Shown here: piece by piece, positions 1 to 64,000 of the stretch
Numbering within the stretch: the first letter of the stretch is position 1
Layout: the number at the start of each line of letters is the position of its first letter
NCBI GenBank assembly: GCA_034620365.1
Contig: JAQGEQ010000380.1
Coordinates: 2,170,001-2,234,000, forward strand
DNA length: 64,000 bases
DNA from: Pegea sp. RAD2-039
Taxonomy: Eukaryota > Chordata > Thaliacea > Salpida > Salpidae
Direction of reading: 5' to 3'
The notes under the pieces: model-generated
The model's input: only the letters and a program-made list of their open reading frames with translations
Told to the model about the DNA's origin: nothing
The model's database searches: none
Position numbers and translations under genes: made by a program

Positions 1-3000
1 AAAGGTTGCTGTAAAGGTTTTAAAGTTCGTTTTTAAGATTCTTAAAGCAAACTGTAAGGATATTTTAAGTATACTACATCAATTTTATTGAATTAAATAA
101 TATCTTGTTATCTTAAACATAATTTGAAAAATAAGATTGTTTTAAACATGGATCTTGAACTTTTGCAACTTCATAACTTACTCCTAACCTTTTAGTTCAG
201 CTCCTTATAAATTATTATAAGTTAATCTCAAAACTTAAAACAAATCATTAAAAGTTTTTCTTATTTATAAATCAACCATCAAAGCTTTTCTTCAGAGTAT
301 ATCTTTGAAGTAGTTTACAATAAAAGTATAAAATCCATATATAGAAAAGTAGAAGTTTGTAAGCTAACATGAACTATTTTTGAGAATGGAATCATTTCAA
401 TCTTTTTTCTTTATTATTTTTGTAAAACATCATTTTAAAAAGTACCTTTTAAAAGTATTTTGTTAGAATAGAAATGTAATTCAAAGTTTTAACATTCTGC
501 TTCATTCCCACAAAAAGCCAGCTTGAAATACCCGGATTGATTCTTGATCCAAATTATATAAAACTTTAATATGACTTGAACAAACTTGTCCAAAACTTGA
601 GTTTCATCGAAAAATCCTACTTTCAATAATAGATGGAAATAATTTGGCGAAGAAATTAAAACTGAAAAAAAACTAATAATAAATAAACATTTTTTTCTTG
701 GACATGGCCAAAAAGATGCTCTGTTTGATTAGGTTTCCATATTCTCAAATTTCCTTAAATTCGAGAGATTTTTCTGCTTTTTTTATTTTTATATATATTA
801 AGTAGTACTTTTGTCAAATAGTCATAACCAAATATGTTTCAGATGAATTTTTTATATCACAAATCGGTTCATCTAAGTTTAAATCTAAAATTTCTTGAGG
901 TAATCTCAGTTATAGGTCGATTTTTTTAAACTTTTTGATTAGATTTAATAACACAAAGATGTTTTATCTGAAACCCGTGTGGGTGTAAACATTAAAATAA
1001 TAGATCTTTGTCAATATCAAGCTTTTAGTAGTATTTAGTGAATTATATAAGTTTGTTTTGTAATTAATCTGCCACTTAATCAAAATTTTATCAATAAATG
1101 AAACTGTTTGTTCGTAAAGTGCATGTTATCAGTTTGCTATCAGTAAGATTTTTGAAAAATTTTAATAAATTTTACTTTGCATTTTAAGTTATAACTTTAC
1201 TATATGCTAAATTGAAAAGTTAAATCTTACGTAGGTGAAAATATTTCAGCAGAACGAAAAGTAACTTGATAATTTTTAAAAATGATTTTGTGTAACACTT
1301 AAAAAACAATAAAAAGCAGGAATATAGTTTTATATCACTTGAAAAAAAAACTAAATATATATAAAAAAAAACTTCTTTTTTATTTCGATTATTATCTTAA
1401 AATTCGATTTAAACTTTCACCTTTTTATCAAAAACAAACTAACTTTTATTATCAGAATATTCTTTCAGTTCTTTTTTTCTGAGTTGAATGTTTTTGAATG
1501 ATTCTAATAAGATTTTTACAATTTTAAACATCTTTGAATGTTCCATAAACTATTCAGGTTTAGTATAGTGTTTAGAAATTCAAACAAATTTTGGTGTATC
1601 ACTTATTTACAATACTTTCATGTAATTTGTATTTCTGAAACTCTAATGTATCCTTTTATCAGCTATAATTAGGAAAAATCGAAAAAACAAAAAATAGATT
1701 TCTAAAAATAAATAAATGAATAAAACTTTCTGAAGATGAATCCTAGAAGTTTACTTTTCTCATTAAATTTGATATTAGAAAAGCTGTACACTCTTCGCGG
1801 GAAGTGGCTTTAATAATAATAAATGAAATATTTAAAAAAGGGTTTAATAATTATAATTCAAACAGTCTTCCCAAACTAAGATTAAAGTTTAAAAAATAAA
1901 TTAATTTAAAGCTTAAAGAAATTTATTGTCTCTTATACCAATGCATCTTTTTTGGGATTTTTAAAAAATCTTTTAGTAACTTTTAAAGTTCTTTTTTAGC
2001 TTAAAAATCAATTAAAAAAATAAATTTATTCGTAAAAATGCAAATTTGGAAATTATAAAAGTAAAATCAAAAAGAGTTTCTTTTTATTGTCCTCAACTTG
2101 AAGAAAATTTCGAGTAAAGACCCTCCCGAAAATTCATAGTTTAAAGTTTGAGAATTTCTACTTCATAATATTTTCCAGCAAGTAAATAAAGTTAATCATA
2201 ACTATATTTTATAAAAGTTTAAAATAAGTCAATGATAATAATAAAAACTGATTAAACAAAAAAGTCATGAAGTGAAAAACGAATCAATTGTTAATAATTT
2301 GTTTAAAATTGTTACATGTCGAGAAATTTTACGAAAATTTTAATTCTCTAATGAAATTTTCCAAAGATTTAAAAACATTAGAAGATCAGAAGCTACGTCA
2401 GTTTTGAAAATAATTTTTATGCTTTGAATATATTTCAGCAGATTGGTAATTATTTTAAAAGTGATTCAATCTTTGAAACGCTCATGTTTAATTATATTAT
2501 ATATATAGTTTATAATCAAATTATTTCGAGAATAGTTACAAAAGGTGTTGTTAGTAATTTCCTTTTGAAAGTTGTCATTATTTTAATTTATTGGTAATAG
2601 CGAATATATTTATTCAATTCCGGTATCATACTATCAAGTAATTGATTTATAGTTAAAATTTATTATTGTAAATTTTTTGATCATTATACTCAGCAGCTAT
2701 TTCATATTAATGTCAAATTAATTCTTAGAAATTGAAATATTATCAAGTGAGAAAAATTGTCAAAATTTAGTTAATTTGATTTACTGTTAATAAAAGCTTC
2801 ATGTACTCACAATAAGCTTTTTTCAAATTACTTTAGTATCGAAAAGTTTATAAATAAGTTGCAATTACGTCAAGAATTCAAATTTTGTACACAAAGCCAT
2901 AATGAAATGTCATTTAGCATTTGATAAACAAAAAAGACAAAAAGTTTAAAGATGAAAGAATGAAAAAGAGAAATGTTTAAAAAGTAATAGAAAATTAGGG

Positions 3001-6000
3001 ACAAATAGATTAACTGAGTTTGGTTCATTGAGAGAGGCTGTTCAGTAAGAGAGGCGTTACAATCTTTGTTCCTTGCGCCAACGATTGCTAAACCAAAAAT
3101 TGAAATAACAAAACATTTTTAAAAAAAGTAAATTGATCTAAATATATTTGACAAAATTTAAAGTATTCTTAAAACAGATAAAGAAATTGTGTTTTAAACA
3201 GACAAAAGTTCTTTGAAAATATATCACAAAGCATCAGGTAATACTTTGGTGTGATTCATATACCTTTACAAAAGCCATACATTTTGAAGTACAACTGCAT
3301 CACAGATGATTTGGTTTATGTGGTGGGTAAGGAGGCACACTACTAAGCGGATATGCAAACGAGAAGTGGACAGATTGCAGTTCATTTCAGGTGTTCAAAC
3401 AGTGAGTTGTAGAGACGTTTAATCTAGCAAATAAAGATTTGAAAGTCAAACTCAGAGCAAAGATACTGTGAAAATAATGTATAACAGAACAGTTTATTTC
3501 CTGATAATATCAAATGCAGTTTGAGTTTATTTTTTAAAAAGTTTACGAGCCCAATTTGTTGTCAAAGTTTCCAACTAAGTCAGTTACATATTAAATACTT
3601 TTAGGTTTAGCTGAATAAGTTCTTTTTTTTGATTAACTTTCAATCAAAGTCTAGTCACTCAATAGTATTGAATCAAGTTTTCAGCTTTTTGTAGGAAGTT
3701 ATTTTTAACTATTGTGGATACTCAAGCGAGTTAAATTAAACATAAGTTGTTTGTATGAGAATTAAAACTTGAGACGAAAATGTATTTAGTAAGGCGAACA
3801 CAAATGAAAAGCAAAGCGTGTTGATTAAGGTTTAATTGTACGAAATGAAAGCGCTACAATAAGTTTTGCTTTGTTCAAAAGCTTTTTACTACCAGCTTTT
3901 ATTTGGAGCTTTTTTAATAAGATTTGTCAGTGTTTATTACATTTCATTTTATGCAATAAACACTTGTAAGCGTTTATTCAGATTTAACTGCTGAAAACAG
4001 TTTTCTATAGAAATCAATTTCAAAGTTTGATATAGACAATTTAATCTGAACTACAAGATAAGATTTTAAAATTTCTTCTCATAATGCTTCAAATTATCAA
4101 ATTAAGTTACTTCAACCGTAAAACATAAAACTATTTTTCAGTAATTGATGATGTTGCTTTGCTAATCAACTGTTGTATTTGTTAAGTATCAGATGGTTTT
4201 TAAGTGAAATAAGTCGATAAGTGTTTTCACTTAAGATTTTTGAATGGTATCTCATAATTACTAGTATGAAATGATTTATCTAAGTTGAATAAACAAAAAG
4301 TTAAACAAATATAATAAGTTATAGCAAGTGATAATAAGAAAAAAATACTAAAATACAGTTAAAATTATTTGATAGAAGTTTATGAACGGTTTAAATCTTT
4401 ATTCAAATGTGAATATCAATGTTAGAAGCAACAAATTATAAATAGCAGGAGATAATCTTCTCTGTCAGTGATGTTTGCTTAGCAGCAGAAAGTACAAATA
4501 TCTCAAAGTTCTCTATTTACTGATGCAGAGTTTTAGTAAAAGTTTCAGACCACTACAAAGAAAACAAAAGTTTGACGTTTGATTAAATCTTTATGATAAT
4601 TTCAAAAATCTTAACATCAAATTAGTATTTTACTAATAGCCTAAAAGTTATTTCTAAGAAGCTGGAACAGATGTCGCGTTTAGTTCGTAAAAAGAAAAGA
4701 AATTGTAGACCTTTGTCTGTTAGCTATCCTTAGTATAGTGTTATATGTTCAACCTGTTTAAACAAGAGACCCGGTTTAGAGATGCTTCATTCCGTTGCTC
4801 AGTAAATAAGAAAGAAATGGTTGAGAAAAAATATTTTTATCAAGCAAAACTAACAGGAGAATTGAACAGTATTCTATTGCAGATAAATTGTTGAAGATAA
4901 TTGTTTTTATTTTAGTGTTTTAAAAGGATTGTTTGTTGTTTGGCTATAATACTAAATAAGTTTATCGACAGCTTATTATTTAGTCTTGATTAAACAAAAG
5001 AATCGACGTTCATAGTTAAATTTGTAGATATTAATTGACTGAAATTATATTCAGGTTTGGTTTTAAGTCTTAATTTCGTTTGTTGAAGTTTTATATGTTT
5101 CGAAATTCAAAAGTTAGAAAAGCAGAATTAGTTGAACTGCTTATGTAGAAGTTTACAAAAAATATTTCTTTATTTACATTAATATTTGTGAATATTTTCA
5201 CATCAAATTGCTAGTTGCTGCATTTAGTAAAAGATACTTTTTATAATATCGTGTCACGGAGTTTAGACATGAAATCAGTTTTTTGAAAACATTTTCATTT
5301 CAAACTTCACTAACTGATAATAGTAGTTACTTACCAAACTCAGTTTGAACTAAACAGCATCTTAAACTAGCTATATAGTATAATTGAAAGATTCAGATAA
5401 TAATTAATTAATAGATTTTCTATAAAAGTTTTAAAGAAAAAAATTTAATTACATTTTTCTTTGGTTTGTAATTACTGTGACTCACAAAAATATTTTGTAG
5501 TTATAATTAAGTAGCGCAAATGTAAATTAATTTCAGCTTATAATATTGTTAATACAATAATTTATAATAAATCATAAACTATTAGTAAAATTCTCAATAC
5601 ACAAAAAACTTTGAATGTGTCTAAACATTAGAAAGCATTAATGAAATAGAATACGTTCAAATTCTCTATATATAAAAGGATTTAAACTCTCTTCTATTTG
5701 TTTGTCTAAAGCTCATTGTAAATTTTACATTTATTTAAACTATAACTTGAATATTTTGTTGATTTTATCAAAGTAAAAACTTGGTCAAGTTTTGTCATCA
5801 CTAAATTCTATTTTTAATTTTGCAAGAAATTGTTGCTTTGAAGGTTTCTTCTAACAGCAGAAGAGATCTCTTAGCAATAAAATAAATTTATGAAGTAAAT
5901 TTACATGAGAAGTCGCTTTGATACATGTCATAGTTTCTATTGTTAAATATTATGCTTGAATGGCAATAGAACATCAAGCTTTATATTCAAACAATATTAT

Positions 6001-9000
6001 TTTTGTAAGATTCACCTAGCAAAGTAATATTGTATCTGATACTTACATCTGGCATCACATTTTACTTGTCAAAACACACTCAATTCGACTTATTCAATTA
6101 AATTCTCATTTTACACATTCTTTTATTGCCCAAAAATCTTTCAATTTAATCATCATCAAGCGGTTATCCTTGAATATAATTCGATTATCCGAAAAACTTG
6201 ATATTGAATGTCGAAACTTTGATTGATACTAAACCAAACTAACTCCATGAAGAACAAATGTAATTAGCAATTCATTAATAATTTAAATATTTACTACAAA
6301 ATTAGAAAAGTTTTTGAATCAAAGATATACAAAAAGATTTTTTACTGTGCTTCTATTTTTGTATATCCGCCATTTTGAAATGGACGCTAAAATAATTTGT
6401 TTAATTTCCGGCCTGAGATATTGACTAAGTCGATCAAATAGGTAATTCCACCTTCTTATTAATGAAGCGATTACATTATGACGGATCTAGAAAAACATAA
6501 GAAACAATTTTTTGAAAATATCTATTTTTTAAATTAGTTCTATTTTGTGCTTAATATTTGATTAAAAAAGTTTAAATTTGTAAAATATGTTTGAAAAGTT
6601 TTAAAATCGCAATTGAAGTTAAAACGCTTGATTATATTCGTTACTCATTAGTAAACCCCCAAAATTTAATTACGATTTAGACAAACATTTAAACAAACGA
6701 TTAAATAGGAATTAACGCTATCATGTTTCAACATTTTCATCAGTATAACTTTCATTGATATTAGTTGAGAACAGCTTTTGGTTTTTAGTAAGCTGTTTTT
6801 TGAAAAATATTCATCTTGAGTTTGCATACAAATTTCAAATTAATAAAATAATGCTGTACAAGTATTTCATTTATGACTAACTTGTATTTTTAAAAAAGAT
6901 TATTTTTAAATTAAACACTATTTTTTAAAGAAAATTATTTTAATTTCGTTAATTTAATAACTGTAATACTTTCAGCCTATAAAAATCAAAAAAACTTCGT
7001 CAACTTTCGAACCCGAAGAAATGTAGAATTATAAAAACAATCTCACAAATTTCAAGCATGAATAAATTCGGTTAAATCCTTGAATTCGATTTATTCTCAG
7101 CTATCTATTTGAGGTGTCAGTTTTCTCGCTATGATCCAGCGTCGGGTAGAAAGACTTAAAAAGTATTTTTTTTGTAATCAATATATGATCGAGTTTAAAC
7201 AAAGCTACAAGATTTTATCATTTCTATAATACTACATTAGATACAAAATACATTGATGAAAAGTATATTTCTAAAGATAGTGTTTGAATCTTACAATAGA
7301 ATTAAATTAATATTAAAAATTGAATTTATGTTTGTTGAACTTATTTTATCTCTTAAAATTTTTTGAAATAATAAACTTCATAATTAAATCTTTAAATATA
7401 ATCATTCAAAATTCAAATTTTATATATTTATTTTACATATTTTATTTCGTAAAGGTTATTCAAACAACTAAAATGTATTTGTATCTTATTAAGATAAAAA
7501 ATAATGAACAAAATTTGTCAAATAAAAGTAGTTAAAGATTTATCATTTTATTATAATTTTTTTTTAATAATTTTTAATAATTCTTATTTCAACATTTCAA
7601 ACTTTAAAAAAGTTTCTATTAAATAAACAAATACAATAAAAAGATTTCTTCAAAATCATCTCAACGTTGTCTCGTGGCTTTTATTTATTACATTTAGTTA
7701 GAAGTATTTTGTAAACGCTGATTATGACACCAGACACTGTAAGGAGGTTGACATGGACAGGAAAACATCGAAAAGAGGGGGACTATCTAATCTTTCAGCT
7801 GCATATTTTTCACGCTTTTCCTCATTTGAAACCGCATTTAGTGTAATGCTTGAAAGAGGAAAAGATGTACACGAGGGTAGATGTTCTACTGGCGTAGTGT
7901 GTGAACATATTCCATTCTGTCCTATGCGAGTTATTTAGACAGGTGTGATTCTGTTCTCTCATATCTCTTCTTCTTGAGTGAGATGATGTTATCATTGTGA
8001 CGTTGTTCTTCTCTTCTACTCTAGCATACTTTACACTTAATACAAACTCAATGTAGAGCTTTAATTTATGATTAAGCATTTAATATAAATTGAAATTAAG
8101 GATGAAATTTGCATAAATTGCAGATGAAATAATTAAGTTGAGAACTATTTAGTGATTAGATATGATTAAAAGTTATCAGATTATTTGTTTATTTTGACCT
8201 TTTTTTATTTTTATTTTAAACTCTAAAGTACTTTAGTTTCCAGAGTTTCACTATATTACTCATCAAGAACGTACAACAGTCGCTACTTTGTATCTCCAAC
8301 TCCACTGATAAATAGAAAACAGTGACGAAGGCGAGAGAATGGTAAAAAGATCATTTCTCTCATTTATCAAATATCGCACCTGGTTTGAAAAAGCCAAGAA
8401 AGTAGGACAAGCTACTAAACGAGTGATTTTGGTTGAAGCTGTCTTAGTAGTTTGACTTTACATCACAATATCGAGTAACTAGAATCTACAAGAGGATCAT
8501 TTAAAGAGTAAAGATCAGCGAGTTACAATCAGCTGTGTTTAATTTTGAGGTTTTGTGTCTTTAGAATGGAGCTATTTAATTAATTTTAAAGTTTCTTTAA
8601 AAGAGACTAAAATGACTTGAGGTCAAATCAGTTTAAATTAAAATATTTGTAATTTGGTGAAACATTTGTTTAGCTTAACACAAAAAATTAATTTTAATAA
8701 GTTAAATAATCTGAGTTAAAAATTAAATGAAATTTAGTTTATGTAAATTATAATTTAACAAAACCTTAAATTTGTATCTAAGTACATGGGATTAAAAATC
8801 ATTTTCGGATAAAGCTTTTTTACGACAAAATTGACATTTTTAAAATATATATAAAGATAAATAAATTTGTCAGTAACAAATTATACTTTACAAAATATGT
8901 CGTATAAGCAATTTAATTAATTTTAAAAGTATAGCATGTCATTTAAATCAATATTAGCACAAAATGTAAAAAATCCTACTGTATAAAATCTTAAAACTAA

Positions 9001-11539
9001 ACTGAATATCAAGCATGTTATTGAGTTATACTAGTTATTTTTTAAATCATGAGGTTGCTTTATAAACTCAAATTATTATTTATTGAAGGTTCATAAAACA
9101 TATTTAATCAATGAAAAACGTTAGATGAAGATACAAATGATTTTGGCTACCATTTTAAAAAGTGGACAAAAATAATGACAAAAATGTTAAATTCAAGAGC
9201 AGTTCACAATTCTTCATTTTCTCATCAAAGGTAAGAGAATTATTTTTATATTTTTAATTTAAAATATGTTTTATCTACAATCGTTACGAAAATCATTAAG
9301 ATAAAAGCAAATCGAGATGGTGATATTTAGATATCATTCGAAAGACTATTATATAGCCCATGTTAAAATATTTGCTTAATAAAATCATGATTATGATAAA
9401 TTACTAGTTTAAAGTTGATAAAATGGAGTTCTTAGACAATTTTGATGAATAATCATTTACATTTTATTGATTTTTGGTACACTAAAAAATCTTTGACTTA
9501 AAAATTAAAAAAATATATATTCTTACTTTGTAGATAAATAATATTTTTTGTTTCGAATATTGTAAGCAAAACTACTTAAAATGTTTTGTATAAACTATAA
9601 GATGTTGATATAAACCAACAAAAAACTATTGAAATGTATAACTAAAACTAAATTGAAATCAATTTCATAGATATAATCGGTTGGAGTTGAAACTAAAAAA
9701 TTGGTTCTTTTTTAACCGTACAGTTTTTTAAAAACTGTTATTAATTACCTAATATTTAAACAAGCAAATGTTAGACATTTATTGCATTGCACAAAATGTG
9801 AAATGCATAAATATTTGATTTCTATATATATTAAATTCTGATAACGATTAAGTTTACAGAAGTATTTTCAAACAAATATTTAGAAATAGCCTGGGGTATT
9901 AAATGTCCTCTGCTTTTATTAGCCTACCATTGAAACCGATTATTATAAATTTGCTAATAGCAAGAAAAATTATATCTTGTAACAAAAAAAACAAACAGTT
10001 TTAATATAGTTAGAAATCGTGGCTTGTATACAAGAGTAACTTATTAGCTAAATACTAGAACTAGATCTGCTTTAATAACTCATCACATTTAAAATAAAAA
10101 AAAATCTACTAGTTTTACAAAAATATTCAAATTTTTGATCAACAAAACTTATTAAAAAGATTTATTTAATTTTTTACCTTTTATTTACAAAGAAAATTGT
10201 TTACAAAACTTGAAACTTTCGCAAATTTTGCTACTTCTTTTAACATTAAAGTATATATTTTATTCATATCGATACTGAAAAATACATAGATTTATTAGTA
10301 TCAATTATATTTATGTATTCTATTATGTTTCTGGCTTAGATCTTTGTAAGAATATAAAAAAAGTATTTGCAACTAAACATTAATCGAGTTTATAAATATA
10401 AACCTTTATTAAATTTTGCAGTAGTTCTCAGTATTTTGTTGATTTAAAATTAATAAACTATGAAATAATTGTAAATAAAACTCATATAATTACATTTTAT
10501 TTCAGTTAGGTTCAAACTTAACTCCACAAATTTTTTTCTCTCTTTAGAAAAAATTTTCCTAAAATTTTTAAAACTTCATAAAGTTTTAAATAAATTCTCT
10601 GAATGTATTTTCGAGAATTTACAAACAACAAAATAAAAACATTGAAAAAGGAATTTTGATGAAATTAAGTTTGTGCTGGTGAATTCCAAATCACTTAATT
10701 TTTCAAGTGATTTTCAGCAAATTTTATACTTACCTGATTTCATTGACGAACAAAAGTACGTCATTGAAACGCCAGTTCAGCGGTGCAAGCTTTATTCGTC
10801 AATATTGTAAGATACGTTCTTCACAGCTGTAGATGACTAAAAACATCAAAATAAACTTTTATACTAATAATTCTTTATCTAAAATGAATATTAAAAAGCT
10901 AAGAGATATATTTTTAAAATTGTATTTTTATTAAACAACAATTTATCTAATTAAGCTAATGTTTTTAAAAGTTTTCACTAAACTAAATTCGATATTTGAT
11001 ATGATTTTTCCGTTGAAACTTCATATGTAGAAAGAGAAGTTTTATCTATGTTCTATCTGTGAAATTTAATTCTTTTAAAGATATTAAAACATGTCACTGA
11101 AACTACGTATCGAAATGTATCACTACAATAAGATGTCATGTTTTAAACTCTGCGTAAACCCCTACATAAACATAATTTATTATTTTGAAATGCTTAATAT
11201 CAAACATTATAAAAATTCTTATCAATGTATTCCATGATTTTAATGAGCCTTTAGTTTTAGCGGAACAATTTTTAAATTATTATCATTAAAGTAATCACTT
11301 TTTAATTTGATAAAATATCTTTTAAAACTTTTTAGTTTCTTACAAAATAAAAAACAGTTCTTTAAATTTCAAACTTTAAATTTATTTGTAAAATATTCAA
11401 TTTGTAGTGATAAAAGGTTATTTGAAAGTCCTTTTGACTAATTAATACATCTTAAGATTAAACTTTAAATGTTTTGATGAACCATTTTGACTTCCTTGAA
11501 ATAAAAAAAAACTTTTGTAGAAACTTATTTGATTTTTAG
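1..11539. other. AT-rich upstream flank of SIM, no gene recognised
   Basis: No conserved protein or RNA gene could be recognised on either strand. The DNA is AT-rich with many homopolymer runs. Short stretches of more balanced composition stand out at about 3,230-3,440, 7,640-8,050 and 8,260-8,540. They could be cis-regulatory elements or untranslated first exons of SIM, whose coding start lies just behind a splice acceptor at 11,538-11,539. Short ORFs at 7,753-7,938 (+) and 7,822-8,079 (-) overlap each other antiparallel and resemble nothing I know. Confidence 0.5.
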
Positions 11540-11549
11540 TGAGGAACGG

Positions 11550-14500
11550 ATGAAAGAGAAGTCAAAAGCAGCAGCAAGAGCTCGACGTGAAAAGGAAAAC
11601 GCTGAATATGCTGAGTTAGCAAAACTGCTTCCATTAGCTTCTCCAATAGCAAACCAACTTGACAAAGCTTCTGTTATTCGCTTAACAGTTTGTTACCTGA
11701 AAATGAGGCATGTGCTACCTGGTAAGCGAGCGTTTGTTTATTGATTTGTTTCAAAATATACTATCCAACTTATTAAGCTACTTTGCGTTTAACAATTTGC
11801 TGAAAGATTGAAACAATTTCTAAAGAAAGCTTTGATTCTATTTGAGTATTATTTACTGATTGAAATACATCAATATTTTTACAAAGTTTTATATCCTTAG
11901 AAAGTTATTATCATCTGTGATTTAATCTAATCTTATACTTATTCTAGTTTTATTCATAAAAAACTATTAAGATATAAAAAATATTAAGAAAATAATGGAA
12001 AAATTTTAAAGTCAAATCTATCTATTCAAAAAAGAAGAATTCCGTTAACTGAGATTATTACAAAGCTTTAAATGATCGCATTTCCACTGAGATAGAAAAT
12101 ATTGATTAGTGATTTTTCTTTACATTTAATATGTAAGCTGAATTGTTATTGTATCTTTGCTGTATTTCGTAAATAAGCTGCTTTTTTAAACTGACAAAAG
12201 ACATACTCATATAAGAAAGATTATCTCAAGAGGTGTCAGCTCTTTTGTGTCCCTTCTTTTTTAATGAAGAACTTCTTAGAAGAACCCCTGAAATAAAAAC
12301 AAAATTAAAAGAGAAATGTTTTCTTCTTTAATATTCTTGGGAATTCAAACTAAAAGGATATTCTTAAAAAAGCCCTTTAGCTTTCTTAGACCCAAGACTT
12401 AGTTTTGTCTGACATTGATCGGCCCATACACCGGTAAGATTATCACTTTTTCATTCACTTTGTCATGATTTTCATCTTGCTGTCAAAAACTGCAAATTTA
12501 CGATATCTCTAGGATCAGATGATAATTGTGCTTTTGTTATTTTAACGTTAATACTCGATGTAATAGTCAAAATATTTATATGCTTGAATACTTAAAAAAA
12601 GCTAATAAATGTTTTCTTGAATTAAAACTCTTAAACAATTTTTTAGTGTAAACAAAGCTGAAAGTTTTTATCCATAACTTATATAAGTCAGTAATTTCAT
12701 CCAATCAAAAACGTTTAACTTTTGATCATTCACAAGTGCTTTAATGGATCATCAACTCAAATTAAGTGTAAAAGACATACTTGTGAGTTGCTTGAAATTA
12801 TATACGTTGAATGATAGCAGCAGGTTTATCAGCTGTTCAAGCTAAACCTTTTCTATTCGGTTTCTCAAAACCGTTTCGTTAGAAAATTGAAGATTACTAA
12901 GATGTTTGGTTTTTTAAGCTTTTCAATATTTTCAATTGTAATTAAAACTTGTCTTCTGATTTTGATTAAACTAAACTTTGTACATAAATTACTTGGAAAT
13001 TTTTAAAGATGATTCAATATTTTTTTAAAATTATTTGATTAAATTTTATAAAAAAATTACAAAGCAATTTGTTTAGTTTTTCAATTTATTTTAAGTATGT
13101 TCCGAGGTAAGTTCTTTCTGGTATTTAATAGATGCTTAAAGCAGAAATTAGAAAGCCTTTGCTTGAAATATTAAATTGATAAAGTTCACTTGTAATTTAT
13201 CTTTGCATCTTTTTATTTTTTAAATTATTTTAAGTTACCTTGTTTAAATCTAAAGTTTGACTTTAAATTCAATTAACCAATTTACTACAAAAAGCTTTTT
13301 ATTTCGTTAAATTAGTGTCCTATAAAATTTATGAAACGGCGTTAAGAATTCTTTGGAGTAGGATAAAAATATATTCTGGAGCTTGCAGTAAAATTAAAAG
13401 AAATCGTTTGGGTTAGTAGGATTTGTAAGAAGATTTTAAGTAGTGATGAGATTAATAGTTAGTAAAATTCACTCAAAGACATGATTTGAAATAAACTAAT
13501 CCTCATGTAAAAAGCGTCATAGTTATTAGACGGATATCTTTATTGGTTTCCACCTGATTTTATAGTCAATCTATAATAGCCAGAATCGAAGAAACTTTAC
13601 GATTATACTTCTTATTTAGCTTGATGAGGAAAGTAAACATTTAAATCCGTAAAAGTTCTACTTATTCCTTTTTAATTGCAGTTTTCACCAAGCAGCCAGC
13701 TTGATAATTTCTCGTATATGATATACATCAATAACCAATACATTTGAGCTTTAAATTGCCAGTTAGAGTAGATTATATAGGTAAACTGTGTAAAATACGA
13801 CACAAAATTTAGATAAATAAAATGTTATCTTTTGAGTAAGCTTTATTTGTGTAGTTGTGCATGCTGAGCTGACCATAGTGAGCACTTAATCCAATACTTG
13901 GTTTTAGAATTAAGCCTGGGAAATAGGTGTGGATGATTAACCATTTAGAGATATTTTGAAGCTGGTACCATTGTAGTTGAGTATAAGTCTTAAGAAAAGA
14001 TTATCTTTATGATGTTTTATGACATATGATTTATCTCGTAAAAAACTAATATGATATATATTTTTACAAAACATGTATAAAATAATAATTGATGTTTATA
14101 CTATTTGTAGATTACAAGGTTTTTTTTTTAATTATTGTTTAGTTTTTAGAGTCATTACATTTAATTTCTTTATTTTTGCAAAATTTAACAAGTTTTTACT
14201 CTATTGCAAAATATTAAACTTATATATCAAGTTACAAGAACCTCATAAAATAAAATAAAAGTTTTAAGATCATATAAAATTATTAAAAGTCATTATCCTT
14301 CGGTTTTGCGTTTTTTAGTGTCGTTGTCAAATGTGAGTTTACTTTCAAAAGAAAATTCCAATTAAAACTGCATTTCTTTATAAATTAGTTGTAACAGTAT
14401 TAGAAGCAAGGATATAAAGAGTTTGTTGTAATGCCTATAAAATCAATTTTATGTTTATAAATGACAATAGCAAACAAATAGATTGATTTTATAGTTATCC

Positions 14501-17500
14501 AAAGAAATATTTAGTACACTGCTTACTTTCAGTAAATAAACTAAATTAACGTATTATAGACATTTGCAATGATTCCAAACAACTTTTATTTGAATTTATA
14601 GAATTTCTTTAATCTTATTTATTTAGTAATCTGGAAACATTTATTGATGTGATTATTCAAAATTAATTTTATTTACGTCTTTGTGTTACAAATTTTTTAA
14701 TTATATAAATACAATTTTCCAAAGCGGTTTCTTTGCAAACAAACTAACTTCTAATGAAATGTATAAGTGCCAGTTACATATGAAACTAAGTTGAAAGCTT
14801 AAAAATTACTTTGTCGTACTTAAATAAGGTAAATATAAGTGAAAGATACTACACCTGATCAAATATCAATTTGTTTCATTGAGATTTTGATTTTCTGCAA
14901 AGATTTTTTTCTTTTTTTCTTTCAACTTTTCTGATACTTGAAGCTTCTCTCAATCTTTTCAACTCTTCATTGACAAATCAAAAACTTCCTTTAAGTTTTG
15001 ATATTTCATTCAAATTATTTTGTTGTTACATATATTCTTAAACCAATGTTTAAATATAATGTCAACATACACAATACATGATATAATTTATAAGTTTTAT
15101 TATATAAATTGATATGAATTTAAAAGAATATTTGAAATATAAACTCCTATTTTCAAAAAAACTTTAGTATGTTAGCTAAATTTTTAGTCTTGAAAAATTT
15201 TTAACTACTTTATAAATAAAATGATATTTTTATTTAAACAGTTTGATACTTAGAGAAGCAATACAAGTTTGTGTTAGTCAAGCAGTAAGATAAACACATT
15301 GATACTTAATACCGGTAGAAAATAACAAACTAAATGCTAATTGGATCGAATTGTTACTTTCATCATTGAAAACTTATTGGCCAAATATACTTAATCATAA
15401 CTTCTCTGGCCTCACAAATAAGTTTTGAACTTAATGGTTGTTTTAAAGGCGTTTCAACTATGTGCTGCAAAGCTATTACTTTACTAGTAGCGTGTTCAAA
15501 ATATGCCATCACAAATGTTTTAACTTTTTTATAAATCCTATATTTTGTTTTCTGTTGATTTAGACATTTTTTCAATGTGCTTCAATTTGAAAGTATTTTC
15601 AAAGCTTTATTCAAACTTATAAATTAGCTAGTTATGATTTTAGTAAAGTTTTTAAGTTTACAGATAACGTATACAAACTACAAAATAAAATGACAATTAA
15701 AATAGATTAGAAACCATATACTTAAAACTAGAACATTTTTGTATATTAAACAGCTGTACTTTTGTACTTGTAAATTTTTACTATAATCTATTTACTTAAA
15801 ATCAGAAAATGTATCGAACAACACGTTTATTACAATGAAACACAAATGTAGAAGTATTTTGTTTGGCGGTTTGTTGTTTTAACAGTCAAACCATAAACCA
15901 AATGCAAATAAGAGCACATAATTCAAAAAATTACTTTTAAATTTTAATAAAATCAGTAGTTGTTGCACTGAATTCATAACCTATTGAACAAATTTAAAAG
16001 AAATTTAAAGTAATCAATTTAAATTTACTCTTTTAAAAGATCTTCTAACGACCAATGAAAATTAAAACAAACAGCTCATAAAAAAAAAACAAACAAGAAA
16101 CTTACTTGAATTTGAAGTCGTATTTTTTCAATCAACTATTCTCCAAATAAAAAAATTCAAAGAAATTTTGACAACTTTCAATATTTTGTTGAAAAAGCTT
16201 TACTTAAACATACCATTGTTCAGTAGATGAAAGTTTTGAAATAATTCGCTGTTTGAATTTAAATATTTAAGAATTGTTAAAGTTTTATCTTACTATTATC
16301 ATAATTATTGTTATTATGTAAATTTTTGTTGATAACCGAACCTACGATAGTTTTATCAACCAAATTATATACTAGATACAAGTTCTATTTTGTATTTATT
16401 ACTTACTGCTGCCAATTTCCATAAACATTTTGCGGCATTTTTTACAGAGATGGTTAATAATTTTCTCTTAGAAATGCTTTAAATGTCTTTCAATTTTTTG
16501 TTTAAAAACTAAATTTGATTTAATGGTTTAAATAAGAAATAAAATTGTTAAATTTTTAGTTAGTTCAGTATTTGTGGATCTCTAATTATATTTCTCCAAT
16601 GAAAGACCTATACTTTGTTTGTCAGAGCAAATTGAGTCTACAAATATATATATAGCTTAAAAATGGTCTTTAGTTTGGAAATATAAAGAACTTTAGAGTT
16701 AAATATTTGAACAAAACTTGCAAATAACAAAAAAAATTGAAAAATTAATAACATACTTTAAAGAAAATCATAAGAATTATCACCTACAACAGAAAAGTGC
16801 TATTTTGTCATTCATATTTTTATCATTTATTTTTTTGAATATTTTCTAATTGATATGGGCTCTCTGTTTTGTAAAATTTTACTATTTAACTCGATGAACC
16901 CCAGTTAGTTTTATGAGCGTGGCAATAACATAAAAGAATAAATGATCATCATTTGATTTTCAGAAGCTTTTAAGAGTGCTATCTAGTAATAACAAACAAT
17001 AGTTTTAATATTCGCCATTAAATTATTCTGTCTTCAGCTAAGCAATAAAAAGTAGTTTCTTCCGAAAATGTCCAAAGTTATACTGAAAATAGGAAAGTCC
17101 GCCATTTTTAAATACCTTTAAGTTAGTGCTACAACATTTTCAGTGAAAATAAGTTGATAAATAGTTTTCAGATTTTATGACATATTTGAAAGGTACAAAA
17201 AACAAACGAGTAAGTTTGTGGAGCAGTAAACTTCATCTTGAAACTTTAATTAAAAATAAATTGACTTTAATGTCTTTAGGAACTGCAATGTTGTATAAAA
17301 AGTCTAATGTTTAAGTTGTATCTTGTTGTTGTTTAATAATCAAACTTTGACTTATCTTCTAAAGGTCCTATTTGTTCTGCAAAAATAAATTTGTTAAAAG
17401 TAGGTGCTAAAAATAAATACATTATCAAACGTTTGTGACAAAATAAAATAGTTTTGTGTCAGACTGCTTTTATTTTTAGCTACTATGAAACAGATTTCAA

Positions 17501-20500
17501 AACAAATATATAACACCTGCAAAAACGATAGCAGAATGTTTAATTATATTTGATTGACAGCTGTATGTAAAGGTTTTTACTTCAGGCTCTGGTAAACAGT
17601 CTTAATTATCCATTTTGATAAAGTTCTTTTCAAAGAAAAAAATAAAATCTTTCTTAGAAAAACTTTGCTTAAAAGTTAATCTTCACCATTTAAATTTAAG
17701 CAAATCTTTATATGATGATGATAACAAATAAAGTAAAGATTAAACAAATTATGATCTCATCAGCAAAATTTCCAAGATTTCTTTAATAAAGTCTTCCTGA
17801 AAATGCCTCAGTAGATCTCATTATTTGCTTATTTAGATTGAGACTGACATGTAATTACGACAGGCTCTTTATAAAAAGTACACATACACATTGTCAGCAG
17901 CAGCAGCCGAAGATAAAGTCTCTTACCAGCTATGTCAACAGTCAGCTTGGTTAAGAAGAGTCTAGTCATCAAGAAAATTTATACACGCATATAGTACTTT
18001 TTTGTTTTCACGATAACGTAATATCTTTTAAAATTTTTAATTTGGAATATCAAATGTTATCAAATATCTTGATTGTATAACATTTTTTTTAACCGTAAAC
18101 ATTTTTTACTTATTTTCACTTTGATTCATAAATACTATTTTTTTCTTCATAAGACCAGTTTTTAGAGGTATCCTCAGGATAAAAGCTTTGGATTAAAAAA
18201 CAAATGAAACTAATCTGAACCCCACAAATTATTTTTAAGTCGGCTAGATTGATTTAGAAGGTTGGCATGTAGACTTTCGCTAATATTAAACATTACCACC
18301 TAGAAAACCTGTATCAGAAAGTCTGTGCTTTGTAATCTGTAATATAAAGCGCGCAGCAAAGCACTTGCCTTGAAGCTATAAACTTATTTTTTCAAAAAGT
18401 TGTTTTGAAGTTAATGTTAAACGAGTTTGAGAATGATCTCTTTTTATATGTTTATAGCTTTAAAGTTGGAAATATGAACCGTTAATTATTTGTTTTTCTA
18501 AATATGGGTTGAAAATGAAAGAAAAGTTTAAATTAAAAACGATCACGTGAAAAAAAAACTCCTAAAGATAAATGCTATTTGTTGCTTAGGAACATTTTTT
18601 AAACATTAAATTTGATCAGAATTATTTTTAAGTAATCACAGTAACGATTTACACTTCCTCATAACCAGTACTTGCTGTAAAACCGCATGCAGTCTGACTA
18701 TTATGTACTAATGTTAATGATTAAAATAAGCTATTAAAGGCAACTAATTTAGTTATGTGAAGCAGATGTGGTTGCCTTTTTAGCAGTAACAATTTAGCTC
18801 TGTGTTTATTGAAAATATGCTATATAAGCAACCAACACTTTAAAATGATTCTTTTTCAACTTTTAGAAATTCCGAGTCGACCTTATCATCACAATTACAG
18901 TTGGCCTTCTTGTAGCTACCATTATCCTCCTTCTAGAGGCCGAAACGCTCTTTTTGAACCAGGAGCTTTAGGTACTAGCTTTCTTGCTAGTATTGATGGA
19001 TTCCTTTTTGTTTTATCAGCTGATGGGAAAATAATTTATGTTTCTGAATCAGTTTCCCGCTTTCTTGGGTCTTCACAAGTAATTTGAGATCTTACTAAAT
19101 TATTAAAAATTATTTAATCAATTTTTATAAGAAGCAAATTTATTTTGTCTTTGTTTTATTTGTTAAACTAAATATCGACAAACATATACAAATGAAATCA
19201 AGCAAAAGAATTTCATTGTAAGCACAATTTTTTTAATGTTCATTAACTACTAGCCGGGCTTCTAAAAATTTCTAATACGTAAATCATGTTTGCTTGTACT
19301 CATTTAAAATTAAAGTTTTTGTGGTTTAGGTTGATCTTACAGGGAACAGTATATATGAATATATAGATCCTGTAGACCAAAATGAAATGAAAATGGTTTT
19401 AACACCGCCACCCCCACCTAAACAGGTTTGCTCAAAAATAAATTACATTCAACTATAACAGTTAGTTCAATTGTATATAATTAAAATAAAAAAAAATAGT
19501 TTAAATAACTCATATATAATGATCTTATTAGTTCTTCAAGCTTGAATAATATTTTTTGATATTTTGTTTCGTAAAGATAATTTTAAAAACGCAATAGTAT
19601 ATGTAGTGGTAAAAATCGTTTTAGCGTTAATAGTATAGTATATAAAATCGTAAAAATTAAATTATTGTTTGGTTGATCTGCAATGACAATCAACAACAGA
19701 AACTATTCATTTATTTTTACACTTTAAAATACTAATTATTCAATTTCAATTAATTAGATTAATAAAATAAAGGCTAACTATCAAGTTACTTAGAGTATTA
19801 GTGGTGTTTATATCACGTAAAGACCATAACTACAAATACATGTACGTGATAATCTGCGTGAAAATATTTGTATGAATTGAAACTGTACTCATTGAGAAAA
19901 CTATCTTCAGTTAGAAAATTCAAACATCAATTTCACTACAACAGTTAATCAATATAATTTCACAAGGACTGTTGATTTAATTTAAAAATAATCCTTTAAT
20001 CGTTATAGAGCCGACATAGCTTCATATTAATGTCATTTTTAAAACCATTTCTAGTTAAGATTTACAACTTATGTTGTAAAACTACAGAACTTTTGTAAGC
20101 AAACAATAAAGAAATTATATCAGTTGTATTTAGTAAAATAGATGACATGTAAACGACGTTAGAATCTAGTGACGATAAATCCTAAGCTCCAGCAATGAAT
20201 GCCTGGATTTGAATGTTGATATTTTTAAAGATATATTTCAGTATAATCAAAAGTAGAAACATTTGTTAAATATTAGTTTTTATGACTGCATTTTTCAAAA
20301 ATTAATTATTGAAAATTCTTTTTAGTATTGACCAACAACAAAAAATACCTTTTTCCAAAGCAGAAATTTATGTTATGTTTTAATGAAAATTGGAAATAAA
20401 ATTGATATTTATCTTAATGTAAAAATTTTTAAAAGTAATAAATTAAAACTAAATAATATTTGTTGTCTTGAAGCAATTATCGAGAAAGTTTTCCTATTTG

Positions 20501-23500
20501 TTTAAATTATGATATGAGCAAAACAATTTTATAAATTTGGCGCTTTTTTTATGTTTGTTTTTTTATTTCCTTTTACACTTCTTAGTAAACCAACATACTA
20601 AAAATGACAATTTAATTAAACATTTAACCAACAGAAACTGCAAACAATAAACTTCTAGTTCAATTAATAACAACTTAGATTTTTAATTGAATTTTAAAGT
20701 GTTGCAAATAAAGTTTTAGTAATTCTACAAATTCACTCTTACTATGCTGAAAAAGAAAATTTATCTTAAAATTTTGAGGTTGACATTTTCACAAACGGTT
20801 TCAAGTGCCACACTTTTAACAGGATCATTTCACACTAGAAGTTACTCTAGCTCTGTATGTTTTTGGGATGTTAAACTGACTGTAAAGCGTTTGTGTTTGT
20901 CAAACTTAGCATATGATTTTATAATGCTGATTTTTGAAATCTAAAAGAATTAACTTTTCAATTTAAATAATTCAAAGATTAATGAGTCAAAAAACTTCAA
21001 AATTTGATGCAGCTATAGAAATTACCGGATTTAAACAAAGATCTAAGTAATCTATCGTTAGCAACTATACAATAAGCTAAAATCTATTTATATTTTTATT
21101 TATCAAGTTGTCAACTTAAATTATTAAATCTATTTGATAACATTATCAATTGGATGTAGCAAAAACATATTTACGTATAAGACTTTTACTAATTGAAGAA
21201 ATAAAATTTTTACAGGAAAATTTATATCCGCAAATAATTCCTGAATATGAAGCTGAACGCAGTTTTCAGGTCCGAATGAAGTGCACTCTTCCAAAAAGAG
21301 ATGCTGGCTTGACTAATGGAGGCTTTAAAGTTAGTGCAAAGTTTTATTTGATGTCCAAATACTAATTTTTAAATCATATTGTTTAAAATTCACAATTATA
21401 TTTCAAAGTATATTATAACGGCTAAAAGACTAACAGAGTATTTAATTAATACAATCAAACTAAATATGATAAAAAGCGTTTTATATATATAAGTTCCATT
21501 TGATTATCCAAAATATAAACCAAAAGTTTTTGAAGTATAAATCTGTGATAATTAGAAGAAAGAAAACTTGTTTCTGATAACATCAAACACATATTAGTGG
21601 CATATAAAAGCACCTCACTTTATAAGACATTCACTTTTTGTGGTTATTCATCAGCATAAGAAAGGAAATCTTAATCGAATTAGAAACTGACACTTCAGCT
21701 GTAGCTGAAAACTTGTTGTGTTGTTAGAACACAGGTGTTCAAGCACAATAGAAGTTCTTCTTATTTGCTTCTTTTACTTTAAGGTTATTCATTGTACCGG
21801 TTACATCAAAGTAAGATACCTCACTTATGAGCAGCCTGATGGAAGTACGAGTGGATGTTATCATAATATTGGGCTATTGGCGATTGGGCAATCTTTTCCG
21901 ACTACTCCTAACACTGATGTTCGGTTGTATCCAAACATGTTTATGTTCCGAGCTAGTTTGGATCTAAAGTTAATATTTGTTGATCAGCTGTAAGTTTTGT
22001 TACAGTGATTTTAATTATTGTTTGAAAATGAGATTAACAGAAGTTATTATAACTTTTAAACAAAATATTAAAGGACTTCTATATCTGAATTCTAAAAAAG
22101 TTTTAGTAATATAAACAAAATTACTGGTACTGAAAAGCTTAATTGTAAAGCAACAATGATTTCTCACCGTGTTATAAAATACCAAAAGTTGGAAAGGCTT
22201 AAAAAAATTATTATTTTTTATCAAGAGATGATGAAAGTTCTTAACTTTATACCAACCTTTAGCTAAAATGCAAATATTCAAAAGGTTTCTGAGATACAAG
22301 GAGATAATACTTCAGTATATATCTTTAGATCTTACTAGCTAAAAGATTTCCAATTTTATCTGATCTATTCTATTTAGATGTCATTGATAACTTTTTCAGG
22401 TTGCTTAAGTATCGTAAGAAACAAACTATATTCGCCATTTTGTTAAAAAAGAAAGTTACATGTATAATAAAAACTTTAAAAGTTGTTTCAGGACAACATT
22501 TCATAAATCTCATTAAACTCTTTTTATTATTGCGACTTATGGAAAATATCAATTTTCTTAAATTTTTGAGAATAAATCTGATTAATAAATTTATAAATTT
22601 TTTATAATCATACTTTTTATTTAAAGTAACCTTATTAAAAGTAGTTCCTAAAAACCGCTTTTAGTCGTTATGAAAAACTTTTAAACAGCCCAACAATAGA
22701 TTTATAAATCAGTACCCCAAAAGTTAAGAACTTCTGAACGGTTGAAACGTAAAATTAATCTTTTTCAATTTTGAGTTAATTTGTTGATCTCGATTCAAAC
22801 TATTGATGTTTATAATATTTTGTAAGTTTGTTTTTATTTGAAATATTTAAATTCTATTTTCATAAAATTTTGATCAACAAAGTATTACACAAAATAGTTG
22901 TTTTGTTTAATAAATATATTAAACAGTTTAATCAATTTTCTATACAATGGAACAATGAAAAAACTCAGTTTTATTAACAACTGAAATAACATTTTTGTCA
23001 ATAATATTTTATTATAAAACTTGAATTGTAGAACTCTACAATAAAACATAGTTGTTAAAATCAAAATTAATCAATCTATGCATTTTAGATTTTAGTTTAT
23101 TGATAAATACATAAAGATTTATTTTAGAATCGTTTTTATATAGTTTACTTGTAACATATTTCTGTTATTTTTGTATATGATTAAATAAAATTGATATTTT
23201 AGTTGACTGATTTTCAGCTTTCATTATTTTCTTTACAAACTGGACAATATTTGTAATTTTTTAATATTTAAAATTGTTGGTGTCAAACTCGATAGCTTTA
23301 ACTCAAATAAAGCTGTAGTTGTAATTAAAAATGCTTCGAGAAATAATATAAAAGTAAAGGCTTGATTAAGAATTTTAATTTGTTATTATGTTGATTATCT
23401 TAGAACTAAAACAAATCTTAATTATTGATCAAGACAAGTCAGTTAACAAGGAATTATAGTTTGATAGTTTTAATAGATTTTTCTAAGCAAGGCATCAGAT

Positions 23501-25625
23501 GTAAACCTTTCTAGCGTAAATATTTAAAATATTCGATTACTATTAAAATATTGATTTTTTTATCATTGATAACCAACTATAAAATGATATCTTTGTTATC
23601 AAAAATAAGAAAGTTTAGATTTAATATTAGTTTGTAATGTTTATTTGATTTTAGTGTTACAAAACTATTAGGATATGAACCCCAAGAACTGATAGAGAAG
23701 ACTTTATATCAACACGTTCATGCTTTTGACATCAATCACCTCAGAGACTCTCATACCAAATGTAAGTTAGATTTTATCTTTTAGACACTTCAAATAACTT
23801 TTCTGGATGTGATTTGAACTTTAAAATGTGTTTTATGAGTAAAACAACTTTAACCTTTCATTTTTTGGTTAAACTTTATTCAAAAATATTTGTAAAAACT
23901 TTTCGGACAAACATTAAAATATAAAAAAGCTAATTATGGTTTACTAGATGCTTTTAATGATTGACTATCTTGTAAAGTAATTGAATTTTAAATAAATGTT
24001 TTTTTTTTAATTTGAAGTGATGATAAAAAAAGTAAATCAAAATTGAAAATGATGAACTGATATCTCTTCTCAGTGCTAAGCAAGGGGCAAGTGAAGACGA
24101 GGTACTATCGGTTTCTCACGAAACGTAGTGGCTGGGTTTGGATTCAAAGTCACGTGACAATAGTTCACAACAGTCGATCGTCTCGTCCACATTGCATCGT
24201 CAGTGTCAATTACGTCATCAGGTAATGATGTCATCACTATTTTAGCGTTACTCACATCTAATGTTTATTAGTAAAGTGGAGAAAGCAGATTGTACTTTTT
24301 CATCGGTTCAAAATGAATCATCAAAATCTTCTGCTGATTGTGAAAGTAGAGAGGCTATTCCTGTATCCTGTGTGACGTCACGAGCTAGCCGGAAGCGGAA
24401 ACAATCTCGATTGCGCGATAGATCAACAACAACTCATGATGGTCGATCAGAAGCAGAATTCGCTTCGAAGCAATCAGCCAATCTGAATGAGAAGAAGTCA
24501 AGATATTCAAATGAAGACAAATTGAAATATTATCAACACTACCCAGGAGATATACCAGCGAAAGATTATCAAGATCGAAACAATTTTTCGTATAATGGGG
24601 ACCACTATATGTCTCATCATATGTTTCCTTATCATAATCTAATGAATAGTGGAAGAGGAGACTCAAACAGCAGCCGATTTCCAGATACATCTCATTTTAC
24701 ATCTCATCATGCTGCAGTTGCTGCAGCAATGAACCCTTCTTCCTATTATCTAATGCCCAATCAACACTCTTTAGGTAATTACATTTGTAAATTTATATTT
24801 TTAATAATTAGAAGAACCGTTTGGTTTTATAAAGCAAATTTAGCAAGTTTTAAAAGTATTTTAATTGTTTTAAATAAAATTATGTTTTGAAATTTATCTG
24901 AACAATTAATAGAAATTTAGTTGAAAATTTAAATTTTTTTATTTAATAATTTTTAATCAAGCCAGAAGATTATTACTTTAAGTAAATTACATTTTAATCA
25001 ATTAAAAAATTTAAGCGTTTTTAACGCTTATCACAAAAATGTTTTTAGAATAAGTTTTAAATGAAGTTTCTTATTTGTTCTATTGTCTTCTCATTTTCAC
25101 TTAATTTAAATAGAAGATTAGAATAACTAAACAGAAATTCGAACTATGTTAACAGAAATAAGGAAAGCTGACAATAAATATTTGATAAGAATTTCTGTCT
25201 GCTCTTTTCTCACAGGAGGAAATTGGAACCATAGGATGACATCACCTTACTACTCCGCAAACTTACAACAACCTTTGTACCCTTATGACGTCACTGGAGC
25301 CGCGGTTGCAGTAGCAGCAGCTGCAAAACAATCGAGATTTGCTCGTGAACATCAATCAAATCATACTTTATCATCTAACAATCAATCACCGTCACAATAT
25401 CATTCAAGAGACCAATCATCTAATTATGGATGTAGATACAATGATGGAATGAACTCATATAGTCAAGGACATTATTCGGGAGCTATTGGCGATCCCACAA
25501 AAGTTTATTCAGCTAATATGACTGTGAGCTGTTTATCAAATGATCATGCTGCTTCGTTTAATCGTTATCCTCCTGCTTATCACAATTACATGTCAGCAGC
25601 ACCTCCGTACATACCAAAAGTTTGA
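11550..25625 (+). CDS. SIM: Single-minded (SIM) bHLH-PAS transcription factor, nine coding exons
   Basis: Nuclear class I bHLH-PAS factor; family members dimerise with ARNT and control midline or neural fate. Coding exons: 11550-11721, 18867-19078, 19330-19425, 21216-21329, 21784-21989, 23655-23761, 24074-24221, 24272-24774, 25216-25625. They join in frame to 1,968 nt (655 aa). The protein opens at MKEKSK, exactly where vertebrate SIM proteins start. Residues 1-57 hold the bHLH ([20 protein letters not shown], then [10 protein letters not shown] and YLKMR; YLKMR favours SIM over Trachealess). PAS-A runs from about 92 ([20 protein letters not shown], then [10 protein letters not shown]). PAS-B follows [15 protein letters not shown] and ends in [20 protein letters not shown] near 350. 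The tail has a basic RKRK patch near 392-395, likely a nuclear signal, His/Ser/Tyr-rich stretches and two alanine runs. It cannot be aligned confidently to vertebrate tails. Exon 2 has an unusual His/Tyr/Pro-rich linker before PAS-A. Intron 1 is 7.1 kb; intron 7 only 50 nt. Confidence 0.93.
11722..18866 (+). other. SIM intron 1 (7.1 kb)
   Basis: Phase-1 intron between the bHLH exon (donor GTAAGCG) and the PAS-A exon (acceptor CTTTTAG). It separates DNA-binding and dimerisation exons and is by far the longest intron in the window. No coding exon was recognised inside. A 70-codon minus-strand ORF at 15,363-15,575 has less biased composition than its surroundings but no family resemblance. An intron this long in a gene whose intron 7 is 50 nt may hold enhancers. 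Confidence 0.75.
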
Positions 25626-25744
25626 AGAAAGTTACTTTTTATATTCTTCTATGTCTTGGGTTTATTGATGGTAAATTGCATTCTTGCCTTAAGCTGGTGA
25701 AGGAACCAGTTTTTGATGTCACCAAATTATTTTCATGAATTTTG

Positions 25745-25756
25745 AATAAAAATAAA
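25745..25756 (+). other. Poly(A) signals of SIM
   Basis: Two adjacent AATAAA hexamers begin 120 nt behind the SIM stop codon. They are the first canonical signals on that strand and fit a short 3' UTR. Confidence 0.55.
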
Positions 25757-28469
25757 ATCTATTTTTTTACGAAATATTTTTATAAGTTTATTTTGCTTTT
25801 GGTTCCATTTTGTAACTGAGTGACCTGCTTTATACACATTGAAGCTGTTTAGCAGATTAGATTATAACATTTTTCTTGATTTTCTTCTATATGTTGGAAT
25901 GTCTTTAAAACTGATTATGAAAATACAAATCTAAGTTCATTTATCTTTTTTATACATTTTGTTTCCATTTGGTTGGAATAAACAAGAAAAAATAGCATTT
26001 TGCAAACAGACCTAACTGGTTAATTGATTTTATTCTTAATTTGCATTTTATCACAACTTTTTTAATTTTCTAAACTTGTTTCAATAAGAAGTTTAAACCA
26101 TATAATTTTTATAAAGATTTTAAAACTTATAAAATGGAGCTGAAATAAATAAAAAAATTGCAAATAAAATATCAGTTTTAATCTAAAGTAATTTTGAATA
26201 ATTCACAGAATTTATCGTCGCTGCACAAACTTATGTTTATGAAATTATATTTTTGGTTGATTAATAAATTGGATTCCAAAAACAAAAGTTGCTAATAGCG
26301 CTGGTGATAATTTACAAATTAAAACTAAGTTTAATAAAATAAAGAAAAGAGAAAACTCAGTCAATTTTAGTTTAATAATTCACTGTGTTATGTTTAAAAC
26401 GGAAATAGTTTGGAAAAATTTGTACCTAGCTTCAATCAAAATGTACTTTCACAAAGATAAGTAAGGTGATGGAAAAAAGCTATCAATCAAAACTTGGATA
26501 TTTCTAAACAATACTCTTTCAATATTTTTGACATCTCTAATAATTTGAATCAAGAACAAAGATGCTGAAGTTCAATTTCCATTTTAAAACTTTTGCCATT
26601 TATTTGTTTTTTCTTTTATAATTCTGTTGGTTTTATAATTCTTGATAAATCAAACTTTTCAAACCTGTTTTTTATGAATGGTTTTAGTCTTTATTTGCAA
26701 TGAGCCGCAAAACTTGAAGGTGTTGACGATATGAAATGGTTTTTAAATAATTTCTTTTGTCGTTTAACTATGTGGTTGTTGAATCAAACTGAGGTAGACT
26801 TACTTTAAGTAAATTAACTGCTTTAACTGAAAGAAAAAAGGTAGTAAAGGAAATATACGTGCTTACCCTTACTTATTTCAAATGAATTAATCACTAAATG
26901 CTGGCATCTAATAAGTTTTTGGTGATTCGTTTAAAAAGGTTTTGTATAAAAAGTTGTCAATTTTCATTCTATAAAGATGATTCAATTTATTACCAATTTG
27001 AAAAATCTATTATCACTAATAAAAAAAATATTTTCCATAAGCTGAAGTATTGATAGTGATTTATTTTATCTGTATTCGTTCTATAGAAAGATTAAAATAG
27101 TGGCAAGTTCAAATTTTACCTCGCAATATTTGTAAAGTAAATTCAATTATGTCAATCATCAAAAACTAGTTTTTCATTGATCTAATTTCTTCTTAATCAT
27201 CATCGAAATTGGTCAAATATTAGTGTAATATCAGTTTAAACAAATATTTTATGAAAGTTATTAATAACTTGAAACTTAATTAAATTACTAATATCCTGGA
27301 TTTATTTTAATTAACTTACATTTTTTTAAGGAAACAATTTTATTAGTTTGTAAAATTTGTATTTCAAGGTTAATTTGATTTTAAAACTTTTTTTGAAAAA
27401 AACAACTTAATTACATATTTATCAGCTTTTTATTTAAATAAAAAACTATTAAACAAACAAGAGCTTATGAAAGTGAAAACGATTTATTTGATCTATAAGG
27501 TTTATAATTAAATAAAAAAAAATCATAAACCTTAACTAAAAGTTAATAAGATTATCAATTGGTACATTTAATTTAATCTGCTGCTTAAGTATGAAAATCC
27601 ATCTAAACAGAAAAAGATAATATTATCTAAATAGAAGTTTTGTGGTGTACTTGAGAACAAAGAAGATTTTACAACCAAACAGACTTATTTTGTACCTTTT
27701 TGTAGCGTTGGTACTAACTTTGGTATAGATTTACTATTTCTATCTGAGTTTCTTAATCTGTGATCATTTAATTATCACATCCAACGGCCAGATAAAATAA
27801 AACTTAATATTTTTCTTTTTATTTATCAATATCGTCCAAATTCTGACCAATTCTATCAACATACTTGTTTCAATAAAAGCTCTTCTCCACCGAATTGTAT
27901 CGTAACTCCGCCCATTTAAAACTTTTTGAATGAAAAGCATCTCTAATACAAAAAATCTAAATTCGATAATTCGTATAGAATATAAGATTGAGTGTAATAT
28001 GAAATTGAAGTTAATAAGTGTCACAATTATAGGGGAAGTAAAATTTGTGACAGCGGTTCATCGCAATAATTCTGTAAATTTGTTGAATTTAAATATTTAA
28101 ATATTTAATTTAAACTTTCGTTCATCAATACCACCTTTGATTAATAAGATATTTTTTGTATCTCAGTTTTGAAAAGCTGAACTTCAAATCTAAGCTTTCA
28201 AAAAATCTTCAACACAGACAACAATTCTAAAATCATCTTTTTAAAAACTAAGATATCAAATCTTTTGGATGATTTCATTATCACTGATCTTGATATTCTC
28301 ATTGACGTCCACAATATATCGACAAGCTAACTGATCAATGCGTTTCACTTCATACATCCGTCCCAAATTAGAGTTCAACTTTTCCACATTAAAAATAAAG
28401 CTTAAAAATATTAAAAGATTTTTCTCTAAGAATACTTTCTTTAAATGTGGTAAGCCCTTTTGTTCATGA
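25757..28469. other. Intergenic, nothing recognised
   Basis: AT-rich DNA between SIM and a LINE scrap. No conserved ORF, tRNA or repeat was recognised. The minus-strand ORF at 27,764-28,024 is dominated by Phe, Ile, Leu and Lys, as expected by chance at this base composition. Confidence 0.5.
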
Positions 28470-28646
28470 AAAGACCGTCTTCATAAGCTTATTATAAAAC
28501 CTCTGCATTATAGACGCCTTTTCTCCGACCTCGCACTAATTTTTGATATTATTAATGGTTTATGCCATCCTAGCTTTGATGAATTCTTTAAAGGTATATT
28601 TCATACGTCTTCAAATACATTAAAATCTTCAGAAGTTTGTCATTAA
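28470..28646 (+). mobile_element. LINE fragment, C-terminal end of reverse transcriptase ORF
   Basis: The frame from 28,470 reads KDRLHKLIIKPLHYRRLFSD, then LALIFDIINGLCHPSFDEFF, and ends at a TAA. It matches the last part of the LINE ORF at 45.4-46.3 kb (YKHRLSFFNLDTLGIRRIKY and following). The same motif occurs at 49,574 and 62,296. It is a short 3'-end fragment of a CR1/Jockey-like non-LTR element; the upstream part of the ORF is not preserved in an obvious frame. Confidence 0.6.
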
Positions 28647-28649
28647 AAA

Positions 28650-28870
28650 TCAATCTTCCCAAAAACTGTAGTAACACTGTTGTTGGGGCCTCGTAGGCAG
28701 TTCGTCACTGTATCAGTGTCGTTCTGGCAGCTCCTGCGACGCCAGATGGGTGCAGCTGCATTAGCCCGTCTGTCCCCACCTCATAATATTATTAGCGTGG
28801 AAAGGGGCATCCTGCTGCATAAACAACAACTAGAGATCCATAATTTTTGCTGTGACTCATAGTATGGTCG
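28650..28870 (+). other. GC-richer island with 60-codon ORF
   Basis: This segment directly follows the LINE fragment and differs sharply in base composition from everything around it. A 60-codon reading frame (28,680-28,862) is Arg/Ala/Gln-rich with QLLRRQMGAAALARL. I do not recognise the product. Its position suggests a transposon 3' UTR or a second inserted element rather than a host gene. Confidence 0.3.
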
Positions 28871-31333
28871 TCCCCAGTCAAATTGAGCCAATTTACGTAT
28901 ATTAACTTGTACAAGAAGAGTAAATCAAGTTGGTGTGATACATCAATAAGGTAGGTCTTGTTTACCTTAAGATTCTTCAGAAAACTAGCAAAGAGTAGAT
29001 CAGCGCTTGTAATATAAAAGGTGGTAAACTCAAAGGTGAGTTGATGTAGGAAGAAAGATGTACTTACCTGATATAGAATTTAAATGAAATATATTTTTCT
29101 TGCGGTTGTGATTCTGCCTAAGTAAATTCATTTGCAAAGATCATGATCATCATAAGCCACAGTCACATGATTGTGGACAAATTTGATTTAATTTAGTGGT
29201 TTAGTTATCATGATTTTTAAAAACAACCAACAATAACAAAGGTTTATTTTCATAAATTAAAAGTAAAAATTTTATATTAATAGATTTGTTATTATATATA
29301 GTTTTTTCTTTATATTTTTTCCAGATTTATTTTATTAAAGTTTGAATGGTCATAAAAGTGGAAAAAATGGAATTATGCTTATTTAGCATCTATCATAGAC
29401 CCCCAAGATATAATGATTAATTGTCTTAAGTTGTTGTTTCTCCTTGATTGAAATCAAAGCAATTTGAAGTATAGTCTTTATCTTCGAATTTTTAAGTTTA
29501 TGAAATAACAATTTTCTAACAGAGGTGCAAACTGAGACTAAAATTTTATTTAATAAAATAAAACTATTTATTCAATAGATTATATCTAAAAAGTGACCTG
29601 CATCTTAGGTCAATCACAGTATGCAGAATGTATTTATTCAGAATAGAATTATAAGATTTTTACGAATAAAGGTTTCACTTTGTAGGTCCAAGAAGCTCTA
29701 TAGGTTAACATGTTTAGTCAACTCAACTTTGTTTTTAGATAAATGTAAATTTTTTAGCAGGATTTTACATCTTCGAAATTACTAAATTTGAAAATTAAAA
29801 TTTTTAGTTGTACATTAAGTAGTTGGGGAAAAATAACTGCAAATATAAAACCATAAAAAAAGTGTGAAGAAGTATGGTTTCGTTAAATGGATTCGGCGAA
29901 AGAAGTAGTTATCATCTTTAAATTACTACATACTTTAATAACAAAAAGTATATAAAACTGTAACATTAACTTAACTTAAATTAGTCTCTACCAAAAGATT
30001 TCACTCTAAAAAGAGTTATTAAATTGATACCAAGTAAGTAAGTGATTCAAACAAGATCTTAGTCATGATTGCAAGAAATTTAAAAGATATAATTTCTTTG
30101 AAAGTTTTCAAGATAATTTATGATTCATTACAATTAACCCAAAACAAATAACAATTAAAATACATTTAGTTGAAGCACAAGGTAATTTAAAAATCATCCT
30201 GATTTCTAGGAAAATTCTTATTAAGTGATAAGTTTTTACTATAAATAAAAGTTTTTAATCATCTTAAAGTTAGATTTTAAGAAGCAAACTATTTATAAAA
30301 GTTATCTTCAGCCACGACAAGTGCTAAGATCTCTTTAAGTTTTTGCCGATTTGTAATTTATTTTTTACCTTTAACTGAATTTAAATGGAGCTACAAGAGG
30401 CTAAAAGCGTTCTAACAGACCTAAAGCGTGCTTAGGTTGTTTAAGAATATAAATCAATTATACAATTGATACCAAACCTTGAAAACTCATCCTTATATAC
30501 AAATCTAGATTTTTGTGATAAGCAGCAAACCACTTACGCTGACAGAAATATGCGCTGCTAAAATGATGAGTTAAGCCTTACTGTTAATAAATTGGTTGCA
30601 TTGTTGATTAAAATGTAAAAGATTATCTTATTTAAACCCTTACATAAAATTTAAGACAAAAGCTACTCAATAGATCCTAATGGTTATGAGTTTATTATAA
30701 ATTAGGTTTTAACATACAAACTTTTAAAATTAATTGATTAAGTTAACTTAATAAATTCCGAATTTTTTGGACTTTTTAATTTCTATGTTAATTATCATAA
30801 ATGTTTAATTTTTGGGCTCTTTTGGGTTTTTTAGATTTAGCCCCAGTATTGAAGCAAGCTTTAAATAATTTTTATGGTGGTTCTTGTATTACCCGTTTGC
30901 CGTAAAACTAATTTTATTTTTGTCTTTCATGTTATCTCTAGTTTATTTTTCACAGCTTTGTTAGTTCCTCTGGTTTTTAATTTTTTTAAAAATAATAATG
31001 TTAAAAAAATAGTTTTTAAAAAACTAATTTCTTAAACTTGTATTTTTATGTATTTTGTAATCAAAATTCAGTTTATTATCATATCTTTATTATTGTATCT
31101 TATTGTCACATTTGTTACAGTTTAAATTTCTATAATTATAGTATAATGATTAATTTATATTTTAATTACTGCATCTCTTATACAAATCTCTTTATTAAAA
31201 CTGTTTAACTTCTTTATATACTAAATATTATTTTTAAAGAGTTTTTATACAAAATGATTATAATTTATTGAAACAATTATGTAAGCATCAATCTTATTTG
31301 ATATCTTTTTTTAAAGAAAGTCTTTGTTTCAAA
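28871..31333. other. Intergenic, nothing recognised
   Basis: AT-rich sequence up to THOC5. No coding, RNA or repeat feature could be supported. Confidence 0.5.
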
Positions 31334-34300
31334 ATGAGTAATCAACTTGATATTGATCCTCTACCTTACTTTTCACAAGTTTGTGAAAATATTCGCTTGA
31401 ATATGAAGAAGCAAGTGATGTTGAAGTCAAATCCAGAAAAAGTGGATGAAACAGAAATTGAAAAACTTCGAATGGAGGCTTGTCAATTACTTCATACATT
31501 TTTCATGACCTTTATTATTAATAAAGTTTTTTATTTATAATATCCTTATAATTTCTTATATAAACTTATTTAAACATTCTTATTGAAAATATTTTTCTGG
31601 TTTAAATAGTTTTATAATGATTTAATCAGCAGAACATTATAAAAGTAGTTTCTTACTTTTTTACTTAAATTTCTTTCTAGTTCTGCTATAAAAGTAAATT
31701 GTTGTAATTAGTTAATTATAATCTGTTATAATTTTAAATTTAATGTTTTTATTGATTTAAATATATAAACAAGAGATATAAATTTCTAATCTAAGTTAAA
31801 TAAGGAAAACCTGTTTTATACCAAATGATATTTATTTTCATTTTCAGGGGTCTGTTGATTTTTTGACGTTAAAACAACTCAACAGATTAGCTCAAGTTCG
31901 TTGCAAAAGTATTAAAGATTCAACATCTAAAGTAATAATTTTGATTTTTCAATTTATTAAATCATAGTTTTTTTTGTTATTTTTTAAATCATTAAATAGT
32001 AAATTATCTTTATTTACTTTAGGCAAGACAAAAGTTAGATGGTTATTTTCTGACTTTACAAAATCTTCAGTATGAAATTGGTCATTTAGATCGAGAAATT
32101 AACAAATGTTTGGAGTTTAGGTATTTGATGTTCTTTTCTTAAATCTAAATATTAACTTTGTAAGATTTAATCATTTAATCTCAACAGATCAAGACATGAT
32201 CAAATTCCATTGGTTGATGTCGAACAATTTTATGAAGAAGCTCCAAAAGAAATTTCAAAAGAGGTAGCTTTGAAATACTTCCTTTTCATATTTAATTTTT
32301 ATGTATAGGAGATCACTAGAACTGATAAGCATGCTCAAACCCTGGCTAGATTGGATTGGGAACTTGAACAAAGAAAGAGGTGAGTTGAAATGTTTTTTTT
32401 TTGCTTGTTGTAAAAGATGAGTTTTCAAACAGATTATCTGAGAAGGTTGACGCTCTTAAAAATACTAAAGAAGCAGCTCTTGATCAAATCAAGGATAAGA
32501 AGCAGAAGTTGCAGGTAAGCTGCTTCATTTAATTATCTTCATTTTCATAAAGTTCTTTTTTTTCAATTTTTCACATTTTTGTGTCCTTATTTTATCAATA
32601 TATCTCATTTATTTGAAAAAAAAACTGTAAAATGTTCCCACTAATGCATCTGCACATTGAAATAAAAGTCATTTGACATCTAAACAACTTTTGATAAGCT
32701 TCAATTTTTGCATTTAGATGCTTTCTCCTACATTACATGAAGTTTTAAAAGCTTCGATGCCTCTACAAGAGGCTTTCAATCTTCCTCTAGACAAGACTAT
32801 GAAGGAGCAAGAAATGGCAAACTTGCTCCCCAGGCCCTTATTTGTATTGTTTTTGCAAGCTAAGGCATATGAAGAAGCTTGTGGTATGAGCTATGCTATT
32901 TTTTTCTGTTGTAGATCCTAATTTGTCGGTTTTAGATCCTGGTATAAGCGTTGTCATTGATGGAGATAAAAATGCAGCAGTCGAAATGCAACAATTGGAC
33001 GAGAAGAAGTCTTCAGTAATATTTGCTGATGCTACATGTTCAGAGTATGAAAGTGAAAGTGAAGTTGAAGATAACGATGGTTTGTTGATCTAGTTTCAAT
33101 TTTCATCATTTTTCATGAATATTTATCAGATTCTGCTCGTAAAAAGCGAAAAAAGTCCTCAAAAAAGATGGATATAAGTACAGAAAATGTGAAGCTCAGT
33201 GTTGAGTATCATCCACTTCAAGTTGTGATTCTTCTGAAGAATGTTGTTGAAAGTCAGTTGTGATTACTACAAGTCCAACTTCTTCATGTTCCAAACATTT
33301 GTTTGAAAATTCAGATGCTGATTTAGAATTGAAGTTTTTTTATTACAACAAACTTGGTTTCGCTTCAGTAAAAACTAATCTTATTTTGGAATCAGCTCTA
33401 AAAGATCAGTTAGTTTTATTCCATTTAGATAAATCTCTTTTTAACCACCAACTTTTCAGTGTTATGTTAGAAAATAAAAACTTACTCAGCTGTTTGTTGC
33501 CACATGATTATGGTGTGAAGGCTCCTAACTCATCTTCTTTGTATCTCAACCAAAATGAGTCCTTCACTGGCCTGCCATATATTTGGGTTCAAAATCTCTG
33601 TGGTTTAAACTTTATCAAAACCCACCAATCACGAGTAAATATATTCCTCATTTTTCTGACCTTGTTTAAGTTTTCTATCTCAGGGCGACGATATGAAGTT
33701 AAGTTTTAATAGCGTTGGATCTTCTATTTCACAAATCAAGTCACGTGTCAATTCACGAATTACTCTTCTTCATCAAATAAATCAGTTTGCAGAAGGTTCT
33801 ATCACTTGTAGTGAGGCAATCAAACAACAAATATCACCATCTGTAAGCTGTACATATTACTAGCAGTCGGTTTATATGATGTTTTACAGATACAAACCCA
33901 ACTAGAAAAGTGGGAAGAAATCTCTTGGTCTGATTACAGCAAACTACAACACAACAAAATGGCAATTGAAGTTTTACAACTTCAGAATGGTGAAGAAAAG
34001 GGAATTACATATTTTGAAGCAACCTTCAAACGAATAGCTGCGAATGGTGTTAAGCTAGCCACTGTTAAAGTCCATGTGGTCGTATTTCCCCAGTATCCTC
34101 TTCGTCTTCCTCTCATCACCATTAAAATGGAGTTTGGAAACTCAGTAAAGACGGCTGCTAACGACTACAATATCCGAGTATGTATCTTATCTCTGTCTTC
34201 TAATCCTTATTATCGTTTTTATAGGCAATGGAACAATACATTAACATCTTTTGGCCTAAACAAGTGAAAAATCAAAACCAAATTTTATCTGCTCAACTGC

Positions 34301-34526
34301 TCAAGTAAATCTCGTAAAAATTCAACGAAAATATTTCATGGTTGATGTTTACAGACTCACAGAGATGATAGATTTATTCGTGGAAACTTCAATCACTGAA
34401 AGAAACGCTGACTTCGAACCCAATCTTCTTTCAGGAACCAATAAACTCTGTCCTATCCGTCACCAAGGCCCTAATCGCATCAAACCGTTCAACTATGACC
34501 ATCAAACTGCTACTTATTATCATTGA
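31334..34526 (+). CDS. THOC5: THO complex subunit 5 (THOC5), about 14 exons
   Basis: Subunit of the nuclear THO/TREX complex, which couples transcription and splicing to mRNA export. Exons: 31334-31525, 31848-31931, 32023-32120, 32188-32263, 32309-32379, 32433-32514, 32718-32883, 32936-33079, 33130-33252, 33315-33634, 33684-33842, 33890-34177, 34225-34304, 34355-34526. They give an open frame of 684 aa, close to human THOC5 (683). Family hallmarks: [64 protein letters not shown], an acidic/basic linker ([11 protein letters not shown] then RKKRKK), [13 protein letters not shown], and the C-terminal [12 protein letters not shown]. Nine introns are 45-62 nt. The end of exon 1 is uncertain: the donor at 31,526 is weak (GTTTTT), and stopping after codon GAG at 31,477 with a GC donor would align better with relatives. 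Intron 7 has a second in-frame acceptor at 32,914. Confidence 0.93.
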
Positions 34527-34730
34527 ATTCGACATAAAATTTATCATTTGAACTTTTAATCTGATTATAAAACTTTATTGCGTTTACATCAAAAACAATT
34601 TCATTTGTTTTAGGATTTTTTTTTGGTTTTGTTTATCATTTTTGTTTCATTCACAATTGTAGCGTAATGATATTAGTTTGTTATCTAACCATGTTGTTTG
34701 TCGCAGGGGTTAAATCATTTAATTGTAGTT
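34527..34730 (+). promoter_or_regulatory. THOC5-PSMD9 spacer with splice acceptor before PSMD9
   Basis: Only 204 nt separate the THOC5 stop from the PSMD9 start. No AATAAA is visible in it. A pyrimidine-rich stretch ends in TTTGTCGCAG, with AG at 34,705-34,706, 24 nt before the PSMD9 ATG. Since PSMD9 has no intron in its coding region, this acceptor either ends a 5' UTR intron or receives a spliced leader. The latter would make THOC5-PSMD9 a two-gene operon. Confidence 0.45.
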
Positions 34731-35324
34731 ATGTCGACTGCGTCTTATGTGAAAAGTTTAATGACGAAAAAGGAAGAAATGGAAAAAAGTATATTTGAAT
34801 ACTACTCAATATTAGAATCGCAAGGAAATATCGGTCGACACGAACCGTTAGTAGATGAGGAAGGATTCCCACGATCCGATATTGATCTTGTTCAAGTCCG
34901 GAAAGCAAGACAAGCTATTGCACGTCTTGAAAATGATTATGCAGAACTGATGACGCAAGTAGAAATTGGTTTATCAGCGCATTTTAAAGCCGACCGACCA
35001 TCAAATAGTGATGAGATTCTTATGGAAACATCTGCTAATGTGTTTAGTGCGCAAGTTCCTTTTGCGACAGTTGATTTAGTGTGTGCTGGATCACCTGCTG
35101 ATAAAAGTGGTTTGCGTGTTGGTGATAAAATCATGCAGTTTGGTTCTGTGGTACATTCTAACTTCCGAAATATGTCATCTGTAGCTACTGTGGTTCAGCA
35201 TTCGCGAAATCGGCCTCTAAGACTCCATGTGAACCGAGGAGGTTTAGAAATTTCGTTTTCTCTCACTCCTAGAGAGTGGGACGGTCAGGGTTTACTTGGC
35301 TGTAAAATTGTCCCATTGTCTTAA
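34731..35324 (+). CDS. PSMD9: 26S proteasome assembly chaperone PSMD9/p27 (Nas2 family)
   Basis: Cytosolic chaperone that escorts ATPase subunits during assembly of the proteasome base. The ORF is 197 aa; human PSMD9 is 223. I chose the ATG at 34,731 because it lies at the expected family start, gives a typical N-terminus (MSTASYVKSLMTKKEEMEKS) and follows a splice acceptor. Residues 1-85 form the helical Nas2 N-domain (EEGFPRSDIDLVQVRKARQA; LENDYAELM). Residues about 105-185 form a PDZ domain (PFATVDLVCAGSPADKSGLR, VGDKIMQFG, RPLRLHVNRGG). The coding region has no intron, unlike its neighbours. It is close behind THOC5 on the same strand, so co-transcription is plausible. Confidence 0.95.
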   Translation: MSTASYVKSLMTKKEEMEKSIFEYYSILESQGNIGRHEPLVDEEGFPRSDIDLVQVRKARQAIARLENDYAELMTQVEIGLSAHFKADRPSNSDEILMETSANVFSAQVPFATVDLVCAGSPADKSGLRVGDKIMQFGSVVHSNFRNMSSVATVVQHSRNRPLRLHVNRGGLEISFSLTPREWDGQGLLGCKIVPLS

Positions 35325-35423
35325 ATTCTTTTCGAAGTTTGCCCAAAGTATGAATAACAGATTTACTGCCCTCTAGCAACGTTTATTTGTTCAGTCGATC
35401 TTATTTCCTGACTAATATTAGAG

Positions 35424-35429
35424 AATAAA
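35424..35429 (+). other. Poly(A) signal of PSMD9
   Basis: AATAAA 100 nt downstream of the PSMD9 stop; a fitting 3' end for PSMD9 or for a joint THOC5-PSMD9 transcript. Confidence 0.5.
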
Positions 35430-37416
35430 GTAGTTTATTATTATCAAAGACTTTAAATAGTTTAAACATCTTAAAAGTATCAACTTGTGTATGTGTTTAA
35501 AAATATATCATCATAATTACGAGACTATTCGCTTTATTTAAAGAATACACAATTTTCGATAAATCTACATTTGTACATCTTTAAATATTTGAAGTTAAAT
35601 ATTTCCCAGATTTAAGAATAAGGCTTTATTTTTGGATATACTCTGAAAAACACCACAGTAATTTATGTATAGTTACATATAGAATGGTTTACAGCTTAAA
35701 AAGTAAATTCCGCAGCAAAAAATTTTGATATTTTTATCCTTTCATTTTGTTTAAGCACAATAAACATTTTTAAATGTGTCCAGCTATTAAGTGAAATTTC
35801 TTGTCATTCTCAGTGATAAATAAATAGTCTTAACCACTCACCGATGCCAAGTTCAACTTCTGAAAGACAGGTATCTGTTGAATAGATCTATCAAAATGTT
35901 TTGCTAGTTAAGCATTTTTATAAGTTTACCATGCGAAATAATTTCAATCATATTTTTTAAGTAATGGTGTTTTAAGTAAGATTATAATTCATACTTTTAT
36001 CATAATATAGTCTTTTGTGACTATTAAGGTAGATTCTACTTCGATATTAATAGGTAAAGGATGTTCATTACCCTCTAGATTAAGGCGTCCATTTAATGTT
36101 TATTTCGATTAAACTGAAGTAGCATCTCACGGAAATTATGAAGAAAAAGTCATCATTCTATTTTCTATAATATTCTAAGATTAAAACTATGCAATAAACT
36201 AAGTTGAAACTTTTCGCCTACTTATAAATTTTCTAACTTTTTCTTAATTGTATATCTATGCCATTATGTTTTCTTCCAAAATGTGTACCCTAGCTTAGTA
36301 AATATTTTGCATTACTTTATGGCATGCCCCTCTTTCACTCAAAGTACAACTACATTTTTTTCTTGTAAATGCGGTTGTTATTGATGTTAAAAGAGTATAT
36401 TAATAGAATTTTAAAAACTAATTGTTTTCTATGAGTTTACTAAACAATTTTGATTATTAATTTTTTTAGGCAGCTTAATTTTCGAATTGAATTGACAACT
36501 TAAAAGTATTTTTGTAGAAATATTTATGCATTGATTTTAAGAATTAACTCATGTAAACATATTTGCTGCTTAAGTGTATAACTAGAGCATTATTAATGTT
36601 TCTGTGTTAGCTATAAATAAGGATTATTCTTATCTATTAAAATGTTTTATTTTTTATTAGTTACAAATTATTTAAGCTAATAATGTTTTGATAAAACGAT
36701 GTAGTAATCATAATTGTTTTATGAGGTAAATCATATTTTTAACAAATCTTAGAAGGTTATTTATATTTTTAACCTATGATTTCTATTCTATTGTATACTT
36801 ATTCTTTTATTGATGGTTAAATCTGACTTTGAATAAATTTTGTAATTCTTTTTTATGTCTATAAATAATATTTTCTTCTTAAATATCTAATGATATAACC
36901 AATTTAGAGATAGAATAAAATTTAATCTTGTCATGCTCCTAGATATATTTGGGTAAGTTTAATATTACAAAAAATATTATTTGAGCAACTTTAAGTTTTA
37001 TACAAATCATTTCAGGGCAAATTAATCTTATTTGCACATTTAAAATTTACTTTAATTGTAATAATCTATATAATAAAGCAGGCCAATATTGTATTAAATT
37101 CTTGGATAATTTATATTGTTCATAAAAATAAAGTTTTTTTAATTTGCTAATACAAAGCTTAAATGAATTTATAGAAAAAGTTTTTTTTTGTGATATGGGT
37201 TTCCTTATTTATTTGATTAGGGTTGTTTGCTTGAATTAAACTGTTGGATATATTATAAGGCTCAAAATGTTTAGGTTATTTTAGTTTTGTTTTTTCAGTT
37301 AAAATAATTTTTTTGATTTATTTATTTATTTTAGCCTGATTTGGAGCTATGCTTGTTGGCTGTTAATAGCTTAAAACCAATATTTTATTTGGTTATTTTG
37401 ATCCTCTTTTTTACAA
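35430..37416. other. Intergenic, nothing recognised
   Basis: AT-rich spacer before the ZDHHC gene. A 3' splice-site-like TTTATTTTAG lies about 80 nt before the ZDHHC start and may border a 5' UTR exon. No other feature was supported. Confidence 0.45.
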
Positions 37417-40400
37417 ATGCAAAGAACTAATAATTCAACTGAAGTTTTTTTTGAGCAAACAACTTTAGATTTCGAGTAAGTTCAAAACTTTGAAAACTTT
37501 TCTTTTTATTAAGCAATTCATTTAGAAGTTAAAAAAAGTATGAGTAATTTTCAAGAACAAGTACTTTATTAGCTAATTGTTGTCACTTTTATAGCTTGCA
37601 TCATTAATAACAACATCTATAAGATCATAATAATATTTATTCAACTAGTAATAAACCTTTTTATTTCTTTTGATAAAATAAATTATCTTAATAAATTTGT
37701 TTACAAAATAATAATTAAGAATTTAAAGGATAAACTGATAATAGATCTAATGAATTGGAATTAATAATTTCAGTAGTTCAGAAAAGTTGGAGTTTTTTGT
37801 TTGAATAAATACATTCACAAAATTATTTCCAGGTATAACTCATAAATATGTATAAGAGGTTATCATAAAACTTAATTTGTTTATTATTGGTGTTAATTGG
37901 TTGATTAATTTGTTCCACTAACTCTAATGTTTTAATTAATTAGAATAATTTTTATACTATGTAATTCTTCTTAATTTGATTTGTATTAAATGTAAAAGAA
38001 ATTATTTTGAAAAATCAACAGGTGACAAAAGAAATCAAAATATTAATTTATGTATTTTTTTGGTTGATTTCGAATTATGATTGTAACATTTTTGTCAACT
38101 TGTTTTTTGTATAAAGCTCTTACAACTAAATACTTATTAATTTTTATTAATTTTATGTACATAAATGGTTTAATATACAAATGGGTTTGTTTTGTTTGCC
38201 TGCTTTTATTAATTCATTTACTTTTCTATTTTTGAGTCTTTTGACACTAGTTTTTGTTTGATTTTATTTAACTATTTTGAATTTCTTATTGAAAATAAAC
38301 TTTTTGCAGGCAAGAGTGTTGTGAAGTTCAAGTCAGTGATAAAGTTCACCAACCATTGATAGCTACTCATGAAAATAAAAAAAGTAATAACTGTTAAAGA
38401 GTTCCTGTCTTTATCTTACATTCTACTTTTAGGTGAATTTTTAAGTTTACGCTCAACATCTTCTAACTATCTTCACAAATCATCAAATTCTTTAACAATG
38501 GCAACAACATCAGGTATTTACTTCTATTTGAATGTTACTTTTGCTAATAAATTTGATAATTATGAATAAAATCAAAATAATCAAATCGTAATGAAATTTT
38601 CAAATTCTTTATAATTTATTGCTTCTATATTTTTTTTTTATTAAAATTTATTTTTAATCACAGCTAACCCAACTCAACAAATTTTATCTGATAAAAGTTA
38701 TGACGCAGAATTATCAGATTCAAAGAAACCAACGAAAAAATGGGAGGTAATTACTAAAACATCAACCTCCTTTTAAGTGCTTTACCTTAAATGAATTTTT
38801 TAACGTCTTCTTTCAGATTTTTCCTGGTAAGAATAAATTTTTTTGTGATGGACGCATGATTATGGCATTGTCAACTGGTATTCTTCATTTCACTATTTCT
38901 TTAATTGTGATCACTGTTGCTTTATTTTTTGCTTTTGAGTAAGTTAACATTTGTTTTCTAATCACAAAATTTTAATTGAAAGTTTATTTAGATCACTTTG
39001 CAATATTAACTAATAGTGATATATGAAGATTAATAATAAATACAATTTTTGCAACCACAGGATAAAAAATGTTTAACGTTTGATGAGATATAAACTAAAT
39101 TTAAACACTTTTTATTTTATTATAATAATTTTATATAAATAACTAAGAACTCATTTTAATGTAAAAAATTCAAATTTACTTGAAACTTTTTAGATGCCGT
39201 CTCACTTTAGTAACTTTGGTTCCATACGGAGCTTTGATTCCAGTCTTTTGCGCATTTTTATTCCTTTTCAACATCTCCTGTTTACTGAGAACAGCTTGGA
39301 GTGATCCAGGAATAATCCCTAGAGCAACACCAGAAGAAGCTGCTTTTATCGAGAAACTTTCACGAGGTTTTCATCTCACTTCATCAACTAGTCTCTTATT
39401 CATCTTTCAACCAGAAAATCAAATAGATGACGATGTCAAGCCTGGCTACAGACCTCCACCAAGATTTCAGGAAGTCATCATCAACGGAGTCCCAATCAAA
39501 CTGAAATATTGCTTTACCTGTAAGATCTTTCGACCTCCAAGAGCCTCACACTGCAGTCTATGTGACAATTGTGTGGGTTAGTAGCAAGTTGTAGTTCTTC
39601 AATTCCATCTAATTAGTTTGTTGATGGCAGAAAACTTTGACCACCACTGCCCTTGGGTTGGAAATTGCGTCGGGAAACGAAACTACAAATACTTTTTTCT
39701 ATTTGTATCATCTTTAACTCTACTCTGTGTTTACATTTTCGCATTCTCAGTGGTTCACATCGTCTTATGTAAGTCATACCTTCCATCATCAAACTGCTTT
39801 CATCTCCTTCTTTTTACAGTATCAAAACACGAAGGGAGTTTTGTCAACGCTCTTCAAAAAAGTCCTGGAAGATATCCTTTGAAAATCGCTCATTTTTAAT
39901 TTGAATTAAATAATTTTATTGATAAACCTCAGCAATAAGTTTGTATTTCTTGAACTTTTCACACTGTAGTCGAAGTTTTTATCTGCTTCTTCAGCGTTTG
40001 GTCAGTCACTGGCTTAACTGGCTTCCATTCTTATCTAATCGCCTTCAGTCTAACCACAAATGAAGACGTATGTATCTCTCAATCATCTTGATCATCAAAT
40101 CCTGATCTTTCTCATCTAGATCAAAGGGACTTGGTCTCGTAAACGAAACCAAACCGCTGTAAACCCTTTTGACCACGGAGGAATACTGAGGAATTGTGCT
40201 TACACCTTGTGTGTCCCAACAGTTCCGTCTGCTCTTGATAGAAGAGGATTTGCGACTGAAGATGAGATTGCTCTTTACAAAAAAAGGACGAACACCATCA
40301 ATGGATACGTCTCAACAAGTCATCAGGTTGGTATAAACCTCTGTTTTGTTGTGGATTTATTTTAAATCTTTTTTTAGCCAAATGGTTTCTCGTTGGCTGA

Positions 40401-41242
40401 TAATGAACCTTACGATTCAACTCAAGCTATTTATCCTCGACAACCTCAACTTGTCACACAAGCAGCAAGCAATCAGCAAGCGATCTTATCAGGTAATTCA
40501 CTTGAAGATGAGGATCTTTCACAACTTGATCTTTTTAGATATTTCAAATCTTTTTTTAGTATGTTGATGAAGTGATAAAATAATTATCAAAATCAGTTTG
40601 CTTAAAACAATTAAATTTGGAATTTTTTTAGAACTTTTTTGTTAATATTTATCTTATTTTTAATGATTAAAATCCAGATATAAAACGCTCCACATATTTC
40701 TTCCAGCCGAAAATTTCTGTATTACTACTCAATTTTTTAAACACCTTCAATTATTTTATTCATTTATCTTGAGTGTAAGCACTGAAATACTTTCAAATGT
40801 TTACACAAGCCAATCCTCCACAATTTCTCACACCAAACTTGTACAAAGCCATTTTGTTGATTTTCAGTTTGCGGTGACTTTCATTCAAAGTCAAAATGTT
40901 GTTTATTTATGTTTCCGGAACCTGTTTACATCTTTCAAACCCACCTACTCTACAAGTTTTAAAACTTTATTCAAACTCACAGATTAATGATTAAACTTGA
41001 TGACGTCATTTATTTCAGCTCCTCTGCCCTCTAGTGGTCAAATAAGCACAAATGGCGCAGAATCTCTCATCTTTGGAGAGCACAGCTTAAACAACAACAG
41101 CAACCAATCCTCAACCCCTCAAACTAGCACACAGTTTGTCACTGAAGTACAACGTGATGTCAATTCCGATTCAACTGCAAAATTACTTGAGCAGAACGAG
41201 ACTTTAAACTCATCTAAGGAAATATCCCCAAAACTTGGATAA
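37417..41242 (+). CDS. ZDHHC14: DHHC palmitoyltransferase, ZDHHC9/14/18 type, about 12 exons
   Basis: Multi-pass membrane S-acyltransferase of the Golgi/endomembranes. Exons: 37417-37475, 38310-38383, 38433-38513, 38664-38746, 38817-38938, 39194-39576, 39631-39768, 39820-39871, 39965-40067, 40120-40326, 40378-40492, 41019-41242, giving 546 aa. [20 protein letters not shown] precedes the first membrane pair, as in ZDHHC9/14/18; [10 protein letters not shown] follows it. The zinc-binding cysteine-rich domain has [20 protein letters not shown] and [17 protein letters not shown], so the catalytic DHHC cysteine is intact. After it come two more membrane segments and the TTxE-type motif ([16 protein letters not shown]). 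N- and C-terminal tails are polar, Ser/Gln-rich and not conserved. Intron 8 is AT-AC. Exon 6 probably contains a 48-nt intron (39367-39414); removing it gives 530 aa. The exact paralogue is not settled. Confidence 0.92.
39367..39414 (+). other. Probable stop-free 48-nt mini-intron inside ZDHHC exon 6
   Basis: Starts GTTTTC, ends TTTCAACCAG, phase 1. Its length is a multiple of three and it has no stop, so either reading keeps the frame. Removing it joins EKLSR to ENQIDDD, which aligns better with ZDHHC14/18 between the second membrane segment and GYRPPP than the 16 extra residues do. Neighbouring introns are 51-54 nt, and other donors here also begin GTTT. Confidence 0.6.
39872..39964 (+). 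other. U12-type AT-AC intron (93 nt) of the ZDHHC gene
   Basis: The intron opens with ATATCCTTT, the U12-type AT-AC 5' splice site. It has a branch-like TTCTTGAAC at 39,947-39,955 and ends in AC, ten nt behind the presumed branch A. No GT-AG choice keeps the frame. The AT-AC joint gives [19 protein letters not shown], matching the QxSPxSVxExxxCFFSxWS region of ZDHHC14/18 without a gap. Spliced by the minor spliceosome. Confidence 0.88.
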
Positions 41243-42129
41243 AGACGGTACCTTCAGCCTTATAAGCTCTTTGGGCAAACTTTTGATGTCCTATTTTTTT
41301 CATTCCAATGACTAAAAAGCATGATGATGTCGCAGTAGAGTTAAAAATTCGCTTTTTTTGTTTTCGTTTATTTTTGTGTTTATCTCGTGTGCTTTCTTTA
41401 CCAATCTTTTCTTACTCTTTTTGCAATTTAATAATTTTTAAAGCTTGCTAAAAGCCATTTGAATAATAAATATAATTTAAATGAACCAAAATATTATTTG
41501 AAAATATTAGAAGCAGATTTCTTCATGTTTCAGACAAAAAGTTTTCATCAATAATTTAAAACTTTCAATCATGTTCCTAATTTTGAGTAATTTATTTTTC
41601 ACTTTTTTTGATTTATTTGTTTTAAAGATAAAAGAATTTTTTTTGATAAAAATTTTATTATTAAATATTTTGCTTTCGGAAATCTTATTGATAAGAATAA
41701 TTCACAAGAATTTCCTGCTGTAATCAATTAGTTGTTTGACAAATTTCAAGTTACTTCAAATGATCTTAAACAAAAAAACAATGCTCAAAAAAATTCCCTT
41801 TAATCTCTTGAATGATAAATTCAAAATTGTAATTTTCAAAGTAATTAAAAACTAAATTTTCAGGTTGTTGAATACGATAATAAAATTTGACAGTTGATAA
41901 AAATATTTGTGAAGAGTAAAAAAGGCTCTAAATACTTCCTTGTTTTTCTAAATAGCTTTCAGTAAAATTATTCAGATTTCCTAGTAATTTCTCGAATTAC
42001 AAAATTTTCTCATAATCAACTAATATATTAAAAACTACAGATTTTTGTAAGAATTTTGAAGATGACCAAATATTTGCGTGTAATCATAATGTCTCTCTAT
42101 ACACAGCTTTATTCAAATTAATAATGCGA
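41243..42129. other. 3' flank of ZDHHC, AT-rich
   Basis: AT-rich 3' UTR and intergenic DNA. No gene recognised. AATAAATATAAT near 41,464 could serve as the ZDHHC poly(A) signal. Confidence 0.4.
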
Positions 42130-43070
42130 CAAACAACCATAAGAATATTAACGAAGCGGCTACCTACTAAACGGCCCATCGCCAAATGACAATGGTCCAA
42201 ACAAGAATGACGTTTAACACATTTACGTCAGCGAAAAAATACTTTACTGTACAAAATAATTAGATCGAACAGTAAAGATCGAACGCTGTTTTATTATTGC
42301 CATCGACGACAATTAGTTCCAACCCTAGCGCTTTGGAGGTACATCTTTGAATGATCTGGTAGACCGCCAAACCTCCACCCCGCTGTTTTTCCCGCTCTTC
42401 GGACTGACGTTACCCGCTTCTGGTATCCGAGCCTTTAAAGCTCGTCGTCATTTTGTCATTGGAACCTGCACACTAGATTTGTCCCTCTTTTCATCTTCTT
42501 CCTCTCTAGTCATGACGGTATCATTGAGATTCTCTCTTATATCACTTTGCGAAACCCGTCGGGGACTATCTTCTTTAATACCCCGTCCTGAATGAACGTT
42601 AAAGTCCTGTTCATCAGTATTTGGGTATCCGGCTAGATCCCTCATAGAAAAGTGGTCGGACTCTTAAGTAAACATTGGATTTCCTGCCATCCTGATAGCG
42701 GACTCGCGCGTACATCAGGTCAACCTCCGGTAATTCAACCTTTTTTTCACTATCATTATATATTTGCACACTTGGATTTGTAAGGGGCTGAAGTTTCTAA
42801 CACTGCGGATCAGGCTTTATTCGATTTCCTCTCACATCCCACACAACAACCTTGGAAATAATTTTTTTCTACTCTATATATTGTAATTCGTTTAAAGTCT
42901 TTTTTATATCTCCGTTGGACTTATGAACTGTGGGTGGTAAGGAGCTGTTCTACCAAAGAATTGGTTTGAATAAAATTTTACTGAATAAACAAACAACGCG
43001 GAATGCAAAAATGAAAAGGATATGAAGGAAATTCCAGCGCTACAAAGTTTGGTGTCCCGCTTCCACTTAA
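42130..43070. mobile_element. GC-richer island, possible LTR-retroelement remnant
   Basis: Composition differs clearly from the flanks (CG dinucleotides, fewer A/T runs). Two overlapping short ORFs exist: 42,347-42,595 (+, 82 codons) and 42,448-42,645 (-, 65 codons, charged). Neither matches a family I know. Towards the right end there is TGAATAAA, then CTACA at 43,040-43,044, then TGGTGTCCCGCTTCC from 43,050. This order resembles the poly(A) region, LTR end and primer-binding site of an LTR retrotransposon on the plus strand. No coding gag or pol was found and no second LTR is in the window. A solo LTR is possible, not shown. Confidence 0.25.
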
Positions 43071-43674
43071 TATTACTAAATATTTAAAATCAATAAGTGT
43101 AATAAATTGTTGCAAGACAAAAACTGCATACTCTACTTATTTTCATACTTTTTAATAAAAACGAAGCTATTATGTAATAAACAAGCAATTTCTGATGTGC
43201 TTTGTAAACTTATTCATTTATTTAAATTTATTTATAAATGTGAAGAAGGGTGTTTGTAAATTCAAAATATTTTTACTTTCATTCCATAAATAAGCCATTT
43301 TGGTAAAAGTTAAAATATTTGTTGTCAACGACCTACAGCTTCAAAACTAATTTACAGATTATAAAACTTTACTTTTCACTTATTTTTTAAATTAATTATT
43401 GACGTATATTTGTATTTCACTTTTAGTTTTGATGATTTGTAAGATCCATAAAATATAGAAATAGTTATAATTAACGACTTGTGTTCTTGTTTGTAAAACT
43501 TATATTTTAAATAGCATTTAGAATTTAATTGTTTAATTTAATCTTAAAAATTTGTTGTTCATACAATTATATTTTGTATATAATAATTATAATGAAATAA
43601 TATATTGAAATTCAATAAATTAATTATTTTGTCTATTTTAAACATTTTTTTATTTTTTAAGATCAACCATCAAA
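43071..43674. other. Intergenic, nothing recognised
   Basis: Very AT-rich spacer before the four-exon gene. A T-rich tract ending in AAG (AG at 43,660-43,661) lies 13 nt before its ATG. Confidence 0.45.
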
Positions 43675-44965
43675 ATGAACAAAAATAAATTAGTTACAAG
43701 GCTGGGTAATCAAACAAAAATAATTCGAACTTCAAACTCAGCTTATCTTCCGATAATCAGAGAAATTTCATTTGAAAGAGAAAAATTAGAAAAATTGCCT
43801 CATATTTCTTACCTAGGAGGTAGACCTATGCATAGAACCACGTTTACCTTTGGTCCTAAAGGAAAGAGACAATCTTCAAATAGTATTTATACTTATGTAT
43901 GTTTTTAATTTTTATTTTAACACCTCTTCTCTAACCTTCTAATTTCTATTAATTGGTAATAAAACTAGATAGCAGAAAAGTAAACAGTTTTTAATATAAA
44001 AATGTAAAGTTAATCAATACTGGTAGTTTTGAAATTTCAGCCTAGATAACTTTAAAATACCCAGAAATTTAATTTAAATAAGCAGGAATCTTTTAGGAAT
44101 CTAGCAAATTATTTAGAAAATATATAAAGTAAAAAGATTGTTCCTTTACTAATGACAAACAACAAAGTATCTTTTTGATAAATAGTAAAGTTCTTTATTG
44201 TTATTATGCTTACTTTTAGAAAATTGTATTGATGTTTAGATATATTACAGATACTGTTATGGAAGTATGTAACTTATTATTCTTTCATTAAATATTGTTT
44301 TCGAGAACCACTGATTTCACCTTTAAATATTCATGTTTAAGTTTTTAATTTTATGTTTTTGACAGTTTTTCAAAGGTGACCATAAGTTGGATGGCGTTAA
44401 AAGACCTTCATCTTATCCTTCTTTGTTTACCTCACAATGGAATTATGGTGTTAATAACAAAACTTATCTCAAGACTGTAACAAAAGAAATCTATTCTAAT
44501 AAAAGTATTGATAATGTAAGCTGGATAAAACAAATATATATTTGATAACACTTAAAACATTTTGTAAAAAAATAAGTTTGGAAAACAACTTTTTTTTGTA
44601 AGGTAGGTTACTTTGAAGAACTCAAGTAGAAAAAACCAGTTAAATAACTCCAATGGTTTACAAATGAGGAAAATACTAAATTACAAAGAACCCAATTCTT
44701 CTTATGAAACCACCTATCATTTAACTCATCCAAAATGTTTTAAAAACTCAAATTGTTTTCCAAAGTATAAAAAAAAACTTGTTTTATATGATATCTTAAC
44801 AGGTAAAAGTTTTGCACTAAACTTTGTCTTATAAATTTTATAAATATTCTTTAAGGAGAGCCTAGAAGATCAAAAGAAGAAGGAAATTTCAAAAGAGTTT
44901 CTGGGAACAAAGTCTTATGTCAGATGAGAAATGCTGAAACGCAATCAAATAATTTTCTCGGGTAG
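43675..44965 (+). CDS. Unidentified four-exon gene, 225 aa
   Basis: Exons 43675-43896, 44366-44515, 44607-44802 and 44856-44965 join in frame through consensus GT-AG sites to 678 nt. The product is basic, polar and without signal peptide or membrane segment. Short motifs rich in Tyr, Pro, Ser and Gly recur: SYLGGRPMHRTTFTFGPKGK, HKLDGVKRPSSYPSLFTSQW, YKEPNSSYETTYHLTHPKCF, LYDILTGEPRRSKEEG. This pattern of short PxY- and SY-type motifs without a folded core is reminiscent of ciliary or sperm microtubule-associated proteins, but I recognise no family and make no functional claim. The start was chosen because a T-rich acceptor ends 13 nt upstream and the first exon is open from there. Confidence 0.7.
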
Positions 44966-45249
44966 TCTTTTGGAAAGCCAATAAAAATGCTTTAATTTGA
45001 GTTTTATTAATCAATATTTTCAAATCTGAATCACCATAATTATTATATTTATATCGAGTAGTTATTTTTTATTGCCATAATTTATGAATTAATCTTTGCA
45101 TATAAATTCAAAATCTTTTGTATATTTTTCTGTCATTTCTTTCATTGTTTTTGTTTTGCTTTGCAATCGCTTGTAATAAACAATAAAATAGCAACAAGTT
45201 GTAATCAATAAATTAAAAAACAGTGAATATCAAAAGCGCTAAAGATTTA
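44966..45249. other. Short spacer between unknown gene and LINE
   Basis: AT-rich; it should hold the 3' end of the four-exon gene. An AATAAA occurs near 45,183 (CAATAAAATAG). Nothing else seen. Confidence 0.4.
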
Positions 45250-47240
45250 TTTATTACAATAGACGCAGAGGACGGTGCCTGAAAAGAGCACCTCTCGCTA
45301 ACATACATTTTCACAAATAACATCTATTAAGTTAGAAATACAGAAAGCAAAAGATGTAACACATGTTATTTCGGTAGTCCTCAAAGCATATAACAGTGAA
45401 CAATTACATAGAATTATAGTAATACTAAAAAAGGAAAAATTCACAGTTTAGAAATGACAGTGTTGGCAATATTATAACAGCTCAACTTCTGCTTGAACAA
45501 CACGGGTGACTCTAAAATGAAAATGGTTGTACTAATTGTGCAGTATGAGAAGAAAATCACTCTGACCAATGTACCAGGTGATATGGGCTTATTAGGATAT
45601 AACGTGTGTCCTCTTAGTTGATATAGCTTGAGGGAAGGACTAATGGAAAAGAAATCATCAAAATGAATGTCAATTAAAATGTGGACAATTTTAAAAATAA
45701 GAGTCAAGTCGTATTTAATCCGTCGAATTCCCAAAGTATCTAAATTGAAGAAACTGAGACGATGTTTATAACTATCATATTTAATATTAAGTTTGCTGCA
45801 TACTAATCTCGTAAATATGGCCTGAACAGATTTGATTTTTTTGATATCACCAACTTGATATGGCATCCATGCACTAACATTGTATTCAAGAATTGGACAT
45901 ACGTACAATTTGAAGAAATTGATAAAGAAGTATGGATCCTTAGAATTAAATGTTTGTATAATAAGGTAAAGGTTGATTGATTTTCCAAAGATTTTGGAAA
46001 CATAATTGTGCCATTTTAAGTCAGATGATAGCGTAATGCTAAGGCTTAGGACCGAAGATATTCGTTGAATAATAAATCCATTGATAGAGTATTGGTTCAA
46101 GCAATTTACAGCTGGTTTATGAGAGAAAGTTATAAGTTCAGACTTTGTGGGCTGGATTCTGAGCTGCCAGTTCATAGACCAGTTTTCTACAGTGTGTAGT
46201 GCAGTTTGAAGTTTCGAAGGGTTAAAAGATAATAGCTTGGTATCATCTGCATGCACAAACACATTGACACCATCTGCTGCTACTAGTCTTCTGATGAGGT
46301 CTTCAATGAATATTAAAAAGAGAAGGGGACCCAAAACGGAACCCTGAGAAACAAAATTGGTGACATGACTAAGAGTAGATAAAGATCTTTTAACATGAGT
46401 TTGTGGATTCTACCTGATAAGGAATCTTCAATCCACTTTAAGATATAGCTGTTGATTTTTAAATTTTATAATACATTAATGAGCTTGTTGTGTGGGACAG
46501 AATCAAACGCTTTAGCAAAATCGAGGTATATGGTGTCACAAGGAGTAATACTTTCATACTGTAAGCTCATTAAGAAAAATGAGATGTTGAGTTAGAGAAG
46601 GTTTCCGTTTCACAAAGCCATGCTGAACATCAGATGGTGCTCCATCAAATGACTGGTCATATGATTGTAAATGATATGTTCTTGAGTTCTGCAGATAACT
46701 GAAGTCAGCGAAACTGGTCTGTAGTTAAGTGCGGTGTTTCTAGGACCATTTTTATGAATAGGAGTAATAATAGCTTTTTTGAAATTTGTGGAACTCTTCC
46801 TCGCTTCAAAGTGATGTTAAAGAGTAGTGATAAAGAGGAAGTAGTTTTTCTCAAAAACAAAGCTGAGATCTGATCTGGGGTGTTGGAAACTGATGATTTT
46901 TAAAAAGAAATAGCCTTAGATATTATATCGACAGTTATGTCAAGATATATCATCTCAGAGACATTTGCAAGGATGTCGGAGTAGGAAAGAGAAGGAGTAT
47001 TAACATCATCGGTTATAAAAACATTATTAAATTGATTGTTTAGCAATTCAGCTTTATTCTCTGGTTTTATCACAAGCTGGTTGCTGTTATCAAGCAAGAG
47101 AGGTATTTGAGATCTCGCCTTAAGCTTGTGATTTATGAAGCCCAAAAAACGTTTTCTTGCTAGGTGAAGATAAGACTACACTTTTTCTTCCAGTACAGAA
47201 ATTATAAATATATTTCTTGTAAGCTATACAAAGATCTTTG
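45250..47240 (-). mobile_element. Decayed CR1/Jockey-like LINE, reverse transcriptase region
   Basis: The minus strand reads a non-LTR reverse transcriptase in pieces. From the 5' side: YNFCTGRKSVVLSSPSKKTF (about 47,190), a linker ORF at 46,900-47,145, then PIHKNG and NYRPVSLTSV (about 46,700), IYLDFAKAFDSVPHNKL (about 46,510; motif A), QGSVLGPLLFLIF, VFVHADDTKLL (the xADD catalytic box) and WQLRIQPTKSELITF. A long C-terminal part follows to 45,441. Frameshifts and stops separate 47,145, 46,900 and 46,334, so it cannot make a full protein. The endonuclease domain is missing: truncated at the 5' end, as is usual for LINEs. Host genes on either side read in the opposite direction. Confidence 0.85.
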
Positions 47241-47452
47241 TAATACATCAATTGACCAACATGCTTGTTCTACTGTAACTGGTGAGTTTAGCTAAACTCA
47301 TTTGGAAGATTGCACTTTTCACGATGTGAATAAATGGATTCTTAAAAAACATAACTAAATGAAAAAATTAATAAATAAAGATTCAAATAAATAAATGAAT
47401 TATTGTGACTAGTAGCATATAACACAACATCCATTAAAGTATTATCTAAAAA
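47241..47452. other. Junction between LINE remnant and duplicated block A
   Basis: AT-rich, no recognisable feature; similarity to block A' begins near its right end. Confidence 0.4.
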
Positions 47453-47714
47453 GTTGCTTGCTAATCTTCCAATTTAACTGGGTACTTTGTAAGATGCTGC
47501 AAATTAGTTTGCGAAAAATTAGTTTTTATAAATGAAATATGGTTTTTCATTCCCCTAAATAGGTATCTTAAACCCTCAAACTACATTCGGTTCTCTATAC
47601 TAGATAAGATGCAATAAATTTTAATAACTGCAGAAAGGCATCAAATGAGACTAACTTGAAAACTACCTTACACCAAACTATAGATGAATCACACAAAGTT
47701 TTACAATTTAATAA

Positions 47715-47720
47715 TTTATT
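47715..47720 (-). other. Poly(A) signal of peptide gene copy 1
   Basis: AATAAA on the minus strand, about 140 nt behind the stop codon. A corresponding signal follows copy 2 (60,437-60,442). Confidence 0.5.
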
Positions 47721-47858
47721 GCATTTTAAAGATATTTTACTTTTAATCGAATCAGAAAGAATTTAGACAAATCTTGAAATGTGAGTTTCCTTAATAAAGT
47801 TTTCACAAAATACCAAGACATCTACGGTTTTTTAGAAATACTTTTTTCATCTGACAAT

Positions 47859-48978
47859 CTAGTTGACAATTTCAGAGTCTAATTCATCAACTGCTTCTTC
47901 ATCTTCAAAACCATCACTCATATGATTAGCTGTTAAAGAATTTACAAATGTTTGAACTGACAGATTTCTTATTAAGTGTAATCAGACAACAATAAGTTTA
48001 GACTAAACATAAATAAAACTATAATTTTATTTAGAAATTGAATTAAAATAAATAAAATCAGAAGTAATTTTCATTAAGTATTACCTTCTGATGATTTGAT
48101 GAAGCTGTCTATATCTGTTATCATCGTTTGAGCTTTATTTTCACCAAATTGGTCCTTTATGTTATTATACAAAGATGCCAAAGTATCTTCATACTCATCC
48201 TGATCAAGTGAGCTCTAAAATAAATAAACTTGCTATTCAGTGACAATTTGTGTACGTCTTAACTGAAGATTATAACAAAGATTTTTGAAAGATTTATTTG
48301 CTGAAGCATAGCTCATCCTTCTGCTGATTGTTTATTTCAACCAAGTAACTTACATCTTCTAGTTGCTTATTTTTATCCCCAAGAACCACTCTCATAAAAT
48401 GATGAATACTAGGCTTTGTTCTTCTTCGACCTTTGAAAAGTCTTCTGATGCTGTTAAGAGATAAAACAATTATTCACAAAACAAATTTAAAACATCAAGG
48501 TTATTTTTAAAAGAAATTCAAACCAGTGTATTTGAAAATTATAAATGGTTTTCAAAACTTTATACAAGTTTTTAAAGCAGGTGAAATTTAGCTATCTTAC
48601 GTAAAAAATTGCCAGCTTTTCTTGAGAAGATTAAACACTGGCAGCAATGAAAGTATTTTGCTCAGCACAGTTTTATCAGTAAGGTCAGAATTTGTTCACA
48701 TGATAAGTTTTCATAGACTTAAACTATTTCATTTAGTACTGCAGTTCATGACTCTAATATAATAAAACTCCTTTTTAATCAAACTTTGTATTGTAGATTG
48801 GAACTTGACCCAGGATCGGTTGTTGCTTATAAATCATAGATTTATAGAATTGTCAGGCCAGCATTTAGTCATAAACGATCAAAATAATATAAAGAACTTA
48901 CAAGGCAGAACTCCAATCGGCATCACAAGTTGAAATCAGACCCACAGCAATCAACAAGAGGATTGTTTTGTAATTCAT
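47859..48978 (-). CDS. Secreted cationic peptide precursor, copy 1 (antimicrobial-like)
   Basis: Four exons on the minus strand, in order 48902-48978, 48354-48450, 48085-48214, 47859-47929. All have GT-AG borders and the phases 2, 0 and 1 match; 375 nt, 124 aa. Residues 1-20 are a signal peptide (MNYKTILLLIAVGLISTCDA). Residues 21-50 are strongly cationic and probably amphipathic: DWSSAFIRRLFKGRRR, then TKPSIHHFMRVVLG, about +7 net. Gly50 is followed by Asp51 and an acidic tail with few basic residues (DQDEYEDT; GFEDEEAVDELDSEI). Signal / short cationic N-terminal peptide / acidic C-terminal propiece is the precursor layout of tunicate styelin- or clavanin-type and fish piscidin-type antimicrobial peptides; Gly50 could donate a C-terminal amide. 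No cysteine occurs in the mature part. An acceptor ends 12 nt before ATG (AG at 48,991-48,992); a TATA-like stretch lies further upstream. The antimicrobial role is inference. Confidence 0.82.
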
Positions 48979-49573
48979 TTTCGGTGATTGCTGAAAAAAT
49001 AAATTTGATAAATATATATAAAAGAAGAAATCAAATTACTTTTAATTATTATCACGTTGGTAAAAAACAGTTAGAAAATTTGAGCTATATAAAGGATTTG
49101 ACTTCATGCTAAGTGTTATAACTTGAGATAATAGGGAAGTGATAGTCAAAGAAGTACAAGTAGTTTTAATTAAAAGCTTTTAAGTTTTATTTAATTTTCT
49201 TCCGCAGCTTAGACATAAACGCTCTTCAAGTTTCATGAAATAAGAAATTCATTTCACTATATTCAACAGCGGTGAGTTAATTATCTAGTTAAATAGATTG
49301 CTTGATTAAAATACGCACGTCTAAAGTACGGAAGAAATATAAATACTAAACGGAAGCTTTTATTTTCAATCAAACAATTCATTTAATTGAACAATTATGT
49401 CACCTCTGATGATTATGGTCAGACTAAACATATTTAGACACTGTTAAGGCTCTACACCACATTTGTCCCTAATTAGACTTTAACGTTTTGTATGTAGTCC
49501 ATAACTTAAAAAATGTTCAAAATTATGAATAACCTAAAATTCGTTTACTATGTAAGATTTCTTTAGATGTAGC
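48979..49573. other. 5' flank of peptide gene copy 1
   Basis: On the minus strand this holds the acceptor at 48,991-48,992 and a TATA-like TTTATATATATTTATC about 30-45 nt before the ATG. The rest is AT-rich and shared with A' (61,701-62,295). No ORF of note. Confidence 0.45.
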
Positions 49574-49792
49574 ATGACTTTTTCTTCATACAAAGACCGT
49601 CTTTCAAAGCTTAACATTAAATCATTGCGATATCGATGCCTTTTCCCTGACATCTTTCCATTATTTAATTTTTATAACAATGCCTATCACCTTATTTCTA
49701 ATGATTTGTTTAAATATCGCAATCATCTATACTTATTTAGAGGTTTGTCATTCAATATTTGTAGAATCAACGATTTCAATAACACCAACTGA
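49574..49792 (+). mobile_element. LINE fragment, C-terminal RT end (copy in block A)
   Basis: Open frame of 72 codons reading SSYKDRLSKLNIKSLRYRCL, then FPDIFPLFNFYNN. It aligns with the C-terminal end of the LINE ORF at 45.4 kb. Only the 3' end of the element is present. The equivalent fragment in A' is at 62,296. Confidence 0.65.
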
Positions 49793-50164
49793 ACTAATAA
49801 ATTTTTTAACAGCATAATCACAATTTGGGCTAAAACTCATTCTTTTAATAGATTCTGTGAAAAAAAATTCCATATATAATCTCCGTAAACATCTGAACTA
49901 CATTTTACTTTAGGTCAAGGCTGTTGTTAAAAAGCTTGCTGTTATATCTGCCAGTTAATAATTTTGTATTTTTTATGCCTCAGACTAATTAATAAAGGGT
50001 TTTTATACTTACAAACTAAATTGTTTGAAAAAGTTAATATTTGAACTAGCATTGAACAATTTTGTAGAATACTTGTTTTAGCCACGTTAAAAAATGGTTA
50101 AAATAGTATTCATACATTAAAAATATCGTAGTAAAAATGTTGTTAGTCTTATCATTTTATAAAA

Positions 50165-50310
50165 AGATAAACAATGTTGATTAATTTTCAAAGATTTGGG
50201 AAACATATTTGTTTCATTTAAAGTCAGATGATAGAGTAATGCCAAAGTCTAGCACGAAAGATACTCGTAGAATAATAATTCCATTGATACATTAACTAAG
50301 CGATGCAATA
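50165..50310 (-). mobile_element. LINE fragment, reverse-transcriptase scrap (block A)
   Basis: The plus-strand sequence here closely resembles 45,965-46,095 of the minus-strand LINE (shared stretch around TTCCAAAGATT, GTCAGATGATAG and GAATAATAA). It is therefore a minus-strand piece of the RT C-terminal half. It lies in opposite orientation to the fragment at 49,574, so two insertions or an inversion are needed. Confidence 0.6.
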
Positions 50311-50487
50311 GATATGAGTCATTCTTGGTTTTAAGTTCAGCGAATATTAAAGGGGAAGCTCTATATTGATAGTTTATGTCTAGTGAGATTTGGTTTAGTC
50401 ATAATTATCTTTTACCTTAAAAATTATATCTATATTTAAAGAATAAATAAGTGGAGGTGAGATTTTGAAAGTTGTTTGGCTTACATC

Positions 50488-50569
50488 GACGAGGTGGCCG
50501 AGTGGTTAAGGCGATGGACTGCTAATCCATTGTGCTCTGCACGCGTGGGTTCGAATCCCATCCTCGTCG
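50488..50569 (+). tRNA. trnS-GCU: tRNA-Ser (GCU), unit 1
   Basis: 82 nt cloverleaf. Acceptor stem GACGAGG/CCTCGTC with discriminator G, D arm with GTGGTTAAGGC, anticodon loop CTGCTAA, long class II variable arm (GTGC-TCT-GCAC) and T loop TTCGAAT. Internal A and B boxes are intact. No T-run separates it from the tRNA-Ala 4 nt downstream, so the two are probably transcribed together. This is the consensus sequence of the family. Confidence 0.97.
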
Positions 50570-50573
50570 TAGT

Positions 50574-50645
50574 GGGGATGTAGCTCAGTGGTAGAGCGCA
50601 CGCTTTGCATGTGTGAGGCCCCGGGTTCGATCCCCGGCATCTCCA
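50574..50645 (+). tRNA. trnA-UGC: tRNA-Ala (UGC), unit 1
   Basis: 72 nt without CCA. Acceptor stem GGGGATG/CATCTCC, discriminator A, anticodon loop TTTGCAT, T stem CCGGG/CCCGG. A T5 run about 15 nt downstream can end RNA polymerase III transcription of the pair. Consensus sequence of the family; units 5, 7 and 8 are the same. Confidence 0.97.
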
Positions 50646-51970
50646 TGTTCTTATCATTATTTTTATTACTAAATCTTGTTTTGATAGTTAGATAGAAAAT
50701 GATGAAATGATTTCTGATTATTTTTATATTTCCGAGTAATGAAGCAATGAGAACTCCAATTTTAAATAAGAAATCTTTGTTTTATATATTTTGAGTTTGG
50801 TCTTATATCGGTTTTTATAAAAACACTAAATGTTAAATAGATTAATTAAAATGTTACATCATCCACAAACTCAGAGTATCTTGAAAATAAAACTTGCCTA
50901 GAAGAAACTGTCTGCTATTCTAAACCCTAGTTGAGTTTTGAGGTATGTCTTCAAATCTTAACAATTAGTTAATGTTGTCTCAGCAGCACGAGAGAAAATG
51001 GTGATTGGTGATGGTTTTCACAGGGTGTTAGTCTGCATCACCTCTTTCCTACTTTTAATATTCTCTGAAAGTCAACTTAAAACAAGTGAACTTTAGAGAC
51101 TTTCACAAGTATCTTAGAGAGCAGTTATAGGTTCACATAATCAGCTATATATCAATTGTCCTTGCTTAGCAGTGTTGAAGCTAAGGTTTTATAAGAATCC
51201 AGTATTCAACACCATCTTCATCACAGCTCTCATACTTCTTTACATTTTCAATACGTTTTCCTCGCCAAGTAAGCTACTTTTCAATTGCCGTGAAACTTTC
51301 TGGGCACCAAGCTTTTAACTTTTGTTTTTACCACCTGGTCACTAACCACTGCTGTTTTGCTTTCCATTAGTAGACCACTTAATCCGGATTTACAATGTTT
51401 TGGCCTACTAAAGAAAATATTTTTAAAGACTTTGATCGACTTGTTAAATCTTACAACTGCTACTAAGAACTGTTTGAATTATAATTTGATGAAACTTTAT
51501 TTTAAATCAAATATTTTTTAAGTATAACACTCCTATTTCTATCATTTTTTAATTCTCAAATCTTTTGTACTCTAGTATAAATAAAAAATATCTTTAAAGA
51601 AGATAAAAACTCGAGTAAAAGTTGCTACAAACTGTTTAAGTCTTAATAAAACTGACAAAAGCCATCTAGTATACCAGTAAAAAGTGATAAAAGAAATACT
51701 AGAAATAAAATTCTACAATTAAAAACTTTTCAGTTTTGAAATGTATTAATAATTTTACAAAAAAGTGATTATAACAATCGATATAGATGCAAAAAATATG
51801 ATTGATCCCTGATTTTTACTTCAGCGAATACTAAAAGTGGAGCTCTATCATGATAGTTGGTGGCTAGTGAGATTTGGTTTAGTCATAATATCTATTACCT
51901 TAAAAGTTACATTTGAATTAAAAGAATAAATAAGTGGAGGTGAGATTTTGAGAGTTGTTTGGTTTGCATC
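50646..51970. repeat. B-type spacer 1
   Basis: Spacer shared with 52,129-53,456, 55,097-56,424, 58,062-59,373 and, shortened, 59,532-60,175 and 63,365-64,000. On the minus strand near 51,190-51,250 it holds a short exon-like frame (VKKYESCDEDGVEYWIL followed by GTAAG) kept open in all copies. No other gene recognised. Confidence 0.7.
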
Positions 51971-52052
51971 GACGAGGTGGCCGAGTGGTTAAGGCGATGG
52001 ACTGCTAATCCATTGTGCTCTGCACGCGTGGGTTCGAATCCCATCCTCGTCG
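51971..52052 (+). tRNA. trnS-GCU: tRNA-Ser (GCU), unit 2
   Basis: Identical to the unit 1 copy; four nt before its tRNA-Ala partner. Confidence 0.97.
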
Positions 52053-52056
52053 TAGT

Positions 52057-52128
52057 GGGGATGTAGCTCAGTGGTAGAGCGCACGCTTTGCATGTGTGAG
52101 GCCCCGGGTTCGATCCCCGGTATCTCCA
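52057..52128 (+). tRNA. trnA-UGC: tRNA-Ala (UGC), unit 2
   Basis: One change from consensus: the last acceptor-stem pair G7-C65 becomes G-T. The downstream T5 run is interrupted (TTATATTTATT), so termination may be later than in the other units. Confidence 0.92.
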
Positions 52129-53456
52129 TGTTCTTATCATTATATTTATTGCTAAATCTTCTTTAACAGTTAGATAGACATTGATGAAATGATTTCTGAT
52201 TATTTTTATATTTCCGAGCAATGAAGCAATGAAAACTCCAATTTTAATTAAGAAATCTTTATTTTATATTCTTTGAGTTTGGTCTTATATCGGTTTTTAT
52301 AAGAACAGTAAATGTTAAAGAGACTTATTAAAATGTTACATCATCCACAAACTCTTAGTATCTTGTAAATAAAACCTGCCTAGAAAAGAACTGTCTTCAA
52401 TTCTAAACCCTAGTTGAGTTTTGAGAAATGTCTTCGAATCTTAACAATTACTTAATGTTGTCTCAGCAGCACGGGAGAAAATGGTGATTGGTGATGGTTT
52501 TCACAGGGTGTTAGTCTGGATCACCTCTTTCCTACTTTTAATATTCTCTGAAAGTCAACTTAAAACAAGTGAACTTTAGAGACTATCACAAGTATATTTG
52601 GAAGCAGTTGTAGGTTCACAGAATAAGCTATATATCAATTGTCCTTGCTTAGCAGTGTTAAAGCTAAAGTCTTACAAGAATTCGGTATTCACCACCATCT
52701 TCATGACAGCTTTCATACTTCTTCACCATTTCAATAGGTTTTCCTCGCCAAGTAAGCTACTACTCAATTGCCGTGGAACTTCTCTGGCACCAAGCTCCTA
52801 ACTTTACTTTCTACCACCTGGTCACTAACCACTGCTGTTTTGCTTATCCATTAGTAAACCACCTAATCCGGATTTACAATGTTCTGACCTACTAAAGAAA
52901 ATATTTTTAAAGACTTTGATCGACTTGTTAAATCTAACAACTGCTACTAAGAACTGTTTGAATTATAATTTGATGAAACTTTATTTTTAAATCAAATATT
53001 TTTTAAGTATAACACTCCTATTTCTATCATTTTTTATTCTGAAATCTTTTGAACTCTAGTATAAATGAAAAATATCTTTTAAAGAATATAAAGACTCGAG
53101 TAAAAGTTGCTACAAACTGTTTAAGTCTTAATAAAACTGACAAAAGTCATCTAGTATACCAGTTAAAAGTGATAAAGAAAATACTAGAAATATAACTTTA
53201 GTATTAAAAACTTTTCAATTTTGAAATGTAATAATGATTTTACAAAAAAAGTGATTATAACAATCGATATAGATGCAAAAAATATGATTGATCCCTGATT
53301 TTTACTTTAGCGAATACTAAAAGCGGAGCTCTATATTGATAGTTGGTGGCTAGTGGGATTTGGTTTAGTCATAATATCTATTACCTTAAAAATTATATCT
53401 GTATTAAAAGAATAAATAAGTGGAGGTGAGATTTTAAAAGTTGATTGCTTTACATC
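52129..53456. repeat. B-type spacer 2
   Basis: Close copy of B-type spacer 1. The plus-strand ORF at 52,598-52,801 is not kept in the same form in all copies. The minus-strand frame near 52,665-52,730 reads MVKKYESCHEDGGEYRIL before a GTAAG. Confidence 0.7.
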
Positions 53457-53538
53457 GACGAGGCGGCCGAGTGGTTAAGGCGATGGACTGCTAATCCATT
53501 GTGCTCTGCACGCGTGGGTTCGAATCCCATCCTCGTCG
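53457..53538 (+). tRNA. trnS-GCU: tRNA-Ser (GCU), unit 3
   Basis: One change (T8 to C after the acceptor stem), otherwise consensus. Five nt instead of four separate it from tRNA-Ala. Confidence 0.95.
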
Positions 53539-53543
53539 TAGTT

Positions 53544-53614
53544 GGGGATGTAGCTCAGTGGTAGAGCGCACGCTTTGCATGTGTGAGGCCCGGGTTCGAT
53601 CCCCGGCATCTCCA
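53544..53614 (+). tRNA. trnA-UGC: tRNA-Ala (UGC), unit 3, one base short
   Basis: One C is missing between the anticodon stem and T stem (GAGGCCCGGG instead of GAGGCCCCGGG). The variable region shrinks to four bases while both stems can still pair. Function is plausible but weakened. Confidence 0.85.
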
Positions 53615-54938
53615 TGTTCTTATCATTATTTTTATTACTAAATCTTGTTTTGATAGTTAGATAGAAAATGATGAAATGATTTCTGATTATTTTTATATTT
53701 AAGAGTAATGAAGCAATGAGAACTACAATTTTATTTAGGAAATCTTTGTTTTATATATTTGTTTTATAAATGGACAATGATGACTCAATAGTTTAAATTC
53801 GAAGTCTTGGTTGATCTTCGATGTATAAACAGGACATCTACAAGGATGTCTTCAGTTGTTCTTCCTTTCAGGGACATAACTCTGGAGTCAAAATGTGCCA
53901 ATCAATTAATAAATTATGGTTAGCATATTTTGCCTCACTAGATGCAGATGTAGAGAAGATCCTTTTGGGTGATATTGTAGTGGAAGGATGACATCTAAGA
54001 AAGATATCATCGATGTTTTGTTGCTCTAACTTCTTACAACATCAGAAGATTTTCTTCTTAGATGATCAAGAAGGATCTGTAAATCTGGGACACTGAGATG
54101 GGAACCTGTGAATCAAAACTCTCCTAATAATAATTAAATGCTTAATAAAAGAATTTAGACTCACTAATTTAAGAGTGAAAGACTTGATGGATCTTCGAAG
54201 AGTAAACAAAACTTCTACAGGAGATATCATCCGTTTTTCCTCCTTTCTGAAATGAAACCTGAGAACCAAAAGCAGCTTATCAAATATTGTTAATTTGGAG
54301 ACAAGTTTTAGCTCACCTGTTCAAGATAGAAAGTCTTTGAGGCATCGATACAACATCTACGAAAGACATCAGCGGTGATTCCTTTTTCAGAGATGAAAAC
54401 CTGCGAGGCCACAATTCGATTATCAAAAATAATTTAATGACTTAGCAAACTGTTAACTCACCTGATGCAGATGACTCTTTCAGGTCTTGTACTAATAGGA
54501 AGGACATCTACAGAAGATATCTTCGTTCTTTCTGTTCTTCAGGAACTGTTCTTGGATATTGAAATGGAAACCTGTGAGTCAAAACTCTCGTAATCAAATA
54601 ATGATTAAGAGAATTTAGACTCACTAATTTAAGAGTGAAAGACTTGATGGATCTTCGAAGAGTAAACAGAAGATCTACAGGAGATCTACAGGAGATATCA
54701 TCCATTGTTCTTCAGGTTAACCGTTCAGGATATTTCTAATTAAATTGCTTGAAGTTGCAATAAATGTCAGGGATCCCTGATTTTTACTTTAGGGAATATT
54801 AAAAGCGGAGCTCTATATTGATAGTGTTTGTCCTGTGAGATTTGGTTTAGTCATAATATCTATTACTTTAAAAATTATATCTGTATTAAAAGAATGAATA
54901 AGTGATGGCGAGATTTTGAGAGTTGATTGGTTTACATC
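53615..54938. repeat. C-type spacer 1 with six degenerate modules
   Basis: The ends are shared with B spacers, but 53,750-54,770 is unrelated to them. A motif like TCTACAGGAGATATCATC recurs near 53,832, 53,991, 54,213, 54,354, 54,508 and 54,679 (spacing about 140-220). On the minus strand several modules have an acceptor-like CAG before GTTTC and a donor-like GTGAGT or GTGAGC after about 84-110 nt. Two are open: 54,317-54,400 (LKKESPLMSFVDVVSMPQ) and 54,165-54,258 (MISPVEVLFTLRRSIKSFTL). Others contain stops. Confidence 0.6.
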
Positions 54939-55020
54939 GACGAGGTGGCCGAGTGGTTAAGGCGATGGACTGCAAATCTATTTTGCTCTGCGCGCGTGGG
55001 TTCGAATCCAATCCTCGTCG
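54939..55020 (+). tRNA. tRNA-Ser body with GCA (Cys) anticodon, unit 4, possibly a pseudogene
   Basis: The anticodon loop reads CTGCAAA, so the anticodon is GCA, which reads Cys codons, in a class II serine tRNA body. The anticodon stem still pairs (one G-T). The variable-arm stem is weakened, and the T stem has one mismatch (CCAAT for CCCAT). Seryl-tRNA synthetase recognises the variable arm and not the anticodon, so if charged it could put Ser at Cys codons. Decay into a pseudogene is the simpler reading. Confidence 0.75.
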
Positions 55021-55024
55021 TAGT

Positions 55025-55096
55025 GGGGATGTAGCTCAGTGGTAGAGCGCACGCTTTGCATGTGTGAGGCCCCGGGTTCGATCCCCGGCATATCCA
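55025..55096 (+). tRNA. trnA-UGC: tRNA-Ala (UGC), unit 4, acceptor-stem mismatch
   Basis: C68 is replaced by A (CATATCC), leaving a G4-A68 mismatch in the acceptor stem. Its tRNA-Ser partner is also damaged, so the whole unit looks relaxed. Confidence 0.75.
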
Positions 55097-56424
55097 TGTT
55101 TTTAACATTATTTTTATTATTAATTCTTGTTTGGATACTTAAATAGAAAATGATGAAATGATTTCTGATTATTTTTATATTTCCGAGTAATAAAGCAATA
55201 AGAAACTTTAATTATAATTAATAAATCTTTGTGTTATCTATGTTGAGTTTGGTCTTGTATAGGTTTTTATAAGAACAGTAAATGTTAAAGAGACTTATTA
55301 AAATGTTACATCATCCACAAACTCAGAGTATCTTGAAAATAAAACCTGCCACAAGAAAAACTGTCTTCTATTCTAAACCCTAGTTGATTTTTGAGAAATG
55401 TCTTCAAATCTTAACAATTAATTAATGTTGTTTCAGCAGCACGAGAGAAAATGGTGATTGTTGATGGTTTTCACAGGGTGTTAGTCTGCATCACCTCTTT
55501 CCTACTTTTAATATTCTCTGAAAGTCAACTTAAAACAAGTGAACTTTAGAGACTATCACACGTATATTTGGAAGCAGTTGTAGGTTCACAGAATAAGCTA
55601 TATCAATTGTCCTTGCTTAGCAGTGTTAAAGCTAAAGTCTTACAAGAATTCGGTATTCACCACCATCTTCATGACAGCTTTCATACTTCTTCACCATTTC
55701 AATAGGTTTTCCTCGCCATGTAAGCTACTACTCAATTGCCGTGGAACTTCTCTGGCACCAAGCTCCTAACTTTACTTTTTACCACCTGGTCACTAACCAC
55801 TGATGTTTTGCTTATCCATTAGTAAACCACTTAATCCAGATTTACAATGTTTTGGTCTACTAAAGAAAATATTTTTAAAGACTTTGATCGACTTGTTAAA
55901 TCTAACAACTGCTACTAAGAACTGTTTGAATTATAATTTGATGAAACTTTATTTTTAAATCAAATATTTTTTAAGTATAACACTCCTATTTCTATCATTT
56001 TTTATTCTCAAATCTTTTGAACTCTAGTATAAATGAAAAATATCTTTTAAAGAATATAAAGACTCGAGTAAAAGTTGCTACAAACTGTTTAAGTCTTAAT
56101 AAAACTGACAAAAGTCATCTAGTATACCAGTTAAAAGTGATAAAAGAAATACTAGAAATATAACTTTAGTATTAAAAACTTTTCAATTTTGAAATGTAAT
56201 AATGATTTTACAAAAAAAGTGATTATAACAATCGATAAAGATGCAATAAATGTGAGTGATCCCTGATTTTTACTTTAGCGAATACTAAAAGCGGAGCTCT
56301 ATATTGATAGTTGGTGGCTAGTGGGATTTGGTTTAGTCATAATATCTATTACCTTAAAAATTATATCTGTATTAAAAGAATAAATAAGTGGAGGTGAGAT
56401 TTTAAAAGTTGATTGCTTTACATC
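55097..56424. repeat. B-type spacer 3
   Basis: B spacer very close to B-type spacer 2 in its central part. The minus-strand exon-like frame is kept (KKYESCHEDGGEYRIL). Confidence 0.7.
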
Positions 56425-56506
56425 GACGAGGCGGCCGAGTGGTTAAGGCGATGGACTGCTAATCCATTGTGCTCTGCACGCATGGGTTCGAATCCCATCT
56501 TCGTCG
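56425..56506 (+). tRNA. trnS-GCU: tRNA-Ser (GCU), unit 5
   Basis: Three changes: T8 to C; G58 to A, which turns a T-stem G-T into A-T; and C76 to T, making a G-T pair in the acceptor stem. All keep the fold. Confidence 0.93.
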
Positions 56507-56510
56507 TAGT

Positions 56511-56582
56511 GGGGATGTAGCTCAGTGGTAGAGCGCACGCTTTGCATGTGTGAGGCCCCGGGTTCGATCCCCGGCATCTCCA
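56511..56582 (+). tRNA. trnA-UGC: tRNA-Ala (UGC), unit 5
   Basis: Consensus sequence, four nt behind tRNA-Ser. Confidence 0.97.
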
Positions 56583-57903
56583 TGTTTCTGTCATTATCTT
56601 TATTACTAAATCTTGTTTTTACAGTTAGATAGAAAATGATGAAATGATCTCTGGTTATTTTTATATTTCAGAGTAATGAAGCAATGAGAACTCCAATTTT
56701 GATTAATAAGACTTTGTTTTATCTATTTTATATATTTGTTTTATAAATGGACAATGATGACTCAATAGTTTAAATTCCAAGTCTTGGTTGATCTTCGATG
56801 TATAAACAGGACATCTACAAGGATGTCTTCAGTTGTTCTTCCTTTCAGGGACATAACTCTGGAGTCAAAATGTGCCAATCAATTAATAAATTATGGTTAG
56901 CATATTTTGACTCACTAGATGCAGATGTAGAGAAGATCCTTTTGGGTGTTTTTGTGGTGGAAGGATGACATTTAAGAAAGATATCATCGATGTTTTGTTG
57001 CTCTAACTTTTTACAACATCAGAAGATTTTCTTCTTAGATGATCAAAAAGGATCTATAAATCTAGGACACTGAGATTGGAACCTGTGAATCAAAACTATC
57101 CTAATAATAATTAAATGATTAATAAGAGAATTTAGACTCACTAATTTAAGAGTGAAAGACTTGATTGATCTTCGAAGAGTAAACAAAACATCTACAGGAG
57201 ATATCATCCGTTTTTCTTCCTTTCTGGAATAAAACCTGAGAACCAAAAGAAGCTTATCAAATATTGTTAAATGGGAGATAAGTTTTAGCTCACCTGTTCA
57301 AGATACAAAGTCTTTGAGGCATCGATACGACATCTACGAAAGACATCAGCGGTGATTGCTTTTTTAGAAATGAAAACCTGCGAGGCCACAATTCGATTAT
57401 CAAAAATAATTTAATGATTTAGCAAACTGTTAACTCACCTGATGCAGATGACTCTTTCAGGTCTTGTACTAATAGGAAGGACTTCTAGAGAAGAGACCTT
57501 CGTTCTTTCTGTTCTTCAGGAACTGTTCTTGGATACTGAAATGGAAACCTGTGAGTCAAAACTCTCGTAATCAAATAATGATTAAGAGAATTTAGACTCA
57601 CTAATTTAAGATTGAAAAATTAATCGATCTCCGAAGAGTAAACAGAAGATCTACAGGAGATATCATCCATTGTTCGTCAGGTAAACCGTTCAGGATACTT
57701 CTAATTAAATTGCTTGAAGTTGCAATAAATGTGAGTGATCCCAGATTTTTACTTCAGCAAATACTAAATGGGGAGCTCTATATTGATAGTGTGTGTCCTG
57801 TGAGATTTGGTTTAGCCATAATATCTATTACTTTAAAAATTATGTTTGTATTAAAATAATAAATAAGTGGAGGTGAGATTTTGAGAGTTGTTTGGTTTAC
57901 ATC
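56583..57903. repeat. C-type spacer 2 with degenerate modules
   Basis: Second copy of the C spacer, closely similar to the first. The module at 57,146-57,240 (-) again reads MISPVDVLFTLRRSIKSFTL. The leftmost-read module near 57,600-57,680 (-) reads WMISPVDLLFTLRRSI without the short duplication that breaks it in C-type spacer 1. Confidence 0.6.
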
Positions 57904-57985
57904 GACGAGGTGGCCGAGTGGTTAAGGCGATGGACTGCTAATCCATTGTGCTCTGCACGCGTGGGTTCGAATCCCATCCTCGTCG
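57904..57985 (+). tRNA. trnS-GCU: tRNA-Ser (GCU), unit 6
   Basis: Consensus sequence. Confidence 0.97.
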
Positions 57986-57989
57986 TAGT

Positions 57990-58061
57990 GGGGATGTAGC
58001 TCAGTGGTAGAGCGCACGCTTTGCATGTGTGAGGCCCCAGATTCGATCCCCGGCATCTCCA
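57990..58061 (+). tRNA. trnA-UGC: tRNA-Ala (UGC), unit 6, damaged T stem
   Basis: The T stem reads CCAGA instead of CCGGG, giving two A-C mismatches opposite CCCGG. The B box is affected as well. Probably non-functional or poorly expressed. Confidence 0.75.
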
Positions 58062-59373
58062 TGTTCTTATCATCATTTTTATTACTAAATCTTGTTTTGA
58101 CAGTTAGATAGAAAATGATGAAATGATTTCTGATTATTTTTACATTTCAGTGTAATGAAGCGATGAGAAACTTTAATTATAAATAAGAAATCTTTGTTTT
58201 AGATATTTAGAGTTTGGTCTTATATCGGTTTTTATATAAACAGTAAAGAGACTTATTAAAATGTTACATCATCCACAAACTCAATTATCTTGAAAATAAA
58301 ACCTGCCACAGAAAAAAAACCGTCTTCTATTCTAAACCCTAGTTGAGTTTTGAGAAATGTCTTCAAATCTTAACAATTAGTTAATGTTGTTTCAGCAGCA
58401 CGAGAGAAAATAGTGATTGGTGATGGTTTTCACAGGGTGTTAGTCTGCATCACCTCTTTCCTACTTTTAATATTCTCTGAAAGTCAACTTAAAACAAGTG
58501 AACTTTAGAGACTGTCGCAAGTATATTTGGAAGCAGTTGTAGGTCCACAGAATAGGCTATATATCAATTGTCTTTGCTTAGCAGTGTTGAAGCTAAAGTC
58601 TTACAAGAATCCGGTATTCACCACCATCTTCATCACAGCTTTCATACATCTTCACATCTTCAATACGTTTTCCTCGCCAAGTAAGCTACTTCTCAGTTGC
58701 CGTGGAGCTTCTCTGATACTAAGCTCCTAACTTTTGTTTGTTCCATCTGGTCACTAACCACTGCTGTTTTTTGACCACTTAATCCGGATTACAATGTTTT
58801 GACCTACTAAAGAAAATATTTTTAAAGACTTTGATCGACTTGTTAAATCTTACAACTGCTACTAAGAACTGTTTGAATTATAATTTGATGAAACTTTATT
58901 TTAAATCGAAATATTTTCTTTAAGTATAACATTCCTACTTCTATCATTTTTTAATTCTCAAATCTTTCGAACTCTGGTATAAATAAAAAATATCTTTAAA
59001 AGCAGGTAAGAAATCGAGTAAAAGTTGCTACAAACTGTTTACGTCATAATAAAAATGACAAAAGTCATCTAGTATACCAGTTAAAAGTGATAAAGGAAAT
59101 ACTAGAAATATAACTTTAGTATTAAAAACTTTTCAATTTTGAAATGTATTAATGATTTTACAAAAAAGTGATTATAACAATCGATAAAGATGCAATAAAT
59201 GTGAGTGATCCCTGATTTTTACTTTAGCGAATACTAAAAGCGGAGCTCTATATTGATAGTGTGTGTCCTGTGAGATTTGGTTTAGTCATAATATCTATTA
59301 CCTTAAAAATTATATCTATATTAAAAGAATGAATAAGTGGAGGTGAGATTTTGAAAGTTGTTTGGTTTGCATC
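58062..59373. repeat. B-type spacer 4
   Basis: B spacer with small indels. The minus-strand frame near 58,600-58,670 reads RIEDVKMYESCDEDGGEYRI and is followed by GTAAG. Confidence 0.7.
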
Positions 59374-59455
59374 GACGAGGTGGCCGAGTGGTTAAGGCGA
59401 TGGACTGCTAATCCATTGTGCTCTGCACGCGTGGGTTCGAATCCCATCCTCGTCG
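59374..59455 (+). tRNA. trnS-GCU: tRNA-Ser (GCU), unit 7
   Basis: Consensus sequence. Confidence 0.97.
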
Positions 59456-59459
59456 TAGT

Positions 59460-59531
59460 GGGGATGTAGCTCAGTGGTAGAGCGCACGCTTTGCATGTGT
59501 GAGGCCCCGGGTTCGATCCCCGGCATCTCCA
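59460..59531 (+). tRNA. trnA-UGC: tRNA-Ala (UGC), unit 7
   Basis: Consensus sequence with a T5 run shortly downstream. Confidence 0.97.
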
Positions 59532-60175
59532 TGTTCTTATCATTATTTTTATTACTAAATCTTGTTTTGATAGTTAGATAGAAAATGATGAAATGATTTC
59601 TGATTATTTTTATATTTCCGAGTAATGAAGCAATGAGAACTCCAATTTTAATTAAGAAATCTTTGTTTTATATATTTTGAGTTTGGTCTTATATCGGTTT
59701 TTATAAAAACACTAAATGTTAAATAGATTAATTAAAATGTTACATCATCCACAAACTCAGAGTATCTTGAAAATAAAACCTGCCACAGAAGAAACTGTCT
59801 TCTATTCTAAACCCTAGTTGAGTTTTGAGAAATGTCTTCGAATCTTAACAATTAGTTAATGTTGTCTCAGCAGCTCGAGAGAAAATATTGATTGGTGATG
59901 GTTTTCACAGGGTGTTAGTCTGCATCACCTCTTTCCTAATTTTAATATTCTCTGAAAGTCAACTTAAAACAAGTGAACTTTAGAGACTATCACAAGTATA
60001 TTTGGAAGCAGTTGTAGGTCCACAGAATCAGCTATATATCAATTGTTCTTGCTTAGCAGTGTTGAAGCTAAGGTCTTACAAGAATCCGGTATTCACCACC
60101 ATCTTCATCACAGCTTTCATACTTCTTCATGAAACTTTATTTAAAATCGAAGTATTTCATTTCTACAATCTTAAA
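59532..60175. repeat. B-type spacer 5, internally deleted, joined to block A'
   Basis: Follows the B spacer to about 60,128 (CATACTTCTTCA), then jumps to the TGAAACTTTATTT part that lies about 0.25-0.3 kb further on in complete copies. It merges into block A' near 60,176. The jump marks the junction at which the A' copy entered the array. Confidence 0.7.
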
Positions 60176-60581
60176 ACTTGCTTGCTACTCTTCCAATTTA
60201 ACTAGGTATTTTTTAAGATGCTGCAAATTCATTTGCGAAAAATTAGTTTTTATAAATGAAATATGGTTTTTCATTCACCTAAATAGGTATCTTAAACTCA
60301 GGAACTACTCTCGGTTCTCTATACTAAATGAGATGCAATAAAAAATTAACTACAGAAAAGCATCAGATGAGACTAACTTGAAAACTACCTTACACCAAAC
60401 TACAGATAAATCACAAAAAGTTTTACAATTTAATATTTTATTGCATTTTAAAGATATTTTACTTTTAATCGAATCAGAAAGAATTTAAACACAATTTTAT
60501 ATGTGAGTTTCCTTAATAAAGTTTTCACAAAATACCAAGACATCTACGGTTTTTTGGAAATAAATTTTTTCATCCGACAAT

Positions 60582-61700
60582 CTAGTTGTCAATTTCAGAG
60601 TCTAGTTCATCGAGTGCTTCTTCATCTTCAAAACCATCACTCATATGATTAGCTGTTAAAAAATTACAAATGTTTGAACTGACAGATTTCTTATTAAATG
60701 TAATCAGACAACACTAAGTTTAGACTAAACATAAATAAAACTATAATTTTATTTAGAAATTGAATTAAAATAAATAAAATCAGAAGTAATTTTCATTAAG
60801 TATTACCTTCTGATGATTTGATGAAGCTGTCTATATCTGTTATCATCGTTTGAGCTTTATTTTCACCAAATTGGTCCTTTATGTTATTATACAAAGATGC
60901 CAAAGTATCTTCATACTCATCCTGATCAAGTGAGCTCTAAAATAAATAAACTTGCTATTCAGTGACAATTTGTGTATGTCTTAACTGAAGATTTTAACAA
61001 AGATTTTGGAATGATTTATTTGCTGAAGCATAGCTCATCCTTCTGCTGATTGTTTATTTCAACCAAGTAACTTACATCTTCTAGTTGCTTATTTTTATCC
61101 CCAAGAACCACTCTCATAAAATGATGAATACTAGGCTTTGTTCTTCTTCGACCTTTGAAAAGTCTTCTGATGCTGTTAAGAGATAAAACAATTATTCACA
61201 AAACAAATTTAAAACATCAAAGTTATTTTTAAAAGAAATTCAAACCAGTGTATTTGAAAATTAAAAATGGTTTTCAAAACTTTATACAAATTTCTAAAGC
61301 AGGTGAAATTTAGCTATCTTAAGTAAAAAATTACCAGCTTTTTTTGAGAAGATTAAACACTGGCAGCAATGAAAGTATTTTGCTCAGCACAGTTTTATCA
61401 GCAAGGTCAGAATTTGTTCACATGATAAGTTTTCATAGACTTAAAGCGTTTTATTCAGTACTGCAGTTCATGACTCAAATATAATAAAACTCATTTTTAA
61501 TCAAACTTTGTATTGTAGATTGGAACTTGACCCAGGATCGGTTGTTGCTTAAAAATCATAGATTTATGGAATCGCCAGACCAGCATTTAGTCATAAACGA
61601 TCAAAATAATATAAAGAACTTACAAGGCAGAACTCCAATCGGCATCACAAGTTGAAATCAGACCCACAGCAACCAATAAGAGGATTGTTTTGTAATTCAT
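60582..61700 (-). CDS. Secreted cationic peptide precursor, copy 2
   Basis: Exons 61624-61700, 61076-61172, 60807-60936, 60582-60652; all splice sites and phases as in copy 1; 124 aa. Exons 2 and 3 (227 nt, most of the cationic peptide and half of the acidic tail) show no difference from copy 1, while introns differ at a few percent. Exon 1 has two changes (one amino-acid change, Ile10 to Val, in the signal peptide). Exon 4 has four, giving EEALDELDSEIDN at the C-terminus, more acidic than copy 1. The upstream acceptor and TATA-like stretch are also kept. Both copies therefore look functional, and the mature peptide is predicted to be identical. Confidence 0.82.
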
Positions 61701-62295
61701 TTTCGGTGATTGCTGAAAAAATAAATTTGATAAATATATATAAAAGAAGAATTCAAATTACTTTTAATTATTATCACGTTGGTAAAAAACAGTTAGAAAA
61801 TTTGAGCTATATAAAGGATTTGACTTCATGCTAAGTGTTATAACTTGAGATAATAGGGAAGTGATTGTCAAAGAAGTACAAGTAGTTTTAATTAAAAGCT
61901 TTTAAGTTTTATTTAATTTTCTTCCGCAGCTTAGACATAAACGCTCTTCAAGTTTCATGAAATAAGAAATTCATTTCACTATATTCAACAGCGGTGAGTT
62001 AATTGTCTAGTTAAATAGATTGCTTGATTAAAATACGCACGTCTAAAGTACGGAAGAAATATAAATACTAAACGGAAGCTTTTATTTTCAATCAAACAAT
62101 TTATTTAATTGAACAATTATGTCACCTCTGATGATTATGGTCAGACTAAACATATTTAGACACTGTTAAGGCTCTACACCACATTCGTCCCTAATTAGAC
62201 TTTAACGTTTTGTATGTAGTCCATAACTTAAAAAATGTTCAAAATTTTGAATAACCTAAAATTCGTTTACTATGTAAGATTTCTTTAGATGTAGC
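61701..62295. other. 5' flank of peptide gene copy 2
   Basis: Equivalent of 48,979-49,573, with the same acceptor and TATA-like sequence on the minus strand. Nothing else seen. Confidence 0.45.
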
Positions 62296-62514
62296 ATGAC
62301 TTTTTCTTCATACAAAGACCGTCTTTCAAAGCTTAACATTAAGTCATTGCGATATCGATGCCTTTTCCCTGACATCTTTCCATTATTTAATTTTTATAAC
62401 AATTCCTATCACCTTATTTCTAATGATTTGTTTAAATATCGCAATCATCTATACTTATTTAGAGGTTTGTCATTCAATATTTGTAGAATCAACGATTTCA
62501 ATAACACCAACTGA
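62296..62514 (+). mobile_element. LINE fragment, C-terminal RT end (copy in block A')
   Basis: 72-codon frame differing from the 49,574 copy by one residue (Ala to Ser). It was duplicated with the block, not independently inserted. Confidence 0.65.
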
Positions 62515-62879
62515 ACTAATAATTTTTTTAACAGCATAATCACAATTTGGGCTAAAACTCATTCAATTTAATAGATTCTGTGAAGAAAAAATTCCATATT
62601 TAATCTCCGTAAACATCTGAACTACATTTTACTTTAGGTCAAGGCTGTTGTTAAAAAGCTTGCTGTTATATCTGCCAGTTAATAATTTTGTAATTTTTAT
62701 GCCGCAGACTAATTAATAAAGGGTTTTTATACTTACAAAATAAATTGTTTGAAAAAGTTAATATTTGAACTAGCATTGAACAATTTTGTAGAATACTTGT
62801 TTTAGCCACGTTAAAAAATGGTTAAAATAGTATTCATACATTAAAAATATCGTAGTAAAAATGTTGTTAGTCTTATCAT

Positions 62880-63035
62880 TTTATAATAAGATAAACAATG
62901 TTGATTAATTTTCAAAGATTTGGGAAACATATTTGTTTCATTTAAAGTCAGATGATAGAGTAATGCCAAAGTCTAGCACGAAAGATACTCGTAGAATAAT
63001 AATTCCATTGAGGCATTAAATAAGCGATGGATATA
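62880..63035 (-). mobile_element. LINE fragment, RT scrap (block A')
   Basis: Equivalent of the 50,165-50,310 fragment; similar to part of the 45.9-46.1 kb LINE region on the minus strand. Confidence 0.55.
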
Positions 63036-63206
63036 AGTCATTCTTGGTTTTAAGTTCAGCGAATATTAAAGGGGTAGCTCTATATTGATAGTTTATGTCT
63101 AGTGAGATTTGGTTTAGTCATAATTATCTATTACCTTAAAAATTATATCTATATTTAAAGACTAAATAAGTGGAGGTGAGATTTTGAAAGTTGATTGCTT
63201 TACATC

Positions 63207-63288
63207 GACGAGGTGGCCGAGTGGTTAAGGCGATGGACTGCTAATCCATTGTGCTCTGCACGCGTGGGTTCGAATCCAATCCTCGTCG
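63207..63288 (+). tRNA. trnS-GCU: tRNA-Ser (GCU), unit 8
   Basis: Anticodon GCT intact. One T-stem mismatch (CCAAT for CCCAT), the same change as in unit 4. Confidence 0.9.
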
Positions 63289-63292
63289 TATT

Positions 63293-63364
63293 GGGGATGT
63301 AGCTCAGTGGTAGAGCGCACGCTTTGCATGTGTGAGGCCCCGGGTTCGATCCCCGGCATCTCCA
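63293..63364 (+). tRNA. trnA-UGC: tRNA-Ala (UGC), unit 8
   Basis: Consensus sequence. The linker from tRNA-Ser is TATT instead of TAGT. Confidence 0.97.
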
Positions 63365-64000
63365 TGTTCTTATCATTATTTTCATTATTAAATCTTGTTT
63401 TAACAGTTAGATAGAAAATTATGAAAAGATTTCTGATTATTTTTATATTTCAGAGTAATGAAGCAATAAGAACTCCAATTTTAATTAAGAAATCTTTGTT
63501 TTATACCTTTTAAGTTCGGTTGAAGCTAAAGTCTTACAAGAATCCGGTATTCAACACCATCTTCATGACAGCTTTCATACATCTTCACATTTTCAATACG
63601 TTTTTCTCACCAAGTAATCTACTTTTCAATTGCCGTGGAACTTCTCTGGCATCAAGCTCCTAATTTTTGTTTTTACTACCTGGTCACTAACCACTTCTAT
63701 TTTTAAACCACCTAATCCGGATTACAATGTTTTGGCCTACTAAAGAAAATATTTTTAAAGACATTGATCGACTTGTTAAATCTTACAACTGCTACTAAGA
63801 ACTGTTTGAATTATAATTTGATGCAACTTTATTTTAAATCGGATTATTTTCGTTAATTATAACATTCCTATTTCTATCATTTTTTAATTCTCAAATCTTT
63901 TGAACTCTAGTATAAATGAAAAATATCTTTTAAATAAGATAACGACTCGAGTAAAAGTTGCTGCAAACTGTTTAATTCTTAATAAAAATGACAAAAGTCA
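63365..64000. repeat. B-type spacer 6, internally deleted, runs off the window
   Basis: After about 150 nt of tRNA 3' flank the sequence jumps (near 63,518) to the middle of the B spacer and continues to the window end. About 0.4 kb present in complete copies is missing. The minus-strand frame ENVKMYESCHEDGVEYRIL is kept. Confidence 0.65.

Follow-up and report, generated by a model that had tools for sequence, protein, structure and literature searches.

A duplicated four-exon gene that probably encodes the secreted precursor of a cationic host-defence peptide in a tunicate

The window, i.e., the whole stretch of 64,000 nucleotides that was analysed, carries on its minus strand a four-exon gene that probably encodes the secreted precursor of a linear cationic host-defence (antimicrobial) peptide of a tunicate. 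Its layout is like that of styelin and botryllin, and the gene belongs to a new family of a known kind, the tunicate cationic peptide precursors. In the proposed course of maturation the signal would be removed before Asp-21, a protease would cut before Asp-51 and Gly-50 would be converted into a C-terminal amide on Leu-49. The acidic tail would hold the cationic segment in an inactive state during its storage in the granules of blood cells; once freed, the peptide would act on microbial membranes or on other anionic microbial targets.

The host was assigned from its own genome. Cellulose synthase joined to a glycoside hydrolase of family 6 (GH6) is a hallmark of tunicates. One 9.9 kb stretch of contig C14 gave a Glyco_hydro_6 match of 27.5 bits (cut-off 27) and also holds an open frame with the domains Cellulose_synt (E 1.1e-7, over the cut-off) and Glyco_trans_2_3 (5.8e-17). 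The GH6 frame (1.8e-8, over the cut-off) lies downstream of the Cellulose_synt frame, on the same strand and about 1.5 kb apart. Since exons of both enzymes stand side by side and their pairing is a tunicate mark, the host is regarded as a tunicate. A search for the COX1 family was without a match.

Structure of the gene and of its second copy

It had been proposed from a first inspection that four short minus-strand exons with GT-AG borders encode a secreted peptide between positions 47859 and 48978, and that a second intact copy lies at 60582-61700. Both statements hold (Table 1). The exons of 77, 97, 130 and 71 bases join in phases 2, 0 and 1 into an open frame of 375 bases, the donors of copy 1 being GTAAGT, GTAAGT and GTAATA and its acceptors AG, and both copies, each on the minus strand, yield a precursor of 124 residues after splicing. 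When the bases of the coding sequence were shuffled 20000 times, not once did the frame stay open for 124 codons.

The claimed order of signal, Arg/Lys-rich segment ending in L-G before D and acidic tail is present in the spliced translation. The protein of copy 1 reads MNYKTILLLIAVGLISTCDA, then DWSSAFIRRLFKGRRRTKPSIHHFMRVVL-G, then DKNKQLED...EIVN, where the signal peptide and the cut after residue 20 (following C-D-A) were assigned by eye. The mature segment comprises 29 residues, starts with DW, has a net charge of +7 and is followed by Gly; the tail of 74 residues past this Gly has a net charge of -17.

Both copies have TATATA 113 bases and an acceptor-like CAG 12 bases 5' of the ATG, and AATAAA 138 or 139 bases 3' of the stop codon. 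In copy 1 the acceptor-like stretch TTTTTTCAG ends 12 bases 5' of the ATG. In 14 members of the family a T-rich run followed by an acceptor-like AG was seen by eye 12-22 bases before the ATG (for example at 48991), and this AG is a candidate for the end of a 5' UTR intron or for a site of spliced-leader trans-splicing. A bacterial promoter scan of the region 5' of the gene was set aside as having no bearing on an animal gene.

Table 1. Positions of the features discussed, in coordinates of the window.
Feature	Position	Strand	Remarks
Copy 1 exon 1	48902..48978	-	signal residues 1-20 (by eye) and first mature residues DWSSA
Copy 1 exon 2	48354..48450	-	bulk of cationic segment, Gly before Asp, start of acidic tail
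Copy 1 exon 3	48085..48214	-	conserved acidic tail domain (DEYEDTLASLYNNIKDQFG...); homologous in 12 further paralogs and the sister branch
Copy 1 exon 4	47859..47929	-	acidic C-terminus, stop codon
Copy 2 exon 1	61624..61700	-	
Copy 2 exon 2	61076..61172	-	mature-segment amino acids identical to copy 1
Copy 2 exon 3	60807..60936	-	
Copy 2 exon 4	60582..60652	-	
Copy 1 upstream region	48979..49091	-	TATATA from 49091, another at 49020; acceptor-like TTTTTTCAG
AATAAA, candidate polyadenylation signal	47715..47720	-	138 bases past copy 1 stop
Duplicated block, first	47444..50801	.	holds gene copy 1 and one tRNA-Ser/tRNA-Ala pair; about 3.36 kb
Duplicated block, second	60168..63520	.	holds gene copy 2; 96.4% identical to first block
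Tandem tRNA array	50487-63365		8 tRNA-Ser(GCT)/tRNA-Ala(TGC) pairs within the window

Two further open frames of the window may be mentioned. One at 45441-46409 on the minus strand, about 1.4 kb from the peptide gene, resembles the reverse transcriptase of a non-LTR retrotransposon (HADDTKLL motif, by eye). The other, at 34731-35324 on the plus strand, encodes a single-exon PSMD9-like protein with nine relatives in the protein collection (the best 74% identical), which carry PDZ-type Pfam domains.

Block duplication and constraint among six copies

The block duplication claimed in the preliminary description is borne out by a match of 96.4% identity over 3361 bases between the two blocks of Table 1, which start 12722 bases apart, while a third copy of the gene follows 11851 bases further on. 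Between the first two gene copies runs a tandem array of units of about 1.48 kb carrying tRNA-Ser(GCT) and tRNA-Ala(TGC) genes, one of which, a Ser-type gene at 54938-55021, was called Cys(GCA) by ARAGORN; similar array sequence separates the second copy from the third (L079). The peptide gene rides within this tRNA repeat array.

A DNA search of the genome itself (105.7 Mb, 387 contigs) for further copies of the window gene gave six in total, four on contig C6 and two on C44, which are referred to here as subfamily A. The flank of the copy at C44:687318 matches that of the window copies up to the tRNA unit (L004). The copies at the end of C6 and at the start of C44 share a block of 1652 bases at 96%, and they were counted as separate, with some doubt, because the next match is arranged differently; they might be alleles in the assembly.

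The 124-codon frame is open in 6/6 copies and the splice sites are kept in all of them. Variable columns number 15/375 in exons and 111/735 in introns (Fisher 5.8e-9), and gapped columns 0 in exons and 10 in introns (Fisher 0.036). Exon 1 varies in 3/77 columns, exon 2 in 2/97, and the mature segment with its Gly in just 1/90 (2.6e-5 against introns). Codon changes, counted by hand, are 10 replacing and 5 silent; as this ratio indicates only mild constraint, the claim of constraint on subfamily A leans on the contrast with introns.

The same contrast bears on the proposal that the genes are duplicated relics which are no longer expressed and whose frames are still open because they were copied in a recent burst. 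The copies are indeed young, with introns 3.4 to 9.4% apart, and those of the window sit within the tRNA array. Yet this proposal is made highly improbable by exons that vary so much less than introns and are free of indels in the six copies, by splice sites that none of the six has lost, and by TATATA and AATAAA, which both window copies retain.

Paralogs with changing mature segments

A protein search of the genome matched the tail exon on contigs C83 and C189, and a second search completed these genes, so that 12 further full four-exon paralogs could be modelled, all with phases 2, 0 and 1 and with other cationic mature segments. Five genes form subfamily B, with the mature segment DWFRRFVRHAWKGVKHAALHTAVAYL-G, three form subfamily C (DWSRY(Y/F)LRRAWRRFHHVAYCYL-G) and one represents subfamily D (DWSRYFLRRAWRRYNHIAFCNV-G), while subfamilies E and F, three genes together, have GW(V/F)RHFV(R/H)HAWKGVKH(A/S)AL(H/K)TAVHYL-G. 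Across the 18 modelled members (six of A and the 12 paralogs) the plan is uniform: a signal of 20 residues (by eye), a mature segment of 22-29 residues with Trp at position 2 in 18/18, which ends in (L/V)-G with Asp next, again in 18/18, and a tail of 74 residues past the Gly in A or of 66-67 in B-F. The net charge is +4 to +7 in the mature segment and -7 to -18 in the tail.

The mature segments themselves change fast. Three contrasts between subfamilies, picked after viewing the alignment, gave the following counts. B and C differ at 17/69 mature sites, with 16 of the changes replacing, against 8/388 in introns (Fisher 7.2e-10); C and D at 6/69, all replacing, against 8/388 (Fisher 0.011); and E and F at 4/81, all replacing, against 8/392, which is not significant (Fisher 0.13). 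Pooled, the mature segments changed at 27/219 sites and the introns at 24/1168 (Fisher 3.7e-10), and 26/27 mature changes are replacing. The single silent change in 27, where 22% would be expected, gives P = 0.011 in the pool and 0.089, 0.26 and 0.34 in the single pairs, and since the ratio of replacing to silent changes is weak when taken alone, the claim of fast change rests on the comparison with introns.

Point selection is one way in which such change could arise. B and C are also separated by a 12-base indel, which makes an exchange of exon pieces equally possible; in the compared pairs of B copies the mature segment is identical. Intron 3 with exon 4 forms a mosaic between the clusters on C83, and the genes L037-a and L039-a differ at 4/154 positions in intron 1 and at 47/174, with 53 gaps besides, in intron 3, a contrast between introns which indicates that recombination is also at work in the paralogs.

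It had been suggested that a host-defence family is expanding by block duplication, and the duplicated block of the window, together with a wider family whose mature segments are changing, agrees with that. A conserved wrapping around a mature segment that changes fast in the paralogs is what would be expected of a defence effector engaged in an arms race. Within this family, subfamily A of the window appears as the conserved, high-charge member.

One may ask if the product could instead be a secreted signalling peptide, i.e., a neuropeptide or hormone released from a precursor with an amidated C-terminus. A signal and a short segment with a Gly at its end, next to a processing point, would suit amidated messengers too, the mature segment of A is highly conserved, and the genome has genes of the superfamily that includes the amidating enzyme, the copper monooxygenases. 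Against this, paired basic residues directly past the Gly are absent, so that the cut would fall before Asp, and the pairing of charges and a fast-changing mature segment, both of which the family displays, are unusual for hormones. A messenger is accordingly judged quite improbable, and the host-defence precursor is retained as the preferred reading.

The sister branch and the role of the tail

A search seeded with a further relative returned 51 matches. Of these, 24 hit the tail domain on contigs other than C83 and C189, nine of them with E values of at most 1.7e-8 and the other fifteen between 0.019 and 0.35. Ten loci were inspected and six were modelled by hand. In five of the six models the signal is followed by one Cys, by a short middle (TNKVTAINGDS, for instance) and by a tail, for example FDDTTYDQVLAKLFSQLVKRVGVANAKKLVTDLTKKYPVQG, which ends in exon 3; the first two introns of these five were hand-read as phases 2 and 0. 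The sixth (C6:3961819) has a longer middle that contains additional Cys. When the two branches were compared with hhalign, they aligned over signal and tail with a probability of 97.5 and E 7.2e-12. The tail stretch has a net charge of +5 and +3 in two sister members, and over 42 residues of -7 in A and -6 in B.

Two side observations concern the sister clusters. The copy at C6:3965296-3966128 (L075) has AT after exon 1, in place of the GT of its neighbour, and is perhaps no longer working. Exons of a copper type II monooxygenase lie inside both sister clusters of C6, at C6:3527151-3527596 (part in L087) and C6:3064460-3064902; the one that was read looks, by eye, more like DBH/MOXD than like the amidating enzyme.

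The peptide of the window had been called amphipathic, and the shuffles gave this part of the description no support: its best 18-residue helical moment, 0.42, was equalled by 277/1000 shuffles of its own sequence. Among the mature segments of A to F only B is amphipathic beyond its composition (10/1000), the counts for C, D, E and F being 215, 217, 110 and 140. The cationic segment of copy 1 contains a Pro. Given that its composition alone accounts for its helical moment, it may be an Arg-rich segment more than a tidy amphipathic helix, and it could bind membranes, nucleic acids or LPS. In the tail stretches, the helical moment was reached by 8 shuffles in 1000 for A, 5 for B and 45 and 17 for two sister members.

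Such tails raise another possibility, namely that the conserved tail domain is the effector and the middle exon a variable linker. Signal and tail domain are what both branches have in common; the tail stretches of A, B and the two sisters beat their shuffles where the cationic segment of the window does not; and the sister tail, with its positive charge, would be a cationic helix, while the Cys near the mature start could give disulfide dimers, such as those printed for halocidin and dicynthaurin (PMC8719109, PMC7460354). On the other side, the tail of the 18 A-F members has a negative net charge throughout, as neutralising pro-pieces usually do, and the part best conserved among the six A copies is the mature segment. 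That the tail acts as the effector of the window gene is for these reasons thought unlikely, and the cationic segment remains the favoured active part.

A broader history of both branches can be put forward as a tentative possibility, its four parts being taken jointly. According to it, (1) one secreted scaffold, made of the signal exon and a helical tail domain, would have accepted exchangeable middle exons, (2) at perhaps forty loci, i.e., the 18 modelled members and 24 found by tail match, 15 of these weak; (3) in one branch the cationic tail may itself be the effector; and (4) the other branch would have gained a cationic peptide in its middle exon, while its tail reversed charge and became a neutralising chaperone. 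If this were true, the window gene would record how an older defence peptide gave rise to a precursor that carries its own inhibitor, and the mature exon would be subject to diversifying selection or to the exchange of exons.

Tunicates, which are closely related to vertebrates, lack adaptive immunity (PMC7387483). A single genome here presents a whole family, with its conserved wrapping, an active segment that changes fast in the clusters of paralogs, and a sister tail of opposite charge. The family lets the evolution of pro-pieces that restrain membrane-active peptides be tested, and six kinds of mature segment (A-F) are available for assay.

Database and literature searches

Pfam contains a clavanin-type family and a pleurocidin-type family, and neither was matched by ten members searched at E up to 10 (weak matches were mostly filtered). 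SEO_C, found in 3/10 members (best E 0.0013), and a PINS match on the tail (E 0.014) were taken as chance. Searches of the PDB gave weak matches only, the segment of subfamily E being without any. In the protein collection, no match at E up to 10 was obtained among the 5 candidates for copy 1 or the 4439 candidates for a ten-member alignment; these negatives say little, because four-exon genes of this kind may seldom be predicted there. Among the papers listed by literature searches on ascidian antimicrobial peptides, no title or abstract opening described such a family in a tunicate.

The gene had also been likened to tunicate antimicrobial precursors, for which a protein search was proposed as a check. 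Fifteen printed tunicate peptides were compared with the segments of A, B, C, E and F (D was left out), and none of the 75 comparisons was significant after correction, so that homology of the mature segments with these peptides was rejected.

Comparison with known peptides

The order of signal, mature peptide and acidic pro-piece is widespread: it is found in fish pleurocidins and piscidins and in frog dermaseptin-type families, and in the latter the signal and pro-piece are kept while the mature part changes. The stretch ...TAVHYLG-DEQ, around the end of the E/F mature segment, may resemble pleurocidin.

The nearest layout in tunicates is that of the styelins of Styela clava, which have a signal of 22 residues, 31-32 mature residues, a Gly for amidation and a C-terminal pro-piece of 26 residues, with bromotryptophan at position 2 of styelin D (PMC8659048). 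In styelins and clavanins the cut falls before D and DD (PMC7387483). The present family has the candidate Gly donor and, in 18/18 members, the Trp at mature position 2 that is seen in styelin D; its tail is far longer (66-74 residues against 26), and styelin D is strongly hydroxylated and brominated. The printed N-termini of styelins A and B, compared with A, B, C, E and F, gave a best shuffle fraction of 0.0925 (400 shuffles). Of the earlier assignment to styelin/clavanin-type precursors, the styelin layout (signal, cationic segment, Gly, Asp and acidic tail, in 18/18) can thus be kept, and membership of either family by sequence cannot.

Botryllin is a styelin-like peptide of the morula cells of Botryllus schlosseri which kills bacteria and yeast in vitro; it has a precursor of 158 residues, longer than those described here, and a mature peptide of 37 (PMC9966394). 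The comparison covered its epitopes, three printed stretches of 12 residues, each set against six proteins. The tail epitope KEHDRDEYDGAL aligns with SSLDQDEYEDTL of copy 1, with 53/5000 shuffles as good (B, C and F have 118-124, two sister members 315 and 216), and counts as weak support, because it is one of 18 comparisons. For the N-terminal epitope 141/5000 shuffles were as good with A, a weak match, and 1201-4132 with the other five proteins; the epitope spanning the mature end gave 203-3865/5000 across the six, copy 1 being unmatched at 3865.

The clavanins and clavaspirin of Styela clava are short linear amidated cationic tunicate peptides. Subfamily B aligns with clavaspirin at 10/10000 shuffles, against 3320 for E, 983 for F and 2993 for the A segment of the window; at about 0.001 the match of B is not significant after 75 tests, and its siblings E and F are without it.

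The linear cationic peptides of Ciona (LCAMPs: Ci-MAM, Ci-PAP and others) resemble the present family in arrangement more than in sequence. Their tails are not significantly similar (13 to 274/300 shuffles, 12 comparisons), nor are their mature segments after correction. The order of signal, cationic segment and anionic helix is the same as here, and some of them have DW or GW near the start (PMC7387483).
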